DNA of 64,000 bases, from the NCBI GenBank assembly GCA_017557435.1, contig JAFYYR010000015.1, positions 25,397 to 89,396 on the forward strand. Direction: 5' to 3'. This document shows positions 1 through 64,000 of the stretch, in pieces. Positions within the stretch are counted from its first letter, which is position 1; each line of letters begins with the position of its first letter. Below the pieces are notes generated by a model. The model did not search any database. It worked only from the letters and a program-made list of their open reading frames with translations, and was not told the DNA's origin. This DNA is from Pseudobutyrivibrio sp. (GTDB taxonomy: Bacteria > Bacillota > Clostridia > Lachnospirales > Lachnospiraceae). A program made the position numbers and the translations under genes.

Positions 1-1646
1 GAAGTAGATAAAAATTCAGATGTACTACCTTTAACACTGTCAGAAAAGGCTGCTACATTATTGCTAAGAGCAGTTGAAGTACTATCATAACCGCTCAAGC
101 TAGAAATCATGTTGTCACGCTCAGATGCCTGAGAATGATAGGTTGCCTCACTGTACCAATCAGTACCCTTAATCATATTGCCTTTGGCATCCTTGTCAAA
201 CTCGTAATTATATCTATCACATGAAATCTTTTTTACTACCGTACCATCAGGCTTTACATAGTTTACAAATACTTCCTTTGAACCTCTTGGAGTAGAAGTC
301 TGTACGTATGCTTTTCTTAAAATATTGATTCCTGATACGCCAGGTGCATAATCTTCTGCAGAAATACCATTAATACTATTCTGGGAATCCTTTAAAATTG
401 ATACACCATCAAGTCCCATTGTTACATAGTCGTAATACTCTTCCTGGTAATTTCCTTCAACATCTATATACTTTACAACTAATCTCTTCTCATAGTAATT
501 ACTTCCGTACCATCCAGTATGTAAATTACCATTTTGGATATTAGCATAAAGAATTTTGCCCTCAACCAAGAGCTTATATTCAATCATGGCTTCAGCCAAT
601 GGGCGAGCATAGTTTTCATAATAATTGCTCATTGTAAGCTGAGGCTTATTTGTAGCTGCAATTGCTTCTCTTTGAACTTTTTCTGCATGCTTAAGAGCTT
701 CAACCTTAAGCTGAGTTTCTTCTACACCGTTATTACTATAACCATATGTAATAAAGTTTTCTGATGTAGCTACATATTCGCTTGCTGCTTCACTTTCAGC
801 AATTGATAAACTTTCTGATGCAGCTGCCTGACTTGCAGAATTTGACTCAGATATATATGTTAACTGAGATTCTTCTGTAGAAATAGATTCACTTGCAGAT
901 ACGATTTCCTCATCAGTTACCTCAGAAGTACTTTCTGATGTACTCTCTGATGTCGAAGATGCTTCAGTATCACTACCTGCTTCTAAAGGCGCATTTGGAT
1001 CCAGTGTTGCAGTATCTGGTGTCTGCTGTGCTGGAGCTGGTGCTGCAAGCATTTTTACATTTCTGGTTGGAGCTACAGTACGAAGCTGTACCTTTGAAGC
1101 AGAAATATCAGTAGTAACTTCATTTTCATCTAACTGGTTTTCATTTGCTGCTGGTTCAGCCGCTGGTGCGCCTGCACCTTCTTCAGATCCTTCCTGACCT
1201 TCTGCTACTGGTGCTGCCGGTTCTGCTGCTGGCGCGCCTGCACCTTCTTCAGATCCTTCCTGACCTTCACCCTCTGCTGCTGGAGCCTGTGCTGCGCCTG
1301 AGACGTCACCCTCCTGACCTTCACCTTCTACTGCTGCTGGTGCGGCTGGAGCTTCAGCTGGAACTTCAGCTGGTGCTTCTGCTGGTGCTTCCGGTGTTAC
1401 CTCTGCTTCTGGTGTTGCTGCCTGTGTCTCTGGCGCTACCTGCGCTGAAACTGTAGGCTCTTGTGATGTTGTCTCATCAGGTGCCTCTTGTGCTGCTTCA
1501 GGTGCAGAATCATATACTACTTCTTCGCCTGTTGTTTCTATTTCATGTGCATACGCCAAGCCCATATTAGAAAAAACGCTGGCGCCCCCAACTGCTGTGC
1601 CAGTGATTACGATTCCTTTTACGAGATCCTGTACTTTCTTACCCAT
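1..1646 (-). CDS. Serine-rich repeat surface adhesin, N-terminal part (runs off left edge)
   Basis: The frame is open from an ATG at 1646 (AAAGGAG ribosome site 8 nt upstream) to the left edge, about 548 codons, so the C-terminus is missing. The N-terminus is a long signal peptide with a glycine motif (GTAVGGASVF) and an AYA-type cleavage region, as in accessory-Sec substrates. Next comes an Ala/Pro/Glu/Gly-rich stretch (about residues 40-190) that includes a 22-residue direct repeat, then a short Ser-rich segment. A folded region at about residues 300-490 is clearly related to residues about 205-340 of the second serine-rich protein in this window. The remaining sequence becomes Ser/Thr-rich near the edge. 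Family knowledge: such proteins are O-glycosylated in the cytoplasm and exported by SecA2/SecY2. The adhesin role is inferred. Confidence 0.85.
   Translation of the reverse strand, partial: MGKKVQDLVKGIVITGTAVGGASVFSNMGLAYAHEIETTGEEVVYDSAPEAAQEAPDETTSQEPTVSAQVAPETQAATPEAEVTPEAPAEAPAEVPAEAPAAPAAVEGEGQEGDVSGAAQAPAAEGEGQEGSEEGAGAPAAEPAAPVAEGQEGSEEGAGAPAAEPAANENQLDENEVTTDISASKVQLRTVAPTRNVKMLAAPAPAQQTPDTATLDPNAPLEAGSDTEASSTSESTSESTSEVTDEEIVSASESISTEESQLTYISESNSASQAAASESLSIAESEAASEYVATSENFITYGYSNNGVEETQLKVEALKHAEKVQREAIAATNKPQLTMSNYYENYARPLAEAMIEYKLLVEGKILYANIQNGNLHTGWYGSNYYEKRLVVKYIDVEGNYQEEYYDYVTMGLDGVSILKDSQNSINGISAEDYAPGVSGINILRKAYVQTSTPRGSKEVFVNYVKPDGTVVKKISCDRYNYEFDKDAKGNMIKGTDWYSEATYHSQASERDNMISSLSGYDSTSTALSNNVAAFSDSVKGSTSEFLST
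1147..1283 (-). repeat. 66-bp direct repeat in the Ala/Pro/Glu-rich region
   Basis: Two near-identical 66-bp units, with GCGCCTG cores at 1168 and 1234, encode a 22-residue repeat of the type EGQEGSEEGAGAPAAEPAA. A third, degenerate unit follows. The period is a multiple of three, so copy-number change would keep the reading frame. Confidence 0.75.
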
Positions 1647-1723
1647 ACTACTATCTCCTTTACTCGCCCTATCTTGTTCTCTTATAAGGTATATCGGTCG
1701 AATATTATCTTTTCTGTAAAGGT

Positions 1724-1751
1724 ATTATAGAAATTAAGTATGAAAAAACAA
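1724..1751 (-). promoter_or_regulatory. Candidate promoter of the first serine-rich adhesin
   Basis: On the minus strand a perfect -10 TATAAT (1724-1729) follows TTGTTT (1746-1751) with a 16-bp spacer. It lies about 80 bp upstream of the ATG at 1646 and 20 bp downstream of the TGCCA direct repeat. Confidence 0.6.
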
Positions 1752-1771
1752 TGTACAAAATGTTTACATTC

Positions 1772-1796
1772 TGCCAAATTTACGCCGTTCTTGCCA
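1772..1796. promoter_or_regulatory. TGCCA-N15-TGCCA direct repeat (operator candidate 1)
   Basis: TGCCA occurs at 1772 and again at 1792 on the plus strand, an exact 20-bp period. It sits about 20 bp upstream of the -35 of the serine-rich adhesin gene. The same arrangement precedes three other surface-protein genes in the window (9561, 23562 and 33236). The position upstream of the -35 would suit an activator. Confidence 0.6.
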
Positions 1797-1810
1797 TAGG
1801 CCACAAAGCA

Positions 1811-3307
1811 CTATTCTCGGTAAAAATCTTCCTTCAAAACTCTTTCATATTGGCCCTTAAACCAGGCGCCAATACCTGCAGTGTTATCGTTATGTCGTCC
1901 GTGTAAACCCTTGCCATAAACCTGCACACCAGCAGAATTTAGCTCTGACAAAAGGGTCTCATAGGCGGTGTCATCATAATCATCTTCGAACATGTAAGAG
2001 ACAATGAATTTGGTATGACTAAAGTCAGTGTTACGGATTTTGCTCCACACTCTTTCATTTAAAGATTCCACTCCTGCCATTGTCATATCCCCAGAGAACT
2101 TCTGGAGCAAATCAAGGGAAGTAGGGAATCCTCCCGGTCTCTTAAGTCTTTCATTCTGAGCAATATTTCCAAGGCTAGCTAGTGGCTTGCCCAATATAAG
2201 CGCATGTGGCTTCAAATCACATCCGTAGTACATAGAACCGATGGTTCCCATGGAGATTCCTGATAAAATCAAATCACCTGGATAAAATCCTAGCTTACTT
2301 AAATATTTATCTATTATCTTAACCATGGTGCGCTCAAACTCTGGCGAGCCCATATAGAATCCACCACCCTCAAAACGCTGCTCCGCTAATAATAGGAAAG
2401 GACATCCCATTTTTCTCATCATGTAATATCCCTCGAAGCCTTCCATGGTCTTGTATCCTGAAAAATAAACTGCAAGAGGTGGCTTCAAATCACCTGGATC
2501 AAAATATGCAAATATTTCCTCTCGCTCGGAGGTCACATATCTTTCTCCTCCTACCATAAATTCTCCTATATCCCATCTGGAGATTCTATCGTGGAGTCCA
2601 ATTATTTCCAGATGGCCACTTCCCACTGCTCTAAGGGAACAGAAAATTGATCCAGCACCATTTCTTCCTTCTATACGAACTTCATTTTTTAAATCCTCTT
2701 CTGAGAATTCCCAGGAATCAAGTACTTCAGAAAGACTACCTGATACAAACTGCTTGATTGAAAGGGATATTTCTACCCCTTCATCCTTTTTATATTCCAA
2801 CCAAAAATCAATAGCCTGGCCCTCCTCTAGAGGAATATTGCCTCGCCAAAAAGCTATCTGCTTCATCTCATAACCATAGTCACCATCAAGACTGACGCTA
2901 TATTGGCCATTCCATTTAACCTGCCCCTTAAATCCATTAGCTATTCCTACAGAGCCTGGGTTAAATTTCTCGCCATAAGGCTTACTGAAATATTTTTTTG
3001 CTTCATTATTAATGAAATCCTGAATGTTGTAGGTAGGCAAAAGCTTGCCCATGCGCTGTTCAAACAATAGCCCATTGGCCTCATCCAGTTCAAAGCTATC
3101 CACAGCAAAAAGACAGTAGGAATATGACATATCCTTAACTGCCTTTATCTCATCAGGTTCTAGATTTCTCTCTAGAACAACTATTTCATATATTTCCTTT
3201 TTATATTTCACTTTGCCATCGGCAAAAATATGCTTTATATATGAAGGAAAGCTATACTTATTTTTCCAATCTTCAGTTCCAATTTGTAGTATTCGTATTT
3301 TCTCCAT
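1811..3307 (-). CDS. asp2: Accessory Sec system protein Asp2
   Basis: A 498-residue protein recognised as Asp2 of the SecA2/SecY2 accessory export system. The N-terminal half (to about residue 240) is beta-rich and lacks obvious catalytic motifs. The C-terminal half is an alpha/beta-hydrolase fold with the nucleophile motif GISMG (Ser about 352) and a late His in HGRHND (about 469-472). Asp2 proteins are known to be needed for export and to O-acetylate GlcNAc on serine-rich repeat proteins, and the visible Ser/His residues are consistent with that activity. It lies between two serine-rich repeat adhesin genes, its expected substrates. The ribosome site is weak, and a hairpin lies just upstream of the start. 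asp1, asp3, secY2 and secA2 are not in the window and are presumably to the left. Confidence 0.85.
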   Translation of the reverse strand: MEKIRILQIGTEDWKNKYSFPSYIKHIFADGKVKYKKEIYEIVVLERNLEPDEIKAVKDMSYSYCLFAVDSFELDEANGLLFEQRMGKLLPTYNIQDFINNEAKKYFSKPYGEKFNPGSVGIANGFKGQVKWNGQYSVSLDGDYGYEMKQIAFWRGNIPLEEGQAIDFWLEYKKDEGVEISLSIKQFVSGSLSEVLDSWEFSEEDLKNEVRIEGRNGAGSIFCSLRAVGSGHLEIIGLHDRISRWDIGEFMVGGERYVTSEREEIFAYFDPGDLKPPLAVYFSGYKTMEGFEGYYMMRKMGCPFLLLAEQRFEGGGFYMGSPEFERTMVKIIDKYLSKLGFYPGDLILSGISMGTIGSMYYGCDLKPHALILGKPLASLGNIAQNERLKRPGGFPTSLDLLQKFSGDMTMAGVESLNERVWSKIRNTDFSHTKFIVSYMFEDDYDDTAYETLLSELNSAGVQVYGKGLHGRHNDNTAGIGAWFKGQYERVLKEDFYRE

Positions 3308-3318
3308 AATGCACTATT

Positions 3319-3347
3319 AGCCTAGCCAGCATAACGCCAGCTAGGCT
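3319..3347 (-). other. Intercistronic hairpin before asp2
   Basis: Inverted repeat AGCCTAGC...GCTAGGCT with an 8-bp perfect stem that wobble pairs can extend. It lies in the 53-bp gap between the GT-C-like gene and asp2, 11 nt before the asp2 ATG. There is no T-run on the minus strand, so mRNA processing or translational tuning is more likely than termination. Confidence 0.5.
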
Positions 3348-3360
3348 CCTTTATTATTTT

Positions 3361-4383
3361 TTAATATTCTCTTTCCTCTACTTTTAGTCCCACAGCCTTG
3401 TCAATAAGTGAGAATACACCTGCAATAGGAACTATGTATACGGCCTTTGAAAGCTCTTTAAATGTGCTTAAGTTATCGCCCTGAATTGCGATTACAACAA
3501 ATGTCACAATAGTAAATCCAATCCAGAAACAGTATGTAGAGAACTTTTCTCCCAAAAATACTTTTACAATTGTAACTACAACAAGAACCGCAAAAAGAAT
3601 AATCCATGGACTTCCGCAAATAATCTTCATGCCTTCAGCAAATCCGCCAATGTTATTCATGTTGTATACAACAACATCCTGGAAGAAATCTTTTGCATTC
3701 TTAAAATACCAAAGATAAAGTCCCATTGGAACTCCTACTGTAATCAGTCCTTCAAATACTGATACGTAAAAAGCTCGGTATTCTTTGCCCTCTAGGCCAT
3801 CTACCTTGAACTTGATAGCAAAGAAAATCAGTAAGACAACCCAGATAAAGATGTATCCTGGCTGCAAGAAAAATACTAAGCCCAAATCAATAGTGAGCAA
3901 ATATGTATGATATGACAAAAATCCCTGCTGAAGCTGTCTTGCTACATGATAGCATGTTAATGTAAGGATGAAGAACATCATCTCTTCTGCGCCTGCATGA
4001 GTAAGTGCGCCCCACTCAAACACAGTTAAAATACCTGCAGAAATCATTGCAAAAATCTCTGATGTAAATAATTTTGCAGTCTTGTACTGGAATAACACAA
4101 GGAAAAATATTCCAACTGTTTCCATTATAAAGTGAACTATATGAGTATCTGTTGGAAGATAGCCTAGTCCATAGAACTCGAAAAGAACTGGACCATAATT
4201 TCCATCTACCTCCACATAGGCTAAAAATCCATCGCGAATCTGATGTGCAATATCAAGAATTCCCTCCTGCATTGCTGTAAATGCATTATTCATCCATGGA
4301 TTTAGTGGGCTAGACAACGAAATAACAAATGTTATCGCAAGAACCCCAAAAAATTCTAAACATCTTTTAAGCTTTTTATTCAT
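3361..4383 (-). CDS. Polytopic membrane protein, GT-C glycosyltransferase-like
   Basis: About 340 residues with roughly nine or ten hydrophobic segments. I place the start at the ATG at 4383, which has GGAGG upstream; an ATG five codons earlier overlaps that site. The first loop (SPLNPWMNN ... IRDG...Y...GNYGPVLFEFYGLG) resembles the first extracytoplasmic loop of GT-C sugar transferases, where a KGPLLYFL-like motif follows a catalytic Asp. Here Asn residues stand where an acidic residue is expected, so activity is uncertain. Its position between a serine-rich repeat adhesin gene and asp2 suggests a role in modifying or exporting those adhesins. That role is inferred from context; no characterised homologue was recognised. 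Confidence 0.55.
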   Translation of the reverse strand: MNKKLKRCLEFFGVLAITFVISLSSPLNPWMNNAFTAMQEGILDIAHQIRDGFLAYVEVDGNYGPVLFEFYGLGYLPTDTHIVHFIMETVGIFFLVLFQYKTAKLFTSEIFAMISAGILTVFEWGALTHAGAEEMMFFILTLTCYHVARQLQQGFLSYHTYLLTIDLGLVFFLQPGYIFIWVVLLIFFAIKFKVDGLEGKEYRAFYVSVFEGLITVGVPMGLYLWYFKNAKDFFQDVVVYNMNNIGGFAEGMKIICGSPWIILFAVLVVVTIVKVFLGEKFSTYCFWIGFTIVTFVVIAIQGDNLSTFKELSKAVYIVPIAGVFSLIDKAVGLKVEEREY

Positions 4384-4397
4384 TCCCCTATCCTCCA

Positions 4398-4438
4398 TAA
4401 AATAATTTAGAGAGTGACAAAGTATATCACTCTCTAAT
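4398..4438 (-). terminator. Terminator or attenuator after the second serine-rich adhesin gene
   Basis: 11-bp perfect stem (TTAGAGAGTGA / TCACTCTCTAA, arms 4407-4417 and 4427-4437) followed on the minus strand by the T-rich tract ATTATTTTA. It lies between the adhesin stop at 4480 and the next ATG at 4383, so it probably lowers read-through into the GT-C-like gene and asp2. Confidence 0.65.
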
Positions 4439-4479
4439 TATAATTCACTTTAAACTACATTCTGTAAAGAATTTGTGAA

Positions 4480-7400
4480 TTATTTCTCATTTTTGGCTTT
4501 TACAGCCTCAGTCTTAGCTTCCTTCTTATCTTTTGCTTTCTTTCCAGCTAATGCACTGATTATAATGAGAATCCAATACCACCAAACTCTTCCAGCAAGA
4601 CCACTCTTAGAAATTGCAAGAGGAGTCTCCTCGTCTTCGATTGTAGTAAGGTCTCCGTCTCCAACATTTGCTAAGGTCTGATCATCATCGAGAACTACAG
4701 CAAGTGGTACCTGCTCGTCTGCAATTCCCTGAATCTCATCACCTTCAAGCTCATTAAAGTTAGAAACTCGTGAAACTGTATTATTTGTAACCTCATTAAA
4801 TGAAGTTGTATTTGTATTTTCTGTTGTGCTTCCTGCTACACCATTGCTCTCAGATGCAGAACCATTTGAACCAGCGCCACTGCCTGAGTTGTCATTTGAA
4901 GTGCTTGCTGCTGCAGAGTTGCTTGCACTAGCTGATGCCGACTCAGAAGCTGATGTGCTAGCTGATGTAGATGCGCTTTCACTTGCAGATGTGCTAGTTG
5001 ATGCACTCTCAGATGCTGATGTACTTGCACTTGTTGATGCTGACTCAGATGCTGATGTACTTGCGCTTGTTGATGCACTAGCAGATACTGATGCGCTCTC
5101 GCTCTCACTTACTGATGTTGACTCAGACTGGCTAAGTGAAGCTGATGTACTTGCTGACTCTGAAGCACTTAAGCTAGCTGATGCAGACTGTCTCTCAGAG
5201 TTGCTGATGCTCATACTCTCTGAAAGGCTTAAGCTTACAGAAAGTGACATGCTCTCAGATACAGAAGTACTTGCGCTCTCAGAAAGTGAAGCCGATGTGC
5301 TTGCTGACTCTGACAAGCTAGCTGATGTAGATGCACTCTCGCTTGCTGATATAGAAGCAGATGTGCTCTCGCTAAGTGATGCACTTGTTGATGCTGACTC
5401 ACTTAATGAAGCTGAAGTACTTGCACTTGTTGAAGCACTTTCGCTTGCGCTTGTTGATTCAGATAAGCTTACGCTCATTGAAACACTCTGGCTCTCAAGC
5501 TCACTTATTCTTGCAGAGGCACTTGCTGACTCTGACTCTCTTATGCTCTCAGAGATGCTTGCTGACTCTGATAAACTTGCTGATGTTGAAGCACTCTCGC
5601 TTGCTGATGTACTTGCACTTATTGATGCACTTGTGCTTGCTGATTCACTAGCTGATGCTGAGCTGCTTGCACTTGCTGATGCACTCTCAGATGCTGATGT
5701 GCTACCGCTAAGTGATGCTGATGTTGATGCAGACTCACTTGCTGATGTACTTGCAGATGCTGAAGTACTTGTGCTTGTTGATGCACTCTCAGATGCTGAT
5801 GTGCTTGCACTTGTTGATGCACTTGTGCTCGCTGATTCACTAGCTGATACTGAGCTGCTTGCACTTGCTGATGCACTCTCAGATGCTGATGTGCTACCGC
5901 TAAGTGATGCTGATGTTGATGCAGACTCACTTGCTGATGTACTTGCAGATGCTGAAGTACTTGCGCTTGTTGATGCACTCTCAGAAGCTGATATGCTTGC
6001 ACTTGTTGAAGCGCTTGTACTTGCTGATTCTGAAGCAGATGCACTAGTTGAAGCTGAAGTGCTAGCTGAAGTAGAAGCACTTTCACTTGCGCTAGCTGAT
6101 TCAGATAAGCTAATGCTCATTGAAACACTCTGGCTCTCAAGTTCACTTATTCTTGCAGAGGCGCTTGCTGACTCTGACTCTCTTATGCTCTCAGAGATAC
6201 TTGCTGACTCTGATAAACTTGCTGATATTGATGCACTCTCGCTTGCTGAAGTGCTGGCACTTGTTGAAGCGCTCTCAGATGCTGATGCACTTGCGCTTGT
6301 TGATGCGCTCTCAGATGCTGATGTGCTTGCGCTTGTTGATGCGCTTGTACTTGCTGATTCACTAGCTGATGCTGAGCTGCTTGCACTTGCTGATGAGCTC
6401 TCAGAAGCTGATGTGCTTGCGCTTGTTGATGCACTTGTACTTGCTGATTCACTAGCTGATGCTGAGCTGCTTGCACTTGCTGATGAGCTCTCAGATGCTG
6501 ATGTGCTTGCGCTTGTTGATGCACTTGTACTTGCTGAAGTAGACGCGCTTGTGCTTGCTGATTCTGAAGCAGATGCGCTAGTTGAAGCTGAAGTGCTAGC
6601 TGATGTAGAAGCACTTTCACTTGCGCTAGCTGATTCAGATAAGCTAATGCTCATTGAAACACTCTGGCTCTCAAGTTCACTTATTCTTGCAGAGGCACTT
6701 GCTGACTCTGACTCTCTTATGCTCTCAGAGACGCTTGCTGACTCTGATAAACTTGCTGATGTTGATGCACTCTCAGAAGCTGATGTACTTGCACTTGTTG
6801 ATGCACTTGTTGATGCACTTGTACTTGCTGACTCGCTTGCTGATGCTGAAGTACTTGCGCTTGTTGATGCACTTGTGCTTGCTGACTCGCTTGCTGATGC
6901 TGAAGTACTTGCGCTTGTTGATGCACTTGTGCTTGCTGACTCGCTTGCTGATGCTGAGTTGCTTGCACTTGTTGATGCACTCTCAGAAGCTGATGTGCTT
7001 GCGCTTGTTGATGCACTTGTACTTGCTGACTCACTAGCTGATGCTGATGTGCTTGCACTTGTTGATGCACTCTCAGATGCTGAAGTGCTGGCGCTTGTTG
7101 ATGCGCTTGTACTTGCTGACTCACTAGCTGATGCTGATGTGCTTGCACTTGTTGAAGCACTCTCAGATGCTGAAGTGCTGGCGCTTGTTGATGCGCTTGT
7201 ACTTGCTGACTCGCTTGCTGATGCTGAGTTGCTTGCACTTGCTGATGCTGACTCAGATGCTGATGCACTAGCACTAGCAGATGCACTCTGGCTTGCTGAA
7301 ATGCTTTCGCTTACATACTGTGAAAGGCTTGCACTAAGTGACTCGCTTATACTCTGGCTCATTGATGCGCTAGCTGAATTAGAAGCGCTCACTGACTCAG

Positions 7401-9453
7401 ATCTTGAAAGAGATGCGCTGTCAGAAGCTGCTGCGCTCTCTGATAATGACTGGCTGCGTGACTCAGAAGTCTGTGCTGATGCAGATGCACTCTCTGAAAT
7501 AGACTCACTTCTTGACTGAGATGCCTGGTTTGATGCAGATGCACTTTCAGACATTGACTCACTTCTAGAAGCTGATGAGCTCTCAGATGCCTTAGCACTC
7601 TCGCTGATTGACTCTGTCCATGAATCAGACTCAGAAGAAACCTCTGATACTGTCTCACTTACTGACTCAGAAACTGAAGTGAACTCACTTCTCTCATGAG
7701 CGTAATCATCTTTTCCCTTATCAAAATCATTGATTGAGAAGTATGTATATCCCTTTACTCCAAAGTTACCGTCTTTTGCCTGACCAGCATTATTGAAGTA
7801 TGTATCTGTGCTTTCCTTAGCCTTTGCTATAAAGCTATCCTTAAAATTAACGCTGTAGCTTGTTGAACTAGCTGATGTATATAATGTAACAGTCTGAGTC
7901 CAATTGCTAGCACCGTGGTCATCTATAGTGGCTGTAAATGTATATGTGCCATTTCCATTATTTACGATTCTAGAATTTCTATAGAAATAAGTCTTACCAC
8001 CAATCTTGATTCTCTGGTTATTGTAAGAAACTGTATTTCCATTGCCATCTGTAAGTGTTGAATATGTTCCAACACCCTGAGAATTAGAAACAACTACACC
8101 AAGTGTATTGTCTGCAGAGTTTCTGCAAACACCTGATAGCTGTCCATTCCATACATTATCTGCAGATGAATAGCTACCTAAATCATGATAGATAACCTGA
8201 CCATCTTCAGAATAATAAATATTTGACCATGGATTGTTATTCTGAGCTACAACATTTTTTGTAGTTCCGTTATATGAATTCCAAGAAAGAGTAAATGAAT
8301 CATCTTCCTGGATTGTAACCTTTACATCGTCAGCTACACGCTGTCCGTTTACATAGTAACGACATACTGTTGACTCAGTACCATCAGCAGCTGTCTCTGT
8401 TTCATAATTCCATGTGAGAATATTGCCATTAGCATCTTTGTACTGGTTTGTCTTCTTAACAACCATGATTCCAGATACTACATTTGCATTATCATGCTCT
8501 CTACCCTGAGCTGGGCTATCATAGAATCCAGGAACTAATGCATTTCCTGCTTTATCTATTGTTACATAATCAAAGTAAGCGTACTTTGTCTCGCCTGCTG
8601 CATCAACATATGTAACCTTTACGCCGTTAGTATTGTAGTTGCTGAAATCCCAATCACTATAAAGGATTTCGCCAACATAACCTTCCTGATAGAAAGAATA
8701 CTGAATAAGAAGGTTAGCAAGCTTATCGCCGTAACCATAGTAATTATTTGATCTATCGTCATGGTTAAGATACTGACCATTTCTGATAGCTCTCTGCTGT
8801 ACTGCCTCAAGCTCTGCTCTTGCTTCCTCGATTTCCTTAATAAGGTTCTCAAGATAATCATCCTCTCCAGCTTCTGAGAATGAAGTTGAAGCTGAATCAT
8901 ATGAAGACTCTGCATCAGACATAGCTTCTGAAAGGCTCTCGCTCTCAGAACTGATTCTCTCAGATACTGACTCAGATGTGCTAGCAATTGACTCATTTTC
9001 TGATGTTAATGATTCGGCTGCTGAATTTGATGTCGAAGAAATCTGTGATTCCTCTGTAGAAAAAGAAGTGCTAGCTGCTTCAGATTGAGCTGCTACTTCT
9101 GAAGAAACATCATCCCCCATTGTTCCTTGCGCTTCTACGTCTGCCCCCTCGGCATTTACCGCTGTCGCCTGAGCAGTTAAGTCAACCTCTTCAAGCTCTG
9201 TTGTGGTCTCCTCCACCACAGTCTCTTGGGTTGTCTCTTCCTGAACGCTCTCGACAGTAGTCTCGACAACTTCCCTTGCCTGCTCTTGGGTAACCTCTAC
9301 TGTGATAACCCCTCCAGCATTGGCGGCTGCTTGCTCTTCTCCAAGCTCGGCAGCATATGCTAAATTAGCGTCACCGAATACAGATGCACCACCAACTGTT
9401 GCGCCTGTAATGGCAACTCCTTTTAATAAATTTTCAACTTTTTTCTTTGACAT
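4480..9453 (-). CDS. Giant serine-rich repeat surface adhesin
   Basis: 1657 residues. The N-terminal signal peptide has a glycine motif ([16 protein letters not shown]), typical of accessory-Sec substrates. A short acidic/Ser region follows, then a folded binding region (about residues 205-600). The first part of that region is related to the neighbouring adhesin, with shared landmarks such as NNYYGYG/SNYYENYA and YFDYVT/YYDYVT. A very long SASTSASES-type region (about residues 610-1530) is punctuated by three copies of a conserved RISELESQ segment. The C-terminus has no LPxTG; it carries [11 protein letters not shown] followed by a single hydrophobic segment, [12 protein letters not shown], and a Lys-rich tail. 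Family knowledge: the Ser-rich stalk is glycosylated and exported by SecA2/SecY2. The ligand is unknown. Confidence 0.88.
4885..7690 (-). repeat. Serine-rich repeat coding region
   Basis: About 2.8 kb encoding alternating Ser-Ala-Ser-Thr/Glu units. Within it a conserved segment of about 40 codons (IRESES...[13 protein letters not shown]) recurs at roughly 5456-5579, 6098-6220 and 6632-6752. The low-complexity codons also open long frames on the other strand that I do not regard as genes. Confidence 0.9.
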
Positions 9454-9512
9454 ACTGTATAACCTCTCTCGTGTTATGACAAAAAATTAAATCTAACCTC
9501 AATGTAAGTGTT

Positions 9513-9540
9513 ATTGTATCACGTAAATTTTATTTTTAAA
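9513..9540 (-). promoter_or_regulatory. Candidate promoter of the giant serine-rich adhesin
   Basis: On the minus strand, TACAAT (9513-9518) follows the weak -35 TTTAAA (9535-9540) with a 16-bp spacer, about 60 bp upstream of the ATG at 9453. The poor -35 and the direct repeat 20 bp further upstream suggest activator dependence. Confidence 0.45.
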
Positions 9541-9560
9541 GTGCTTTAAGTAACTGTTCT

Positions 9561-9585
9561 TGCCAAATAATGGACGTTTTTGCCA
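9561..9585. promoter_or_regulatory. TGCCA-N15-TGCCA direct repeat (operator candidate 2)
   Basis: TGCCAAATAA occurs twice, starting at 9561 and 9581: a perfect 10-bp repeat with a 20-bp period. It is the best copy of the element found upstream of four surface-protein genes. It lies 108-132 bp upstream of the start codon and 20 bp above the putative -35. Confidence 0.65.
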
Positions 9586-9648
9586 AATAATTATGTATCA
9601 CACCATTTTCACTGTTTTCATTATTTAATATAACGCTATTTTTGAGCG

Positions 9649-9688
9649 AAAAAAAGAGGACAAAGTAACCAATGTTACCCTGTCCCTA
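9649..9688 (-). terminator. Terminator of the signal peptidase-sortase fusion gene
   Basis: On the minus strand, a GGACAGGGTAAC-type arm pairs with GTTACTTTGTCC and is followed by CTTTTTTTT. It lies just after the stop codon at 9707. Confidence 0.8.
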
Positions 9689-9706
9689 TATGTCTATTTT
9701 AGATAA

Positions 9707-10945
9707 TCAATAGGTTTCACAAAGGTAGCCATGCACTGTAAATCTCCTCCCCGATGTTGAACAAGTAGAAAGTGTGGTTACCTTATCTTTAGAAGATAGT
9801 TCCTTTCCTATTTCAATATCATCATACGAATGCTTAAGTAACTCACTGATATAATCACCAAACTCATCTGAATCTGAATAAGGCACGCCGTATACCCATG
9901 AGGCTGCATCCGTATCAAAATATGAGAATATCTCATATCTATACTTTTTATCCGCTGTTATAATCTGAAAATACTTATGATCCTGCAGATAGTTATCTTC
10001 TGTCTTATAGAACTTCAAGCTGCCAAACATTGAAAGATTTCTCATGTTGTGGCCATATATCACATTATGACTGTCTGCGAAATTAGGAAGGTTATATCCT
10101 TCCAGGAAAATACTACCTGCTGTAGCCCTGTCTCCGTCCATAGTCATACGTAAGTATTTATCATCATCACCTGAGTATAATATAGGATAGCTTATATCTG
10201 TTCCTTCAACGTATAGCCAACCTATTACATCAGGATTGATAGCCTGAAGCTTCGAAACATCGACATCCATCATATCATACCATTGCTGATTAGTCTCGGA
10301 TATTTTTACATATTTTTCATTTAAATTGTTATATAAGCTATTGGACTTCTGATAACCCATATAAATAAATAGGAAACCAGCCAATGAACCAAACACAATT
10401 ACAAGTCCTGTAAACAAGATAATCTTAGGATTAACCCCTGATTTCTTTTTCTTATCAGATTCATCTGCTGCCTTTTTATTTTTGGACTTATCGCCAGCGC
10501 TTGAAAGAATTGCACCAACTAGTACCATAACAATAGCCACTATCTTGCCTATAGGCTCTGATATAAATGAAGCTACATTTCCCATTAAAGGAAAATATTT
10601 CTCTGTCCTTCCTAATACATTGGTATAGGCCACAGGACTGAAATCAGCAGTTTCATTGGCGTCACCCTTTGTGGTAATAAGCATCTGCTCCTTATCAATA
10701 GACTCAACCCTATGGGTAACCACACTGGCTCCTGACTCAAATGAAATAATATCCCCTTCTGAAATCTCAGAGAAATCCACTGGCTTAACATAAACTATGG
10801 ACCCAACCGGAATAGTCGGCTCCATTGAACCAGATATGACATTGTAGCTCTGGTATCCTATCAATTTAGGAAACACTATAGGCACAAATGCCACAATCAC
10901 AATTATTATTAATATGGTCCCTATTGTTCTTAATATTTTCTCCAT
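9707..10945 (-). CDS. SipW-type signal peptidase I fused to class B sortase
   Basis: One 412-residue polypeptide carrying two enzymes. Residues 1-150 are an ER/SipW-type signal peptidase: TM helix, nucleophile in SGSMEP (Ser40), VTHRV (His78), KGDANE (Asp95) and a second TM (about 133-147). After a Lys-rich linker and a third TM (about 174-197), residues 200-412 are a class B sortase: NPDVIGWLYVEGTDISYPI, YGHNM (His299), TLSTCS (Cys395) and Arg401. All catalytic residues of both halves are visible. I chose the ATG at 10945; an ATG ten codons upstream lies inside the preceding terminator. The neighbours encode SipW-type signal peptides and an NPLTG sorting signal, so the fusion probably matures and anchors its own cluster's proteins. 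Substrate assignment is inferred. Confidence 0.88.
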   Translation of the reverse strand: MEKILRTIGTILIIIVIVAFVPIVFPKLIGYQSYNVISGSMEPTIPVGSIVYVKPVDFSEISEGDIISFESGASVVTHRVESIDKEQMLITTKGDANETADFSPVAYTNVLGRTEKYFPLMGNVASFISEPIGKIVAIVMVLVGAILSSAGDKSKNKKAADESDKKKKSGVNPKIILFTGLVIVFGSLAGFLFIYMGYQKSNSLYNNLNEKYVKISETNQQWYDMMDVDVSKLQAINPDVIGWLYVEGTDISYPILYSGDDDKYLRMTMDGDRATAGSIFLEGYNLPNFADSHNVIYGHNMRNLSMFGSLKFYKTEDNYLQDHKYFQIITADKKYRYEIFSYFDTDAASWVYGVPYSDSDEFGDYISELLKHSYDDIEIGKELSSKDKVTTLSTCSTSGRRFTVHGYLCETY

Positions 10946-10951
10946 AGGCCA

Positions 10952-10960
10952 ATTATAGCA
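10952..10960 (-). promoter_or_regulatory. Extended -10 promoter giving a possibly leaderless transcript
   Basis: TGCTATAAT on the minus strand (10952-10960) is a perfect extended -10. Six bases separate it from the A of the ATG at 10945, so initiation 7 nt downstream would start at the start codon itself. No ribosome site is visible before that ATG. Confidence 0.5.
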
Positions 10961-10961
10961 C

Positions 10962-10990
10962 AAAAAAGCGCCCAACCGAAGTTGAGCGCC
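10962..10990 (-). terminator. Terminator of the pilus/TasA-like operon
   Basis: On the minus strand GCGCTCAAC and GTTGGGCGC form a 9-base-pair stem (one G-T pair) around a TTCG loop, followed by TTTTTTG. It lies 13 bp after the stop at 11003 and separates the operon from the signal peptidase-sortase fusion gene. Confidence 0.85.
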
Positions 10991-11002
10991 ATGTTTTACA
11001 AA

Positions 11003-12106
11003 TTATTCTTTTGTATCCTTTTTCTCTTCTACCTTGGCAATAACAGCTTTGCGCTTGTTGTGTGCAACAAGGAGTGCAATAAGGATTATAACTATTGCAA
11101 CTATTGCAATCATAATTCCAATAATCATATTGCGTTTGAAATTATCTTTTGCAGTCTCGCCGTGCTTTGCTGTATCTGGGTCGTCGATATCGATTACATC
11201 GAGAGGTGTCTGCTCATCTTCAATTGTAGTAGTCTGATCAGCATCTCCACCGTCACCATTGTCCTCACCTGCATCTGCGTCAGCATCATCGCCACCTGCA
11301 TTTGCACCGCCGTTACCACCGGCTGGACGTGTGTTTCTTCCACCATCTACTGTTCTAGTGCCACGGTTTACATACTGATACTCGTAAACTGGCTCTCCAT
11401 AGACTGTGTCTGACACGTAAGTTGTCTCATCAATATGATTAACTTTTCCATTGTACTTAGTGTACTGGAATGTGAATACTGTATTCTCTTTAAGTCCTTC
11501 TGATGCTGTGCGATATAAAGCATCTGGATAATAATTATCAAGATGTCTTGCTGGAACTAAAATAATCTCGCCTAAAGTACCCCAGTAAACATCATCTGGA
11601 GCAAGTGCATTGCCATCAGCATCCACATATTTAACTGTGTAAGGAATTGTAGAGCCTACACCGTAAGCTACAACATAGTCCTCGTCACCCTTTACTGTGC
11701 TATTAAAATTCACAGCTCTATTACCAGCTGCATCCTGTGTAGCCTGAGTAACGATTGTATCTCCACCAGAAACTCTAAGACCACTAATATAATACTTAGT
11801 ATTTCCAGTTTTCGCATTAGGACTAACCTTAATTAATTTATCTACAGAAACATCTATTTCATCTCCGTAGTTAAATCCAGAAATAGTGACCACGTCATCA
11901 TTAACTGATACTTGCTCATCACCATATTTTGCCTTAAGGGAAGCCACGCCATCATCAATAAATGAAGCATCTTCATTGTTACCGATGCGGATATTCACTC
12001 TGTATGTATAGCTTTCAGCCTTTGCAATGTCAGGATTAAGATTTGCAAGAGTAAGCACAAAAACAAATGTAAGGATTAGGCCCAATAATCTCTTAGCTTT
12101 TTTCAT
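11003..12106 (-). CDS. Membrane-anchored surface protein (MucBP-like region)
   Basis: 367 residues. There is a Sec signal peptide (to about residue 31, ending IAKAES), then beta-rich extracellular domains. The segment YTVKYVDADGNALAPD is typical of MucBP-like or Listeria-type repeats. A Gly/Asn/Asp-rich linker and TTIEDEQTPLD come before one TM helix (about 320-345) and a Lys-rich tail. No LPxTG is present. It is the last gene of the operon, immediately after the NPLTG gene (TAG stop next to its ATG, ribosome site GGAGGTGG), so the two are translationally coupled. Function is unknown. It could be a basal or anchoring subunit of the fibres encoded upstream. Confidence 0.7.
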   Translation of the reverse strand: MKKAKRLLGLILTFVFVLTLANLNPDIAKAESYTYRVNIRIGNNEDASFIDDGVASLKAKYGDEQVSVNDDVVTISGFNYGDEIDVSVDKLIKVSPNAKTGNTKYYISGLRVSGGDTIVTQATQDAAGNRAVNFNSTVKGDEDYVVAYGVGSTIPYTVKYVDADGNALAPDDVYWGTLGEIILVPARHLDNYYPDALYRTASEGLKENTVFTFQYTKYNGKVNHIDETTYVSDTVYGEPVYEYQYVNRGTRTVDGGRNTRPAGGNGGANAGGDDADADAGEDNGDGGDADQTTTIEDEQTPLDVIDIDDPDTAKHGETAKDNFKRNMIIGIMIAIVAIVIILIALLVAHNKRKAVIAKVEEKKDTKE

Positions 12107-12922
12107 CTAGGCCACCTCCTCTTCTTTCCTGTCTCTTGTAATGATGAAATACCATAAAATCATCAAAAGACCTGCAAAAAGAGCTATTGCACATAAAACA
12201 AGTGGGAAAAGTGAATCGCCAGTAAGTGGATTGCCGCCATCAAGAGGAATAGAATCATCCTCGATAACAACCACTTCTGTACCACCATCAAGAGTATTAA
12301 CTACTCTCTTTACCACTGTATTATGCTGTTCTTCAGTATCACCTTCTCTAGCTGAATCTGTTGGCTCTGCGCCAAATTTAATCTCAAGCTGAGCAAGTGT
12401 AGACATATAGTTGTTAGTCTGTGAATTACCATCAAGAGTAACTGTAACTGTCACATTTCCTGATTCACCAACTCCAACAGAACCAAGGGAAAAATATGAA
12501 CCCTCATTTCCATTTACCTGATTAAGACCTACAACGGCTGTAGCGTTCTCATCACCACCGATTGTCTCGCTGTCGAAAAGTGGCTGGTCGCTTCCAGAAT
12601 ATGTAATCTTGTATGTATAAGATCCACCTGTTGCTTTAGAGCCCTCTTCCAAAGTCTTAACAACATCAGCGCTCATGTAGAATGTAGCATCTGACTTAGA
12701 TTCATTTATATAATTTACAGTGTACTCAATTGTGTCGCCAGGCATTGTGTCAGAAATAACTGCCTTTGCTGGGTCATAATTTGATTTCATTGAAGAGCCA
12801 GTGTAAGTAACATCCCAAGGCTCTATTTTAAGTGTTTCAGCATGTGCTGTTGTTCCTGCAAAAGCGAAGCCTGCGGTCATCACCATGAGAGCAAGAACTA
12901 TATTCAAATGTAACTTTTTCAT
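12107..12922 (-). CDS. Surface protein with NPLTG class B-like sorting signal
   Basis: 271 residues. A signal peptide (to about 28, THAE) is followed by a beta-sandwich-like region resembling DUF11/TasA-type proteins (GDTIEYTVNYINESKSDATF, GVGESGNVTVTVTL). Near the C-terminus VVIEDDSIPLDGG leads into NPLTGD, a hydrophobic helix and a charged tail (RDRKEEE). NPLTG departs from LPxTG and matches the general NPxTx pattern of class B sortase substrates. The only class B sortase in the window is the fusion protein encoded two genes downstream, so I infer it is the cognate enzyme. It sits between TasA-like genes and a TM-anchored gene in the same operon. Confidence 0.75.
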   Translation of the reverse strand: MKKLHLNIVLALMVMTAGFAFAGTTAHAETLKIEPWDVTYTGSSMKSNYDPAKAVISDTMPGDTIEYTVNYINESKSDATFYMSADVVKTLEEGSKATGGSYTYKITYSGSDQPLFDSETIGGDENATAVVGLNQVNGNEGSYFSLGSVGVGESGNVTVTVTLDGNSQTNNYMSTLAQLEIKFGAEPTDSAREGDTEEQHNTVVKRVVNTLDGGTEVVVIEDDSIPLDGGNPLTGDSLFPLVLCAIALFAGLLMILWYFIITRDRKEEEVA

Positions 12923-12935
12923 TATTCTCTCCTAA

Positions 12936-13736
12936 TTAGTTAACTGCTGCTTCATTTATTGAAGTAATAACACCATTATCATCAACTTCTGCATGAACAC
13001 CCCATGCTCCAAGTATTGCCTCTTTAGCATTGTGTGTCTGAACTGCATCTACTCTGATTTCCACATAAAATGTCTTTCCATTGTACTGGTACTCGTCCAC
13101 AACAACACCAGTCTTATCACCATCAACTGTCTTAACATAAGTAAGAACTTCATTGTCGATTGTGATTGATTTGATAAGGTCATGGGACTCACCATAAGCA
13201 AGTGGCTTAGCTAAGTAATATACAGCTCCTTCACCTGCTTTTTCTGCCTCTGTCTTCTCGTCATCATCCTTATTAGATGTTTCTTCATACCAGCCAGAAG
13301 CAATTTCAAGATCAATAAGCTTTGGATCAAGAATTGTATTCTTGCCATTATCATCCTTCCAGCTCTTTCTGACGTATACTCTAACGTACTCGTCATAGCC
13401 GCCTTCAGATGTATTTACCACTCTAACATTCTCAGCATAAGTCTTACCTACTGTGAAAGGAAGGTCATTGGACTTATCTGCATCATTAGTCTTCATTGCC
13501 TCAGCTATAGATGGAAATGTAAGTGAATCAGCCTCACCATCGCCATTATTAACCACTACATAATCATCACCCTGAAGCTCCTGAAGCTGTACCTCAAGCT
13601 GGGCTGTTGTAAAATCAACCTGCTCCGCTCTGCTTGAGTAAGTAATTGCCGCTCTTGTTGCTCCCACTGAACTACCTGCAACTACAAGCACTCCAACTGC
13701 AAGTATTACAAGAGGATTCTTTACTATCTTTTTCAT
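12936..13736 (-). CDS. TasA/CalY-like protein with SipW-type signal peptide
   Basis: 266 residues. The N-terminus (LVILAVGVLVVAGSSVGA, then TRAAITYSS) matches the SipW-cognate signal peptide class seen before TasA/camelysin-like proteins in clostridia. The mature part contains PFTVGKTYAENVRVVN and EYVRVYVRKSW, the usual beta-strand pattern of this family, in which added domains form extracellular fibres. There is no anchor. It overlaps the preceding gene by one base (TAATG). Its likely processing enzyme is the SipW-type half of the fusion protein at 9707-10945. Fibre formation is inferred from the family. Confidence 0.78.
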   Translation of the reverse strand: MKKIVKNPLVILAVGVLVVAGSSVGATRAAITYSSRAEQVDFTTAQLEVQLQELQGDDYVVVNNGDGEADSLTFPSIAEAMKTNDADKSNDLPFTVGKTYAENVRVVNTSEGGYDEYVRVYVRKSWKDDNGKNTILDPKLIDLEIASGWYEETSNKDDDEKTEAEKAGEGAVYYLAKPLAYGESHDLIKSITIDNEVLTYVKTVDGDKTGVVVDEYQYNGKTFYVEIRVDAVQTHNAKEAILGAWGVHAEVDDNGVITSINEAAVN

Positions 13737-14314
13737 TAGTTCTCACCCTCCTCTTGATTTGTAGTTGTCTCTGTGCCTTCTGTCTCGTTACTTGTTGATT
13801 CAGAGAACTTAGCATCATAGTCGCTGCGACTCATAACTGTCTTAGTCCAATCAACTGACACATTGCCATCAGCATCATAAATAGCAAGTGATGCTTCCTG
13901 AACAATTACTACGTTAAAGCTCTCTTCAACAGCTGTGTTGTCCTTAACCGAAATCTTAAGCTGTAATTCTGGTGCAGTCTCATGAGCCTTAACTACATCC
14001 TTGTAATAGTAGTAGCCATCTTCCTTAAGCTCCCAGCCAGCTGATGTATTAACAGCAACTTCTGCATTATAATTGCTACCGTATACAGCCTTAACTCTGA
14101 TAAACACATCATAATTACCTGTGTTCTCAACCGTAATATGCTTAACCAAACCATCAACAGTCTCATGTGGAGTAAGTCTTGAATCTCCAAGAGAAAGTAT
14201 TACACCACCAGTTGCCTGCTTAGTGTCTGTAAAATATGCCATTGTAGTTTTTACTGACGCCAAACTCACAAGTGCTAGAGCTGCGGCAATCATAAAATAC
14301 TTTTTAAACTTCAT
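13736..14314 (-). CDS. TasA/CalY-like protein with SipW-type signal peptide (short)
   Basis: 192 residues. The signal region ends MAYFTDTKQATG, the classic SipW-dependent signature in which AYFTD follows the hydrophobic core. The body has KHITVENTGNYDVFIRVKAV and a long Glu/Thr-rich tail (ESTSNETEGTETTTN) without any anchor. It begins 3 nt after the stop of the pilin-like gene and shares one base with the next gene, so all are in one operon. Because it is shorter than its neighbour, it may be a minor or initiating subunit, as in TapA/TasA pairs. That is speculative. Confidence 0.78.
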   Translation of the reverse strand: MKFKKYFMIAAALALVSLASVKTTMAYFTDTKQATGGVILSLGDSRLTPHETVDGLVKHITVENTGNYDVFIRVKAVYGSNYNAEVAVNTSAGWELKEDGYYYYKDVVKAHETAPELQLKISVKDNTAVEESFNVVIVQEASLAIYDADGNVSVDWTKTVMSRSDYDAKFSESTSNETEGTETTTNQEEGEN

Positions 14315-14317
14315 ACT

Positions 14318-15388
14318 TTAATTGCCTCCCTCTAAATTGTTTCCTGTGTAGTTATAATTTACAGTAGCAAGTCCATCAACTGTAGTCTCAACTTTTTCAA
14401 ATGTATTTACTACGCTAATTCCACCTTCTTTAAGATGCTCATCATAATCATTTGTAAATTCTACAGTACCTGTCTCTCCAGCCTTTAAATCCTCAATTGT
14501 CTGAGTCTTATTCTCCTCTACATCGATAGTGTAGCTGGCACCTGAATAAACCTCTGTAACAGTGATTGTTGTTCCTGCTGGAACCTTGTCAATAGTAATC
14601 GACTTTGTAAAAGCTCCATCTACATAATTGTCATTTTTATCAAATGTAAGTGTGTAGACGTTGCTAAAAACTGTCTTTTCATCTCTTGTTGCCTCAACAT
14701 CATATATGAAGCTTGCTGTTCCAAGAGAATCATTGAAAGTCTTTAAATTCTTAGTAATAGTAACCTTGCCATATTTAGGCTTAGCTTCTGATTTAAGTAA
14801 AAAGCTTGCATCATACTTCCACTCATCACTGCCAGAACCAAGTGTTATATAGTCACTTGTTGGGGCATATAAAATGTATGATGTAAATGTATAGTTAAAA
14901 TCATTGTCAGAACAATCCTGTGGAACAAAAAGGTAAATACCTGCGCCATTTGCTATAGTAGCTGTAGCATTTGTAAGGCCATCCTTTGTCTTAGTAGCTT
15001 TAATTGTATCAGTAGGCTTAACTGCATCTGATTGTGCAACTGGCTTTACCTTTTCTACTATCTTAGTTTTAACTTCCTCTTCAGAAGTCTTATTTGTTAA
15101 AACTGAAAGGTCTGCGCCACTGTTTGCAAAGTCAGCAGTCAATCCCTTGATATTGCCGCTTTCATCAAGCTCTGCGATTTTATATAAATCAATGACTATC
15201 TCGCCCTCAAAGCTTGTGGCAAACTGAGAATTATCTCCTGCACCAATGGCAGCAGATATATGAACATCTGCAGTCAAATCAATATGACCAGCAGCATTTA
15301 CTCGATAGGCTCCAAACGAAGACGCAAGTGTAACTACTGTCGCAGCGATCGCTATAAGTTTTTTTCTACTAAACCCTAAATTTTTCAC
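14318..15388 (-). CDS. Pilin-like protein lacking a cell-wall anchor
   Basis: 356 residues. A signal peptide ends at about 32 (RVNAAG). The N-terminal domain contains ATATIANGAGIYLFVPQD and resembles pilin N-domains. The second domain (GKVTITKNLKTFNDSLGTASF ... TVTEVYSGASYT ... VEFTNDYD) is the streptococcal-pilin isopeptide-linkage type, with the expected Lys in TITK and Glu in TVTE. The C-terminus stops at NYNYTGNNLEGGN with no sorting motif, no hydrophobic helix and no charged tail. That is unusual for a gene placed directly after two class C sortases. Its start overlaps the preceding sortase stop by 4 bp. It could be a secreted pilus cap or ligand-binding subunit. Confidence 0.75.
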   Translation of the reverse strand: MKNLGFSRKKLIAIAATVVTLASSFGAYRVNAAGHIDLTADVHISAAIGAGDNSQFATSFEGEIVIDLYKIAELDESGNIKGLTADFANSGADLSVLTNKTSEEEVKTKIVEKVKPVAQSDAVKPTDTIKATKTKDGLTNATATIANGAGIYLFVPQDCSDNDFNYTFTSYILYAPTSDYITLGSGSDEWKYDASFLLKSEAKPKYGKVTITKNLKTFNDSLGTASFIYDVEATRDEKTVFSNVYTLTFDKNDNYVDGAFTKSITIDKVPAGTTITVTEVYSGASYTIDVEENKTQTIEDLKAGETGTVEFTNDYDEHLKEGGISVVNTFEKVETTVDGLATVNYNYTGNNLEGGN

Positions 15389-16287
15389 TGAGCTCTCCCT
15401 TCAGCTTTCTTATTACTCTTTTTGAATAACTTTCGAATTATAAGAATAAGAATAATTGCAACGATTAAACCAGCTATGCCGATAATCACGTAATAATTCT
15501 TAACAGTTTCTACAACAGCCTCGGCACCCTTTGGAGGTTCATCCTCTCCTAAGTATTCAACTCTTGTGCCTCTAACTAAAAGTCTGTGGGTGTTAACACC
15601 ATATGGTGTACATGTAAACAAAGTAACGTAATCTTTGCCAGGCTCCACTTTCATTGCTTCAGCAAGAGTATTAATATCCTCTGCTGGTATTGCCTCCGAA
15701 ATCTCGTCTACCTGATAGGCAAGTGTTTCATCTAAAACATGGATGTAAAACTTGTCTCCAACCTGAAGCTGGTCAATATTTGTAAATAGCTCTGCACTAG
15801 GCAAGCCTCTATGACCAACTATTACTGAATGTGTACTCTCGCCTCCAATTGGAAGTGCTGTACCATTCATATGTCCAACTGCCGTCTGGATGTACTCATC
15901 AAAAGTACCATGCATAATGGACAACTTAACTTTTATTTTTGGAATGGACAAATAGCCCATAACTCCATCGCCATTAATATTTAAAACTGAAAAGTACTCT
16001 GAATTCAAAAACTCTTCAGTTGGTTTAACTGCATTTCCATCAGCAGCTGCTCCAAATGCATCTGTGCCAATGGCGTTTTCAGTAATATTTGCATTAAATG
16101 CCCTAGCAGCATCCCAGTAAGCGGAATAATCTTCCTCAGTCATCTGGCTGAGAGAATCCTCATACTCACGGATAACAGTGCTCTGCACATAATTGTTCCA
16201 TTCGTTTGAAATGGTTGGATAAGCTAAAAATCCCACGCCAACGATGAATAATAAAATTACAAAAAACCTAACTAATTTCTGTTTCAC
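15385..16287 (-). CDS. srtC: Class C (pilus-type) sortase
   Basis: 300 residues. There is an N-terminal TM helix (about 7-25) and a long lid-containing region. The catalytic motifs are VGHRGLPSA (His), TLFTCTPYG (Cys) and RLLVRG (Arg), followed by a C-terminal TM helix and a basic tail. That two-TM topology and the HRGLPSA/TPYG signature mark class C sortases, which join pilin subunits through isopeptide bonds. It overlaps the neighbouring sortase gene by 4 bp (ATGA). Because two class C enzymes follow the major pilin, they probably split polymerisation of the LPFTG backbone and incorporation of the LPETG adhesin. Confidence 0.92.
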   Translation of the reverse strand: MKQKLVRFFVILLFIVGVGFLAYPTISNEWNNYVQSTVIREYEDSLSQMTEEDYSAYWDAARAFNANITENAIGTDAFGAAADGNAVKPTEEFLNSEYFSVLNINGDGVMGYLSIPKIKVKLSIMHGTFDEYIQTAVGHMNGTALPIGGESTHSVIVGHRGLPSAELFTNIDQLQVGDKFYIHVLDETLAYQVDEISEAIPAEDINTLAEAMKVEPGKDYVTLFTCTPYGVNTHRLLVRGTRVEYLGEDEPPKGAEAVVETVKNYYVIIGIAGLIVAIILILIIRKLFKKSNKKAEGRAQ

Positions 16288-17159
16288 GCCTGTTCCTTTT
16301 TTGTGCGCTTTCTGTCATATAAGTAAAGTAAAAGAATAAATGCACCTACAATTGCAAGTCCTACAATTACCCATAAAAGATAATTAGTGTGAAGACTTAC
16401 TGCTCCAAAAGTAGGAGTCTTAGCATCTGCAAGAAGTGTTGGTGTATACTCTACTCTGTGACCTGTAACCATAAGTCTCTCAGTATTTACACCGTATGGT
16501 GTACATGTAATAAGAGTACATAGGTCCTTGCCTGGCTGAACTGCAAGTAGGCTAGTATCATCAGGCTCAACCACTTCAATATTATCTACTTCATAAGCAT
16601 AGTACTCGCCCATGATGATAATGAAGAAATCCTCGCCAACCTCCACCTTATCAAGATCTGTAAAAAGTGTGGCACTTGGCAGACCTCTGTGAGCACTAAG
16701 TACTGAATGTGTATCAGGACCTCCTATTGGAAGTGAACTTCCCTCTAGATGTCCTACACCGATTTGAAGCACATCATCATTTGTTGTATGGAAAATAGGA
16801 AGCTTTACATTGATACTAGGTATCTGAATGTATCCCATTATTCCGTCATCATTTGCATTTAAAATGCTCATATAATTGCTATCTACGCCATTGGCCTCCG
16901 CCTCTGCAAAGGAATCTGGCAAGATACTTGGAAGTAATTCCTCGTTGTATACAGTTGCTCTATCAAGCTCAGCTTGTACATCAAGGGTTCCTTCCTGGAT
17001 TGCTGCCTCGACTGTTGCCTCATAATCTTTAACAAGTGTAGCTTGTACGTGATTATTCCATGCGTTGGCAACTAGCGGGTACACCAGCAAGGACAAACCA
17101 GCAAGCATGAGAGCGCCGATGGCTATAGTCTTATAGTATTTTAGAAAAAATGCCTTCAT
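16284..17159 (-). CDS. srtC: Class C (pilus-type) sortase
   Basis: About 291 residues from an ATG at 17159 that has GGAGAGG 8 nt upstream; an in-frame ATG ten codons earlier lacks such a site. Motifs are SAHRGLPSA (His), TLITCTPYG (Cys) and RLMVTG (Arg), with TM helices at both ends and a Lys/Arg tail. It is clearly paralogous to the next sortase. It follows the major pilin gene after a stable hairpin that may reduce sortase expression relative to pilin. Confidence 0.92.
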   Translation of the reverse strand: MKAFFLKYYKTIAIGALMLAGLSLLVYPLVANAWNNHVQATLVKDYEATVEAAIQEGTLDVQAELDRATVYNEELLPSILPDSFAEAEANGVDSNYMSILNANDDGIMGYIQIPSINVKLPIFHTTNDDVLQIGVGHLEGSSLPIGGPDTHSVLSAHRGLPSATLFTDLDKVEVGEDFFIIIMGEYYAYEVDNIEVVEPDDTSLLAVQPGKDLCTLITCTPYGVNTERLMVTGHRVEYTPTLLADAKTPTFGAVSLHTNYLLWVIVGLAIVGAFILLLYLYDRKRTKKEQA

Positions 17160-17187
17160 TATTGCTGTCCTCTCCTTGGTGCTGTAC

Positions 17188-17209
17188 ACCCTGGCATAGA
17201 CGCCAGGGT
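17188..17209 (-). other. Intercistronic hairpin between major pilin and sortase genes
   Basis: ACCCTGGC (17188-17195) and GCCAGGGT (17202-17209) form a perfect 8-bp stem with a 6-nt loop. No T-run follows, so it may be an mRNA processing or stability element that sets pilin above sortase expression. Confidence 0.5.
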
Positions 17210-17260
17210 TGCACCAATTATATTTATCTAAGTACCAGTTAGATTAAATATCAGTTCTAA

Positions 17261-18703
17261 TTACTTAGAAGCCTTCTTCTTTGTTGCAAAGAAAAGTGCT
17301 GCTGCGATAGCCATGATAGCTACACCGAGTACTGTAAAGATTGTTGTACCCATACCACCAGTGAATGGAAGCTGTACAAGCTTAGAATCGATGAACTGTG
17401 CCTCACCAACGAACTCCTCGTCTGCTGAAGCCTGATCAAGTGATACTGTGCCGTTGAAAGCTGCTTCCTTAATCTGTGGGTTGATTGTCCATGTCTCTGG
17501 AGCCTTTGTCTCCTTGAAGAAGTATGTGTTCATAACAAGCTTTCCATCTACTTCGTCAGCTACATCAAAACCAAATGCAGAAGCTGTTGCCTTACCATTA
17601 GCATCCTTTGCTGTAACGATAGGAGTAGCCTTTGTCTCATCATCTGTCCAACCTGTAAGCTTGTTGTTTGAATCAAGTACAGCATACTCATACTTGTCTT
17701 CGCCAACCTTCTTGAGGATGATGAACTCAGCGCCCTCAAGTGGATTCTCTTCGTCATCTAACTTCTCTACTACAAGCTTTCCTGTGTAAGAATATACTCT
17801 TGTTGTATCGAAATCATCACCTGGCTGATGACTTGGTGTAATTGTGTAAGCATCGTTGTAAATCTTTACATCTAAAGCGATAGCCTTGTATGTAAATGTG
17901 ATTACTTCGTTTGCATGAGCGTTACCTTCAACAAGGTAGTTAAGGTCTAACTCAAATCCGTTGTCAACAACGTCTACTGACTTAACCTCTGTTGTATCGC
18001 CATAAGCAACTGTGATATCAAGCTTGCCATCAGCATTTACTGAATATGCACCACCTGTGATGTGATCAACAAGTGCAAACTTCTTTGTAACGATTTCATT
18101 AGCCTTTACATATGGAATTGTTGTCTCAACTGTGTATGTGATTTCCTTTTCATCAACTGTTGAAGCATACTTGTCATCCTCAGTCTTCTTTACCTTCTTT
18201 GGCTCACTCTTAGCTGAAAGAGACTCTGTAGACTTAGCAACATAGTTACCATTAGCATCCTTTACTACAGTTACAGCAACCATAGCGTTGAACTCAAGAT
18301 CTCCATCAAAGTTAGCAACCTTGAAGAAGTAAGCACCAGCCTTAAGGCCTGAGAATGTAGCAACACCATTTGTGATTGTTGCAGAAGCATCAACTTTAGT
18401 ATCAGCCTTGAATGCTGCAGCTAAAGCCTTAGCATCTTCTGGTGTCATCTCGATTGGCTGAGTATCATCATTTGTAGGAACTGCCTTGTAAGCATCCTTT
18501 GCCCAGTCAACTACCTGAATTGCATTGTTCTCGTCTACAGAAGCAATCTGATATGCGTTTACAGTATAACCATTAGCTACTGTAGGAAAATTGTTAATTG
18601 TAAGTGTTGTTGTGTTGTTCTCTGCGGCAAAAGCAGTAATGCTCATTGCCATCATCATTACTGTCGCAAGCGCAAGAGCAACGATTTTTCTGATTTTTTT
18701 CAT
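17261..18703 (-). CDS. Major pilin, fimbrial isopeptide D2 domain, LPFTG
   Basis: 480 residues. A signal peptide ends AFAAEN (about residue 27). An N-terminal domain with GAYFFKVANFDG is followed by a D2-type fimbrial domain (VETTIPYVKANE ... KFALVDHIT) and a C-terminal Cna-B/SpaA-like domain (GKLVVEKLDDEENPLEGAEF). That last domain contains the E-box-like YFFKETKAPE. The anchor is LPFTGG, a hydrophobic helix and KKKASK. The Lys in the YVK segment is a candidate pilin-motif lysine. It lies 16 bp downstream of the large adhesin gene and upstream of two class C sortases, the standard order for a sortase-assembled pilus. Confidence 0.93.
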   Translation of the reverse strand: MKKIRKIVALALATVMMMAMSITAFAAENNTTTLTINNFPTVANGYTVNAYQIASVDENNAIQVVDWAKDAYKAVPTNDDTQPIEMTPEDAKALAAAFKADTKVDASATITNGVATFSGLKAGAYFFKVANFDGDLEFNAMVAVTVVKDANGNYVAKSTESLSAKSEPKKVKKTEDDKYASTVDEKEITYTVETTIPYVKANEIVTKKFALVDHITGGAYSVNADGKLDITVAYGDTTEVKSVDVVDNGFELDLNYLVEGNAHANEVITFTYKAIALDVKIYNDAYTITPSHQPGDDFDTTRVYSYTGKLVVEKLDDEENPLEGAEFIILKKVGEDKYEYAVLDSNNKLTGWTDDETKATPIVTAKDANGKATASAFGFDVADEVDGKLVMNTYFFKETKAPETWTINPQIKEAAFNGTVSLDQASADEEFVGEAQFIDSKLVQLPFTGGMGTTIFTVLGVAIMAIAAALFFATKKKASK

Positions 18704-18719
18704 TTTTTCTCTCCTTTTT

Positions 18720-21700
18720 TTATTTGTTGTTTTTATTGTTTTTCTTTGATTTATATAACAACAGCGCCGCCCCCATCATTAACAGAACTCCGCCGATTGT
18801 ATATACATAGACTCCCCTTCCACCTGTCTCAGGTAGAGTATAAGCAACAACATCGAAGAAACTATATTCATATGTTGCGATGTTGCCTGCTTTGCTTACG
18901 GTAGCATGTACTACCTTGTTTGAAGACTTAATCCTTACAGATACGCCCTCATATTTTTCATATGTGACAATCCACTCTTCTTTGCTAAGTGCAAAGCTCT
19001 TTGGTGCCTTTGTCTCTCTGAGGATGTATGTGCCATCCTGAACTGTCTGAGGCTTTGAATGCTCAGAATCTGGATTTTCAACTTCCCAGAGACTATTAAA
19101 CCAAAGGATTTCTCCCTGACTATTTGTTACACCGTAGAATACAGTGAATGTATCATCAGCATTTCTTAACTCAAACTGTGCTCCAGCAAGAGTTTCGTAT
19201 GTATTAGCATTTCTCTTTACAATCTTAAATTCATAAGACTGCTTAAGCTCATTTACAACCTTTACTTGGCTGTCCTTTCCACTCTCTACATTAACTGATG
19301 TAGTTCTTTCTATAAGAGAAAGTGCTTGCTCAGCTCCATCTACAACCTGATACATTGTAGTTTCGTATCTTTCTAAGTCAGCCTTCTCGTATTCACCATT
19401 TGCATTCTTGTCGTAAACATAGCACTCTGTAACTCTATATTCGCCTGGAAGCAAATCGGTGATTGTAAATGACTGGTCAGCAAAAATATTAAATGCATCA
19501 TTGCTGTAGCCTACTCCAAGCAGTTTATTTCCGTTGTAGTAAGAAATAATATTGGTCTGAATCACTCCAATTGTAATTGGACTAACAACTTCTGTTGTAC
19601 CATCCTCAAGAACTCGCTCTACCTTGATTCCATACATGGTATCTGTAGAAGCATTTGTTGAATTACCAGTGAGTTTCTTTTCAATTGTAAGAGAACCCTT
19701 TACATTCTTGTTTGTAAATGTATGTGTCTCATTACCAAGCTTTTCAACAGAAACCTGAGCAATTGTCTTTGGTGAAAGAATAAAATCAAGTCCTGTTCTG
19801 TCATAACCGTAATTGCTTGAATAGAAGTTACCCTTTGAATTACTAATTGTGACTGGGCACTCAACCTTTGCTGTTGTGAAAAGATTTGCACCGCTTAAAT
19901 CAACATAACCATTTCTAGGATTGTAAGTTCCTGTATAGTACATAGCCACGTTTCTATATGGCTCGTGTTCGCCGCCTACCTTTTCGCTTGATGGCTTGTA
20001 GTATCTAGAATCCTGTGGATAGTATGAATTGCTGTCGATAATAACAAGCTTTGTATCGCTTGAGCCCTCATACTTAACCTTGAATGCTAAAACTGAATTC
20101 TGGCCTAGCTTCTGAGAATCAGCTCTCCACTCGTAGCCGTTCTGCTTAGTCATCTGAACACTCTTTGAATCAGCAACCCATCTGTAGCTGTCATCATAGT
20201 ATCCGATGAGTGTTATTCGACCGCTATTTCCATCTAAATCGTAGATGTTAGTGATTCTTCTACCAGAATCATCGCCATCTGAAACAGCATCTACTTCAAT
20301 ATCTAAGTGGCTGTACTGCTCTCCACCCTCAGTAGCAGGTGAAGGAATTAAAATTTCTTCTGTAATGTTAGTATTTTCTGTATAAGTAACATCGTGATCT
20401 GTTAACTCATATCCAATAATTTCTCGCTCTTCAACATTCCAGCTGATAATCTGTGTACAATCCTCATCAGCGAAAATCTTCAGATTCTCAATTGTGCGAG
20501 TCCAATTATCATCCTTTGTTACTACTACAGGAGTAATTGCAGCTTCTTTGCTATCACAGACTGTTCCATCAAGTTTGATGTACTTTACACCAGAATCATC
20601 TGCAAATGTACCGTATACATCGAATGTGATGTTGTCTGGTCTGCTAGTTGAATTATTGTCATCCCATTCCTTTTTGATTGTAAGGTTCTTCTTGTATGAC
20701 TCATTCTTGAAGTTCTTGATTGTAGTAATTTCTTTTTTATTCTGGTCATCCTTCTTGTAAATCTTGAATGAACCCTGTGTCTTTGATTTAACAGCTCCAT
20801 CTATTATAGAAGAAGTACCATTTACAACCTCTACAACGTAGATAGTCTTGCTTACTCGATAACCCTTTGGAGCTACCATCTCTTTCATATAGTAGGTACC
20901 AGCCTCTACATCAGAGAATGTAACCTTACCATTTGCATCAGATGTAGCTGTGTAAAGAGCTGTGCCCTTGCACTCTGTATCAGCCTCACCGTAGAGACCA
21001 AACTCTGCGCCTGCTAAAGCACGTCCAGCTCCGTCAGCCTTGTTGAAATATACATCTGTAGGAACTGCTATATTCTGATTTTTAAAGTTAAATGTAATCT
21101 TGCAGTTTGATAAGGAAGCACCACGCTCAAGGTAGAAGAATGTAAGTGTATGTCCACCCTTAGCCAAAGCCTTGCGTCCTTCTTCAACTGTCTTGTAACC
21201 TAAAACATTTGTATAAAGGTTTGTTGTGCTCCGTGAGCCTCTGTTAACTACAGATCTAGCTGCAGAATCAACAATACAATCACCTGTTGCAAAATTGATT
21301 CGTCCTGATACAACGCCGTGGATACCACCAATATCAAGAGCTAACTTGTTATCAATGAATACCCATACATCATCATCACCAGAGAATTCAAAGACTGTAT
21401 CTTTTCCATTGTCATCCTTGCCATTTTCAGCGATGTTGAAGTTAACCTGTAAATTCATACCGAAATGTGGCTCATCCTTAGTACCAGAGAATGGCCAGAA
21501 CTGACCTTCACTATCATTTCTCTGAGTACGAGTCATTCGGTTATTTGGCTCATCAAATGAGTAATCGTTTACCTTAGAATCAAATGTGTAATATCCATTT
21601 TCAAAATAGAAAGGAATAGCTACATTTCTGTATGCTAAAATATCATCTTTTCTATCCCAATATGTATTAGCTCCAGTTCTAGATGCGAAAAGCCAAGAAT

Positions 21701-23444
21701 CTGGATCAAAAATAGGTGCTACAGCATAGTTAAATGTAGGCATGTTGTTAGATAATGTATTGCCTACGATACCCTGGTATGCTGTTGGATTATCTGTAGA
21801 TGAATTAGTATTACATCTGTTCCATGGCTGGTAGTATGCTGAACCATTTGTGATAATATCTCCACCATCATGGAAAATTAATGCATTGTTAGCATTTCCT
21901 GTTCTAAGAGATGCATTGTTAATTGAATCCTTGCTATAGTTGAAAAGATTAGCTGAGAAATACTTGTCATCAGCAATCTCTCTATTATCTTGGTATACAA
22001 AGAAAACATTTACAGTTGTTCTCTTGGCTGCTTCACTAGAACTATTTGCACCCTCTGCAATATACTGCCAGTTATTCTCACCCTGTCCATAAATAGTAGC
22101 TGCCCAGTACAATCGACCTGGGTCATATTTATAACTTATATTTGTAACCTGACGCTTATCTGCAAGATATGCACCTCTATATGTATATCCCTCTACAGAA
22201 AGTTGTCTGGCAAGTGTTGTAAAGTAATTGTAGTTAGTTGCCGATACACGACATGACAAATTTTCATTTGCTGGAATGTTGTCGTAAGTTTCAATCTGAC
22301 CAGTTACACTCTCAATTGGGTTACCATACTGGTCAACTGCATAAAGATTAAGTGTCTGAGTATTTTTCGCGTGATTATTATCTTTCCATATGATGGTTCC
22401 TACTTTTTTATCTGTGCTAACAGTTGTCCACTTAATGGCAAAAACTGAGAAGCTCTCTGTCTCAAATGAAACATCTACTGTAGAAATATCATCACCAGTC
22501 TCCACTGATGTGGTAGACTCCTCTGTCAAATCAACAGCCTCTGTAGAATCACTATTTTCCTCGAAGTGAACGATACCTACATCTGTACCTTCAAGCTCCT
22601 CATCTGTCTCAGGTGCCTTTAAGCTTACGATGTTAACTGAAACGCTTCCATCCTTTGGCTCTACTTTGCCATCCTCATTCATAAGAGAAATATCATAAGC
22701 CAAAAATGCTTTAAGCTCCTTGCCAGATTCTTCAGCATCCTCAGAAAGTGAAGTAGCTACCTCTTCCAACTGGTCCTCATCAGTTACTTTTTCGGCCTTA
22801 ACTTCTGTGGCACCATTAAGTACGCTCTTCTTTGCTGTGACAGTGACAATGACCTCATCGTTTTCGAACTCAAGAGTTATTTCCTTGTCCTCATCTTCGA
22901 TTTCCTCTTTTTTGTATCCACAATGAATACAGATTCCATCTTCATCGAACTCACACTCTTCAGCTTCTTCGATGATTTCGCCGCATTCCTTGCAGCGCTT
23001 GATATGAGTTCCATCACCATTTGACTCGTACTCGAATTTCTCGTGCTTGCATTTCTTTTCATCCTCAAGCTCCTCATCTTCAAGCTCATCGTCTTCAGCC
23101 TCCTCATCAGTAGCCTCAGCCTCATCGGCTACTGACTCGTCCTCTGACCCATTATTAATTTGTTCCTCCTGGGAATCATTTGATGTAGCATCTCCATCAT
23201 GATTATCAGAAGTTGCATCACCAGAAACGGATGCGTCCTCCTCGGAGCTGCTAGTGGCATCATCTTCTGCTCTCCCTGCTTCAGAAGATGAGACCTCTTC
23301 AGAATTATCATTAACTGAGTACTCAGCAGCAACGACTTCGTTATCACCCTCCGCATAGGCTACTATCGGTGACGATAAAGCGAGCGCTGTTGCAAGTCCC
23401 AAAGACAGTATTCTATTAAGCATAGTCAACTTTTTCATAGACAT
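18720..23444 (-). CDS. Large pilus-associated adhesin with fibro-slime and SpaA domains, LPETG
   Basis: 1574 residues from the ATG at 23444 (GGGAG 5 nt upstream). After the signal peptide comes a highly acidic linker (about 35-130). A Cys-rich segment follows (about 130-185) with paired CxxCG motifs (CKECGE, CIHCGY). Residues about 520-830 form a fibro-slime domain containing FSGDDDVWVFIDNKLALD, a family likely involved in carbohydrate contact. Several Cna-B/SpaA modules follow (GRALAGAEFGLYG ... YYMKEMVAPKGY; LAGAQFEL ... YILRETKAPK). The anchor is LPETGG, a hydrophobic helix and KSKKNNK. It is the first gene of the pilus operon and the probable tip or shaft adhesin. The ligand is unknown. 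Confidence 0.9.
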   Translation of the reverse strand: MSMKKLTMLNRILSLGLATALALSSPIVAYAEGDNEVVAAEYSVNDNSEEVSSSEAGRAEDDATSSSEEDASVSGDATSDNHDGDATSNDSQEEQINNGSEDESVADEAEATDEEAEDDELEDEELEDEKKCKHEKFEYESNGDGTHIKRCKECGEIIEEAEECEFDEDGICIHCGYKKEEIEDEDKEITLEFENDEVIVTVTAKKSVLNGATEVKAEKVTDEDQLEEVATSLSEDAEESGKELKAFLAYDISLMNEDGKVEPKDGSVSVNIVSLKAPETDEELEGTDVGIVHFEENSDSTEAVDLTEESTTSVETGDDISTVDVSFETESFSVFAIKWTTVSTDKKVGTIIWKDNNHAKNTQTLNLYAVDQYGNPIESVTGQIETYDNIPANENLSCRVSATNYNYFTTLARQLSVEGYTYRGAYLADKRQVTNISYKYDPGRLYWAATIYGQGENNWQYIAEGANSSSEAAKRTTVNVFFVYQDNREIADDKYFSANLFNYSKDSINNASLRTGNANNALIFHDGGDIITNGSAYYQPWNRCNTNSSTDNPTAYQGIVGNTLSNNMPTFNYAVAPIFDPDSWLFASRTGANTYWDRKDDILAYRNVAIPFYFENGYYTFDSKVNDYSFDEPNNRMTRTQRNDSEGQFWPFSGTKDEPHFGMNLQVNFNIAENGKDDNGKDTVFEFSGDDDVWVFIDNKLALDIGGIHGVVSGRINFATGDCIVDSAARSVVNRGSRSTTNLYTNVLGYKTVEEGRKALAKGGHTLTFFYLERGASLSNCKITFNFKNQNIAVPTDVYFNKADGAGRALAGAEFGLYGEADTECKGTALYTATSDANGKVTFSDVEAGTYYMKEMVAPKGYRVSKTIYVVEVVNGTSSIIDGAVKSKTQGSFKIYKKDDQNKKEITTIKNFKNESYKKNLTIKKEWDDNNSTSRPDNITFDVYGTFADDSGVKYIKLDGTVCDSKEAAITPVVVTKDDNWTRTIENLKIFADEDCTQIISWNVEEREIIGYELTDHDVTYTENTNITEEILIPSPATEGGEQYSHLDIEVDAVSDGDDSGRRITNIYDLDGNSGRITLIGYYDDSYRWVADSKSVQMTKQNGYEWRADSQKLGQNSVLAFKVKYEGSSDTKLVIIDSNSYYPQDSRYYKPSSEKVGGEHEPYRNVAMYYTGTYNPRNGYVDLSGANLFTTAKVECPVTISNSKGNFYSSNYGYDRTGLDFILSPKTIAQVSVEKLGNETHTFTNKNVKGSLTIEKKLTGNSTNASTDTMYGIKVERVLEDGTTEVVSPITIGVIQTNIISYYNGNKLLGVGYSNDAFNIFADQSFTITDLLPGEYRVTECYVYDKNANGEYEKADLERYETTMYQVVDGAEQALSLIERTTSVNVESGKDSQVKVVNELKQSYEFKIVKRNANTYETLAGAQFELRNADDTFTVFYGVTNSQGEILWFNSLWEVENPDSEHSKPQTVQDGTYILRETKAPKSFALSKEEWIVTYEKYEGVSVRIKSSNKVVHATVSKAGNIATYEYSFFDVVAYTLPETGGRGVYVYTIGGVLLMMGAALLLYKSKKNNKNNK

Positions 23445-23523
23445 TGTTACTCCCTTTTCTTAAACACATCTTCCTACATTCAAGTCTTTCCAAAAGAAAG
23501 ATGTGTTCAACATGTGTCCGAAT

Positions 23524-23529
23524 AGTATA
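23524..23529 (-). promoter_or_regulatory. Candidate -10 of the pilus operon promoter
   Basis: TATACT on the minus strand, about 80 bp upstream of the ATG at 23444. No acceptable -35 is present 16-18 bp further up (the region reads AAATAA/TAAATA), suggesting that an activator is required. Confidence 0.4.
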
Positions 23530-23561
23530 TTACGGCACATTTTTTTTATTTAAAAGATGTC

Positions 23562-23586
23562 TGGCAATAAGTGTCATTTTTTGGCA
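23562..23586. promoter_or_regulatory. TGCCA-N15-TGCCA direct repeat (operator candidate 3, inverted)
   Basis: On the plus strand TGGCA occurs at 23562 and 23582, again a 20-bp period. Relative to the gene it is in the opposite orientation to the other three copies. Its minus-strand sequence (TGCCAAAAAATGAC...) closely resembles the plus-strand copy at 9561. It lies 118-142 bp upstream of the pilus operon start codon. Confidence 0.6.
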
Positions 23587-23618
23587 AAAAATAACTCCAG
23601 GACTATTTCCTGGAGTAA
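23584..23618 (-). terminator. Terminator of the glycosyltransferase gene transcript
   Basis: Perfect 9-bp stem ACTCCAGGA / TCCTGGAGT (23594-23602, 23608-23616), followed on the minus strand by TTATTTTTTG. The T-run overlaps the upstream TGCCA half-site. Confidence 0.8.
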
Positions 23619-23703
23619 TATATACCAATTTGAACTATGCTGTTTAGTGAATTATTTACTATAACTTTTAGGGCAAACCTGATGATTAGTTGAATCCTGG
23701 GGT

Positions 23704-23824
23704 TTAACTGTGCTCAATGTAAAGCACAGTTAAATTTTGCTTCGCAAAACAATGATTATGAAACCTTCGATTTATAATCATTGCCTGTTACGGATTTAAT
23801 TAATCTTGATGATTAATTAAATCC
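23704..23824. repeat. Cluster of four inverted repeats
   Basis: Successive perfect stems: 11 bp (TTAACTGTGCT, 23704-23714 with 23723-23733), 6 bp (TTTTGC, 23735-23740 with 23744-23749), 9 bp (AATGATTAT, 23751-23759 with 23774-23782) and 14 bp (GGATTTAATTAATC, 23792-23805 with 23811-23824). The last overlaps the stop codon of the glycosyltransferase gene. Confidence 0.75.
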
Positions 23825-24829
23825 TACTACCTTCTGTGCAATCTTGTAGGCTGATACAGAGATGAAACGTCCTGTATGGCCTGGAAGATTAGTAGTGCCG
23901 CAAAGGATTCCGTAGCGAAGCTTCTTATATATAAACTCATCCTTTGACTTGATGTAACTCCAAAGGTCGTGGCGTTTCTGCTGGTGTTCCTTAGTGCCGC
24001 TCTTCATAAGAAGCACTGTAGACACAACTGTAATCATCTCAAGATAGTTAAACATATATTTTTTAACATGCTCATTCTCAATATTCTTGTAGTCAAATGA
24101 CTCAAGCATAAGCTTGTTAACTTTAATCTGCTGATCGATACGGCTAATCATAACCTTTTCATTAACTGACTGGTCCTCACGACCGATGTAGTAACGATAG
24201 AACTCTACATCAAGATAGTACATAGTCTTAACATAAGGAAGTGGATAGAATACATAGAGGTTGTCCACATAGAATGTATGCTTTGGAAGCTCTAGTCCAC
24301 ATTCTCTTAAAAGTTCTGTACGATAAATAACTGAGTGCATGAGAATGTACTGACCCTTTTTGAAGCGACCTGTCTCATCCCATGTAAAGTATCTGTCCTT
24401 AGGAAGGTTAGAGTAAGACATAACCTTTTTATGAATAGCGCCTTCCTTTTCGTATACGTAATTAGAAATAAGCATATCAAGCTCTTTTTCTTCATCAACT
24501 GTGCGACGAAGAACATCGAGAATCTTGTCATAAGCTTTCTCATCTACCCAGTCGTCAGAGTCAACTACCTTGAAGTAACGACCAGTGGCATTCTTAAGAC
24601 CAGTATTAACAGCCTGGCCATGTCCACCATTCTCCTGATGAACTGCCTTAATAATAGAAGGATGCTCTGCTGCAAGTCTATCTGCTATTTCAGCTGTGTT
24701 ATCCTTTTGACTACCATCATCTACAATGATAATCTCTACTTCCTCTCCACCGTGTAAAAGTGTCTCAACACAGTGTTCCATATATGCAGCTGAATTATAA
24801 CAAGGTACTGCAAAAGATAATAATTTCAT
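23813..24829 (-). CDS. Family 2 glycosyltransferase
   Basis: 338 residues. GT-A fold motifs are at the N-terminus: FAVPCYNSAAYMEHC, EIIIVDDGSQKDNT, QENGGHGQAVNTGL and the DxD-like VDSDDWVDE (about residues 95-103). This is the typical GT2 arrangement for transfer of a sugar from a nucleotide donor. It lacks TM segments, so it is cytoplasmic or peripheral. It stands alone, with the MntP-like gene 17 bp upstream and its own terminator downstream. A role in surface glycan or adhesin glycosylation is possible given the pilus operon next door, but the acceptor cannot be predicted. Confidence 0.9.
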   Translation of the reverse strand: MKLLSFAVPCYNSAAYMEHCVETLLHGGEEVEIIIVDDGSQKDNTAEIADRLAAEHPSIIKAVHQENGGHGQAVNTGLKNATGRYFKVVDSDDWVDEKAYDKILDVLRRTVDEEKELDMLISNYVYEKEGAIHKKVMSYSNLPKDRYFTWDETGRFKKGQYILMHSVIYRTELLRECGLELPKHTFYVDNLYVFYPLPYVKTMYYLDVEFYRYYIGREDQSVNEKVMISRIDQQIKVNKLMLESFDYKNIENEHVKKYMFNYLEMITVVSTVLLMKSGTKEHQQKRHDLWSYIKSKDEFIYKKLRYGILCGTTNLPGHTGRFISVSAYKIAQKVVGFN

Positions 24830-24846
24830 AAAAATCTCCTCATAAA

Positions 24847-25431
24847 CTAAATTACATCTAAAATGCGATGTAGTAACATCTCAATGCTAACGCCCCAAAG
24901 AAGTAATGCGCCAGCCACATAAGCTATTGTCTTAATCTCAAATCCGTAGTGAAGTCCTGTGTAGAAACCACATACAACCATCACCACTGAAATTACAAAT
25001 ATAATTATTATTACCTGCCAAACGGTAACTCCCACAAGTCCACACACGCAACCAGCTGCTGCAGTGTAGATGCTAGACATAACAACCAGTCTAATGTAAT
25101 CCCAGACTCTAATTGTATCACGTCTGCGCTCCTGTACAAACTTGCGCTGAACAGCCTTAACAATAAGTCGCATTCCAAGTAATGCAAGAACTATGGCTGC
25201 AACTGCCTCGCCATAGTAGATTGGATTAGGTATATATCCATTAGTGGACAATCCCCAGCAAATCAAATATCCAACCAAATAGAATATCAACTCAACTGCT
25301 GCAACAACCACGCAGGCAATTATTAATGTCTTCTTTTTTATATTGGCAAGCATTGCACCCTGTATCTCCATTGCAGCAAATACATCAAGCAATATACCAG
25401 CCATTATTAGCATATTTTCTAACCAGCTCAT
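24847..25431 (-). CDS. Six-TM membrane protein, possibly MntP-like Mn efflux
   Basis: About 194 residues with six hydrophobic segments. I place the start at the ATG at 25431, which has GGAG 10-11 nt upstream; a TTG further up is less likely. The first segment (LLDVFAAMEIQGAML) and the last (GLHYGFEIKTIAYVAGALLLWGVSIEMLL) are reminiscent of the two repeats of MntP-type manganese exporters, with a helix-borne Asp and the G.....K....AG.LL.G..I..LL pattern. The resemblance is by eye only. It is 17 bp upstream of the GT2 gene. Confidence 0.45.
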   Translation of the reverse strand: MSWLENMLIMAGILLDVFAAMEIQGAMLANIKKKTLIIACVVVAAVELIFYLVGYLICWGLSTNGYIPNPIYYGEAVAAIVLALLGMRLIVKAVQRKFVQERRRDTIRVWDYIRLVVMSSIYTAAAGCVCGLVGVTVWQVIIIIFVISVVMVVCGFYTGLHYGFEIKTIAYVAGALLLWGVSIEMLLHRILDVI

Positions 25432-25552
25432 ATACAAATACGCTCCAATCAATCACAAAAGATATCTATATTATAATGTATATATTTTCTCCAAAAATAT
25501 TCAATCATTAAAAGTAGTGTTAACACAAGCTACAAAAATCAGCTTTTGTATT

Positions 25553-26125
25553 CTACTTATCCATATTGGAAATAACCTGAATAATAGGGCTATGGAAAAT
25601 CTTCACATAGACATCTGCAAGCTCATCTACTGGCGAATCCATACCTCTCATAATCCACTGAATTGTAACCCATGAAATAGTATGGGCTAAAAATTCCGAT
25701 ACAAGTTTCTCATCAAGCCACTCATAATTGGCAATGCTAAGCAAACTATCAATATCAATATATTTCTTTACCAGGTTAGCCACGCATCTGTTAAAAATCT
25801 CATTGAAGGAATTCTGTCCCTCAAGCTGAGCAGCTCTTCTGTAAAAATCCTTGCCCTTGTAAATGGTAGTCAAAAGCAAGGTGATACCCTCTCTAAGCAT
25901 TCCATTTGCAAGAAGAGGCTCAATAGGAGCAAAAAGCTCGTTGACAGTAATCCATTCAAGAAGCTCATACTTATCCTGGAAATGATTGTAAAAAGTAGGA
26001 CGAATAACTCCTGCTTTATTGGTAATCTCTTTTATTGTAATCTTATCAATTGGCTTGGTGGCCGCCAGCTCCTTCAAGCTCTCAGCCAACACGATGTCAA
26101 TTGCATTCTGCGTTTGATTATTCAT
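25553..26125 (-). CDS. TetR-family transcriptional regulator
   Basis: 190 residues. The N-terminal HTH (IKEITNKAGVIRPTFYNHFQDKYELLEW, about residues 27-54) is canonical TetR, with the recognition helix around RPTFYNHF. The C-terminal ligand-binding region resembles the TetR_C/DhaS-like group (FFAPIEPLL-type helices, WVTIQWIMRGMDSP). It follows the DUF308 and 77-residue genes with 9 bp spacing, so it may be co-transcribed with them and control them. The ligand is unknown. Confidence 0.88.
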   Translation of the reverse strand: MNNQTQNAIDIVLAESLKELAATKPIDKITIKEITNKAGVIRPTFYNHFQDKYELLEWITVNELFAPIEPLLANGMLREGITLLLTTIYKGKDFYRRAAQLEGQNSFNEIFNRCVANLVKKYIDIDSLLSIANYEWLDEKLVSEFLAHTISWVTIQWIMRGMDSPVDELADVYVKIFHSPIIQVISNMDK

Positions 26126-26134
26126 TAATGCTCC

Positions 26135-26368
26135 TTAAGAATCCTGATATTCCACTGATACATAGAATCCCTTTGGGGTTTCTTTGATATCTACTACCTT
26201 CCCTTCCTTGGCAGAAATACGCTGAAGTGTAGTATAGTTGCCTGACATGGCATAGGACCTGCCCAGCACATAGTAGTATGAATTAGGCAACTCATATTCT
26301 GTAATGGAAAGCACATCTCCAATCTCAAGAAGCCCTGTGCGTTCCATCTTAAATTCCATTTGTCCCAT
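26135..26368 (-). CDS. Small hypothetical protein (77 residues)
   Basis: A short soluble protein whose stop lies 9 bp before the TetR start and whose start overlaps the stop of the DUF308 gene by one base, so it is translationally coupled. The sequence (LEIGDVLSITEYELPNSYYY ... GKVVDIKETPKGFYV) reads like a small beta-barrel. No family recognised. Confidence 0.6.
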   Translation of the reverse strand: MGQMEFKMERTGLLEIGDVLSITEYELPNSYYYVLGRSYAMSGNYTTLQRISAKEGKVVDIKETPKGFYVSVEYQDS

Positions 26369-26985
26369 TAGACATTTTCCTCTTTTGTCTCTTCCTCTAC
26401 CACTTCTTCTACAACTTCCTCCTCTACAATTGTAGAATCAACAATCATAGCAGAAGTTGATTTTCTAACCTTGTGGACAAAGAATATATCTGTCACACCA
26501 TCAAATACCATCATAAGACCAATTAGCCAAACAATAGTAGCGATAATATCAAATGCCATTGCGATACATAAAAGGCCAAGTACAATATTGACTACTGCAC
26601 CTATAAATAATAGAAGGGAACCTCCCTGCTTTGTCTTAAGAACCTCAAAGCCCATGCCCAAATCCTGAACACCATGTACCACCAAAATAACACCGATGGC
26701 AATAGGTATTATATTAATGAAGATGTTACCCTTTGGAGACATAAACATCCAAATACCAAGAATAGCAAGTATAGCCCCCACTACAATCCCCATAACATTT
26801 TTAGAATTCTCAAAAACCTGACTGATTATAATAGCAACTCCAGCTAAAATAATAATGCCTGCAATGATACGGCTAAGAAACTCTGTAGTCTCTGTAGGGA
26901 ATGCCATTAAAAGCACACCAATGATAATGCTAATCACTGCTGAAATTGTAATATTAAGTCTAAGTCCTTTGATTTTTTCTTTCAT
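26368..26985 (-). CDS. DUF308/HdeD-like membrane protein
   Basis: 205 residues with six TM helices arranged as three hairpins (GVLLMAFPTETTEFLSRIIAG, GIWMFMSPKGNIFINIIPIA, GLLCIAMAFDIIATIVWLIG), the pattern of the HdeD/DUF308 family. A Glu/Val-rich cytoplasmic tail (EEEVVEEVVEEETKEEN) follows. The family's function is poorly defined; HdeD is linked to acid resistance in E. coli. It is the first gene of the unit that continues through the 77-residue gene into the TetR regulator. Confidence 0.8.
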   Translation of the reverse strand: MKEKIKGLRLNITISAVISIIIGVLLMAFPTETTEFLSRIIAGIIILAGVAIIISQVFENSKNVMGIVVGAILAILGIWMFMSPKGNIFINIIPIAIGVILVVHGVQDLGMGFEVLKTKQGGSLLLFIGAVVNIVLGLLCIAMAFDIIATIVWLIGLMMVFDGVTDIFFVHKVRKSTSAMIVDSTIVEEEVVEEVVEEETKEENV

Positions 26986-27000
26986 CCCTCTACCTCCAAT

Positions 27001-27036
27001 GAAGAAAAGTGTTGAGCCTTTTGACCCAACACTTTA
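27001..27036 (-). terminator. Terminator of the DegV gene
   Basis: AAAGTGTTG (27006-27014) pairs with CAACACTTT (27027-27035); TTTTCTTC follows on the minus strand. Confidence 0.7.
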
Positions 27037-27039
27037 TTA

Positions 27040-27927
27040 TTAATGTTCTTTTTTGCAGCCCCAGAAACCAATAGCAACTGTACCTGGGCCTGTGTGTGCA
27101 CCAATTGTAGGTCCTATATCGAAAATACGAATCTTCTCTTTGAGCTTAGGGAATTCTGCCTCAAGCATGTCTGCCATCTCTCTGGCATCCTCATAACATA
27201 CTGAATGAGTGATGAAAATATTCTCATCATAGTCAGAACCATTCTCGATGCGCTCCTTGATAGCTGCAAGAGCTGCCTTCTTAACCATCTTCTTACCACG
27301 GCACTTCTGACGTGGAATTAATTTACCCTCATCATTAATATTCATAAGTGGGCAGATATTAAGAGCTGTACCAAACCAACCAGATACCTTTGATACTCTA
27401 CCACCTCTGATAAGGAAGGTTAAATCTGTTGTAAAGAACCATGTATTCTGATTCTGAACATGCTCTGCAGCCCAGCTGCAAAGATCATCAAAGCTATATC
27501 CCTCATCGCGAAGGCTCGCAAGCTTGTCCATGAAAAGTCCATAACCAGATGATGCTGTCAAACTATCGATAACCACAACCTTTCTATCTGGGAACTCTTC
27601 CTTCATCTCCTCTGCTGCAATACGAGCAGAATTCAAAACTCCTGAGATACCACTAGAAAGTGTCAAATGAATGACATCCTTGCCCTGTGAAAGGAATCCT
27701 CTAAAATACTCTGTAAATGCATCTGCATTAACCTGTGAAGTCTTAGTCATAGCTCCATCAACCATTGCCTGATAGAAATCCTGAACTGACATAGACTTAA
27801 ATAAATCATCAACATATTCTTTGCCATCTAAATAATAGTGAAAGCAAATATATTCGATATTTTTCTCTTTAAGATATTCGGCTGTTACGTCCGCTGTCGA
27901 ACAGCAACTAATAATGTAATCTCCCAT
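27040..27927 (-). CDS. DegV family fatty-acid-binding protein
   Basis: About 295 residues from the ATG at 27927 (MGDYIISCCSTADV), where family members normally begin; earlier in-frame starts would overlap the upstream gene's 3' region. Landmarks: CCSTADVTAEYL, SSGISGVLNSARIAAEE (the fatty-acid headgroup loop) and GPTIGAHTGPGTVAIGFWG near the C-terminus. DegV/FakB proteins present fatty acids to the kinase FakA. No fakA is in the window. It lies 62 bp after the Gx-transporter gene. Confidence 0.9.
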   Translation of the reverse strand: MGDYIISCCSTADVTAEYLKEKNIEYICFHYYLDGKEYVDDLFKSMSVQDFYQAMVDGAMTKTSQVNADAFTEYFRGFLSQGKDVIHLTLSSGISGVLNSARIAAEEMKEEFPDRKVVVIDSLTASSGYGLFMDKLASLRDEGYSFDDLCSWAAEHVQNQNTWFFTTDLTFLIRGGRVSKVSGWFGTALNICPLMNINDEGKLIPRQKCRGKKMVKKAALAAIKERIENGSDYDENIFITHSVCYEDAREMADMLEAEFPKLKEKIRIFDIGPTIGAHTGPGTVAIGFWGCKKEH

Positions 27928-27988
27928 TTTTATACCTGTTCCTTTGTTACTAAATCTATAGCCTGTTTGAGTATACCCCATCTCGATA

Positions 27989-28480
27989 TTAAAATGCAAC
28001 CTTGATACGACTACAAATCATACCTGAAAGTATACCAATCACAACACCTGAAATAGTTCCGATAGCAATAAGTACAGGAAGATAGAAAACTAACTCCCTG
28101 GTCTCCATAAGCACCATAGCAACCATTATCTGTCCAATATTGTGAAAAACGCCACCTAAAACGCTAACACCTGTGATGGAAAACTTCTTAGATGACTTTC
28201 CAACTAGCATAGCTATAAAAGAAAGCAATGCTCCTGCTGCACTATACATAGCCATTGCCATATTGGAAAAAGTAAGTGCCACCAAAAGAACTCTAATAAG
28301 GGATAAAGCAAAAGCTCTCTTGTATCCTATCTTGTAAATGGCCACCAAAGTAACTATATTTGCAAGTCCTACTTTTGCTCCCGGTATACCTATATTAATT
28401 GGAAGCAAGTACTCTACATAGGACAGCACAAATGCCAGGGCTATTAAAAGTCCAAGCATGGCAATATCTTTTGTCTTCAT
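27989..28480 (-). CDS. Gx transporter family membrane protein (heptaprenyl diphosphate synthase component I family)
   Basis: 163 residues, four to five TM helices, with PGAKVGLANIVTLVAIY and GGVFHNIGQIMVAMV, the hallmarks of this family. It resembles ECF-type substrate-binding membrane subunits. It lies 12 bp downstream of a NusG-II-domain gene, a pairing that is common in Firmicutes. The substrate is unknown; links to polyprenyl or quinone metabolism are only suggested by annotation history. Confidence 0.85.
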   Translation of the reverse strand: MKTKDIAMLGLLIALAFVLSYVEYLLPINIGIPGAKVGLANIVTLVAIYKIGYKRAFALSLIRVLLVALTFSNMAMAMYSAAGALLSFIAMLVGKSSKKFSITGVSVLGGVFHNIGQIMVAMVLMETRELVFYLPVLIAIGTISGVVIGILSGMICSRIKVAF

Positions 28481-28492
28481 AATCTGCTCCTA

Positions 28493-28870
28493 TTAATTAG
28501 TAGCTGCATCAATCTCGCTATCCTGCCCACCTACAACTGTAACTGTCAGCTTATGAGGTAGGCAGACCACCGAATCTCCTGAATAATGAATAGCACGATG
28601 ATTAACACATATCTTGTCTGGGCAATCTGCTTCTTCAATAGATGCCTTGCCATCTGAAATCACTAAGATATTATAACCACCATCAGGGCTATCAATCCGC
28701 TCCTTAATATCCTCATCTAAAGGATAGGTGCCATATAATTCTCCGTCTATTTTTACTTCCACATAGGCGCTATCATCAGTATGGCTCTTTTGCCAAAGCG
28801 TCATACCTCCGTAGAAAAATAGCGCCAGTATTAAAATCCCAAAGATTAAAATCAAATCATTCTTTTTCAT
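28493..28870 (-). CDS. NusG domain II-containing membrane-anchored protein
   Basis: 125 residues: one N-terminal TM (about 6-25), then an extracytoplasmic NusG-II domain with PDGGYNILVISDG, CPDKICV and VCLPHKLTVTVVGG. The three Cys pattern is conserved in the family. It is paired with the Gx-transporter gene, with which it probably works. The debranching-enzyme gene upstream ends one base before its start. Confidence 0.88.
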   Translation of the reverse strand: MKKNDLILIFGILILALFFYGGMTLWQKSHTDDSAYVEVKIDGELYGTYPLDEDIKERIDSPDGGYNILVISDGKASIEEADCPDKICVNHRAIHYSGDSVVCLPHKLTVTVVGGQDSEIDAATN

Positions 28871-28871
28871 T

Positions 28872-30977
28872 TTATTTATTTAAGAGAGCATAAGCTCTAA
28901 GTATCTCACCAACAGACCAGGCCTGAGCGAAACATCCTCTGCCAGCATGTGGCTCATCACCATCAAAAATCTCGGAAACAGAACCAATGCAGTTGCTAAA
29001 TAGATGCTGCTCTATTGGCTCAAACATTGCTTTTGCCTCCTCTATAGACTGGGCGCTTCCTCCACCCACTTTTAGGTAGCTTTCAATAAATGCTCCCAGC
29101 AAAAATCCCCATGCTGTACCCTGATGATATGCATGGTCTCTCTTCTCTAGGCTGCCCTGATAAGTGCCCTGATAATTCTCATCCTCTGTATCAAGCGAGC
29201 GAAGACCTACTCCCACGTATAGTCGTTCCTTTAAAACTCTAACAATTGATTTTTCCTTTTCAATATCAAGCATTGTAAATGGAAGGCTTACTGCAAATAT
29301 CTGATTAGGTCTAAGTGTGGCATCCTTGAAATCCTCTCCAATTACGTCGTAGAGATAACCACCCTCTTCATACCAAAATTCCTCATTGAAAGCTTCCTTT
29401 ACCCACATAGCAAGCTGGCTACAACCACCTGCGTATGCAAGATAATTCTCTGGCTTGTCATGGGTACGTCTTGCGATTCCTCGTGAAATCTCCTCCATTG
29501 TCATAAGGGCATTGTACCAAAGAGCATTTATCTCAACTGGCTTGCCGTGTCTAGGAGTTACCACCTCATCACCGATGCGCACATCCATCCATGTAACCTG
29601 ATCAAGCCCTGAGCCTGCTGTCATAAGGGCATCGTCATCCATGCCTATTGAAAACTGTGTGCCCTTGCGGTAGGCTGCCATAATCTCCTGGAGGCTTGAG
29701 TAAAGATAATCCTCCACAAATTTCCATGCCTCATCCGTATCTACGTATTTCAAATAATTGTACACTGCGTAGAAATACCATAATGAAGCATCTGCTGTAT
29801 TGTAAAGAGGCTCCTTGCCATTGTCTGGGAACATGTTAGGAACCAATCCATTTTTAATGCATTTAGAAAATGAAAGCAAAATAGATTTGGCATCGTCATA
29901 TCGACCTGTCTCAAGACATAATCCAGTGAAGGCAATCATTGTGTCCCTGCCCCAATCTGTAAACCAAGGATAACCGGCCATAATTGTCTTTTTGCCAGTG
30001 GACAATCTATCAACAATAAACTGATCTGCTGCAACAGTAAGAATCTGGCCAAGCTCCTCCTCATCAGTAAATCCTGACTTTTCGATTAACTCATCCACAC
30101 GATTCTTAGCCTTTTCTATTTCAATAAAAGCTGTATCTATCTCAACTTCTGGAATATCTAACCACTCGATTTTCTTTCTGCCTACCTGGTCGCGAACGTC
30201 AACTGTGCAGACAAAAGAAGCTCTTGAAACTCCACCTGCATCAACTTCCATTACAAAATCATATGGCTTAAGGTGACAGTCCAAAGCCTCAGCATCATTG
30301 TCAATCTCAAACTGAAGCTCCATATTTTCATCGTAAATATTGTTGCGCTTTACCATCTCACAGCCAGCGCTAACAAGCGATACTCTAACATTTTTATTGC
30401 TTACTGGAGAATAGTAAAACCCTGTATTGCCTGTAGCCTCATCTCTAATCTCCCCAAATGCACTTTCAGGAAGCTCGTACTTAAGGCTCTCTACAGTCAT
30501 ATGCTCACCATGGTCTCTGTAATTCATAAGAGGAGTAATTACAACACCTGCTGCAGGTCCATTATTTTCTAACGTATATGCGATAACGCATTGATTCTTA
30601 CCCTGTACCAAAGCTATGGTCTTAGTAAGTCGCATACCACCTGCTTCGTATACAAAATTAACAGTACCATCATAAGTAAAACTCTTAAGATGCATATTGC
30701 CCTGATTAAATTCGCTGGCGTATGGTCCCTTGTGCTGGGCAGTGGTCAAATCATAGATTCTGCTACCACATACAAGACGCTCATTAGTTTTGGAAAAAAC
30801 TAGAAATCTCTCAACTGGAGGATGAATGCTGGCAATGAGATAGCCCTGCTGAGTTCTCATGTGAGAACCAATAATACTGCTTGCTGCGTAACTGCCTAGG
30901 CCATTGGTCAAAAGCCACTCTCTATAGATATTTTTTTTATAGTTGGTTAACTTATCAAAAACGAATTCGTATTTCAT
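28872..30977 (-). CDS. Amylo-alpha-1,6-glucosidase (glycogen debranching enzyme, GH133-type)
   Basis: 701 residues. The N-terminal beta-sandwich domain (about 1-260, starting with EWLLTNGLGSYAASS) is followed by an (alpha/alpha)6 catalytic domain with GYPWFTDWGRDTMIAF, LYNTADASLWYFYAVY, YHQGTAWGFLLGAF and FAQAWSVGEILRAY. The acidic residues in DWGRD and in the C-terminal barrel are the likely catalytic groups. The enzyme hydrolyses alpha-1,6 branch points in limit dextrins, freeing glucose in glycogen breakdown. It has no signal peptide. A phosphoglucomutase gene lies nearby but is separately transcribed. Confidence 0.92.
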   Translation of the reverse strand: MKYEFVFDKLTNYKKNIYREWLLTNGLGSYAASSIIGSHMRTQQGYLIASIHPPVERFLVFSKTNERLVCGSRIYDLTTAQHKGPYASEFNQGNMHLKSFTYDGTVNFVYEAGGMRLTKTIALVQGKNQCVIAYTLENNGPAAGVVITPLMNYRDHGEHMTVESLKYELPESAFGEIRDEATGNTGFYYSPVSNKNVRVSLVSAGCEMVKRNNIYDENMELQFEIDNDAEALDCHLKPYDFVMEVDAGGVSRASFVCTVDVRDQVGRKKIEWLDIPEVEIDTAFIEIEKAKNRVDELIEKSGFTDEEELGQILTVAADQFIVDRLSTGKKTIMAGYPWFTDWGRDTMIAFTGLCLETGRYDDAKSILLSFSKCIKNGLVPNMFPDNGKEPLYNTADASLWYFYAVYNYLKYVDTDEAWKFVEDYLYSSLQEIMAAYRKGTQFSIGMDDDALMTAGSGLDQVTWMDVRIGDEVVTPRHGKPVEINALWYNALMTMEEISRGIARRTHDKPENYLAYAGGCSQLAMWVKEAFNEEFWYEEGGYLYDVIGEDFKDATLRPNQIFAVSLPFTMLDIEKEKSIVRVLKERLYVGVGLRSLDTEDENYQGTYQGSLEKRDHAYHQGTAWGFLLGAFIESYLKVGGGSAQSIEEAKAMFEPIEQHLFSNCIGSVSEIFDGDEPHAGRGCFAQAWSVGEILRAYALLNK

Positions 30978-31047
30978 TATTTATTCTCCACTAATCACAT
31001 CACAACTCAACTATTCATTATATATAAAAAAGACTTTCTTGTGTAGA

Positions 31048-31083
31048 CAAAAATAAGAGCTAGACCAATGGCCTAGCTCTTAG
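31048..31083 (-). terminator. Terminator of the tandem-repeat surface protein gene
   Basis: On the minus strand AAGAGCTAG ... CTAGCTCTT (9-bp perfect stem) is followed by ATTTTTG. It lies 10 bp after the stop at 31093. Confidence 0.82.
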
Positions 31084-31092
31084 AAATATCAT

Positions 31093-33087
31093 TTACTTCT
31101 CTGACTGGTTTTCCTGTTTTTTGATTTTGTAAGTAGTAGTTACTGCTGTAATAGCTGCGATGATTATCAGAATCCAATACCACCAGAATCTACCTACTAA
31201 ATCTTCGATTATAGCCTTAGCTGTCTCTGTATCTTCAATTGTGATTGAAGAAGGAGTTTCTTCATCCAATGGCTCCTCTATAAGAACTGCTCCCATATCA
31301 GGTGCCAATGTGTCATCAGCCTCAATTACTCTAGCATTATTATCATTAGCTGCTGTAAGCTGTGGTTCTGGCAAAAGACCTGTTAAACCAAGAGGTATAA
31401 AAGTATCTGGTATTGTAATTACGCCAACTGGATAATCTGTTGATCCACCGCCACCACCTGCCTGTGTAGGAGCTGGAGTTGACTCAGGAGTCTGTGACTC
31501 TGTTGGAGTTTCTGGCTCTACTGGTGTCTCTGGATTTACTGGAGTTTCTGGCTCTACTGGTGTCTCTGGCTCTACTGGTGTCTCTGGATTAACCGGATCT
31601 ACTGGGTCTACTGGATCTACTGGGTCTACTGGATCTACTGGGTCTACTGGGTCTACTGGGTCTACCGGATCTACTGGATCTACTGGGTCTACTGGATCTA
31701 CTGGGTCTACTGGATCTACTGGGTCTACTGGATCTACTGGATCTACTGGATCTACTGGAGTTACTACTGGGTAATTGTAAGAATTAACTTCTGTTATACC
31801 CTGAGTTCCATTTGTAGTAACCACATAAGTTCCACCCTTTTTGTAACGTATAATTGTTGTCTCATCTTTTACGTAACCAATTACTCTAATATTTGAGAAA
31901 GCTTCCTTTGTACTGGTTGTAAAATATGGGCTAAGTACATAACCACCTGATGGATTAGGAACTATCATGTACCATCCATCTCCCTGCCATAATCCATAAT
32001 GGCTTCCGCTAGGTGTATCAATCATTGCTGCATATCTCGTATTAAGATCAGCACAATATGGAGGCAACATATCATTTATTGTATATGTTCCTGTTGGTGA
32101 GCTTACCCACAAATCAGCCTGTGACTGAGGCTTGTATCCATAATAACTGTTTAAATGGCTATCATGTTCAAAAACATTTACATAGTCAGTTAAGCCAGCT
32201 GCTGTGTCAATACTATGACTTATATAATCTCTGCTTTGTTCTTTTGGCTGGAATGTATATGTGTAATCTACACCTAATTCCATATCCTTTACATAGTTGA
32301 TAAAACTACTTGTATCTTTAAAAGTCTTTTCCTGTCCTGGCTCAGTGCTTATAGCTATCTCTTTGATAGAAACAGTTCCTGATTCATCAACTCCACCAAA
32401 GATGTAATATGTATTATTGCCTTCATCATCTGTCACTACATAAACAGTATTTCCTTCTATATCTTCTGTAGTAACTGTTGTGTCTTCAAACTGTGCCATC
32501 AAAAGATTTGAAACAGAACCAGTGATATCTGCACCTTCCTCAGCATTTCTAATCTCATCTGCATAAGTATCTACAGGATTTATCTCATCCTCTGATGGCG
32601 CTCCATCACCATCTTCAGGTTGACCATCTGGGTTTTCTCCATCTTCGTCATCACCTGGCTGACCATCAGGATTTTCTCCGTCTTCGTCATCGCCTGACTG
32701 ACCATCAGGATTTTCTCCGTCTTCGTCATCGCCTGGCTGGCCGTCTGGATTTTCTCCGTCTTCGTCATCGCCTGGCTGACCGTCTGGATTTTCTCCGTCT
32801 TCGTCATCGCCTGGCTGATCGTCTGGATTTTCTCCGTCTTCGTCATCGCCTGGCTGACCGTCTGGATTTTCTCCGTCTTCGTCATCGCCTGGCTGACCGT
32901 CTGGATTTTCTCCGTCTTCGTCATCACCTGGCTGACCGTCTGGATTTTCTCCGTCTTCGCCGCCACCTTCGCCAAGCGCTTCTTCTGCAAAGGCTACATC
33001 AAATTCGCTTCCAACACATGCACCACCAATAGCTGAACTTACTAAAACCGCTGCTATTAATATGCCATATAATCTTTTTCTAACCAT
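31093..33087 (-). CDS. Tandem-repeat surface protein with adhesin-like signal and C-terminus
   Basis: About 664 residues from the ATG at 33087 (AGGAG 8 nt upstream; a GTG three codons earlier overlaps that site). The signal region ([20 protein letters not shown]) echoes the two serine-rich adhesins' signals. Next come about nine [13 protein letters not shown] repeats (residues about 45-155), a non-repeat domain (about 160-430), a run of about 17 Pro-Val-Asp triplets, PETPVE repeats, a Gly linker, TIEDTET and a single TM written [12 protein letters not shown] with a Lys tail. The C-terminus is nearly identical to that of the giant serine-rich adhesin. No LPxTG is present. Probably a cell-surface stalk protein exported by the same route; function is unknown. 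Confidence 0.82.
31588..31755 (-). repeat. 9-bp tandem repeats (Pro-Val-Asp)
   Basis: A run of about 17 units of TCTACTGGA/TCTACTGGG on the plus strand, encoding PVD. Units differ mainly at one base. The length is a multiple of three, so slippage would change stalk length without frameshift. Confidence 0.85.
32617..32970 (-). repeat. 39-bp tandem repeats ([13 protein letters not shown])
   Basis: About nine units of a 39-bp repeat, 13 residues each, with single-base differences (one unit has DDQ, one has GQS). Near-identity suggests recent expansion. Confidence 0.88.
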
Positions 33088-33178
33088 ACCTGTCACTCCT
33101 TTCGTGGAATCAAAAAACCGCCCATGGTTCCGTCTAGGAAAAGAACAATTTAGTTACTTGATATAACATTCCTTGTTC

Positions 33179-33208
33179 TTTATAGAGAGTCTATCGTCAA
33201 AATGTGAA
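33179..33208 (-). promoter_or_regulatory. Candidate promoter of the tandem-repeat surface protein gene
   Basis: On the minus strand, TTCACA (33203-33208) and TATAAA (33179-33184) are separated by 18 bp. They lie about 95 bp upstream of the ATG and about 27 bp below the TGCCA repeat. Confidence 0.4.
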
Positions 33209-33235
33209 CCTTTATTGATATGTAAAGTCACATCC

Positions 33236-33260
33236 TGCCAAAAGTCGTAACATGTTGCCA
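33236..33260. promoter_or_regulatory. TGCCA-N15-TGCCA direct repeat (operator candidate 4)
   Basis: TGCCA at 33236 and at 33256 on the plus strand, again exactly 20 bp apart and followed by AAA after the first copy as in the other three sites. It lies 149-173 bp upstream of the start codon of the surface protein gene. Confidence 0.6.
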
Positions 33261-33310
33261 CGATCACAAAATATTCATAGATGTAGTGGGTACATCCCCT
33301 TTTATACATG

Positions 33311-33341
33311 GAAAAAGCCCCAACATATAGTGTTGGGGCAT
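33311..33341 (-). terminator. Terminator of the phosphoglucomutase gene
   Basis: On the minus strand GCCCCAACA ... TGTTGGGGC (9-bp perfect stem) is followed by TTTTTC, 17 bp after the stop at 33358. Confidence 0.88.
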
Positions 33342-33357
33342 TGTTATTAAAATAACA

Positions 33358-35052
33358 TTATTCAACTGAATTAATAAGAGCAAATATCTCTTCTTTAATA
33401 GAAACATTTACTTTTAATGCATTCTCTCTAGAGTCCTGATTAGAATAGAAGTAGAACTTAATCTTTGGCTCAGTACCTGATGGTCTGATTGCAAACCAAG
33501 AACCATTCTCCAGGAAAATACGAATAGCATTCTGAGGTGGAATGTCCTCATAGCCATTAATGTAATCGATTACCTTTTCAACCTTTGAACCAGCGACCTC
33601 TGAAGGAATATTGTCTCTAAACCACTTCATCATACGCTGAATTCTCTGCGCACCAGGAATTCCTTCTAATATAATATTTGGCTCATCCTCTGCAAAGAAT
33701 CCGTATTTAGCGTAAATCTCCTGAAGTACATCCCAGAGTGTCTTGCCCTGCTTTCTATAATATGCAGCAGCCTCAGCAACCATCATACCTGCTGAGATAC
33801 CATCCTTATCTCTGATATCCTCGCAAATAGCATATCCTACAGACTCCTCATAACCAAATAGGTATGTATAGCCATTATCATGTAAGTAAGGAATCTTACC
33901 ACAGATATTTTTAAATCCTGTAAGAGTCTCAAACATTTCTACGCCGTAAGCTTTTGCCATGATTGTAGAAAGTGTAGATGTAACAATGGACTTAACCATA
34001 GCTCCCTTGGCAGGAAGTGTGCCCGCATCCTTGTGGCCCTCAAGAACATAATTAACGAGAAGGTATCCTGTCTGGTTACCATTAAGAGGCACGTAGTTGC
34101 CCTGGCTGTCACGAATCTCTATAGCAAATCTGTCAGCATCTGGGTCTGTAGCCATAAGAAGCTCAGCGCCAAATTTGCGACCGTACTCCTCTGAAAGCAT
34201 AAATGCCTTAGGGTCCTCTGGATTAGGATAACCAACTGTAGTGAAATCAGGGTCTGGATTCTCCTGCTCTGGCACAATAGTCCAGTTAGAGAAACCTCTA
34301 TCATTTAACATCTGTCTAAATGGAATAGAACCACAGCCATTAAGTGGTGTATATACTAGAGGAATTGTAAGGTCAAGCTCATCACCCTCATGAATAGCGA
34401 GAGATTCTATCTTATCAAGATACTCTCTGTCGAACTCTTCACCGAGGACAATAATCTTGCCAGATTTTACCCCCTCAGCAAAATCAGATTTTTTAACACC
34501 AGTCCAAATATCAACAGCCTTGATGCGCTCGTACATTCCATCAGCTATTTCAGATGATACCTGACAACCGTCGTCCCAGTATGCCTTGTAGCCATTGTAC
34601 TCCTTAGGATTGTGGCTGGCTGTAATATTAATACCAGACACAGTTCCAAGTCTTCTTATCATAAATGCAAGTTCAGGAGTAGGTCTAAGGTCTGGGAAAA
34701 CATATACCTTTATTCCATTTGCAGCAAAAATACCTGCTGCAAGCTGTGAGAATTCTTTAGAAAAATGTCTAGGGTCGTGGGCGATAACTACACCCTTTTC
34801 CATAGCTTCCTTACCCTTAGACACTATAAAATCAGCAACCCCCTGTGTAGCCTTGCCTACTGTAAAGAAATTCATACGATTAGTACCAGCGCCTACCTTG
34901 CCTCGAAGACCTGCTGTACCAAATGACAAATCCTGATAGAAACGATCTTCCTTATCTTTTTCGTCATCTTTTATTGAAAGCAATTCCGCTTTTAGAGGGT
35001 CCGAATCCAAAAGATGCTCAAGCCACTCATTATATCTAGAATTGTAATCCAT
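33358..35052 (-). CDS. pgcA: Phosphoglucomutase/phosphomannomutase (alpha-D-phosphohexomutase)
   Basis: 564 residues from the ATG at 35052, preceded by AGGAGG with a 6-nt spacing. Domain 1 has FGTAGLRGKVGAGTNRMN and the phosphoserine loop TASHNPKEYNGYKAY; the metal loop is DPDADRFAIE; the C-terminal phosphate-binding loop is RPSGTEPKIKFYF. It interconverts glucose-1-phosphate and glucose-6-phosphate, linking glycogen and cell-wall precursor metabolism. It is flanked by terminators on both sides and so is monocistronic. Confidence 0.95.
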   Translation of the reverse strand: MDYNSRYNEWLEHLLDSDPLKAELLSIKDDEKDKEDRFYQDLSFGTAGLRGKVGAGTNRMNFFTVGKATQGVADFIVSKGKEAMEKGVVIAHDPRHFSKEFSQLAAGIFAANGIKVYVFPDLRPTPELAFMIRRLGTVSGINITASHNPKEYNGYKAYWDDGCQVSSEIADGMYERIKAVDIWTGVKKSDFAEGVKSGKIIVLGEEFDREYLDKIESLAIHEGDELDLTIPLVYTPLNGCGSIPFRQMLNDRGFSNWTIVPEQENPDPDFTTVGYPNPEDPKAFMLSEEYGRKFGAELLMATDPDADRFAIEIRDSQGNYVPLNGNQTGYLLVNYVLEGHKDAGTLPAKGAMVKSIVTSTLSTIMAKAYGVEMFETLTGFKNICGKIPYLHDNGYTYLFGYEESVGYAICEDIRDKDGISAGMMVAEAAAYYRKQGKTLWDVLQEIYAKYGFFAEDEPNIILEGIPGAQRIQRMMKWFRDNIPSEVAGSKVEKVIDYINGYEDIPPQNAIRIFLENGSWFAIRPSGTEPKIKFYFYSNQDSRENALKVNVSIKEEIFALINSVE

Positions 35053-35073
35053 ATTTTTCCTCCTATATAAATA

Positions 35074-35112
35074 GAAAAATTCAGGGCCCAATAAGTTGAA
35101 GCCCTGAATTAA
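35074..35112 (-). terminator. Terminator of the clostripain-like gene
   Basis: AATTCAGGGC (35078-35087) pairs with GCCCTGAATT (35101-35110); TTTTTC follows on the minus strand. Confidence 0.8.
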
Positions 35113-35148
35113 TATTAACATATATTGATTGTTTAAACTAGATTTAGT

Positions 35149-37491
35149 CTATACAGCATCTGAACGACCAAGGTAGGTTGCATCTGTTTCGTATTCGTTG
35201 CCATATATATCATAGACTGTATAGTAACCAAGTGTAGTATACTGTGCAAAATCAATTGTTGTATATGTAAGACTAAGTGTACTAGCCTGGAATGGATTAC
35301 CTGCTATTGAATATGACACATCTCCTGAACTAGATAATTCATAGTATACCAAATCAATTTCATCATCTGAATATAGGTCATACATGTATGAACCTTCTTC
35401 TTCTGTTTCGTAGTCATATGTTGTATATCCCTGGATTGTACCTTCTGGGTGATCTTCATCGTAATAAACGTAAAGCAACGCACCCTCACCATTTACTGTA
35501 ATAGGAATATAACCCATCTGTGACCATTCACCAGTATCTGGATTATTATAGAAATCTACACAGAAGTATCCAGCAAGATTGCCATTTACAAATGTCCATG
35601 ACTCAGGATCTACTAAAGCAAGCCTTCCATCATCATCGGTTTTATATGTATAATCCTGACCTAAAAGGACGTATGAATCACCATCCTCTACCGCAAATGT
35701 AAGAGCTACATGATCGATAGCCTCCCAGTCAGAATCGCTAAGCTCTACAGCATAATAGTCGCCCATATCAACTAAGGCCAAACTACTGCTATTTACATTA
35801 CCAGCGGAAGCTCCAGCAGTTGCATAGTCCATTGTGTACCAATCTCCAGCATAGGCACTAACGTACTCTTCACCCTCGAAATAAAGGGCTGCTGAAGCCA
35901 TATTATCGTAGAAATCAGTAATCGTTTGATCGTAATCTAACTCAACAAATTGCGTACGTCCTATATCGTAAGCCTGACATAGCTCAAATGGGCAATAAAC
36001 CATAAGGCCGTGGCCATAAGCAAAATCACTTTCCGTATAGGATACAGCATTGACAGCTGAATTGATAAGTGTTGCTGCACTCTCATTTGTATCAAATGCC
36101 GTAGCTAAAGCAATTAAATCTACTGCGTCAATTCCCTCGTATGAACCGCAATTACCTCTAGCCCTTACGTAATCTCCAAATCCGCCTGCTTCTACTGCGC
36201 TCGCAACATCACCTATATAATCCACATAAGCAGTGTATACATCGTCAATATAGTCAAGACGAATAACTGACATGGAACCAACCAATCCATCATTATCAAT
36301 ATCATCCATGTAATCCTGAACAATCTTTTCTGAGAATGTCTGAGCATCACCGTCAAGTATACCTAACCAGTTTGTATAATAGATACCCTTATTATTTACA
36401 TAACTCTCAGCACCTACCATGTATTTAGCATGTTCTTTGAGACATAAGCCCATCTCAAGTGTACATACGTTACATGCATCAAAAATAACTGCATCAAAAT
36501 CAACGCCCGACTTCTCAATCTCATTTCTGATTTCATAATCATAAAGAAGTTTGCTTGGGTCATTGCTAAGCTCATCACTACCAAAGCCAACAGGAATTCC
36601 GCCGCCGTGATCCCAAAGATCCAATGTATAATTCTCAGCTGGGAAATTTTCCTTGCAGTAAGTAATAAACTCGCAAAGAGCCCCTTCTTCAGTCATTGAA
36701 GTCTTACCAAGACTCTTCTCCTTATTTAACTTGCCGTTTCTAATTGAGAAAATAGTAACCTCTCCATCAGGAATATCTTTATTTTCCCATTTTTTGGCAC
36801 CGCCGCACTGAAGAACTACATTACAGTTATCAGGAATATTCGCTTCAAGCATCTCCTTGATATCTCGAGAAGCAGCTCCACCGTATCTGCCTGACTCCAA
36901 GTCACTTCCTACGATATAAACCATAAGAGTTCTAACTGCGCCATCTGCTGCTGTTGGCTCAACCTTTTCTTCTCTTTCGTCCTCGTCTCTATGTCTCTTA
37001 TTTGAGGAATTACCGCCAGATGCAAATATTCCTACTATAATAGCTACAACAAGAACTAAAACTCCAATTATGATAGCAATTGTCTTGCCATTTCCGCCCT
37101 GTTTAGCAGCCTGTGGAGTCACCTGCGCTGGCTGCACTGGTCTTGGCTGTGGCTGCACTGGTCTTGGCTGTGGCTGCACTGTAGGTTGAGGAGTCACAGT
37201 AGGTTGTGGCGCTACAGGCTTTGGCTGTACTGTAGGCTGCACCTTCACCTCTGGCTGAGGTGTTGCTGTAGGCTGTGGTGCTACAGTAGGCTGCACCTTT
37301 ACCTCTGGTTGAGGAGCTACTGTAGGCTGCACCTTCACCTCTGGCTGAGGAGCTACTGTAGGCTGTGGTGCTACAGGCTTTGGCTGTACTGTAGGCTGTG
37401 GCTTTACAACAGGCTTATCAACTGGTGTACCACAGTTCTTACAAAAGCTTGCCCCCTCATTAAGTTGTGTTCCGCATTTTTTACAAAACAT
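35149..37491 (-). CDS. Clostripain-family (C11) cysteine peptidase with N-terminal zinc ribbon
   Basis: 780 residues. An N-terminal zinc ribbon (CKKCG ... CKNCG, residues 3-20) is followed by a long Pro/Gln/Val/Thr repeat linker (about 28-125, units like PQPEVKVQPTVA), one TM (about 137-158) and a C11 peptidase domain. That domain holds MVYIVGSDLES, the catalytic His in LWDHGGG (about residue 299) and the catalytic Cys in FDACNVCTLE. A C-terminal beta-rich region of about 230 residues follows. There is no signal peptide. The topology puts the zinc ribbon inside the cell and the peptidase outside. Clostripains cleave after Arg. The substrate here is unknown. Confidence 0.85.
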   Translation of the reverse strand: MFCKKCGTQLNEGASFCKNCGTPVDKPVVKPQPTVQPKPVAPQPTVAPQPEVKVQPTVAPQPEVKVQPTVAPQPTATPQPEVKVQPTVQPKPVAPQPTVTPQPTVQPQPRPVQPQPRPVQPAQVTPQAAKQGGNGKTIAIIIGVLVLVVAIIVGIFASGGNSSNKRHRDEDEREEKVEPTAADGAVRTLMVYIVGSDLESGRYGGAASRDIKEMLEANIPDNCNVVLQCGGAKKWENKDIPDGEVTIFSIRNGKLNKEKSLGKTSMTEEGALCEFITYCKENFPAENYTLDLWDHGGGIPVGFGSDELSNDPSKLLYDYEIRNEIEKSGVDFDAVIFDACNVCTLEMGLCLKEHAKYMVGAESYVNNKGIYYTNWLGILDGDAQTFSEKIVQDYMDDIDNDGLVGSMSVIRLDYIDDVYTAYVDYIGDVASAVEAGGFGDYVRARGNCGSYEGIDAVDLIALATAFDTNESAATLINSAVNAVSYTESDFAYGHGLMVYCPFELCQAYDIGRTQFVELDYDQTITDFYDNMASAALYFEGEEYVSAYAGDWYTMDYATAGASAGNVNSSSLALVDMGDYYAVELSDSDWEAIDHVALTFAVEDGDSYVLLGQDYTYKTDDDGRLALVDPESWTFVNGNLAGYFCVDFYNNPDTGEWSQMGYIPITVNGEGALLYVYYDEDHPEGTIQGYTTYDYETEEEGSYMYDLYSDDEIDLVYYELSSSGDVSYSIAGNPFQASTLSLTYTTIDFAQYTTLGYYTVYDIYGNEYETDATYLGRSDAV

Positions 37492-37613
37492 TATTTTTCT
37501 CCAATCAACATTCGTTTTATTGTCATTATATGGTAGTAGTGTAATACTTATTCTTTTCTATGTCAACACTGCAAATAAAATAAATTTCCCTTTTTAAAAG
37601 CTCTATTTAAATA

Positions 37614-37650
37614 TAAAAAAGCTAGTAGTTTTTCAACTACTAGCTACTAC
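37614..37650 (-). terminator. Terminator of the CDF transporter gene
   Basis: On the minus strand AGCTAGTAGTT-GAAA-AACTACTAGCT (11-bp perfect stem) is followed by TTTTTTA. It starts 2 bp after the stop at 37652. Confidence 0.88.
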
Positions 37651-37651
37651 T

Positions 37652-38758
37652 TTAATCACTAAGATCAACATCCATGTTCACACTAAATGTATAATCCGGA
37701 TACTTCTCTTTCAAGGCCGCTACAATTTGGTGATAAGTAGCATCCCTATCTGGAGAATCAAATGTAATTACAACATCAAAACTCATAAGCTTTTGTGCTG
37801 GATCGTAGTAAAATCCATGAATCTGTTTTACATAATCAAAAGTCTTAACGTATCTTGCAATTTCTTTTTGAAGCATATCAGCCTCGGAATCCTTTTTATT
37901 TTTACTATAGATTCCAATACCCTCTAGGGCAACACCAGTCTCCTTGAAAACCACGTATGCTATCTGGCGTTGAAGCTGGTCTAATCTAGTCATGGTCATA
38001 TCCTCATCCACCTCGATATGGATGGAACCCACATATCTATCTGGCCCATAATTATGAAGACTCAAATCATAAGCACCAGAGACTTCATCAAAGGAAACCA
38101 CTATCCTCTTAACCTGATGAGAAAGCTCTATCTCAACACGCTCCCCCAGAATATGTGAAATGGTCTCAGAAATCATATCGTATCCAGCCTTAATGATGAC
38201 AATGGAAATGATGGCACCAAGATACGCCTCAAGACTGACACCAAACTGGATAAATATAATAGCTGCCACTAAAGTTGAGGTGGAGATAACAGCATCAAGC
38301 TTGGCATCCTCTCCTGATGCTACAAGGGATTCAGATTTAACTGACTCTCCCACCTTTTTAACATAGGTGCCAAGAATAATTTTTACAAAAACAGCTACTG
38401 CAACAATAAGAAGTGTCACTGTAGTATATTTTGGTAACTGTGGGTCTATTATTTTCTTAATAGACTCTACAAGTGAAGTGATACCTGCATAGCAAATGAT
38501 AATAGCAATAACTGCTGTGCTGATATACTCAACTCGTCCATGTCCCAAAGGATGCTTTCTGTCTGGTGCCTTGTTGGCAAGCTTAGTTCCAACAATTGTA
38601 ATAACCGAAGAAAGGGCATCACTTAAGTTGTTGACTGCATCAAGTACAATTGCAATGGAACCAGAAAGCAGCCCTATAAATGCCTTAAAAGCTGCCAACA
38701 AACAGTTGGCAGCTATTCCTATAATACTCGTTTGAATGATTTTTTTATTTCTATCCAT
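37652..38758 (-). CDS. Cation diffusion facilitator family transporter
   Basis: 368 residues. Six TM helices form the N-terminal domain with the metal-site motifs DAVNNLSDALSSV (TM2) and DRKHPLGHGRVEY; TM5 carries the second acidic/polar site. The C-terminal cytoplasmic domain (about 210-365) is longer than usual, with an extra region after residue 290. Family members export Zn, Mn, Fe or Co. The metal cannot be told from sequence alone. It starts 4 bp after an XRE regulator gene, so the two are an operon. Confidence 0.9.
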   Translation of the reverse strand: MDRNKKIIQTSIIGIAANCLLAAFKAFIGLLSGSIAIVLDAVNNLSDALSSVITIVGTKLANKAPDRKHPLGHGRVEYISTAVIAIIICYAGITSLVESIKKIIDPQLPKYTTVTLLIVAVAVFVKIILGTYVKKVGESVKSESLVASGEDAKLDAVISTSTLVAAIIFIQFGVSLEAYLGAIISIVIIKAGYDMISETISHILGERVEIELSHQVKRIVVSFDEVSGAYDLSLHNYGPDRYVGSIHIEVDEDMTMTRLDQLQRQIAYVVFKETGVALEGIGIYSKNKKDSEADMLQKEIARYVKTFDYVKQIHGFYYDPAQKLMSFDVVITFDSPDRDATYHQIVAALKEKYPDYTFSVNMDVDLSD

Positions 38759-38762
38759 CAGC

Positions 38763-39098
38763 TTATTTCAATCCTTTAACAAAGGTATTTAACTTCTCTT
38801 TTGATTTCTTACTAAGCTTTTCCATCTTTTTAAGAACAGCATATTCGCTAGTTCCCTGGCTTGCAATAAGGAAATCAACCTCCCCTGCTCCCTTAGAAGG
38901 AATCGTATCCTGCAAAAGCTCAAATGGTGATACATCAAGAGCATCACAGATAGTCATGATTTTGTCAGCTGTAGGATTAGTTTTTTTGCGCTTCCAATCG
39001 CTGACTGTACTCTGGGCAATACCTGTTGCATTTGAAAACTGCAACTGATTCATCCCCTTGTCTTCCATGATTTTAAAAATTCTCTCACTAATTATCAT
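38763..39098 (-). CDS. XRE-family HTH regulator
   Basis: 111 residues. The HTH at residues about 5-60 (GMNQLQFSNATGIAQSTVSD ... NPTADKIMTICDALDVSPFELL) is followed by a basic C-terminal tail. The start region (SERIFKIMEDKGM) and the HTH are close to those of the regulator at 61807-62154 in the mobile element. It is co-transcribed with the CDF transporter and may control it. Confidence 0.88.
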   Translation of the reverse strand: MIISERIFKIMEDKGMNQLQFSNATGIAQSTVSDWKRKKTNPTADKIMTICDALDVSPFELLQDTIPSKGAGEVDFLIASQGTSEYAVLKKMEKLSKKSKEKLNTFVKGLK

Positions 39099-39211
39099 AC
39101 TACACCCCCCATACTTAATCTGTATATACGATAATTATTATAATCCTTTATGCATCATCAGACAAGAAATAGTCAATTAATTTTCAAATATTTGACAAAA
39201 TGTCAAAATAT

Positions 39212-39700
39212 TTATTCTTCCTCTGTCTCCTCAAGGAAGTCTTCCACATCGTAAAGCTCACCCTCTACCTTTTCAGTGTAGATGTGTCCATCAAGATGAT
39301 CTATCTCATGAAGAAGTGCTCTTGCCATAAGGCCCTCACCCTCTACGATGATCTCTTCCATATCTTCATTTAAAGCCTTTACCTTAGCGTAGTTAGGACG
39401 TGTAACCATACCTGTCTTGCCAGGAACAGAAAGACATCCCTCACTTCCTGTCTGCTCACCTGATGTCTCAAGTACCTCTGGATTAATAAGAGTAACAGGA
39501 CCCTCACCTACATCGATTACACAGATGCGACGAAGCACTCCAACCTGAGGAGCTGCAAGACCTACGCCGTCTGCATCATACATTGTGTCAAACATATCTC
39601 CAATTAATGTCTTAAGTCTAGGTGTTAAAATCTTAACTGGCTTACATACTTTAAGAAGTACGTCATCCTTGCCATATTCTCTAATTTCTAATAATGCCAT
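39212..39700 (-). CDS. def: Peptide deformylase
   Basis: 162 residues with all three metal-site motifs: GVGLAAPQVGV, EGCLSVPG (Cys ligand) and HEIDHLDG (two His ligands plus the catalytic Glu). It removes the formyl group from nascent N-termini. It lies 24 bp downstream of priA, the usual Firmicutes order. Its usual downstream partner fmt is not next; it lies about 11 kb away (50801-51736), beyond pyrBI. Confidence 0.96.
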   Translation of the reverse strand: MALLEIREYGKDDVLLKVCKPVKILTPRLKTLIGDMFDTMYDADGVGLAAPQVGVLRRICVIDVGEGPVTLINPEVLETSGEQTGSEGCLSVPGKTGMVTRPNYAKVKALNEDMEEIIVEGEGLMARALLHEIDHLDGHIYTEKVEGELYDVEDFLEETEEE

Positions 39701-39724
39701 TTTATTTCCTTTCTATGTCCACCA

Positions 39725-41956
39725 CTATAATGTATTAATCGGATCGAAATCGAACCATGTGGTGGTGTTTCTATATTGTTTTTGCTCTAATAAAAATGAG
39801 TCAATGCTGTCTTTAATCTTAACTAGTCTATCATAATCCTGGTCTTTTACATAGATAACTCTTCTAAAAACATCTTTAAGTTTGCCTATGTAAGCATCCT
39901 GTGGTCCCATAATTATAACCTGAGGGTCAACTTTTCTAATGAGACCTGCCAAAATATCTGCCTGTGCTACAGCATCTCTTTCATTCTCACTGCTAACCTG
40001 AATTCCCAAAATATGAGAACATGGTGGATAGCCAAGAAGTCCTCTATATGCAATCTCCTGCTGATAGAATCCGCTATAATCCTGGGCTGCCGAAGTAACT
40101 ACTGCATAGTTCTCTGGCTGATAAGTCTGGATAACAGCAATTCCAGGCTCGCTGCCTCTGCCTGCTCTTCCCACTGCCTGCGTAAGAAGCTGGAATGTGC
40201 GCTCACCACTGTGATAATCAGACTCATTAAGGGAAATATCAGCTGCCACAATTCCCACCAGGGTAACATTGGCAAAATCATGGCCCTTAACAATCATCTG
40301 TGTGCCTATAAGCACATCAGCCTCGTGGGCTGCAAAAGCTGATAATATCTCCTCATGTCCATCCTTGCCTTTGGTGGTATCAGCATCCATCCTAAGGACT
40401 CTGGCGCTAGGAAATGCTTCCTTAACCATCTCCTCAAGTCGCTGTGTGCCGGCCTTGAAACTGCCTATGTATTTACTGCCACAGCTAGGACATGTTTTTA
40501 CAGCTCTAGTAGTAAATCCGCAGTAATGGCATTTCATTGTGCCATCCTTGTGAAGGTGAAGTACCACATCACAGTGTGGACATTTTAACACCTTACCACA
40601 GGCTCTGCAGGAAACAAAGCCCATAAGTCCTCTTCTATTTAGGAAAAGCATTATCTGCTGCTTTTTACTGAGTCTATCTGCCATCAGTTCTAACAGACGA
40701 TGGCTAAGCATTGAGCGATTGCCCTGTTTAAGCTCCTGACGTAAATCAACAATCTCAACAGTGGCCATATCCTGGCCCATAGCTCTGCTATTTAGTGTAA
40801 TAAGCTCATATTCTCCTGACTGAGCCCTGCTATATGCCTCTAGACTAGGTGTGGCCGAGCCTAAAATAACTGTAGCACCTGAAAGCTGCGCTCTGTAAAC
40901 AGCAGTCTCCCTAGCATGATATCTAGGAATGACCTCTGACTTATAGCTTGGCTCATGCTCCTCGTCGATTATTATAAGACCAAGATTTGCAAAAGGTGTG
41001 AACAAAGCCGAACGAGGTCCAACCATGATGCTAATATCTCCAGACTTTGCACGCTCAAACTGGTCAAATCTCTCACCTGGTGACATGCGGCTATTTAGAA
41101 TGCTGACCTTGTCGCCAAAGCGAGAATAAAATCTCATAACAGTCTGATATGTAAGGGCAATTTCAGGAATCAAAACGATAACCTGTTGTCCCATGTTTAT
41201 CACGTGTTCCATCACATCCATGTAGACTTCTGTCTTACCAGAGCCTGTGACCCCATGGATGAGATAAGTCTTGCGACGGCCTGTATCTATATCAGCCTTA
41301 ATTCGCTCAGCTGCTGCTTCCTGCTCATCGTTTAAAACGATATTCTTTCTCACAGCATCTTTATTCATGTGAGGGTTTCTAAAGGTACGAACAGACTCGA
41401 CTCTTATGATTCCTCTCTTCTCCAAATCTCTAATATTGCCAGATGGCACCTGAAGCTTTTTAGTTGCAAGCTCCCAATCAAGAACATCCACATCAAGAAG
41501 CTCCTTAAGTAGGCGCTCCTTGCCTACTGCATGATTTTTCTTAGTTAAAAGCTCTGTTAATTCGATTTTAGCCTGCTCCAAGGAAATATTAAGACTAATC
41601 TCTTTTTTTAACTTTTCGTTTTCCTTTTTCTTGATAGGAATAACAGTTTTAAGAGCCTGGTTCATGGTGGAACCGTAATTACGCTTTAAAAATGCAGCCA
41701 AAGAAATAAGCTGTGACTCAATCGCAATGCTATCTCTCATAACACGTGCTATAGGTTTTAGTCTTGTGACATCAAACTCAGGCTTATCGTGTAGTCCAAC
41801 CACATATCCTGTGATGGCACGATTGCCCTGTCCAAAAGGAATAACCACCTGCACACCCTCTGCGACTTGATTCTCCAGCTCATCAGGTACTATATATTCA
41901 AATGTTTTATCTAATCTCTCATGAGAGATATCAATGATAATATCTGCGTATTTCAT
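39725..41956 (-). CDS. priA: Primosomal protein N' (replication restart helicase PriA)
   Basis: 743 residues. There is an N-terminal 3'-DNA-binding domain, a helicase core with GVTGSGKTEVYMD (Walker A) and IIDEEHEPSYK (DEEH box), and a four-pair zinc-binding region (CRACGKVLKCPHCD ... CHYCG ... CPSCG, about residues 450-490). The C-terminal helicase domain has GTQMIVKGHDF and QAVGRAGR. It reloads the replisome at stalled forks. It is divergently transcribed from pyrB across a 93-bp gap and co-directional with def. Confidence 0.96.
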   Translation of the reverse strand: MKYADIIIDISHERLDKTFEYIVPDELENQVAEGVQVVIPFGQGNRAITGYVVGLHDKPEFDVTRLKPIARVMRDSIAIESQLISLAAFLKRNYGSTMNQALKTVIPIKKKENEKLKKEISLNISLEQAKIELTELLTKKNHAVGKERLLKELLDVDVLDWELATKKLQVPSGNIRDLEKRGIIRVESVRTFRNPHMNKDAVRKNIVLNDEQEAAAERIKADIDTGRRKTYLIHGVTGSGKTEVYMDVMEHVINMGQQVIVLIPEIALTYQTVMRFYSRFGDKVSILNSRMSPGERFDQFERAKSGDISIMVGPRSALFTPFANLGLIIIDEEHEPSYKSEVIPRYHARETAVYRAQLSGATVILGSATPSLEAYSRAQSGEYELITLNSRAMGQDMATVEIVDLRQELKQGNRSMLSHRLLELMADRLSKKQQIMLFLNRRGLMGFVSCRACGKVLKCPHCDVVLHLHKDGTMKCHYCGFTTRAVKTCPSCGSKYIGSFKAGTQRLEEMVKEAFPSARVLRMDADTTKGKDGHEEILSAFAAHEADVLIGTQMIVKGHDFANVTLVGIVAADISLNESDYHSGERTFQLLTQAVGRAGRGSEPGIAVIQTYQPENYAVVTSAAQDYSGFYQQEIAYRGLLGYPPCSHILGIQVSSENERDAVAQADILAGLIRKVDPQVIIMGPQDAYIGKLKDVFRRVIYVKDQDYDRLVKIKDSIDSFLLEQKQYRNTTTWFDFDPINTL

Positions 41957-42049
41957 GAAAAATATTTTAGCATAAACTCTTTTAATTTGAAATCAAACTC
42001 GCTATAATAAGATGATTTATATAATAGTTTTCTATGAAGGGAGAATCCT

Positions 42050-42964
42050 ATGCGTCATCTAATGAGCCCTCTGGATTTCACCAGAGAGGAACTAGAGCAG
42101 CTTATGGACTTGGCAGATGATATTAAGAATCATCCGGACAATTACGCCGATAAGTGCCACGGCAAAAAGCTTGCTACTTGTTTCTACGAGCCTAGCACTC
42201 GTACCCGTTTATCTTTCGAATCTGCCATGCTTAGTCTTGGTGGTTCTGTCCTTGGTTTTTCTTCAGCTGACTCATCTTCAGCAGCCAAAGGCGAAAGTGT
42301 TTCCGATACTATTCGTATTATTTCTTCTTACGCAGATATCTGCGCTATGCGTCATCCAAAAGAAGGCGCTCCATTAGTCGCTTCTCAGCGTTCTTTAATT
42401 CCAGTTATTAATGCAGGTGATGGTGGTCACCAACATCCAACTCAAACACTTACCGATTTATTTACCATTCGTTCTTTACGTGGTGAAATCAAAGACCTTA
42501 CCATTGGACTTTGCGGTGATTTAAAATTCGGTCGTACAGTGCACTCTCTTATCAATGCACTTGTCCGCTACCCTGGAATTAAATTCGTTCTCATCTCACC
42601 AGAGGAACTTAGAGTTCCTGAGTACATTAGAGAGGACGTCCTTGAGAAGAATGGATACGATTACAAAGAAGTTGATTCCCTTGACGATGTCATGGGCGAA
42701 CTTGATATCCTTTACATGACTCGAGTTCAAAAAGAGCGTTTCTTCAACGAAGAGGATTACATCAGATTAAAAGACTTCTTCATTCTCACACCTGAAAAGA
42801 TGCACCTGGCAAAGAAAGACATGATGGTCCTCCATCCACTTCCTCGTGTAAATGAAATTTCAGTAGATGTTGACGATGACCCACGAGCAATGTACTTTAC
42901 CCAGGCTAAATATGGAGTATTCATCCGAATGGCTCTGATACTTACATTACTTGAACTGGTATAG
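42050..42964 (+). CDS. pyrB: Aspartate carbamoyltransferase catalytic chain
   Basis: 304 residues. The carbamoyl-phosphate site STRTRLSFE and the aspartate-binding [10 protein letters not shown] are intact, as are the 240s-loop region (MTRVQKERF) and HPLPRVNEI near the C-terminus. The ribosome site is AAGGGAG, 7-8 nt before ATG. It catalyses the first committed step of pyrimidine synthesis. It is followed 57 bp later by pyrI, so the enzyme is a class B, allosterically regulated holoenzyme. The leader is short, with no sign of a PyrR attenuator. This and pyrI are the only plus-strand genes in the window. Confidence 0.97.
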
Positions 42965-43021
42965 GATAAAAGGAATTATCATATTCACTTTTTGTAAGCT
43001 CATAAGAAAGGAATTATTTCT

Positions 43022-43459
43022 ATGCTAAATATTAGTGGAATTCATCAGGGATTCGTACTTGATCACATCAAGGCTGGCGAATCAATGACAATATACAACA
43101 ACTTACATCTTGCTAATCTTGGTAGCGATTGCACTGTTGCCATGATTATGAATGCTAAGTCCAACAAAATGGGAAGAAAGGACATCATCAAAATCGAGTG
43201 TCCTATCGAGCGAGTTGATTTAGATATTCTTGGTTTTATAGACCATAATATTACTTGCAACATCATTAAAGACGACGCAATTGTAGAAAAGAGACAGCTT
43301 TCCCTTCCAAAAGAGATAAAAAATGTAATCTCTTGCAAGAACCCACGTTGCATCAGTACCGTGGAGCAAGAGCTTGACCAGATTTTCATCCTCACAGACC
43401 CAGAGAACGAAGTATATCGTTGCAAATACTGCGAGGAGAAATACACTGGAAGTAAATAA
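43022..43459 (+). CDS. pyrI: Aspartate carbamoyltransferase regulatory chain
   Basis: 145 residues. The N-terminal allosteric domain (nucleotide site, about 1-95) is followed by a zinc domain with four Cys (CKNPRC ... CKYC) that contacts the catalytic chain. It confers CTP/ATP regulation on PyrB. The ribosome site AGAAAGGA is well placed. A strong bidirectional terminator follows directly. Confidence 0.95.
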   Translation: MLNISGIHQGFVLDHIKAGESMTIYNNLHLANLGSDCTVAMIMNAKSNKMGRKDIIKIECPIERVDLDILGFIDHNITCNIIKDDAIVEKRQLSLPKEIKNVISCKNPRCISTVEQELDQIFILTDPENEVYRCKYCEEKYTGSK

Positions 43460-43462
43460 AAA

Positions 43463-43494
43463 TAAAAGCAGCATCTTAGGATGCTGCTTTTTTA
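43463..43494. terminator. Bidirectional terminator between pyrI and thiN
   Basis: AAAGCAGCATC (43465-43475) pairs perfectly with GATGCTGCTTT (43480-43490), with T-runs on both strands. It serves pyrBI on the plus strand and the fmt-to-thiN cluster on the minus strand, and touches the thiN stop codon. Confidence 0.88.
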
Positions 43495-44151
43495 ATCTCT
43501 TGTTTCCATTACGATGAGGTAGCCCTCACCATCAAAGAATATTTTACCCTCGTCTGCAACTACTTCATTGCTGACGGTAAGTGTATTAAAGCCCTCAATT
43601 GTGGCGTCAGTAAGAGGATATTTGAATCCTTCCATTGTCACCCCTGTAACTGGACCCATGTATGGAAAAATCGAAACATATAAACCTGGCTGCTTATCAA
43701 TCAGATGGACAGTGCCCGGCTTTATTACAGAAATAGTATTATGGGAATCCATCAAAATAACATATCGATTATTTTTAACTCCCATTGCAAGAAGTGCAAT
43801 ATTTCCCAGAATATGATCCACTCTGTTGCCTGTACCACCGAGTATGAATATAGTATCATCAGGCTCTGTCATATCCATTGCAATTACAAGAGCCGCTTCC
43901 ACATCTGTGTCATCCTTAACAGGATTAAGCCTCTTGACTAAAACTCCAGATGAAAGTGCACGTTCAACTACTTCCTCACCAGCTGAATCAAAATCTCCTA
44001 CCAAAAGATTAGGAATTATATCTAGCTTTTCACAGGCCTCATATCCCTTATCACAGGCAATGATATACATCTCATCTCGCTGTCGCTGGCTTACAAATGT
44101 CTTTACAAAATCAAGTTCTACTGTTCCGCCTGCTATTATCACATATCTCAT
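43492..44151 (-). CDS. thiN: Thiamine diphosphokinase
   Basis: 219 residues. CDKGYEACEKLDIIPNLLVGDFDSAG, VKDDTDVEAAL and LGGTGNRVDHILGNIALL are the hallmark motifs of thiamine pyrophosphokinases; Asp residues in GDFDS and DDTD bind Mg-ATP. It converts thiamine to TDP. It is the last gene of the fmt-rsmB-rlmN-stp-prkC-rsgA-rpe cluster, 24 bp after rpe. Confidence 0.93.
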   Translation of the reverse strand: MRYVIIAGGTVELDFVKTFVSQRQRDEMYIIACDKGYEACEKLDIIPNLLVGDFDSAGEEVVERALSSGVLVKRLNPVKDDTDVEAALVIAMDMTEPDDTIFILGGTGNRVDHILGNIALLAMGVKNNRYVILMDSHNTISVIKPGTVHLIDKQPGLYVSIFPYMGPVTGVTMEGFKYPLTDATIEGFNTLTVSNEVVADEGKIFFDGEGYLIVMETRD

Positions 44152-44175
44152 TTATCATTCACCTAAATCCAAAGG

Positions 44176-44829
44176 CTATTCCATCTTTTCTAAAAGTGCC
44201 TCTGTGTTTGACTTAAGATCACCATTAAATACAGCTGAGCCAGCAACAATAATATTGGCTCCAGCCTCAAGAACATCTTCGATAGTGTCCATGTTAATTC
44301 CACCGTCTACCTCGATGTCTATCTTAAGCTTCTTCTGGCGAGCAAGCACAGAAAGCTCTCTAACCTTATCTAAAGTATATGGAATCAAACTCTGGCCGCC
44401 AAAACCAGGATTAACCGTCATTACAAGAACCATATCAACTTTTTCAAGGATATGGGAAATGGAAGAAATAGGAGTCGCTGGATTAATTGCAACACCAGCC
44501 ATCACGCCACAGCTTTTAATCAAATCGATTGTAGCATCTAAGTGCTTGCAAGCTTCTGCGTGGACTGTAATGATATCAGCTCCTGCCTCTGCAAAGTCCT
44601 TAATGTATTTTTCCGGATTAACAATCATAAGGTGCACGTCAAAAAGTCTGTCCGTGTACTTACGAATAGTTCTAAGAACTGGAAGTCCAAAGCTGATGCT
44701 TGGAACAAATACTCCGTCCATTACATCAAAATGTACGTATTGGGCTCCTGCCTCATCGATAGTCTCTAACTGTTCCTTAAGAATTCCAAAATCTGCCGAT
44801 AAAATTGATGGCGCCAAACATTTTTCCAT
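44176..44829 (-). CDS. rpe: Ribulose-phosphate 3-epimerase
   Basis: 217 residues from the ATG at 44829 (GGAGAG upstream; MEKCLAPSILSADFG matches the family N-terminus). A TIM barrel with HFDVMDGVFVPSISFG, HLMIVNPEKY, VMTVNPGFGGQ and EVDGGINMDT. It interconverts ribulose-5-P and xylulose-5-P in the pentose phosphate pathway. The position between rsgA and thiN is conserved in Firmicutes. Confidence 0.95.
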   Translation of the reverse strand: MEKCLAPSILSADFGILKEQLETIDEAGAQYVHFDVMDGVFVPSISFGLPVLRTIRKYTDRLFDVHLMIVNPEKYIKDFAEAGADIITVHAEACKHLDATIDLIKSCGVMAGVAINPATPISSISHILEKVDMVLVMTVNPGFGGQSLIPYTLDKVRELSVLARQKKLKIDIEVDGGINMDTIEDVLEAGANIIVAGSAVFNGDLKSNTEALLEKME

Positions 44830-44924
44830 ATTATTCTCTCCTAATAATTCGGAATTGTCCATATATCTCTCCTAGTAATTATAACATCTTGCAGGATTAT
44901 ACTTAAGCAAATCCACACAATTTA

Positions 44925-45812
44925 TTATTTATATTTTGAATTCTGCTGCTGTACCATTTCAGAATATATCTGCAAATAATTTTCATAGCGGCTAGCAGCT
45001 ATCTGGCCCTTTTCAACAGCCTCTTTTACACCACAACCCGGTTCCTTGTAGTGAACACAGCCTCCAAAGCGACAATGCTGCTCCGGCTCAATAAACTCAG
45101 GAAATAATGAATACAGCTCAACTGGGTCACACTTAGGTACAAACAATGATGAAAAACCTGGTGTGTCCATGATATAAGTATCATCTCCAAGATATAAAAG
45201 CTCAGAGTGTCTGGTGGTATGCTTTCCTCTGCCGATTTTAGCAGACACCTCTCCTGTCTCCATAGAATGACCCTCAGTGAGAAGATTGACAATTGAGCTC
45301 TTGCCAACACCTGATGGTCCAGCAACTGTCGATGTCTTACCCTTGAGAACTTCTCTTATTTTGTCGATTCCCTCTTCATTTTTAGCAGAGGTAAAAATCA
45401 CCTTGTAGCCTGCTGGCTCATAGGTATCGCGAATCTGCTTCTTAAATGAATCATCAGCCAAATCGTCCTTATTAAAACAGATTACTACAGGTACATCCTG
45501 CTCCTCCATCATACATAAAAATCTATCAAGAAGATTCAGATTAGGTTCAGGATTCTTAGTCGCAAAAATGAGCAATGCTTGATCCACATTAGCCACTGCA
45601 GGTCTAATAAGCTCAGACTTGCGTGGACCAATGCTAATAACATTGCCCGTCTTCTCCTCCTCAGAGATGATGTCTATCTCAACATCATCTCCTACTAGAG
45701 GCTTAATCTTATCTTTTCTGAAAGCGCCCTTGGCTTTGCATTCGTATACACCGGAATCAACCACATATACATAGTAGAAACCAGCGATACCCTTAATTAT
45801 CTTACCCTGCAT
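44925..45812 (-). CDS. rsgA: Ribosome small-subunit biogenesis GTPase
   Basis: 295 residues: N-terminal OB fold, a circularly permuted GTPase domain (FNKDDL, GPSGVGKSSIVNLL, DTPGFSS) and a C-terminal zinc finger (HCRFGGCVHYKEPGCGVKEAVEKG). It assists late 30S maturation. Its start overlaps the prkC stop by one base, so the kinase and GTPase are translationally coupled. Confidence 0.95.
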   Translation of the reverse strand: MQGKIIKGIAGFYYVYVVDSGVYECKAKGAFRKDKIKPLVGDDVEIDIISEEEKTGNVISIGPRKSELIRPAVANVDQALLIFATKNPEPNLNLLDRFLCMMEEQDVPVVICFNKDDLADDSFKKQIRDTYEPAGYKVIFTSAKNEEGIDKIREVLKGKTSTVAGPSGVGKSSIVNLLTEGHSMETGEVSAKIGRGKHTTRHSELLYLGDDTYIMDTPGFSSLFVPKCDPVELYSLFPEFIEPEQHCRFGGCVHYKEPGCGVKEAVEKGQIAASRYENYLQIYSEMVQQQNSKYK

Positions 45813-47692
45813 TAATTTGGTGTTCCCTGTACAGTCTGTGTTGATGTTTCTTTTTTGTCATCAAGAGTGATTGTATTGCCATCCTCTGTAGTAAATGTAG
45901 GTGTATAAGTCAAAGTAATTGTAAGCTCTGCACGTGTTACGTCAGAGATATTGATTGCACCATTCTTTGGAATAGTACCTGATTTATTAAGCTCAACTAT
46001 TGAGTATGTACATTCTCCAGCATATGGATTAGCAATACTATAGCTGTATGTAGCCTCCTTTTTACCCTTGCTGATTACAAGTGTAATCTTTGAATTGGCC
46101 TCAACACTCTCACCGGCCTCGATAGACTGGCTAATAACAAGTCCCTCAGCCACATCATCAGAGTATTCCTGAGATGTGCTTGTAACAACAACACCGATGC
46201 TTGTAAGCTGCTCTGTAGCCTCAGCCTGTGTCAATCCAACTACGCTAGGAACTGTAACTTCATCACCTTCATCAGGTTCCTCTGGCTGTGGCTGACCCGA
46301 ATCAGATGAACCGCCTGATTCTCCAGATTCACCAGAATCTCCTGATGACTCCTGACCAGCAACCGTAAGTCTAAGTGTATCCTTAAGTGAGAACTCATCG
46401 CCCTCTTTTGTAGACTGCTCAAGAACTGTGCCGTCTGCTTCTGAGCTAGATTCGTAGATGACCTTAATATTGTCCTCATCTAGTCCAAGCTCTGAAAGCT
46501 TTCCAACAGCCTCCTCGTACTGAATGCCCTCAACATTAATCATTTTTACCTTCTTAGCGCCGAAATTGAATAAGCCAAAAACATTGCCAAGGATTGCAAC
46601 TAATATAGCTACAATGGCGATACCTGCTACGATACCAGAGATAGTGAGAATCTTGTCCATCTTAGACTCGTCCTCTTCCTCATCATCGTAGTACTCGTCA
46701 TCATCATAGTATTCATCATCGTAGTACTCTTCTTCATCATCGTACTCATCGTCGAATGTAAGAGCCTCTGCTGCCTTTTTAGCAATAGTCTCCTCAGGCT
46801 CTAAGTTAACCTTTGACATAACCTGAGTCTTGCCAAGCTCTGATGACTCCATAATAGTAACGAAATTCTCATCTGGGCTAACAAGTGCTCTCTTTAAATC
46901 CATAAGAAGATCTGAGATAGTGTTGTATCTTCTATCTGGGCTCTTCATTGTAGCCTTCATAATGATTCTCTCAAGAGAAATAGGAAGGTCTGGAGCGTAG
47001 GCTGAAGGAGCAACCATCTCCTCCTGAAGATGCTGAATAGCGATTGCTACAGTGTTATCTCCATCAAATGGAACACGACCTGTAACCATCTCATACATAA
47101 CGATACCAAGAGAATAGATATCACTCTTGCCATCAACGAAACCATTTCTAGCCTGCTCAGGTGACGAATAGTGAACAGAACCCATCACATCAGCATGGAT
47201 AGTATTAGAGCTTGCAGCTCTAGCAATACCAAAGTCTGTAACCTTAACCTTACCTTCTGTGGAAATAATGATATTCTGAGGCTTGATATCACGGTGAATA
47301 ATGCCCTTCTGATGAGCAGCCTCGATACCACGGCCAACCTGAATTGCAATAGAGATAGCCTCCTTGAAATTAAGCTGTCCCTTCTTCTCGATATATGTCT
47401 TAAGAGTGATACCCTCAACGTATTCCATAACAATGAAATACATGCCATTTTCAGAACCTACATCATAGATGTTGACAATGTTTGGATGTTCCAAACCTGC
47501 AGCTGACTGAGCCTCAGTTCTAAATTTGGCTACGAAAGTAGCATCCTCTGAAAATTCCTGTTTTAATATTTTAATAGCTACTTCTCTTCCGAGAATGTGA
47601 TCCTTGGCACGATAAACATCAGACATACCGCCTGATCCAACTCTATCTATTACCTCATACCTATCTGCTATAAAAACGCCTTGTGTAATCAT
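45812..47692 (-). CDS. prkC: Serine/threonine protein kinase with PASTA domains
   Basis: 626 residues. The Hanks-type kinase domain (1-270) has GSGGMSDVYRAKD, VAIKIL, HRDIKPQNIII and DFGIARA. A very acidic Asp/Glu/Tyr juxtamembrane stretch (about 310-345) is followed by one TM (about 348-375), two PASTA repeats (starting near KMINVEGIQYEEA and VTVPSVVGLTQAEA) and an extra C-terminal beta domain. PASTA repeats sense muropeptides. The kinase controls growth and envelope processes. Only two PASTA modules are present, against three or four in many relatives. Confidence 0.94.
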   Translation of the reverse strand: MITQGVFIADRYEVIDRVGSGGMSDVYRAKDHILGREVAIKILKQEFSEDATFVAKFRTEAQSAAGLEHPNIVNIYDVGSENGMYFIVMEYVEGITLKTYIEKKGQLNFKEAISIAIQVGRGIEAAHQKGIIHRDIKPQNIIISTEGKVKVTDFGIARAASSNTIHADVMGSVHYSSPEQARNGFVDGKSDIYSLGIVMYEMVTGRVPFDGDNTVAIAIQHLQEEMVAPSAYAPDLPISLERIIMKATMKSPDRRYNTISDLLMDLKRALVSPDENFVTIMESSELGKTQVMSKVNLEPEETIAKKAAEALTFDDEYDDEEEYYDDEYYDDDEYYDDEEEDESKMDKILTISGIVAGIAIVAILVAILGNVFGLFNFGAKKVKMINVEGIQYEEAVGKLSELGLDEDNIKVIYESSSEADGTVLEQSTKEGDEFSLKDTLRLTVAGQESSGDSGESGESGGSSDSGQPQPEEPDEGDEVTVPSVVGLTQAEATEQLTSIGVVVTSTSQEYSDDVAEGLVISQSIEAGESVEANSKITLVISKGKKEATYSYSIANPYAGECTYSIVELNKSGTIPKNGAINISDVTRAELTITLTYTPTFTTEDGNTITLDDKKETSTQTVQGTPN

Positions 47693-47712
47693 GTATTCTC
47701 CTTTTTGTAAGA

Positions 47713-48432
47713 TTATTCAACAATAATAACTGAGATATTGTCCTTGCCACCGTTGCTGTTTGCCAGTTCAACTAATCTAGTAGCACGGTCTTCAATACTG
47801 TCCGCTGATTTGAGTATTGAAAGAATCTCTTTGTCTGAAACCATATTTGTAAGACCGTCTGAACATAGTAAAATATGCTCGCGGCCCTTAAGAGCAACAT
47901 CAAAATAGTCTGCAGCAATTGCGCTCTCTGCTCCAATTGCTCGTGTAATCATATTTTTACGCTTGTCAGTGCGAGCGTCATCTTCATCAAGCTCACCTGT
48001 GCGAACCAGTTCTGCAACAACAGAGTGATCCTTGGTCACTTGCAGCACCTTAGATGAGTTGGCAACATACAGTCTGCTGTCACCTACATTTGCCACAAAT
48101 AAATGTCCATCTATGATGGTGGCCATAACAAGTGTGGTGCCCATGCCTGCCTTGCCAGGGTCTGATTTAGACTCAGCGTAAATCAGATTGTTAGCAGTCT
48201 GAATTGCCTCTTCAAGAATTCTAACAGGCTCTGTCTCTTTTGACTTCTTTATGCAATTAATAATTGTCTCGACGCATTTTGCAGAAGCATAATCGCCTGC
48301 CAGTTCTCCTCCCATGCCGTCGGCAACCAAATATAAATTAGGCAATTTACCGACAACAGTGTCTGAATAAAAGATGGCATCCTGATTAACCTTACGCTTA
48401 ATACCTACATCAGTTTTTGCACAACTTATCAT
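47713..48432 (-). CDS. stp: PP2C-family Ser/Thr phosphatase, partner of the PASTA kinase
   Basis: 239 residues with the PP2C motifs DGMGGELAGDYAS, MGTTLVMATI, VGDSRLY, DHSVVAELVRTGELDEDDA and DNISVIIVE; the Asp metal ligands are intact. It counteracts PrkC. The start overlaps the rlmN stop by one base and prkC follows after 20 bp. Confidence 0.94.
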   Translation of the reverse strand: MISCAKTDVGIKRKVNQDAIFYSDTVVGKLPNLYLVADGMGGELAGDYASAKCVETIINCIKKSKETEPVRILEEAIQTANNLIYAESKSDPGKAGMGTTLVMATIIDGHLFVANVGDSRLYVANSSKVLQVTKDHSVVAELVRTGELDEDDARTDKRKNMITRAIGAESAIAADYFDVALKGREHILLCSDGLTNMVSDKEILSILKSADSIEDRATRLVELANSNGGKDNISVIIVE

Positions 48433-49496
48433 TAAATAGTCCCTTTCGAAGCGTCCATTTTACGCTTTCTCAATTGTCCACAGGCCCCGTCAATATCCCG
48501 GCCCATTTCCCTTCTAATAGTAGCATTATTGACATATTTTTCAATCTTTTTTTGGAACGCATAGGCTCTGTCCATGCTAGGACTAACGAAATCTCGTTCC
48601 TTGATTGGGTTGACTGGAATCAGGTTAACATGGCAGTTAAGATGGCCAATTAACTCACCTAATTCTTTTGCATCTTCATCCCGATCATTAACTCCTCCCA
48701 CTAGAGAATACTCGAATGTAATGCGTCTGCCAGTCTTCTCAAAATAGTACTGGCAAGCATCAATAAGCTCATGAATATCATATTTGTTGGCAATTGGCAT
48801 GAGCTCTGCTCTCTTGGCCTGATTAGGGGCATGAAGAGAAATCGCAAGAGTGATTGTTAAATCCTCTTCTGCCAACTGCTTGATTTTTGGAACAATACCG
48901 CAGGTGGACACTGTAATATTTCTCTGGGAAATGTTAAGTCCATTCTCATCAGATAATAGTCTAACAAATTTTACTATATTATCATAGTTGTCCATAGGCT
49001 CGCCTGTGCCCATGACAACCACATTTGAAACACGCTCACCTGTGTCACGCTGAATAGCATATATCTGTCCAAGCATCTCAGAAGGTGTTAGGTTCCTGAC
49101 CCAACCGTCCAAAGTAGATGCACAAAATCGGCAACCCATCTTACATCCCACCTGAGATGAAATACATACAGAATTGCCATGCTTGTAGCTCATCCAAACG
49201 CTCTCAACCATCTCACCATCGTATAATCTAAAAAGATACTTGCGGGTGGCATCGATTTTGGAAATCTGCAAATCTATCTGCTGAAGATTATGATAATTAC
49301 AGTTAGCTAACAGCTTTTCCTTAAGTGATTTTGGGATATTTTTCATCTCGTCGTAGTTAAGAGCAAGATGCTGGTGCATCCACTCATAAAGCTGCTTTGC
49401 TCTAAACTTGGGCTCACCTAAGTCTCCTGTAACATAATCTGTAAGCTCTATTAAATTAAAAGATCTAATATCAACTAATTCTTTTTCATTACACAT
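48432..49496 (-). CDS. rlmN: 23S rRNA/tRNA adenine-C2 methyltransferase (radical SAM)
   Basis: 354 residues. The radical SAM cluster is CKMGCRFCAS; GEPMDNYDN, SLHAPN and the C-terminal Cys in GACGQLR (the resolving Cys of the ping-pong mechanism) are all present. It methylates A2503 of 23S rRNA and A37 of some tRNAs. Its start lies 22 bp inside the rsmB gene. Confidence 0.95.
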   Translation of the reverse strand: MCNEKELVDIRSFNLIELTDYVTGDLGEPKFRAKQLYEWMHQHLALNYDEMKNIPKSLKEKLLANCNYHNLQQIDLQISKIDATRKYLFRLYDGEMVESVWMSYKHGNSVCISSQVGCKMGCRFCASTLDGWVRNLTPSEMLGQIYAIQRDTGERVSNVVVMGTGEPMDNYDNIVKFVRLLSDENGLNISQRNITVSTCGIVPKIKQLAEEDLTITLAISLHAPNQAKRAELMPIANKYDIHELIDACQYYFEKTGRRITFEYSLVGGVNDRDEDAKELGELIGHLNCHVNLIPVNPIKERDFVSPSMDRAYAFQKKIEKYVNNATIRREMGRDIDGACGQLRKRKMDASKGTI

Positions 49497-50746
49497 ATAA
49501 AAAATCCATCATGTTCTCTGTCAGGTAAAAGCTGAGTCATCTCATCTATTTTAAAATCAGCATGTGAAGACAAGAAGCTCTCTACCTGATTTTCATTTTC
49601 ATCCTTATTGATAGTGCAGGTGCTATAGCACAAAACTCCACCATCCTTAACATACTTGCAAACAGTATCAAGTATCTGTCCCTGAAGTGACGCAAGCTCT
49701 GCCAGTGAATCCTCTGTCTGATTGTATTTAATATCTGGCTTTTTCCTAATAATTCCAAGTCCAGAGCAAGGTAAATCCGCAATTACGATATCGTATTTAC
49801 CAATTGAATCCTCATCTAAAACTGTGGCATCCCACCTAACTGCAGTCACATTAGTGGAGCCAGTTCTGTTAATATTTTCCTGAATCAATGATACTTTAGC
49901 ATCAGTTAAATCTCTGGCAACAACTAATCCATCACATGCCAGCTCTCCACAATGAAGAGCCTTGCCACCAGGTGCTGAGCAAACATCAATGATATGGTCT
50001 GTAGCCTTAACACCAGCAAGCTTTGGAACTAACTGAGAAGAATAATCCTGAACATAGAAAAGCCCCTTCTTAAATGCATCAAGTGATGATAAAGAGTCAT
50101 ATCCTGATATATATAAAGCGCTGTCTAGTGTATCGCATATACGAACTTCTACGCCAGCATTCTCTAATTCCTTGACCAAATCTTCTCTAGTAGTCTTTGA
50201 AGTGTTAACTCTGACGCAAAGATCCTGTGGCTCAAAAAAGCCTGCCATAATGGTCTCAGCCTCAGCCTGTCCATAGTCTTTTGTCCACTTGTCTACCAGC
50301 CAGTCAGGTACCGAGTACTTAACATCAAGCTCTTTAAACTCAACGCTATCTTTTTTCCTGGAAATATTTCTAAGGACACCATTTACAAATCCTGATAACC
50401 CTGAAAAGCCTCGCTTTTTAGCCAGCTTAACATACTCATTACAAGTGGCCGAATCAGGAACTGCATCCATAAAAAATATCTCATAAGCGCCCATTCGCAT
50501 GATTGTACGAATAAGAGGCTTCATCTTTTTTGCTTTTGTTTTAGAAAAGCTGTCAATAATATAGTCTAACTGAATCTTGCGCTCTACAGTGCCATTTACC
50601 AATCTATTGATAAAGGCTCGCTCGCTTTTATCCAGATAAGAATACTTATCAAGTACAGCCTTAAGATATATATGAGAAAACTGTCCATGCTCTAAAATCT
50701 CAATCAAAGTTTCAAGAGCTATTTCTCTATTGCTGATTCCTGCCAT
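49475..50746 (-). CDS. rsmB: 16S rRNA m5C967 methyltransferase
   Basis: 423 residues. The NusB-like N-terminal RNA-binding domain (1-140) is followed by an SAM-dependent domain with CSAPGGKALHCGE, DLPCSGLGIIRKKPDI and the catalytic Cys in YSTCTINKDEN. It follows fmt by 54 bp, the usual order. Confidence 0.95.
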   Translation of the reverse strand: MAGISNREIALETLIEILEHGQFSHIYLKAVLDKYSYLDKSERAFINRLVNGTVERKIQLDYIIDSFSKTKAKKMKPLIRTIMRMGAYEIFFMDAVPDSATCNEYVKLAKKRGFSGLSGFVNGVLRNISRKKDSVEFKELDVKYSVPDWLVDKWTKDYGQAEAETIMAGFFEPQDLCVRVNTSKTTREDLVKELENAGVEVRICDTLDSALYISGYDSLSSLDAFKKGLFYVQDYSSQLVPKLAGVKATDHIIDVCSAPGGKALHCGELACDGLVVARDLTDAKVSLIQENINRTGSTNVTAVRWDATVLDEDSIGKYDIVIADLPCSGLGIIRKKPDIKYNQTEDSLAELASLQGQILDTVCKYVKDGGVLCYSTCTINKDENENQVESFLSSHADFKIDEMTQLLPDREHDGFFICVMKKN

Positions 50747-50800
50747 TTAATAACCTCATTAATTTTATAAACTCTGGACTAACATCCAAAGTAATAGCTA

Positions 50801-51736
50801 TTATTCTCTATTTGAAGAGAACAATGCTCCTGCATCAAGTGAATATCCTCTAAGGAAATCACCTGAATTCATACGCTTCTTGCCCTCAAGCTGAAGCTCA
50901 TTTATCTCAAGTGCCTGCTCACCGCATGCTACCGTAAATACGTTTTTATCTACAGAAATAATAGTGCCTGGCTCACCAGATTTATCTACTACTGTAGCCT
51001 TCCATAATTTAACCTGCTTACCATTTAAAAATGTAAATGCAGATGGCCATGGGTTAAGACCTCTGATAAGACGCTCAATCTCTACAGCTGGCTTGTTCCA
51101 GTCGATATTACCCATTTCCTTTTTAATCATGCCCACATGTGTGGCCTGTGATTCATCCTGAGGAACAGGAGTAATCTCGCCTCTATCAAGAGCCTCAATT
51201 GTCTTAACTGCAAGCTGTCCACCATCAAGAGCCAATTTATCAAATAGGCTACCGCCAGTCTCGTCAGCTGCAAGCTCTACCTCTGACTTAAGAAGCATAT
51301 CGCCATCATCAAGCCCTGGTCCCATAAGCATTGTAGTGTTGCCAGATACTCTCTCTCCATTTATGACAGCCCACTGGATTGGAGCGGCGCCGCGGTACTT
51401 TGGAAGTAGCGAACCGTGAACATTAACACAGCCAAGACGTGGCATATCAAGAATAACCTTTGGCAAGATCTGTCCAAAAGCAGCCACAACAAATACATCT
51501 GCCTCATACTGCTTTAGATATTCTACTGACTCCTCAGCTCTGATTTTAACTGGCTGATATACAGGGATATCATGCTCTAGGGCAAATTCCTTAACAGGAG
51601 TAGGCTGCAGCTTACCACTGCGTCCCTTTGGCTTGTCTGGCTGACTAACTACAAGAATAATCTCATGACCAGCCTCATATATTGCTTTTAATGTCTCCAC
51701 CGCAAAATCCGGTGTACCCATGAAAACTACTTTCAT
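50801..51736 (-). CDS. fmt: Methionyl-tRNA formyltransferase
   Basis: 311 residues with MGTPDFAVETLKA, NVHGSLLPKYRGAAPIQWAV (the catalytic SLLP region) and GLDDGDMLL. The C-terminal OB domain is present (GTIISVDKNVFTVACG). It formylates Met-tRNA for initiation. In most Firmicutes it follows def; here it heads its own cluster. Confidence 0.95.
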   Translation of the reverse strand: MKVVFMGTPDFAVETLKAIYEAGHEIILVVSQPDKPKGRSGKLQPTPVKEFALEHDIPVYQPVKIRAEESVEYLKQYEADVFVVAAFGQILPKVILDMPRLGCVNVHGSLLPKYRGAAPIQWAVINGERVSGNTTMLMGPGLDDGDMLLKSEVELAADETGGSLFDKLALDGGQLAVKTIEALDRGEITPVPQDESQATHVGMIKKEMGNIDWNKPAVEIERLIRGLNPWPSAFTFLNGKQVKLWKATVVDKSGEPGTIISVDKNVFTVACGEQALEINELQLEGKKRMNSGDFLRGYSLDAGALFSSNRE

Positions 51737-51800
51737 CTATATCAAGTCCTTTCAAAAAGCCTAAAATAGAAATTTGCACTTCAAAACTCCATCAGTGCAA

Positions 51801-51856
51801 AAAAATAAACGTCCTAAACAGACACAATAAGTGTACCATTTTAGGACGTTTTTGTA
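51801..51856. terminator. Bidirectional terminator between the lipoprotein gene and fmt
   Basis: AACGTCCTAAA (51808-51818) pairs with TTTAGGACGTT (51840-51850), 11 bp, with A-rich and T-rich flanks on both sides and a smaller inner hairpin. Confidence 0.75.
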
Positions 51857-51907
51857 CAATCTGCTAGCTTTTTAGAAAGCTTCTGCCCCAAATACAGGCT
51901 TCAACCA

Positions 51908-52576
51908 TTATTCTGCAACCACTGTGAAATCAACTATAGATGCATCATCGTACTCGTTCGCAAGCTGGTTGTATTTCTCATCATTATCCAGTATTTCCGG
52001 TTCACCATCACCTTCTTGATAGTAGTATCTTTCACTTCCATCCGTATCGTAATCCACACCAGCTGTAACCACATGCACAAGCTGGCTATTTTCTATAGTG
52101 TACTTGCTGATTGAGTGACCTCTTCCCACATACAAAAAGCCATCCTCTACCGCAATAGGATAAGCTGTTCCAGCAGCAACCACACTTCCAATCTCTGTTG
52201 GTACACCATCAATATAACTGTATATAATGGAATCTATAGATGCCATATGGCCTTCTAAATCATCGTAAGTCATATCACATACGAGAAGCACATCCTCCTC
52301 ACCAATCTTTTCATTGGCATAGCCCATTCCTGGCTCCAGTTTTTTATCTACAATCTGGGTAAAGGTATCACAACCAGAAATATCTATCTCTGGAAGTAAA
52401 TGTCCTGCCTCATCAGTATTATCCACCTCTTCTACAGGCTCAGTCTGCTCTTCTAAGTTCTCTGCTTCAGCAGCCTGCTCTACCGTTTCAGGCTGAGCCG
52501 CATCCTCAGCCTTTCCACATCCAAATGCTAATACCATAGATGCAATAATTGGTACTATTGTTAATCTCTTTTTCAT
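51908..52576 (-). CDS. Putative lipoprotein of unknown function
   Basis: 222 residues. N-terminal MKKRLTIVPIIASMVLAFGC looks like a lipoprotein signal with Cys20, although the -3 residue is Ala instead of Leu. An acidic linker (EAENLEEQTEPVEEVDN) is followed by a beta-rich domain with the sequences DVLLVCDMTYDDLEGHMASI and AVEDGFLYVGRGHSISKYTI, suggestive of a propeller-like or repeat fold. Monocistronic. No family recognised. Confidence 0.6.
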   Translation of the reverse strand: MKKRLTIVPIIASMVLAFGCGKAEDAAQPETVEQAAEAENLEEQTEPVEEVDNTDEAGHLLPEIDISGCDTFTQIVDKKLEPGMGYANEKIGEEDVLLVCDMTYDDLEGHMASIDSIIYSYIDGVPTEIGSVVAAGTAYPIAVEDGFLYVGRGHSISKYTIENSQLVHVVTAGVDYDTDGSERYYYQEGDGEPEILDNDEKYNQLANEYDDASIVDFTVVAE

Positions 52577-52747
52577 AAAATTACCTCCTGAATCCCGTCT
52601 AATGAAGACTGGATTTATAAATCATCTTTGGGTAAAAACCCATCTATTGGCAGAATTTATGTACTAATATAACACTTTTTCACAATTATTACACTATGAC
52701 GCTAAAAAGAGTCAATTAATTCTGATGTTCCTTCATAAGAAAGGGAT

Positions 52748-54637
52748 CTATGCGTTCAAATAAACAGGCTTCATACGTTCAATATTTGAGCTGATTTGTA
52801 CATTCTCTGTAACTGATCCAAAAAATCTTTCGTACCAAACCAAGAATACATATACACACCAAATATATCTCCAGTAATCTCCCTTTCCTGCAACATGTTT
52901 TTCTAACATACGCACTAATAATTTGCTATTGAAAAATGTCTTTGCAGTTTGGCTTTCAAATGCATCTTTTATTTTCTGATGATATGGCTCTTCCTTTATC
53001 CAGTCTCTAATAGGCACAGGGAAGCCTTTTTTCATTCTATTTGCAGCCTCATCACCTACTACCTTTTCAGCGCATTTTCTAAAAGCAATTTTTGTAGCTT
53101 CTTTATTGGCTCTATATGCTACTGGCAAACGGCTAGCTACATCAAAAACTTCCTTATCTAAAAATGGAACTCTAACTTCCAAACTATGTGCCATGCTCAT
53201 TTTATCTGCTTTCAATAAAATGTCTCCAACTAACCATTGATTCAAATCTGTCATCTGCATGTAGTTCACATCGTCTTCTACTGAATCATTTGAATGAACT
53301 GAAAGAGTGATTTTTTTCTTATCTGCTCCAACATAGTTTTTAAGTAGCTTTCTCTTCTCCTTTTCTGAGAATAAGCTTGTAGGACCAATATATCTGTCCT
53401 TTACAGAATTAGCGTGTCTTACAACAAAATTTCTACCACGCATAGGTGGCAGTAATTCTGCAATTGCACCAATTCCGGATCGAATAATAGGACAAATCTT
53501 ATTGTAGCCCTGCCACATAAATGGCTCTTTATAAACGTTGTAACCGCCAAATAATTCGTCTGCCCCCTCTCCAGAAAGGCAAACTTTTACATGCTTAGAA
53601 GCTTCTTCGTCTACAAAATAAAGAGCTATGCTGGCTGCATCTGCAAGGGGCTCATCCATGTAGTACTGAACCTCTTCAACTCTATCGAAAAATTCTGTCT
53701 TAGTGAGAATTCTTGTGTAATTCTTATAATCATCTGATGTAGGAAAACTTTTAACTTTAGATGATTCATCATATCTTTGTTCGTCATAACCAAGGGTAAA
53801 TGTCTTATCTACCTTAGAAACTGCAGATAGATATGTAGAATCCACACCTGATGAAAGAAAACTTCCAACTTCCACATCACTGATTTTATGAGCCTTAACC
53901 GAGTCTTCCATAATCTCGCTAATCTTCTCTGCAAATCCATCTATAGATGTCTCTTTATCTTCATTTTGAACTGGATACCAATACTGAACCAGCTCCATTT
54001 CCTCACCGCGTTTAATTAAATAGTGTGCAGGTGGTAACTTGTAAACATTCTTAAAGAAAGTCTCACTTCCTGGAGAATACTGGTAAGACAAATAGCGTTC
54101 TAACTGCTTTGTGTTTAACTCTTTGTCAAAATCTGGATGTTCAAGAAAACTCTTTATCTCACTTCCAAACATGAAATTTCCATTTTTTTCATAGTAATAG
54201 AATGGCTTAATTCCAAAATTGTCTCTTGCACAATAGAGCTCCTTATTTTTTGTATCCCAAATAACAAATGCAAACATTCCTCTAAGTTTTGTAGGCAATT
54301 CATAGCCCCATTCCTCATAGCCATGTATCAAAACTTCTGTATCACATTTTGTTTTGAATTCATGTCCTTCGGCAACCAACTGTAACATTAATTCTTTGTA
54401 ATTATAAATTTCTCCATTAAAGGCACATACAAGGCTTTGCTCCTCATTTTTCATAGGCTGTTCGCCACCATCCACATCAATGATTGCCAACCTTCTATGT
54501 CCTATTGCTATATTTGCATCATAATAAAGCCCACTTCCATCTGGTCCTCTATGGGCGATTCTATCCATCATCTTTTCTAAAACGGAAACATGAACCATTT
54601 TATTTTGTTTCTGTGTATATCCAACTATTCCACACAT
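52748..54637 (-). CDS. asnB: Asparagine synthase (glutamine-hydrolysing)
   Basis: 629 residues from the ATG at 54637 (AAGGAGG upstream); this makes Cys2 (MCGIVGY) the N-terminal nucleophile of the glutaminase domain, which fixes the start. RGPDG, NGEIYNY and the synthetase P-loop SSGVDSTYLSAV are intact, as are GEGADELFGGY and EVRVPFLD. It makes Asn from Asp, Gln and ATP. A pair of TGATGCA repeats lies in its promoter region, next to a two-component system. Confidence 0.95.
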   Translation of the reverse strand: MCGIVGYTQKQNKMVHVSVLEKMMDRIAHRGPDGSGLYYDANIAIGHRRLAIIDVDGGEQPMKNEEQSLVCAFNGEIYNYKELMLQLVAEGHEFKTKCDTEVLIHGYEEWGYELPTKLRGMFAFVIWDTKNKELYCARDNFGIKPFYYYEKNGNFMFGSEIKSFLEHPDFDKELNTKQLERYLSYQYSPGSETFFKNVYKLPPAHYLIKRGEEMELVQYWYPVQNEDKETSIDGFAEKISEIMEDSVKAHKISDVEVGSFLSSGVDSTYLSAVSKVDKTFTLGYDEQRYDESSKVKSFPTSDDYKNYTRILTKTEFFDRVEEVQYYMDEPLADAASIALYFVDEEASKHVKVCLSGEGADELFGGYNVYKEPFMWQGYNKICPIIRSGIGAIAELLPPMRGRNFVVRHANSVKDRYIGPTSLFSEKEKRKLLKNYVGADKKKITLSVHSNDSVEDDVNYMQMTDLNQWLVGDILLKADKMSMAHSLEVRVPFLDKEVFDVASRLPVAYRANKEATKIAFRKCAEKVVGDEAANRMKKGFPVPIRDWIKEEPYHQKIKDAFESQTAKTFFNSKLLVRMLEKHVAGKGDYWRYIWCVYVFLVWYERFFGSVTENVQISSNIERMKPVYLNA

Positions 54638-54702
54638 AAAATAGCACCTCCTTACTACATATAACATGATAGTAAAGAGGTGCATCTATAATTGTTCGTA
54701 GA

Positions 54703-54720
54703 TGCATCAAAATTGCATCA
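54703..54720 (-). promoter_or_regulatory. TGATGCA direct repeat upstream of asnB
   Basis: TGATGCA occurs twice on the minus strand (54703-54709 and 54714-54720), exactly 11 bp apart. The distal copy overlaps the stop codon of the upstream gene. It resembles the 11-bp repeat before the response-regulator gene at 57541, so both may be sites for that regulator. An imperfect hairpin (GTGCATCTA/TAGATGCAT) overlaps it. Confidence 0.45.
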
Positions 54721-55431
54721 TTCATAATTACCTGTTCCTGGTGAGATATTAAATCCATAATCTGTCAAATAGAAATTAAGGCAAATATCCCCATATGGCG
54801 TTTCCTTAAAATATTCTCTATTGTTTCTGTTGTAAATTGTACCATCGTCAACATACTCATCAAATGCAATTCCAACCGTCTTAGTATACGTATCAAACAT
54901 TCTTTTATGATAACTTTCCAAATCTGATAAAGCATATGTAGGTTCTTCCGAAATGTAAGACATAAGAATAACATTCCCTGTCTGGTCATCTATTGTCAAA
55001 AACAAATAGTCTCTAGGAAATGATTCTGTTTGCAAATCTACAACCCAGTATGCTCCAGAAACACTTGTATCTGAGTCACTATAAGCTCGATAGCACCAAT
55101 AATCCCTCATAGTATAATCACCTAAATCATCCACAATCAAGCCATTATCACAGTATGGTGAAAGACCGTCTTTTACAATGGACATTAAGTCAGCAGATTC
55201 TAGATTCATATCACTTTCCGGTGTTTCCATACGTATTCCATTGATGATTAGATATATCAAAGATTCTGTACTAAGCTTTTTCCCGAACTCTATAGTTTTA
55301 ATATCCGATGTATAAATCTTGCCCTCTGCTATTGCATCGCTTGATTTTAAAACTATAACAGGAAGGCTAAAAAAGAATGCCACGACTATAAACGAAAGCA
55401 CTATAATAAGAGATGTTTTTTTATTTTTCAT
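54718..55431 (-). CDS. Membrane-anchored hypothetical protein linked to the two-component system
   Basis: 237 residues. An N-terminal TM (about 7-29, LIIVLSFIVVAFFFSLPVIV) is followed by an extracytoplasmic domain with SGAYWVVDLQTESFPRDYLF and LFLTIDDQTGNVILMSYIS, a beta-hairpin pattern seen in peptide-sensing or PepSY-like domains. Its start overlaps the histidine kinase stop by 11 bp, so it belongs to the same operon. It may modulate the kinase, as YycH/YycI-type proteins do; that comparison is by context only. Confidence 0.6.
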   Translation of the reverse strand: MKNKKTSLIIVLSFIVVAFFFSLPVIVLKSSDAIAEGKIYTSDIKTIEFGKKLSTESLIYLIINGIRMETPESDMNLESADLMSIVKDGLSPYCDNGLIVDDLGDYTMRDYWCYRAYSDSDTSVSGAYWVVDLQTESFPRDYLFLTIDDQTGNVILMSYISEEPTYALSDLESYHKRMFDTYTKTVGIAFDEYVDDGTIYNRNNREYFKETPYGDICLNFYLTDYGFNISPGTGNYE

Positions 55432-56839
55432 TATCCACCTCCTGACTCATACTTCCAAAAAGTTGTACTACTACACGGCTTCCACTTCCCGGTTTGCTGT
55501 TAAAGACCATATTTCCATTGTGAAGATCAACGATTCTCTTACAGAGGGTAAGTCCAAGGCCCGCTCCTCCCTGAGCTCTCGAACGAGACTTATCCACTCG
55601 ATAAAAGGCCTCAGTAATCTTATCTAACTCCTGTGTCTCCATACCGCATCCCGTATCAGAAATATCAAACTCGCACCCATCTTTTATTCCTCTAGCTATA
55701 ACCTTTACCTTACCTTCCTCAGGTGTGGCTTTGATAGCATTATCAACAAGATTATAAAGAAGTGATTTTACCAAGTCTGGCTCAATATAAATATATGCAT
55801 CATCACTTGATACCATTAGATTTACTTTTTTCTTTCTAGCGAGAGGATATGTAGTAGTAAGGATCTGCCCCATAAAAGATCTCAGGCTGACTTTTTTTAA
55901 TATAAAAGTATCCTTTTCCATTAGGAGCAAATCAAGTATTTTGTGGGACAGCTTTTCCAATCGCTGACCTTCTGAATAAATATAATTGGCAGCAGTTAAT
56001 CTATCATTTTCATCCAAGCCACCCTGTCTCATTAAATCCGCATATCCGATAATAGATGTTAGTGGTGTTTTTAACTCATGAGCAACAGCACCCATGAAAT
56101 TTTCTTTGCGCTGTACATCCTCTTTCAAGCGCTGAATGTTCTCCTCTAACTGGTCCGCCATCATATCAAAATCTCGGGATAACTGCTCAAATTCATCATC
56201 TGTCCTCATGGCAGTTCTCATGGATAAATTGCCACCAGCTATTTCTTTTGTAGCATTTGTTAGGGTCTGGAGGCGCTTTGTAAGAATGTTTGCAAATAAT
56301 ATAGCAACTCCTACACCCAAAATTACCACCATTACATATATAGCCCAAAACATTTGCAATTGACTTTTCCACTGCTTATATGATGTGGAAAGATCAAAGC
56401 TAGCCCGTAAATCTAAAGTATCATTTTTGACAACAAGCTTACTGTAAAGTAGCAATCGTCGGCTGTTTCCCTCATTGATATGAACATAAGAATAGGTCCC
56501 TTCTTTTGTACTATTTACATAGTTTAAAATAAGGGACTGATCTCCACTTTCCAAAATAGTTTCTTCTGATGATTTTATAGAAAGAGCTTGCCAATGGGCC
56601 ATATTTCTCTCAACCATTTGATCAACCAGGTCCTGCATATTTTGTGCAGAACTTGCTTTAGAAAAATGGTTAATCATCATAATATTATTTTGCAATGTCT
56701 CATATTCATTTATAATTGCGGCTTCTTCTTCATTTAAAAGTGAATAGTATGATGAAGAAATAAGCAAAGTTCCACCTATACCAAAGGCAAGTGAAATCAA
56801 AAGTGCAAAAGATACAATGAGTTTCAGCCTATAGTTCAT
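55421..56839 (-). CDS. Sensor histidine kinase (HAMP-HisKA-HATPase)
   Basis: 472 residues: TM1 (about 9-30), an extracytoplasmic sensor of about 130 residues, TM2 (about 165-187), HAMP (about 188-240), phosphoacceptor HELKTPLTSIIGY, N box DNAIKATPEEGK, DTGCGM and GAGLGLTLCK. The architecture is that of the PhoR/BaeS-like OmpR-associated kinases. It overlaps the response regulator by one base and the downstream membrane protein by 11 bp. The signal is unknown. Confidence 0.93.
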   Translation of the reverse strand: MNYRLKLIVSFALLISLAFGIGGTLLISSSYYSLLNEEEAAIINEYETLQNNIMMINHFSKASSAQNMQDLVDQMVERNMAHWQALSIKSSEETILESGDQSLILNYVNSTKEGTYSYVHINEGNSRRLLLYSKLVVKNDTLDLRASFDLSTSYKQWKSQLQMFWAIYVMVVILGVGVAILFANILTKRLQTLTNATKEIAGGNLSMRTAMRTDDEFEQLSRDFDMMADQLEENIQRLKEDVQRKENFMGAVAHELKTPLTSIIGYADLMRQGGLDENDRLTAANYIYSEGQRLEKLSHKILDLLLMEKDTFILKKVSLRSFMGQILTTTYPLARKKKVNLMVSSDDAYIYIEPDLVKSLLYNLVDNAIKATPEEGKVKVIARGIKDGCEFDISDTGCGMETQELDKITEAFYRVDKSRSRAQGGAGLGLTLCKRIVDLHNGNMVFNSKPGSGSRVVVQLFGSMSQEVDNEK

Positions 56840-57495
56840 CAGTTCACCACCAATCTATATCCTACCGTATAGACAGGCTTAATCTTGTCTGTCCACCCAA
56901 GTTTCTTTTTAAGTCTTTGAATATGTAGCTCTACTGTTCTAGTATTTTCTGGATATTCTCCACCCCAAACCTGCTCATAAATGGTCTGTTTGTAAAGAAC
57001 AATTCCAGGATTTCTGGCAAAAATCAAAAGAAGATCATATTCCTTTTTTGTCAGATTAATCTCCTGCCCATCCTGCTGTACTGTCATGGCCGAAGTATTT
57101 ATTACCAATGAATCTATATTTATAGTATCTTGAAGCTTGCCGTGACGGCGCAAAATCCCCTCAACTCTGGCAGCTACCTCAAGCATCTCAAAAGGCTTTA
57201 CTATGTAGTCCTCAGCACCTAAACGGAGGCCCTTTAATTTGTCATCCAAGGCACATTTGGCTGTCAAAAAGACAACTGGAATATTCATATCACCTATGTA
57301 CTCCATCAACTCAAAACCATCAATGCCTGGCATCATTACATCAAGTAATATCAAATCAAAAAGATGCTTTTCGATTTCCTCTAATGCAGTATTTCCATCG
57401 TTAGCGCAGATACAATTATATCCCGCCTTTGTCATGCCCATTTTAAGTAAGTCCGCGATAGGTTTTTCATCATCTACAATGAGTATATTAATCAT
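56839..57495 (-). CDS. OmpR/PhoB-family response regulator
   Basis: 218 residues. The receiver has IVDDEKPIADLL, the phospho-Asp in LLDVMMPG, FLTAK and the switch Lys in YIVKPFE. The winged-helix domain has INLTKKEYDLLLIFARNPGIV and TVELHIQRLKKKLG. Directly upstream is an 11-bp tandem repeat (57541-57562), the spacing typical for OmpR-family dimers, so autoregulation is likely. Confidence 0.94.
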   Translation of the reverse strand: MINILIVDDEKPIADLLKMGMTKAGYNCICANDGNTALEEIEKHLFDLILLDVMMPGIDGFELMEYIGDMNIPVVFLTAKCALDDKLKGLRLGAEDYIVKPFEMLEVAARVEGILRRHGKLQDTINIDSLVINTSAMTVQQDGQEINLTKKEYDLLLIFARNPGIVLYKQTIYEQVWGGEYPENTRTVELHIQRLKKKLGWTDKIKPVYTVGYRLVVN

Positions 57496-57540
57496 AGCAA
57501 TTCTCCCAAAGAATCTATCAGTCTACAATAATCCTACTTT

Positions 57541-57562
57541 ATAAATGTATCATAAATGCATC
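57541..57562 (-). promoter_or_regulatory. 11-bp tandem repeat before the response regulator
   Basis: On the minus strand GATGCATTTAT is followed immediately by GATACATTTAT, one mismatch in eleven. It lies 46 bp upstream of the regulator's ATG. OmpR/PhoB regulators bind direct repeats of this spacing. Confidence 0.55.
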
Positions 57563-57580
57563 AAAGTATGTATAGCCCAA

Positions 57581-57617
57581 TAAAAAAGGCATCTATCCCT
57601 GCGGATAAATGCCTTAA
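57581..57617 (-). terminator. Terminator of the zinc-ribbon protein gene
   Basis: AAGGCATCTATCC (57587-57599) pairs with GGATAAATGCCTT (57603-57615), one mismatch; TTTTTTATTG follows on the minus strand. Confidence 0.82.
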
Positions 57618-57620
57618 ATT

Positions 57621-58448
57621 TTACCAGTCAGAATCCCAATCTGTACTGCCTGAATCCCAATCATCCCAGTCAGAATCCCAATCGCTGTCGCTATCCCAAT
57701 CACTGCTGTCATCATCGCTTCCTGTATCATACCAGGAAGAGTCCTCGAAACGGGAACCATCGTGATCGTATATACGATAATCATCATCAGTATCTGAATT
57801 AATGTTAGAATTCAGCTCACTCTCATCAAAAACAGAATCCCAAGTGTCTGTTACCAAATCATAAATATACCAATCATCATTCTGATAGTAATAATCCTGT
57901 CCTTTATATCTGTAATATCCCTCACTTGGAGATTTATCAGTAATAGCCAATACGCAAGCGACCATTCCAATTGCTACAAAAGTAAAGATAAAAAGACCTA
58001 TTGTTGCATATAGGGCCCAAATACCACTTCCGCTTGAACTACTTGAGCGACTTCCTGATGATCTGCTGGTTCTAGTTCTATTTGCCTTTTGATCTGCTAT
58101 TTCAGCACGAAGTCGCTGGTAAAGCTCATTTACAGCATATCCTTCGTCACTACCTTCATAACGAACAGCTCGCTCACCATTAGCTTTATTCTTATATACA
58201 ACAAAATCACCTTTGCTATTTTTATAAATACCAAATGCCTTAGGTTCCTTGATGTCTTTGCCTATAAAAAATCTAGTCTTCTCCTCTGGAGGTAGGTTGT
58301 GGGCCACATACCACTGCTTTAGCTCTTCGATTGTTTTAGGCTCACCACTTGCCATACGATTGACAGCTGAAATTGATGCACCACAATTAGGGCACCTATC
58401 AAGGCCCTCATCAATCATCTGACCGCAATAGTCACACTTTATTTTCAT
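57621..58448 (-). CDS. Zinc-ribbon membrane protein with Trp-Asp-Ser-rich tail
   Basis: 275 residues. An N-terminal zinc ribbon (CDYCGQ ... CPNCGA) is followed by a compact domain (about 30-125) with TIEELKQWYVAHNLPPEEKT and KAFGIYKNSKGDFVVYKNKA, a basic Ser-rich stretch and one TM (about 150-172). The C-terminus is made almost only of Asp, Ser and Trp (SDWDSDSDWDSDWDDWDS). A gene of similar design, zinc ribbon plus TM, occurs in the clostripain-like protein here. Function unknown. Confidence 0.65.
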   Translation of the reverse strand: MKIKCDYCGQMIDEGLDRCPNCGASISAVNRMASGEPKTIEELKQWYVAHNLPPEEKTRFFIGKDIKEPKAFGIYKNSKGDFVVYKNKANGERAVRYEGSDEGYAVNELYQRLRAEIADQKANRTRTSRSSGSRSSSSSGSGIWALYATIGLFIFTFVAIGMVACVLAITDKSPSEGYYRYKGQDYYYQNDDWYIYDLVTDTWDSVFDESELNSNINSDTDDDYRIYDHDGSRFEDSSWYDTGSDDDSSDWDSDSDWDSDWDDWDSGSTDWDSDW

Positions 58449-58509
58449 ATTTATACCTCTTAATTATTTATAAATCCCCTAATTTTAATTCATAGAAAAA
58501 GTATCTAGT

Positions 58510-59388
58510 CTACAAATCAAATATACTCATCTGAGAATATTTCTCTGGTAATTCGTTCATGTAAGTAAAGCATTCCTCCGGAGTTGATAAAATGCCATTT
58601 TCCTTACATATCTTTTTAAGTATATTTCTTAATTCTCTTGCGTTAGGACTTGGCAATTCGTAGGTATTCCCATAGGTTTCGATATATTTCTCCTTTAAGC
58701 CAGGAAAATACTTATCAAGAGCCTGATAGTAGTATTCTCTATCGCCTTCTCTAAGGGTTAGTCCCATACCAAAATCAATTATTCCCTTAACTCCTACACG
58801 GGCACACTCATTTAAAATTGAAGTAATATTTTCCCCGGTGTCATTTATAAAAGGAAGAATTGGTGTAATCCAAACTACAGTTGGAATTCCCCGCTTTTGC
58901 ATTTCTTCTAAAACTTCTATGCGTCGTTTTGTGTTGCAGACATTAGGCTCTATTATTTTGCACAACTCATCATCATAGGTTGTGAGTGTCATCTGCACCA
59001 CACACTTTGCAGAACGATTAATCTCATCTAAAAGATCTATATCACGAAGAATTCGGTCTGATTTTGTAATCATCGTAACACCAAATTCGTATTTACGAAT
59101 AATCTCAAGACACTTTCTTGTAAGCAGCAGCTGTTCCTCACAATGCATATAAGGATCAGACATAGAGCCGGTTCCTATCATACACTTTTTCTTTTTGGAT
59201 TTTAGTGCCTGCTCCAAAAGCTCTGGTGCATTGCGTTTTACCTCTATGTCCTCAAATGGATGATCAAACTGATAACATCTACTCCTACTATCGCAATAAA
59301 TACATCCATGGGAACATCCCCTGTATATATTCATTCCATAGTGGTCACTGTTTCTATTAAGTATCCCTTTGGCATCAACAAAATGCAT
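58510..59388 (-). CDS. SPL-family radical SAM protein
   Basis: About 292 residues from the ATG at 59388, which has GGGGGAG 6 nt upstream; an ATG five codons earlier has a poorer site. The radical SAM cluster motif is CSHGCIYCD, with RGC and GTGSMSDPY following, as in the SplB-related group. It lacks the spore photoproduct lyase C-terminal signature I would expect, so the substrate is open. It stands at the left border of the mobile element, whose insertion may have replaced its original promoter. Confidence 0.85.
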   Translation of the reverse strand: MHFVDAKGILNRNSDHYGMNIYRGCSHGCIYCDSRSRCYQFDHPFEDIEVKRNAPELLEQALKSKKKKCMIGTGSMSDPYMHCEEQLLLTRKCLEIIRKYEFGVTMITKSDRILRDIDLLDEINRSAKCVVQMTLTTYDDELCKIIEPNVCNTKRRIEVLEEMQKRGIPTVVWITPILPFINDTGENITSILNECARVGVKGIIDFGMGLTLREGDREYYYQALDKYFPGLKEKYIETYGNTYELPSPNARELRNILKKICKENGILSTPEECFTYMNELPEKYSQMSIFDL

Positions 59389-59411
59389 CGTTTGCTCCCC
59401 CATTACTTCCT

Positions 59412-59444
59412 AATGGTCCACTAACCCCGTCCCCTAGGACCATT
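59412..59444. other. Inverted repeat at the element border (possible attachment site or terminator)
   Basis: AATGGTCC (59412-59419) and GGACCATT (59437-59444) are perfect 8-bp arms around a GC-rich centre (CCCCGTCCCCTAGG region). It overlaps the recombinase stop codon and immediately precedes the chromosomal gene. Large serine recombinases often lie next to their att site. Confidence 0.4.
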
Positions 59445-61119
59445 ACTGTCTCTCTATTTTTGCCACAGTCTCAAGCTGATTAAAATTGTCCAAACCAAAA
59501 AGTGTTTCGTTGTTTAACATTGGAATCTTAAACTTGATATCTTTAATCCACTTTCCATCTGGTTGACGTTCCTCATAAACCTCAATCTTTTCTATAAGCT
59601 GGGTTATAAATTCTCTACATTCCACATCGGTCATATCAACTACATACTTATCAAAATAAACCAATGCCTTGTATACATTATCAGCTGAAACTTTATTCGC
59701 CATTATTGATTGACGTTTTGTCTGTGCTTCTAATAATAACTCTTCTGACTTGTCTATTCTATCATAAATTTTGTATAGGCTTACCTCAAGATCATGTTTA
59801 CGTCTTGAATAATGCTTATCTTCAAAGTCCAAAGAATCAATATCATCATTTATAGCTTCTTTGCGATTATAATATTTTCTAATCTGAGCTTTTAATTCTT
59901 TAATTTCCTTATCCAGTTCAGAAGTATCAACCTCAGCATTTATCTTTCTTTTTATTTCTTGTGCAAACTTTCTACTTTGTGTCATACGAATTATAGATTC
60001 AATAACAGCTGCATCAAGAAGCTCTTCATTTATCTGCTTTCTATAGGTACATACATGACCTCTATCCTTTTTCCTATGCTTACAAGAATAATAGTAAAAG
60101 TCCTTGTAAAAGGAGCCATCAGCTTTTCGTTTAGTAGCCTTGTTGGCATATAATCCTGTTCCACATATTGGGCATTTCACAATTCCAGTTAACAGATGTG
60201 TTCTTTCCTCTTTTGGCTTGTTAACACGATTATATTTGTGAGAACGTTTTTTTATCTTGGCATTGGCAGCTTCCCACAACTCTTCTGACACAATGGCTTC
60301 ATGCGTTCCATCAGCAGAAATATACTCATCTGAATTGACAATTTGGTATTCATTGCGAGTACCTTTAACCTTTTGAGTCTTTCTTCTACCAAAAGCAATC
60401 TTACCCATGTAAACAGGATTCTGAATAATAAGACGTATTGTATGTTCACTAAAATATTCGTTTTCCCAGTCACGTCGTGGTATCTTCTTTATTCCATGAT
60501 TTACAAGGTACTTCGCAACGCCAGCAGGTCCATGTGTTGTGTTGACATATACTTCAAAAATCTTCCTTATAGCTTCAGCCTCTTCCTCATTTATAATCAG
60601 TTCTCCATCAACAAGCTTATAACCATAAGGAGCCATGCCACCATTCCATTTTCCTTCTCTGGCCTTTTGGATTCTACCTTCCATTGTCTGGGCTCGGATA
60701 TTCTCACGTTCTATCTCAGCTACAGCTGAAAGAACAGAAATCATAAGTTTTCCTGCATCCTTAGAAGAATCTATGCCATCTTCTACACATATTAAATCCA
60801 CTCCATAATCCTGCATTACCTGGAGAGTAGAAAGTACATCCGCAGCATTTCTTCCAAATCGTGAAAGCTTAAATACAAGAACAAACCTTACATCATCTTT
60901 TCCTGCTTTTATATCTTCTATCATTTTATTAAAAGCCAGGCGGTCCACAATGGACTTACCTGACTTTCCTGCATCCTCATATTCCCCTGCAATTTCATAT
61001 TCATTGAATGCACAGAAACCTTTCATTCTGGTCTTCTGTGCCTCTAATGAATATCCATCAACCTGCATTGTTGTAGAAACACGAGTGTAAATATAAACTT
61101 TAGTCTTCTCCTTAGTCAT
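59443..61119 (-). CDS. Large serine recombinase
   Basis: 558 residues from the ATG at 61119 (AGGAAGGGG upstream). The N-terminal resolvase domain begins YIYTRVSTTMQVDGYSLEAQ with the nucleophile Ser in RVST and has SRFGRNAADVL. The recombinase domain (about 165-270) has GKWNGGMAPYGYKL. A zinc ribbon (CPICGTGLYANK ... YYSCKHRKKDRGHVCTYR) and a coiled-coil C-terminus (about 370-480) follow. It integrates and excises the element. Confidence 0.93.
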   Translation of the reverse strand: MTKEKTKVYIYTRVSTTMQVDGYSLEAQKTRMKGFCAFNEYEIAGEYEDAGKSGKSIVDRLAFNKMIEDIKAGKDDVRFVLVFKLSRFGRNAADVLSTLQVMQDYGVDLICVEDGIDSSKDAGKLMISVLSAVAEIERENIRAQTMEGRIQKAREGKWNGGMAPYGYKLVDGELIINEEEAEAIRKIFEVYVNTTHGPAGVAKYLVNHGIKKIPRRDWENEYFSEHTIRLIIQNPVYMGKIAFGRRKTQKVKGTRNEYQIVNSDEYISADGTHEAIVSEELWEAANAKIKKRSHKYNRVNKPKEERTHLLTGIVKCPICGTGLYANKATKRKADGSFYKDFYYYSCKHRKKDRGHVCTYRKQINEELLDAAVIESIIRMTQSRKFAQEIKRKINAEVDTSELDKEIKELKAQIRKYYNRKEAINDDIDSLDFEDKHYSRRKHDLEVSLYKIYDRIDKSEELLLEAQTKRQSIMANKVSADNVYKALVYFDKYVVDMTDVECREFITQLIEKIEVYEERQPDGKWIKDIKFKIPMLNNETLFGLDNFNQLETVAKIERQ

Positions 61120-61187
61120 AAATATCCCCTTCCTAAAATAATCCCAAAAACTATTGACATAAACCGATTTCGTCTTTATTATAAGAA

Positions 61188-61748
61188 TCAAGAAATGGGT
61201 TTTTTGTCGTGTACAGCCAAGTGCTCAAGCGGGTTGCTCGTTTCTTTTTTTATGTCCAAAATATCATAAAGATAAAGCTTATTATCTTCTGAATGTCTCA
61301 CAATCAAAGAAGCATGGAACACGTTGTATCTTTCTATATCCCCATTTTCTTTGAAAACAGGTAGTGCAAACCTTGAATCATATCGATACCACCCAAACTT
61401 AGCATTTCTGTAATGCTTTTCCTTATTGTTTTCCCTGAAATTTCCTCCTTGTGCAGTATTGATTAATTCAGGAATACCTTGAGTTGCATTTGCTTTTGCC
61501 TTGGCATTAGCGCCTTTTAAATCATGAGTATATTCTGACCCAATATACTCATTTGGCAAATCATTACCTATAAAAATCCAGTCACCAGTGCTTTCGATTT
61601 TAAATGAGTCTCCAACAAAGGTTTTCAGATATTCTTTTACTTCCTCCCAATCTATAGAACGCTTGCCTTTAAACTTGATACTATTAATTAATACAATATC
61701 CTTTCCGTTCTCATCTTTGATAATCTTTACATTTCTATTATTCTCCAA
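61188..61748 (-). CDS. Hypothetical protein of the mobile element
   Basis: 186 residues from a TTG codon at 61748 (AAAGGA 9-10 nt upstream). The C-terminal half (KFGWYRYDSRFALPVFKENG, VFHASLIVRHSEDNKLYLYD) looks like a small nuclease-like domain of the sort attached to phage head proteins or toxins. I am not certain of that family. It lies between the repressor and the recombinase, a place often used for accessory or defence functions. Confidence 0.5.
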   Translation of the reverse strand: MENNRNVKIIKDENGKDIVLINSIKFKGKRSIDWEEVKEYLKTFVGDSFKIESTGDWIFIGNDLPNEYIGSEYTHDLKGANAKAKANATQGIPELINTAQGGNFRENNKEKHYRNAKFGWYRYDSRFALPVFKENGDIERYNVFHASLIVRHSEDNKLYLYDILDIKKETSNPLEHLAVHDKKPIS

Positions 61749-61781
61749 TTACAATAGTTCCTTTCATTTATTACTTCTTAG

Positions 61782-61800
61782 AGGTCACAAATTGTGACCT
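61782..61800. promoter_or_regulatory. Perfect palindrome before the hypothetical gene
   Basis: AGGTCACA-AAT-TGTGACCT has 8-bp arms in the 58-bp gap after the XRE gene. No T-run follows on the minus strand, so an operator is more likely than a terminator. Confidence 0.5.
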
Positions 61801-61806
61801 AAAACA

Positions 61807-62154
61807 TTACAAATCCTCCAACTTCGTCAACTCTCCCAACTTCTTTGCATAAGTCAGCAACCTCTTCTGGGCATCCTCATTTAATCCTTCGTATTCCAGT
61901 AGAAGCTGCTTGCCCTTGTAATCCACCTTAGTCTCTTTGATCTCAACTTCATCTATTCCTTTCCCTGTAAGAAGAGCTTCAGGTGTAACCTCTAATACTC
62001 TGCAAATATCCATAATCTTATCGGCGGAAGGGTTATGGCCTTTTGTCTTCCAATCGCTGATTGTACTTGGAGCTATGCCAGTAGCCTTACCAAATGCGTT
62101 CTGGCTTAACCCACGTTCTTTTATTAAGAAAAATATTCTTTCTGTTATTGTCAT
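61807..62154 (-). CDS. XRE-family repressor of the mobile element
   Basis: 115 residues. The HTH (GLSQNAFGKATGIAPSTISD ... NPSADKIMDICRVLEVTPEALL) is closely similar to that of the chromosomal regulator at 38763-39098. A C-terminal region (LLLEYEGLNEDAQKRLLTYAKKL) may mediate dimerisation. It probably controls the element's gene expression. Confidence 0.88.
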   Translation of the reverse strand: MTITERIFFLIKERGLSQNAFGKATGIAPSTISDWKTKGHNPSADKIMDICRVLEVTPEALLTGKGIDEVEIKETKVDYKGKQLLLEYEGLNEDAQKRLLTYAKKLGELTKLEDL

Positions 62155-62189
62155 AACCTCTATCCGCCTTTCCGAATACTATCAATTTC

Positions 62190-62217
62190 GTTTACACGAA
62201 TATATTATCATGTAAAC
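62190..62217. promoter_or_regulatory. Inverted repeat upstream of the XRE repressor
   Basis: GTTTACA (62190-62196) and TGTAAAC (62211-62217) are perfect 7-bp arms, 14 bp apart, with an AT-rich centre that could hold a -10. They overlap the 3' end of the small gene upstream. Candidate autoregulatory operator. Confidence 0.5.
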
Positions 62218-62423
62218 ACAACGTATTCAATATCACACCAATCTTTTTCTTTACGCTTCTCTGCCTTAAGCTTGATAAACTTTTTTATATCCTGCATCAT
62301 GAATAAAACCTCTGGATCAGGCAAGCTATCCAAATCAACCTTGTCGCTATACTTCAATATCACTGAATACATAAAATCTGCAAGTATTTGCATATCATCT
62401 TTAATTTCAATTTCAGTTACCAT
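62208..62423 (-). CDS. Small hypothetical protein of the mobile element
   Basis: 71 residues from the ATG at 62423, with GGAGG 7 nt upstream. Helical and charged (DMQILADFMYSVILKYSDKV, MQDIKKFIKLKAEKRKEKDW). No family recognised. Lies between VapE and the repressor. Confidence 0.6.
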   Translation of the reverse strand: MVTEIEIKDDMQILADFMYSVILKYSDKVDLDSLPDPEVLFMMQDIKKFIKLKAEKRKEKDWCDIEYVVFT

Positions 62424-62547
62424 CGTTACACCTCCAATAAAAAATCTGCTCCCATACCTTGGAAACAAAGTCTGGAAACAGATTCAAAAAAACTCAAACA
62501 ATCATCAGTTACATAATCATCTACGCTACAAAAGCCCAGTAAATAGG

Positions 62548-63867
62548 CTAATCGAAAGGTATCTCCATCTGATTGCCTTCAACAGGAGTGAAAGTTTCCT
62601 CTGTGTTTCCAGAGTTTGTTTCCACTCGCATCCAGCCACGCTGCTTTCCATATTTAGGAATGTTACGTGGATTTGGGTAAGGCTTCCAACCTACGATAGT
62701 CCCATTCATTATCTGGCCTATTTCTCTTGCTACACTATTTCTTGGTTTTCCAAATTCACCAAGAGCTTCATTGTATATCTGCTGAACACAAACCAAGTCA
62801 TTATCAGTGTGATCCAACCATTCTTGAATAAGACCTGTCCATGTATCCTCCTGCATGAATTGGCGCTGATACTCAGCAAGATTCTTTTCAATATCTTTTG
62901 GTAGCTTCAGCTTCTCTTTACCATCCCTAAATAAAACCATAGCCTCAGCCCAAAGCTGTTCTATATACTCTCGTGATGCTTTCTCATTCTCCAAAATATG
63001 AACCTCAGCTTTAGCTGCATCACACATAACAGGTAGGAAACGTCTGTTACCACTTCTATCTAAAGGAAGAAAATTGATCACATTTGAGGTTCCTACAAAA
63101 ACGCATTGTCTAGGTCTATCTTCTGCCCTGACACCATAAGGCACTCGGTAGTTATCGTACTGCTTGCTCAGGAATGCCTTTGTAGACTCTATAAAGCGGG
63201 TATTCAAAATAGGAATCATCTCTGCCATTTCGCAAATCCAATGTCCCACCAGATGTTCATATACTTTCTCATCATCTAATCTTTTCAAATCATCTGAAAA
63301 CCACATGTCCTTAGATGCTAGGAACCGTGCAAATGTAGATTTCCCAGCTCCCTGTCCACCTACAAGGCAAAGCATATATTCAAACTTACAGCCTGGTCTA
63401 AACACTCTATTAATTGCGCCAAGTAAGAAAAGCTTTAAGCATTCATAATGATAATCAGAAACCTCTGCGCCCAAGAAATGATTTAGGGCATATCGAATCC
63501 TAGGATTACCATCCCAGTACAATGAATTAAGATATTCCCTGACAGGATGATACTGATTCTCTGTAGCAACTATCTGCAAAGCCTCTCTCACTCTTTTCTC
63601 TCCGCGATAGTGATAAATCATTTCCATGTAATATCTGATATGGATATCGTCCTTATCAGTTACATCAATTCCTGATCTATTCCAAGGCATCGTTCCATTC
63701 AGTTCTATTCGCTCACGGAACATATTCTCACGAATTCTGTCCTTGAATAATGAATCCTCCCTCAGGATAATTGCAGCATTATCTATAGTGCTATATGGAA
63801 ATCCCTTATCTGATGTACTTAGCATTTCCTGTATTTCATCCACTGATTTTGTTATAGTCTCGTTCAA
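62548..63867 (-). CDS. VapE/virulence-associated E family ATPase (primase-helicase-like)
   Basis: 439 residues. The central AAA-type domain has the Walker A GGQGAGKSTFARF (about residue 170), an acidic GHWICEMAEM (Walker B-like) and GTSNVINFLPLDRSGNRRFL. The start is a TTG: the one at 63867 lies 9 nt after AGGAGG, whereas the TTG three codons earlier directly abuts that site, so 63867 is preferred. VapE proteins act in replication of phages and satellites. The C-terminal region (TWTGLIQEWLDHTDNDLVCV) is a winged-helix-like extension. Confidence 0.88.
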   Translation of the reverse strand: MNETITKSVDEIQEMLSTSDKGFPYSTIDNAAIILREDSLFKDRIRENMFRERIELNGTMPWNRSGIDVTDKDDIHIRYYMEMIYHYRGEKRVREALQIVATENQYHPVREYLNSLYWDGNPRIRYALNHFLGAEVSDYHYECLKLFLLGAINRVFRPGCKFEYMLCLVGGQGAGKSTFARFLASKDMWFSDDLKRLDDEKVYEHLVGHWICEMAEMIPILNTRFIESTKAFLSKQYDNYRVPYGVRAEDRPRQCVFVGTSNVINFLPLDRSGNRRFLPVMCDAAKAEVHILENEKASREYIEQLWAEAMVLFRDGKEKLKLPKDIEKNLAEYQRQFMQEDTWTGLIQEWLDHTDNDLVCVQQIYNEALGEFGKPRNSVAREIGQIMNGTIVGWKPYPNPRNIPKYGKQRGWMRVETNSGNTEETFTPVEGNQMEIPFD

Positions 63868-64000
63868 TTTTTTCAACCTCCTGTAATAATTCTTCTAGTT
63901 CATTTTTAAGTTCCGAATCTGTAGCTTCGAACGTCACATAGTCATATAGATAAGCAATGTATTCATACTTGTTTACTGCAAAAGAAAAAACAGGACTCCA
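63836..64000 (-). CDS. Partial hypothetical protein, C-terminal end (runs off right edge)
   Basis: The frame is open from the right edge to a TGA at 63836-63838: 54 residues ending LLQEVEKIERDYNKISG, preceded by a Tyr-rich segment (KYEYIAYLYDYVTF). It overlaps the start of the VapE gene by 32 bp and contains the VapE ribosome site, which suggests translational coupling. It may be the end of a larger replication protein of the element. Confidence 0.65.
   Translation of the reverse strand, partial: WSPVFSFAVNKYEYIAYLYDYVTFEATDSELKNELEELLQEVEKIERDYNKISG

What the first reader, a model, noticed from the sequence alone, without database searches (positions are those of the whole stretch)
9707..10945. 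Signal peptidase and sortase fused in one polypeptide
Seen directly: SGSMEP, VTHRV and KGDANE of a SipW-type signal peptidase, then a linker and TM, then NPDVIGWLYVEGTDISYPI, YGHNM and TLSTC of a class B sortase in one uninterrupted frame. Both active sites look complete. Family knowledge: these two reactions happen one after the other on exported surface proteins but are normally separate enzymes. Inference: a processive enzyme that cleaves the signal peptide and then transpeptidates the same or co-secreted substrates.
Basis: partly seen in the sequence, partly recalled or inferred. Interest (0 to 1): 0.82.

Follow-up and report, generated by a model that had tools for sequence, protein, structure and literature searches.

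The report
Signal peptidase fused to a sortase
Bacteria of the genus Pseudobutyrivibrio carry one membrane protein that joins two enzymes usually made separately, one that trims exported proteins and one that bolts proteins to the cell wall, at the end of a gene cluster for surface fibres; similar joins seem to have arisen more than once among their relatives.

Summary
Window 9707-10945 (minus strand) is one 412-aa frame: a SipW/ER-type signal peptidase (Ser40, His78), a Lys-rich linker, a hydrophobic segment and a class B sortase (His299, Cys395, Arg401). It is no sequencing error: 25 of 28 other same-genus genomes have both halves in one open frame, and both halves are under purifying selection in the pairs tested. 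Trees of each half reject a single origin of the fusions. Five genomes of other genera keep sipW and srtB as neighbouring genes, G418 at the end of the same operon. Neighbours include a subunit with SipW-type signal (13736-14314) and a different protein with an NPxTG sorting signal (12107-12922), the only one in sorting context among 18 pattern matches in the genome. Genome G018 has the halves as separate genes in two paralogous operons. I favour a two-headed enzyme serving different subunits of one wall-anchored fibre over a processive enzyme acting on one substrate. Ten searches of the held library found no description.

The parts
9707..10945 (-). Signal peptidase-sortase fusion gene, 412 aa
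10496..10945 (-). SipW/ER-type signal peptidase half: residues 1-150, hydrophobic segments at about 11-29 and 132-150, Ser40 (10826-10828), His78 (10712-10714), invariant Asp95 (10661-10663) and Asp101
   Evidence: which Asp is catalytic was not determined
10424..10495 (-). Linker, 24 residues, 9 Lys/Arg; 10-30 residues in the 19 aligned rows by hydropathy limits; placed in the cytosol by the positive-inside rule
   Evidence: topology inferred
10367..10423 (-). Third hydrophobic segment, residues 175-193, in the place of the N-terminal anchor of class B sortases
9710..10261 (-). Class B sortase catalytic domain, residues 229-412: His299 (10049-10051), Cys395 (9761-9763), Arg401 (9743-9745)
13736..14314 (-). 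Secreted subunit with SipW-type signal (MAYFTD); TIGR04088 20.0 bits, cut-off 19; BsaA family TIGR04090 29 bits, under its cut-off 60. Likely substrate of the peptidase half
12936..13736 (-). Secreted protein next to it; no NCBIfam match for the window copy, 4 of 22 family members match TIGR04090 at E <= 0.01; possible further substrate of the peptidase half
12107..12922 (-). Secreted protein with C-terminal NPLTGD, hydrophobic segment and charged tail. Likely substrate of the sortase half
11003..12106 (-). Protein with C-terminal hydrophobic segment and a MucBP match below cut-off (19.2, cut-off 23); family upstream of the fusion in 22 of 23 loci
14318..15388 (-). Secreted protein with DUF5979 domain, no LPXTG seen
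15385..16287 (-). Class C sortase (253.7 bits, cut-off 160)
16284..17189 (-). Class C sortase (265 bits, cut-off 160)
17261..18703 (-). Probable major pilin, LPFTG; SpaH/EbpB model NF033902 92.6 bits, just under its cut-off 95; LPXTG anchor over cut-off
18720..23444 (-). Large LPETG surface protein, probable tip pilin (role inferred)
10967..10990 (-). Intrinsic-terminator-like hairpin and T-run between 11003-12106 and the fusion
10952..10960 (-). Extended -10-like TGCTATAAT, 6 nt before the ATG; no Shine-Dalgarno-like match

Best explanation
It is a membrane enzyme with three hydrophobic segments and two heads on the outer face. The peptidase head cuts the SipW-type signal of the BsaA-like subunit (13736-14314) and perhaps of its neighbour, releasing the N-terminus for fibre assembly. 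The sortase head cleaves the NPxTG signal of a different subunit (12107-12922) and links it to the wall, so that this subunit can tether the fibre. Joining the heads keeps release and anchoring at one membrane site in fixed 1:1 amount; the two reactions act on different proteins. Shown: the fused frame, conserved catalytic residues, selection on both halves, operon company, separate placing of the two signals. Inferred: topology, activity, substrate assignment, wall anchoring, fibre formation, advantage of the join.
For: Both curated models over cut-off; active-site residues invariant in 19 of 19 rows and in 9 of 9 rows with the divergent fusions of G020, G285 and G341. The peptidase half aligns Ser and His with human SEC11A/C (single sequence E 0.0004-0.014; profile 3e-8 to 4e-7), the sortase half with solved class B sortases including the NPQTN-specific one. 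Upstream company in 23 fused Pseudobutyrivibrio loci (23 of the 25; G026 was not fetched, G020 is counted apart): sorting-signal protein 22, MucBP-type protein 22, 12936-13736 family 22, SipW-signal protein 20, class C sortase 16. Sorting motif xPxT[GS]D in 21 of 21 readable nearest copies, N first in 17 of 21 (L062 left out because its ORF is merged with the next gene, L060 has no copy). In the own genome (96.2% complete) the DNA pattern hit 18 places (8 for the reversed control pattern), one in sorting-signal context, this protein. Same operon order with separate sipW and srtB overlapping by 4 bases in G418.
Against: A second class B-like sortase (L002, 395 aa) is in the genome and could anchor the NPxTG protein. 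In L060 the fusion stands without the upstream genes. In C. perfringens deleting srtB beside sipW-bsaA had no effect on BsaA polymer or pellicle (PMC7395162, passages). The SipW-signal model finds only 3 of 22 subunit copies at E <= 0.01. No TasA/camelysin Pfam match in the genome, so a TasA-like fibre rests on sub-threshold BsaA similarity. In the divergent loci the sorting protein ends in xxTGD without NP (G020, G065, G341, G418). The G341 locus has a separate SipW gene besides its fusion. Three of 23 loci carry the major pilin but no class C sortase in the stretch fetched (L061, L067, L069), so pilus polymerisation by the fusion is open there.
Confidence: 0.55

Rival explanations
1. Neutral or merely convenient fusion: sipW and srtB were overlapping neighbours, a stop was lost, and the joined protein does what the two did apart; the join itself has no function.
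For: Neighbouring unfused pairs in five genomes of other genera (G065, G083, G254, G418, G729); linker variable in length and letters; halves separated again in G018.
Against: Kept in 25 of 28 other same-genus genomes and seen in further lineages, G341/G449 and G285/G020.
Confidence: 0.22
2. Processive enzyme: cuts the signal peptide and then transpeptidates the same molecule.
For: Both active sites in one chain, on the same membrane face if the inferred topology is right.
Against: SipW-type motif and sorting signal are on different proteins; the split in G018. The C-terminal sorting signal also emerges last during export (general knowledge, no call).
Confidence: 0.08
3. The peptidase half is a SipA-like substrate-holding part for a class B pilus polymerase, as in group A streptococcal pili, not a working peptidase.
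For: In S. pyogenes, SipA-bearing pilus operons use a class B sortase (PMC4049620, passages). The major pilin lies upstream in 19 of 23 loci, class C sortase in 16 of 23.
Against: S. pyogenes SipA has lost its catalytic Ser and Lys, although the same paper says that S. suis and S. agalactiae homologues appear to keep the dyad (PMC4049620, passages). Here Ser40, His78, Asp95 and Asp101 are invariant in 19 of 19, and the half is of the Ser-His type.
Confidence: 0.1

Closest known systems
C. perfringens srtB / sipW-bsaABCRSD locus (PMC7395162, passages)
   Same: Putative sortase gene srtB beside a SipW gene and a BsaA-type SipW-dependent fibre protein
   Different: Separate genes, srtB 5' of sipW; no class C pilus genes in the passages seen; srtB deletion without effect on BsaA there
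S. pyogenes FCT pilus: SipA plus class B sortase Spy0129 (PMC4049620, passages; PMC3019223, search listing only)
   Same: Signal-peptidase-fold protein and class B sortase in one kind of pilus operon
   Different: Separate proteins; S. pyogenes SipA lacks catalytic Ser and Lys and belongs to the Ser-Lys type
B. subtilis tapA-sipW-tasA (PMC10151520, passages)
   Same: A dedicated SipW encoded with fibre subunits; sipW deletion disturbs the biofilm
   Different: No sortase in the operon; the genome of the window has no match to the TasA Pfam model
Unfused class B sortases of other genera of the family (for example G343, G729)
   Same: Among the closest relatives of the sortase half in the tree; G729 has sipW next to it
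   Different: Not fused; the branch that sets G343 beside the fusions has weak support

Membership tests
Class B sortase | Curated model TIGR03064 over cut-off | tested here: met
   163.9 bits, cut-off 153.75
Class B sortase | Catalytic His, Cys, Arg | tested here: met
   His299, Cys395, Arg401 invariant in 19 of 19 and 9 of 9; that these are the catalytic residues is recalled, His and Cys also align
Class B sortase | Acts on NPxT-type sorting signals | tested here: inconclusive
   One NPLTGD protein in sorting context in operon and genome; no assay
SipW/ER-type signal peptidase I | Curated model TIGR02228 over cut-off | tested here: met
   92.3 bits, cut-off 51.85
SipW/ER-type signal peptidase I | Ser-His instead of Ser-Lys active site | tested here: met
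   Ser40 and His78 align with SEC11A/C, invariant in A1 and A2
Bacillus SipW (NF046067) | Equivalog cut-off 190 bits | tested here: not met
   89.7 bits
BsaA family (TIGR04090), neighbour 13736-14314 | Cut-off 60 bits | tested here: not met
   29 bits; 20 of 22 family members match at E <= 0.01, best 5.4e-8
TasA/camelysin (PF12389), neighbours | Pfam match | tested here: not met
   No match at E <= 1 in the whole own genome; the control search rang in B. subtilis and three others
SipA pilus protein | Loss of catalytic residues (S. pyogenes SipA) | tested here: not met
   Ser40 and His78 kept in 19 of 19
Fusion as a described family | Report of both domains in one chain | tested here: inconclusive
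   None found in 10 searches of the held open-access library; domain-architecture databases and subscription journals not searched

The most novel reading that the evidence does not exclude
The enzyme is a fibre-initiation site: the sortase head holds the NPxTG anchor subunit as acyl-enzyme while the nearby peptidase head releases the N-terminus of the first SipW-type subunit, so that it is captured by the held anchor before wall attachment. Release and tethering of a fibre would be coupled in space, and the join would have been selected repeatedly for that.
Probability: 0.13. Interest if true: 0.8.

Novelty: new variant of a known kind. Interest (0 to 1): 0.5.

Why it matters
Signal peptide removal and sortase anchoring are the first and last processing steps of Gram-positive surface proteins. 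A recurrent fusion of the two would tie SipW-dependent fibre proteins to a sortase and a wall anchor; in the two SipW systems whose passages I saw on this point, sortase was dispensable (C. perfringens) or the assembly is called sortase-independent (B. cereus, PMC13082335). Fused, neighbouring and split versions exist in nature and can be compared directly. It also suggests a substrate for class B sortases that sit beside SipW genes in related genera.

Tried and rejected
Sequencing error or frameshift joining two genes: rejected. Single origin of all fusions: rejected by AU tests, p 2e-5 for 28 fused sortase rows, 6e-6 with the separate sortase of G018 added to them and 6e-6 for the peptidase half. 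In some searches the G018 halves, nested among fused rows, add to the rejection, and several fused rows outside the genus have long branches. On the peptidase tree the supported branches alone force only 2 changes, against 5 on the sortase tree. Whether G285 and G020 are one join or two is not settled: unfused G065 and G418 fall among them and the two trees order them differently. G020 is an 83% complete draft labelled same genus, yet its locus is only 36% identical; transfer or contamination was not tested.

TasA membership of the neighbours: not supported by Pfam, NCBIfam cut-offs or PDB sequence searches (Pfam was not run on A5). Structure comparison: not possible, prediction switched off. 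Plasmid collection: 44 records with a match, none covering 80% of the query. Wider spread: outside the genus one full-length frame (G341) in 392 order genomes at E <= 1e-65, none in 341 class genomes or 348 phylum genomes at E <= 1e-85. These samples overlap, thresholds are strict and mostly at most 4 or 5 candidates per genome were scored, so divergent fusions could be missed. The family sample of 397 (E <= 1e-40) listed full-length open frames in G014, the own genome, G341 and G285, and G065 as neighbouring genes; weaker matches were cut from the listing.

Steps that misfired: one search read the minus-strand loci in the wrong orientation and was replaced by the references; some searches were cut at the output limit (recounts the loci); the second test did not finish and was repeated; the sortase of G418 was labelled unlinked because its open frame runs upstream of its start codon.

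Full report
The sequence. Two curated NCBIfam models pass their cut-offs on one chain, signal peptidase I TIGR02228 (92.3 over 51.85) and class B sortase TIGR03064 (163.9 over 153.75), and so do Pfam Peptidase_S26 and Sortase. The peptidase half aligns with the human signal peptidase subunits SEC11C and SEC11A, SGSMEP on SGSMEP and HRV on HRV, so it is of the Ser-His type; the single-sequence match is weak (E 0.0004 to 0.014), the profile match stronger (3e-8 to 4e-7). The sortase half aligns with solved class B sortases. Hydrophobic segments lie at 11-29, 132-150 and 175-193, with a Lys-rich stretch of 24 residues between the last two. By the positive-inside rule both catalytic parts would lie outside the cell; this topology is inferred.

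Where it occurs. The window belongs to Pseudobutyrivibrio, by its match to P. xylanivorans MZ8 at 92% identity; that the genus belongs to the Lachnospiraceae is recalled. Among 28 other genomes labelled same genus, 25 have one open frame covering both halves, one of them cut by its contig end (G026) and one only 36% identical (G020); G001 and G007 have none (81 and 86% complete) and G018 has the halves apart. In a sample of 397 family genomes further complete fusions were listed in G285 and G341. The second genome of the G341 genus, G449, has it too; the second of the G285 genus, G448 (83% complete), had no match at E <= 1e-50. An order sample of 392 gave full-length frames in this genus and G341 only; a class sample of 341 only in this genus and a phylum sample of 348 only in the own genome. 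Thresholds differ and are given in Tried and rejected.

Selection. For six pairs of relatives dN/dS is 0.10-0.17 in the peptidase half, and 0.03-0.07 in the sortase half in the four pairs where it could be computed; in the other two, synonymous sites were saturated. The linker is looser, up to 0.68 where computable.

Origin. Neighbouring but separate sipW and srtB genes were found in G065, G083, G254, G418 and G729 among the loci fetched. In G418 they overlap by four bases and end an operon in the same order as in the window: LPETG protein, pilin, class C sortase, DUF5979-type protein, SipW-signal protein, its neighbour, sorting-signal protein, MucBP-type protein. A tree of 80 sortase halves needs five changes of state for 'fused', all forced by well-supported branches, and holding the fused rows together is rejected. 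On the 37-row peptidase tree the best tree also needs five, well-supported branches force only two, and holding the fused rows together is rejected. I read this as separate joins in Pseudobutyrivibrio, in the G341/G449 genus, and in the G285/G020 group, which lies among unfused G065 and G418. Long branches outside the genus are a caution, and more losses could replace some gains.

The split in G018. Its peptidase-only gene (L078) and sortase-only gene (L077) stand in two paralogous operons and fall inside the fused Pseudobutyrivibrio rows in the two trees, beside different fused relatives (G023 and G015). The upstream gene ends two codons before the sortase-only start, and the next gene after the peptidase-only gene is the serine-rich adhesin. 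Each operon still has a SipW-signal protein and an NPxTG protein. The simplest reading is that two fused copies each lost the other half. It is a draft of 90 contigs (98% complete, 1% contaminated by the tool's figures), so this wants confirmation.

Substrates. In 23 fused Pseudobutyrivibrio loci (of the 25; G026 was not fetched and the divergent G020 is counted apart) the sorting-signal protein is upstream in 22, the MucBP-type protein in 22, the 12936-13736 family in 22, the SipW-signal protein in 20, the major pilin in 19, class C sortase in 16, and a serine-rich adhesin downstream in 19. Of the three loci without the SipW-signal protein two (L057, L076) reach a contig end; L060 has only the fusion and the adhesin. 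The motif [AS][YFL][FL][ST] lies near the signal peptide end in 22 of 22 aligned copies of the 13736-14314 family and in 0 of 22 of each of the two other families; I chose this pattern after seeing the sequences. The curated SipW-signal model is weaker, 3 of 22 at E <= 0.01, the window copy just over its cut-off. The sorting motif is xPxT[GS]D in 21 of 21 readable nearest copies, with N first in 17; in the divergent loci of G020, G065, G341 and G418 it is xxTGD without NP. In the own assembly the NPxT pattern occurs 18 times, against 8 for the reversed control, and once in front of a hydrophobic segment and charged tail, in this protein; the pattern does not cover NPxTN. LPXTG anchors over cut-off are only the two pilins of this operon, but that model misses atypical signals: it misses the NPxTG protein itself, and a protein ending in LAKTG, a hydrophobic segment and KEKRVK lies beside another sortase on contig C21 (L151). 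Five sortases are in the genome: the fusion, its two class C neighbours, the one on C21 and a second class B-like one (L002). So the NPxTG protein is the best candidate for the sortase half, but L002 cannot be excluded as its partner. The G341 locus has SipW-type proteins just upstream of the fusion and also a separate SipW gene; the G285 contig is too short to tell.

How it most likely works. The peptidase half releases the SipW-type subunit; the sortase half anchors the NPxTG subunit; the join holds both at one site in equal amount. Assembly by donated N-terminal strands is described for TasA and TapA (PMC10151520, passages). In C. perfringens SipW is needed for export and polymerisation of BsaA, while srtB next to it was dispensable for BsaA polymer and pellicle (PMC7395162, passages); this fits separate roles and does not test wall anchoring. 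The processive reading is weakened by the different carriers of the two signals and by G018.

Control of expression. A terminator-like hairpin (10990-10967) separates the MucBP-type gene from the fusion (the scan found 11 such sites in the region, 7.6 expected in shuffles), followed by TGCTATAAT six bases before the ATG without a Shine-Dalgarno-like match. By eye 12 of 27 printed upstream regions have a similar extended -10-like element close to the start, while others follow directly on an upstream gene. A leaderless or separately driven message is possible; untested.

Known or new. The two enzyme families are well known and the fusion is a new variant of them. Ten searches of the held open-access library found no description; other databases were not available. 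The nearest ideas in print that I saw are SipA with the class B sortase of streptococcal pili, where S. pyogenes SipA lacks catalytic residues (PMC4049620, passages), and the srtB-sipW neighbourhood in C. perfringens (PMC7395162, passages).

Noticed in passing
window 10952-10990: Terminator-like hairpin followed by an extended -10-like TGCTATAAT only 6 nt before the ATG, no Shine-Dalgarno-like match; by eye similar in 12 of 27 upstream regions. Possible leaderless message.
   Followed up: partly
window 4480-9453: 1657-aa serine-rich repeat protein downstream of the fusion, its family there in 19 of 23 loci, with a C-terminal hydrophobic segment but no LPXTG; before it lies an IED-x(3)-PL stretch shared with the proteins at 11003-12106 and 12107-12922.
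   Followed up: partly
window 4826-7519 (+): 897-aa open frame opposite the serine-rich repeats; most likely a by-product of the repeat composition.
   Followed up: no
L062 6369-8234: In G015 the sorting-signal protein and the MucBP-type protein are read as one 621-aa frame; real fusion or assembly slip not decided.
   Followed up: no
L002 883-2070: Second class B-like sortase, 395 aa with a long N-terminal part and one hydrophobic segment; frames of 379-414 aa with such a match are listed in 24 of 28 other same-genus genomes.
   Followed up: partly
L151 1495-3350: Another sortase of 193 aa beside a protein ending in LAKTG, a hydrophobic segment and a basic tail; a separate small sortase-substrate pair.
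   Followed up: no
L077, L078 (G018): Sortase half and peptidase half as separate genes in two paralogous operons, both nested among fused relatives.
   Followed up: yes
L060 (G027): Fusion plus serine-rich protein without any of the upstream fibre genes.
   Followed up: no
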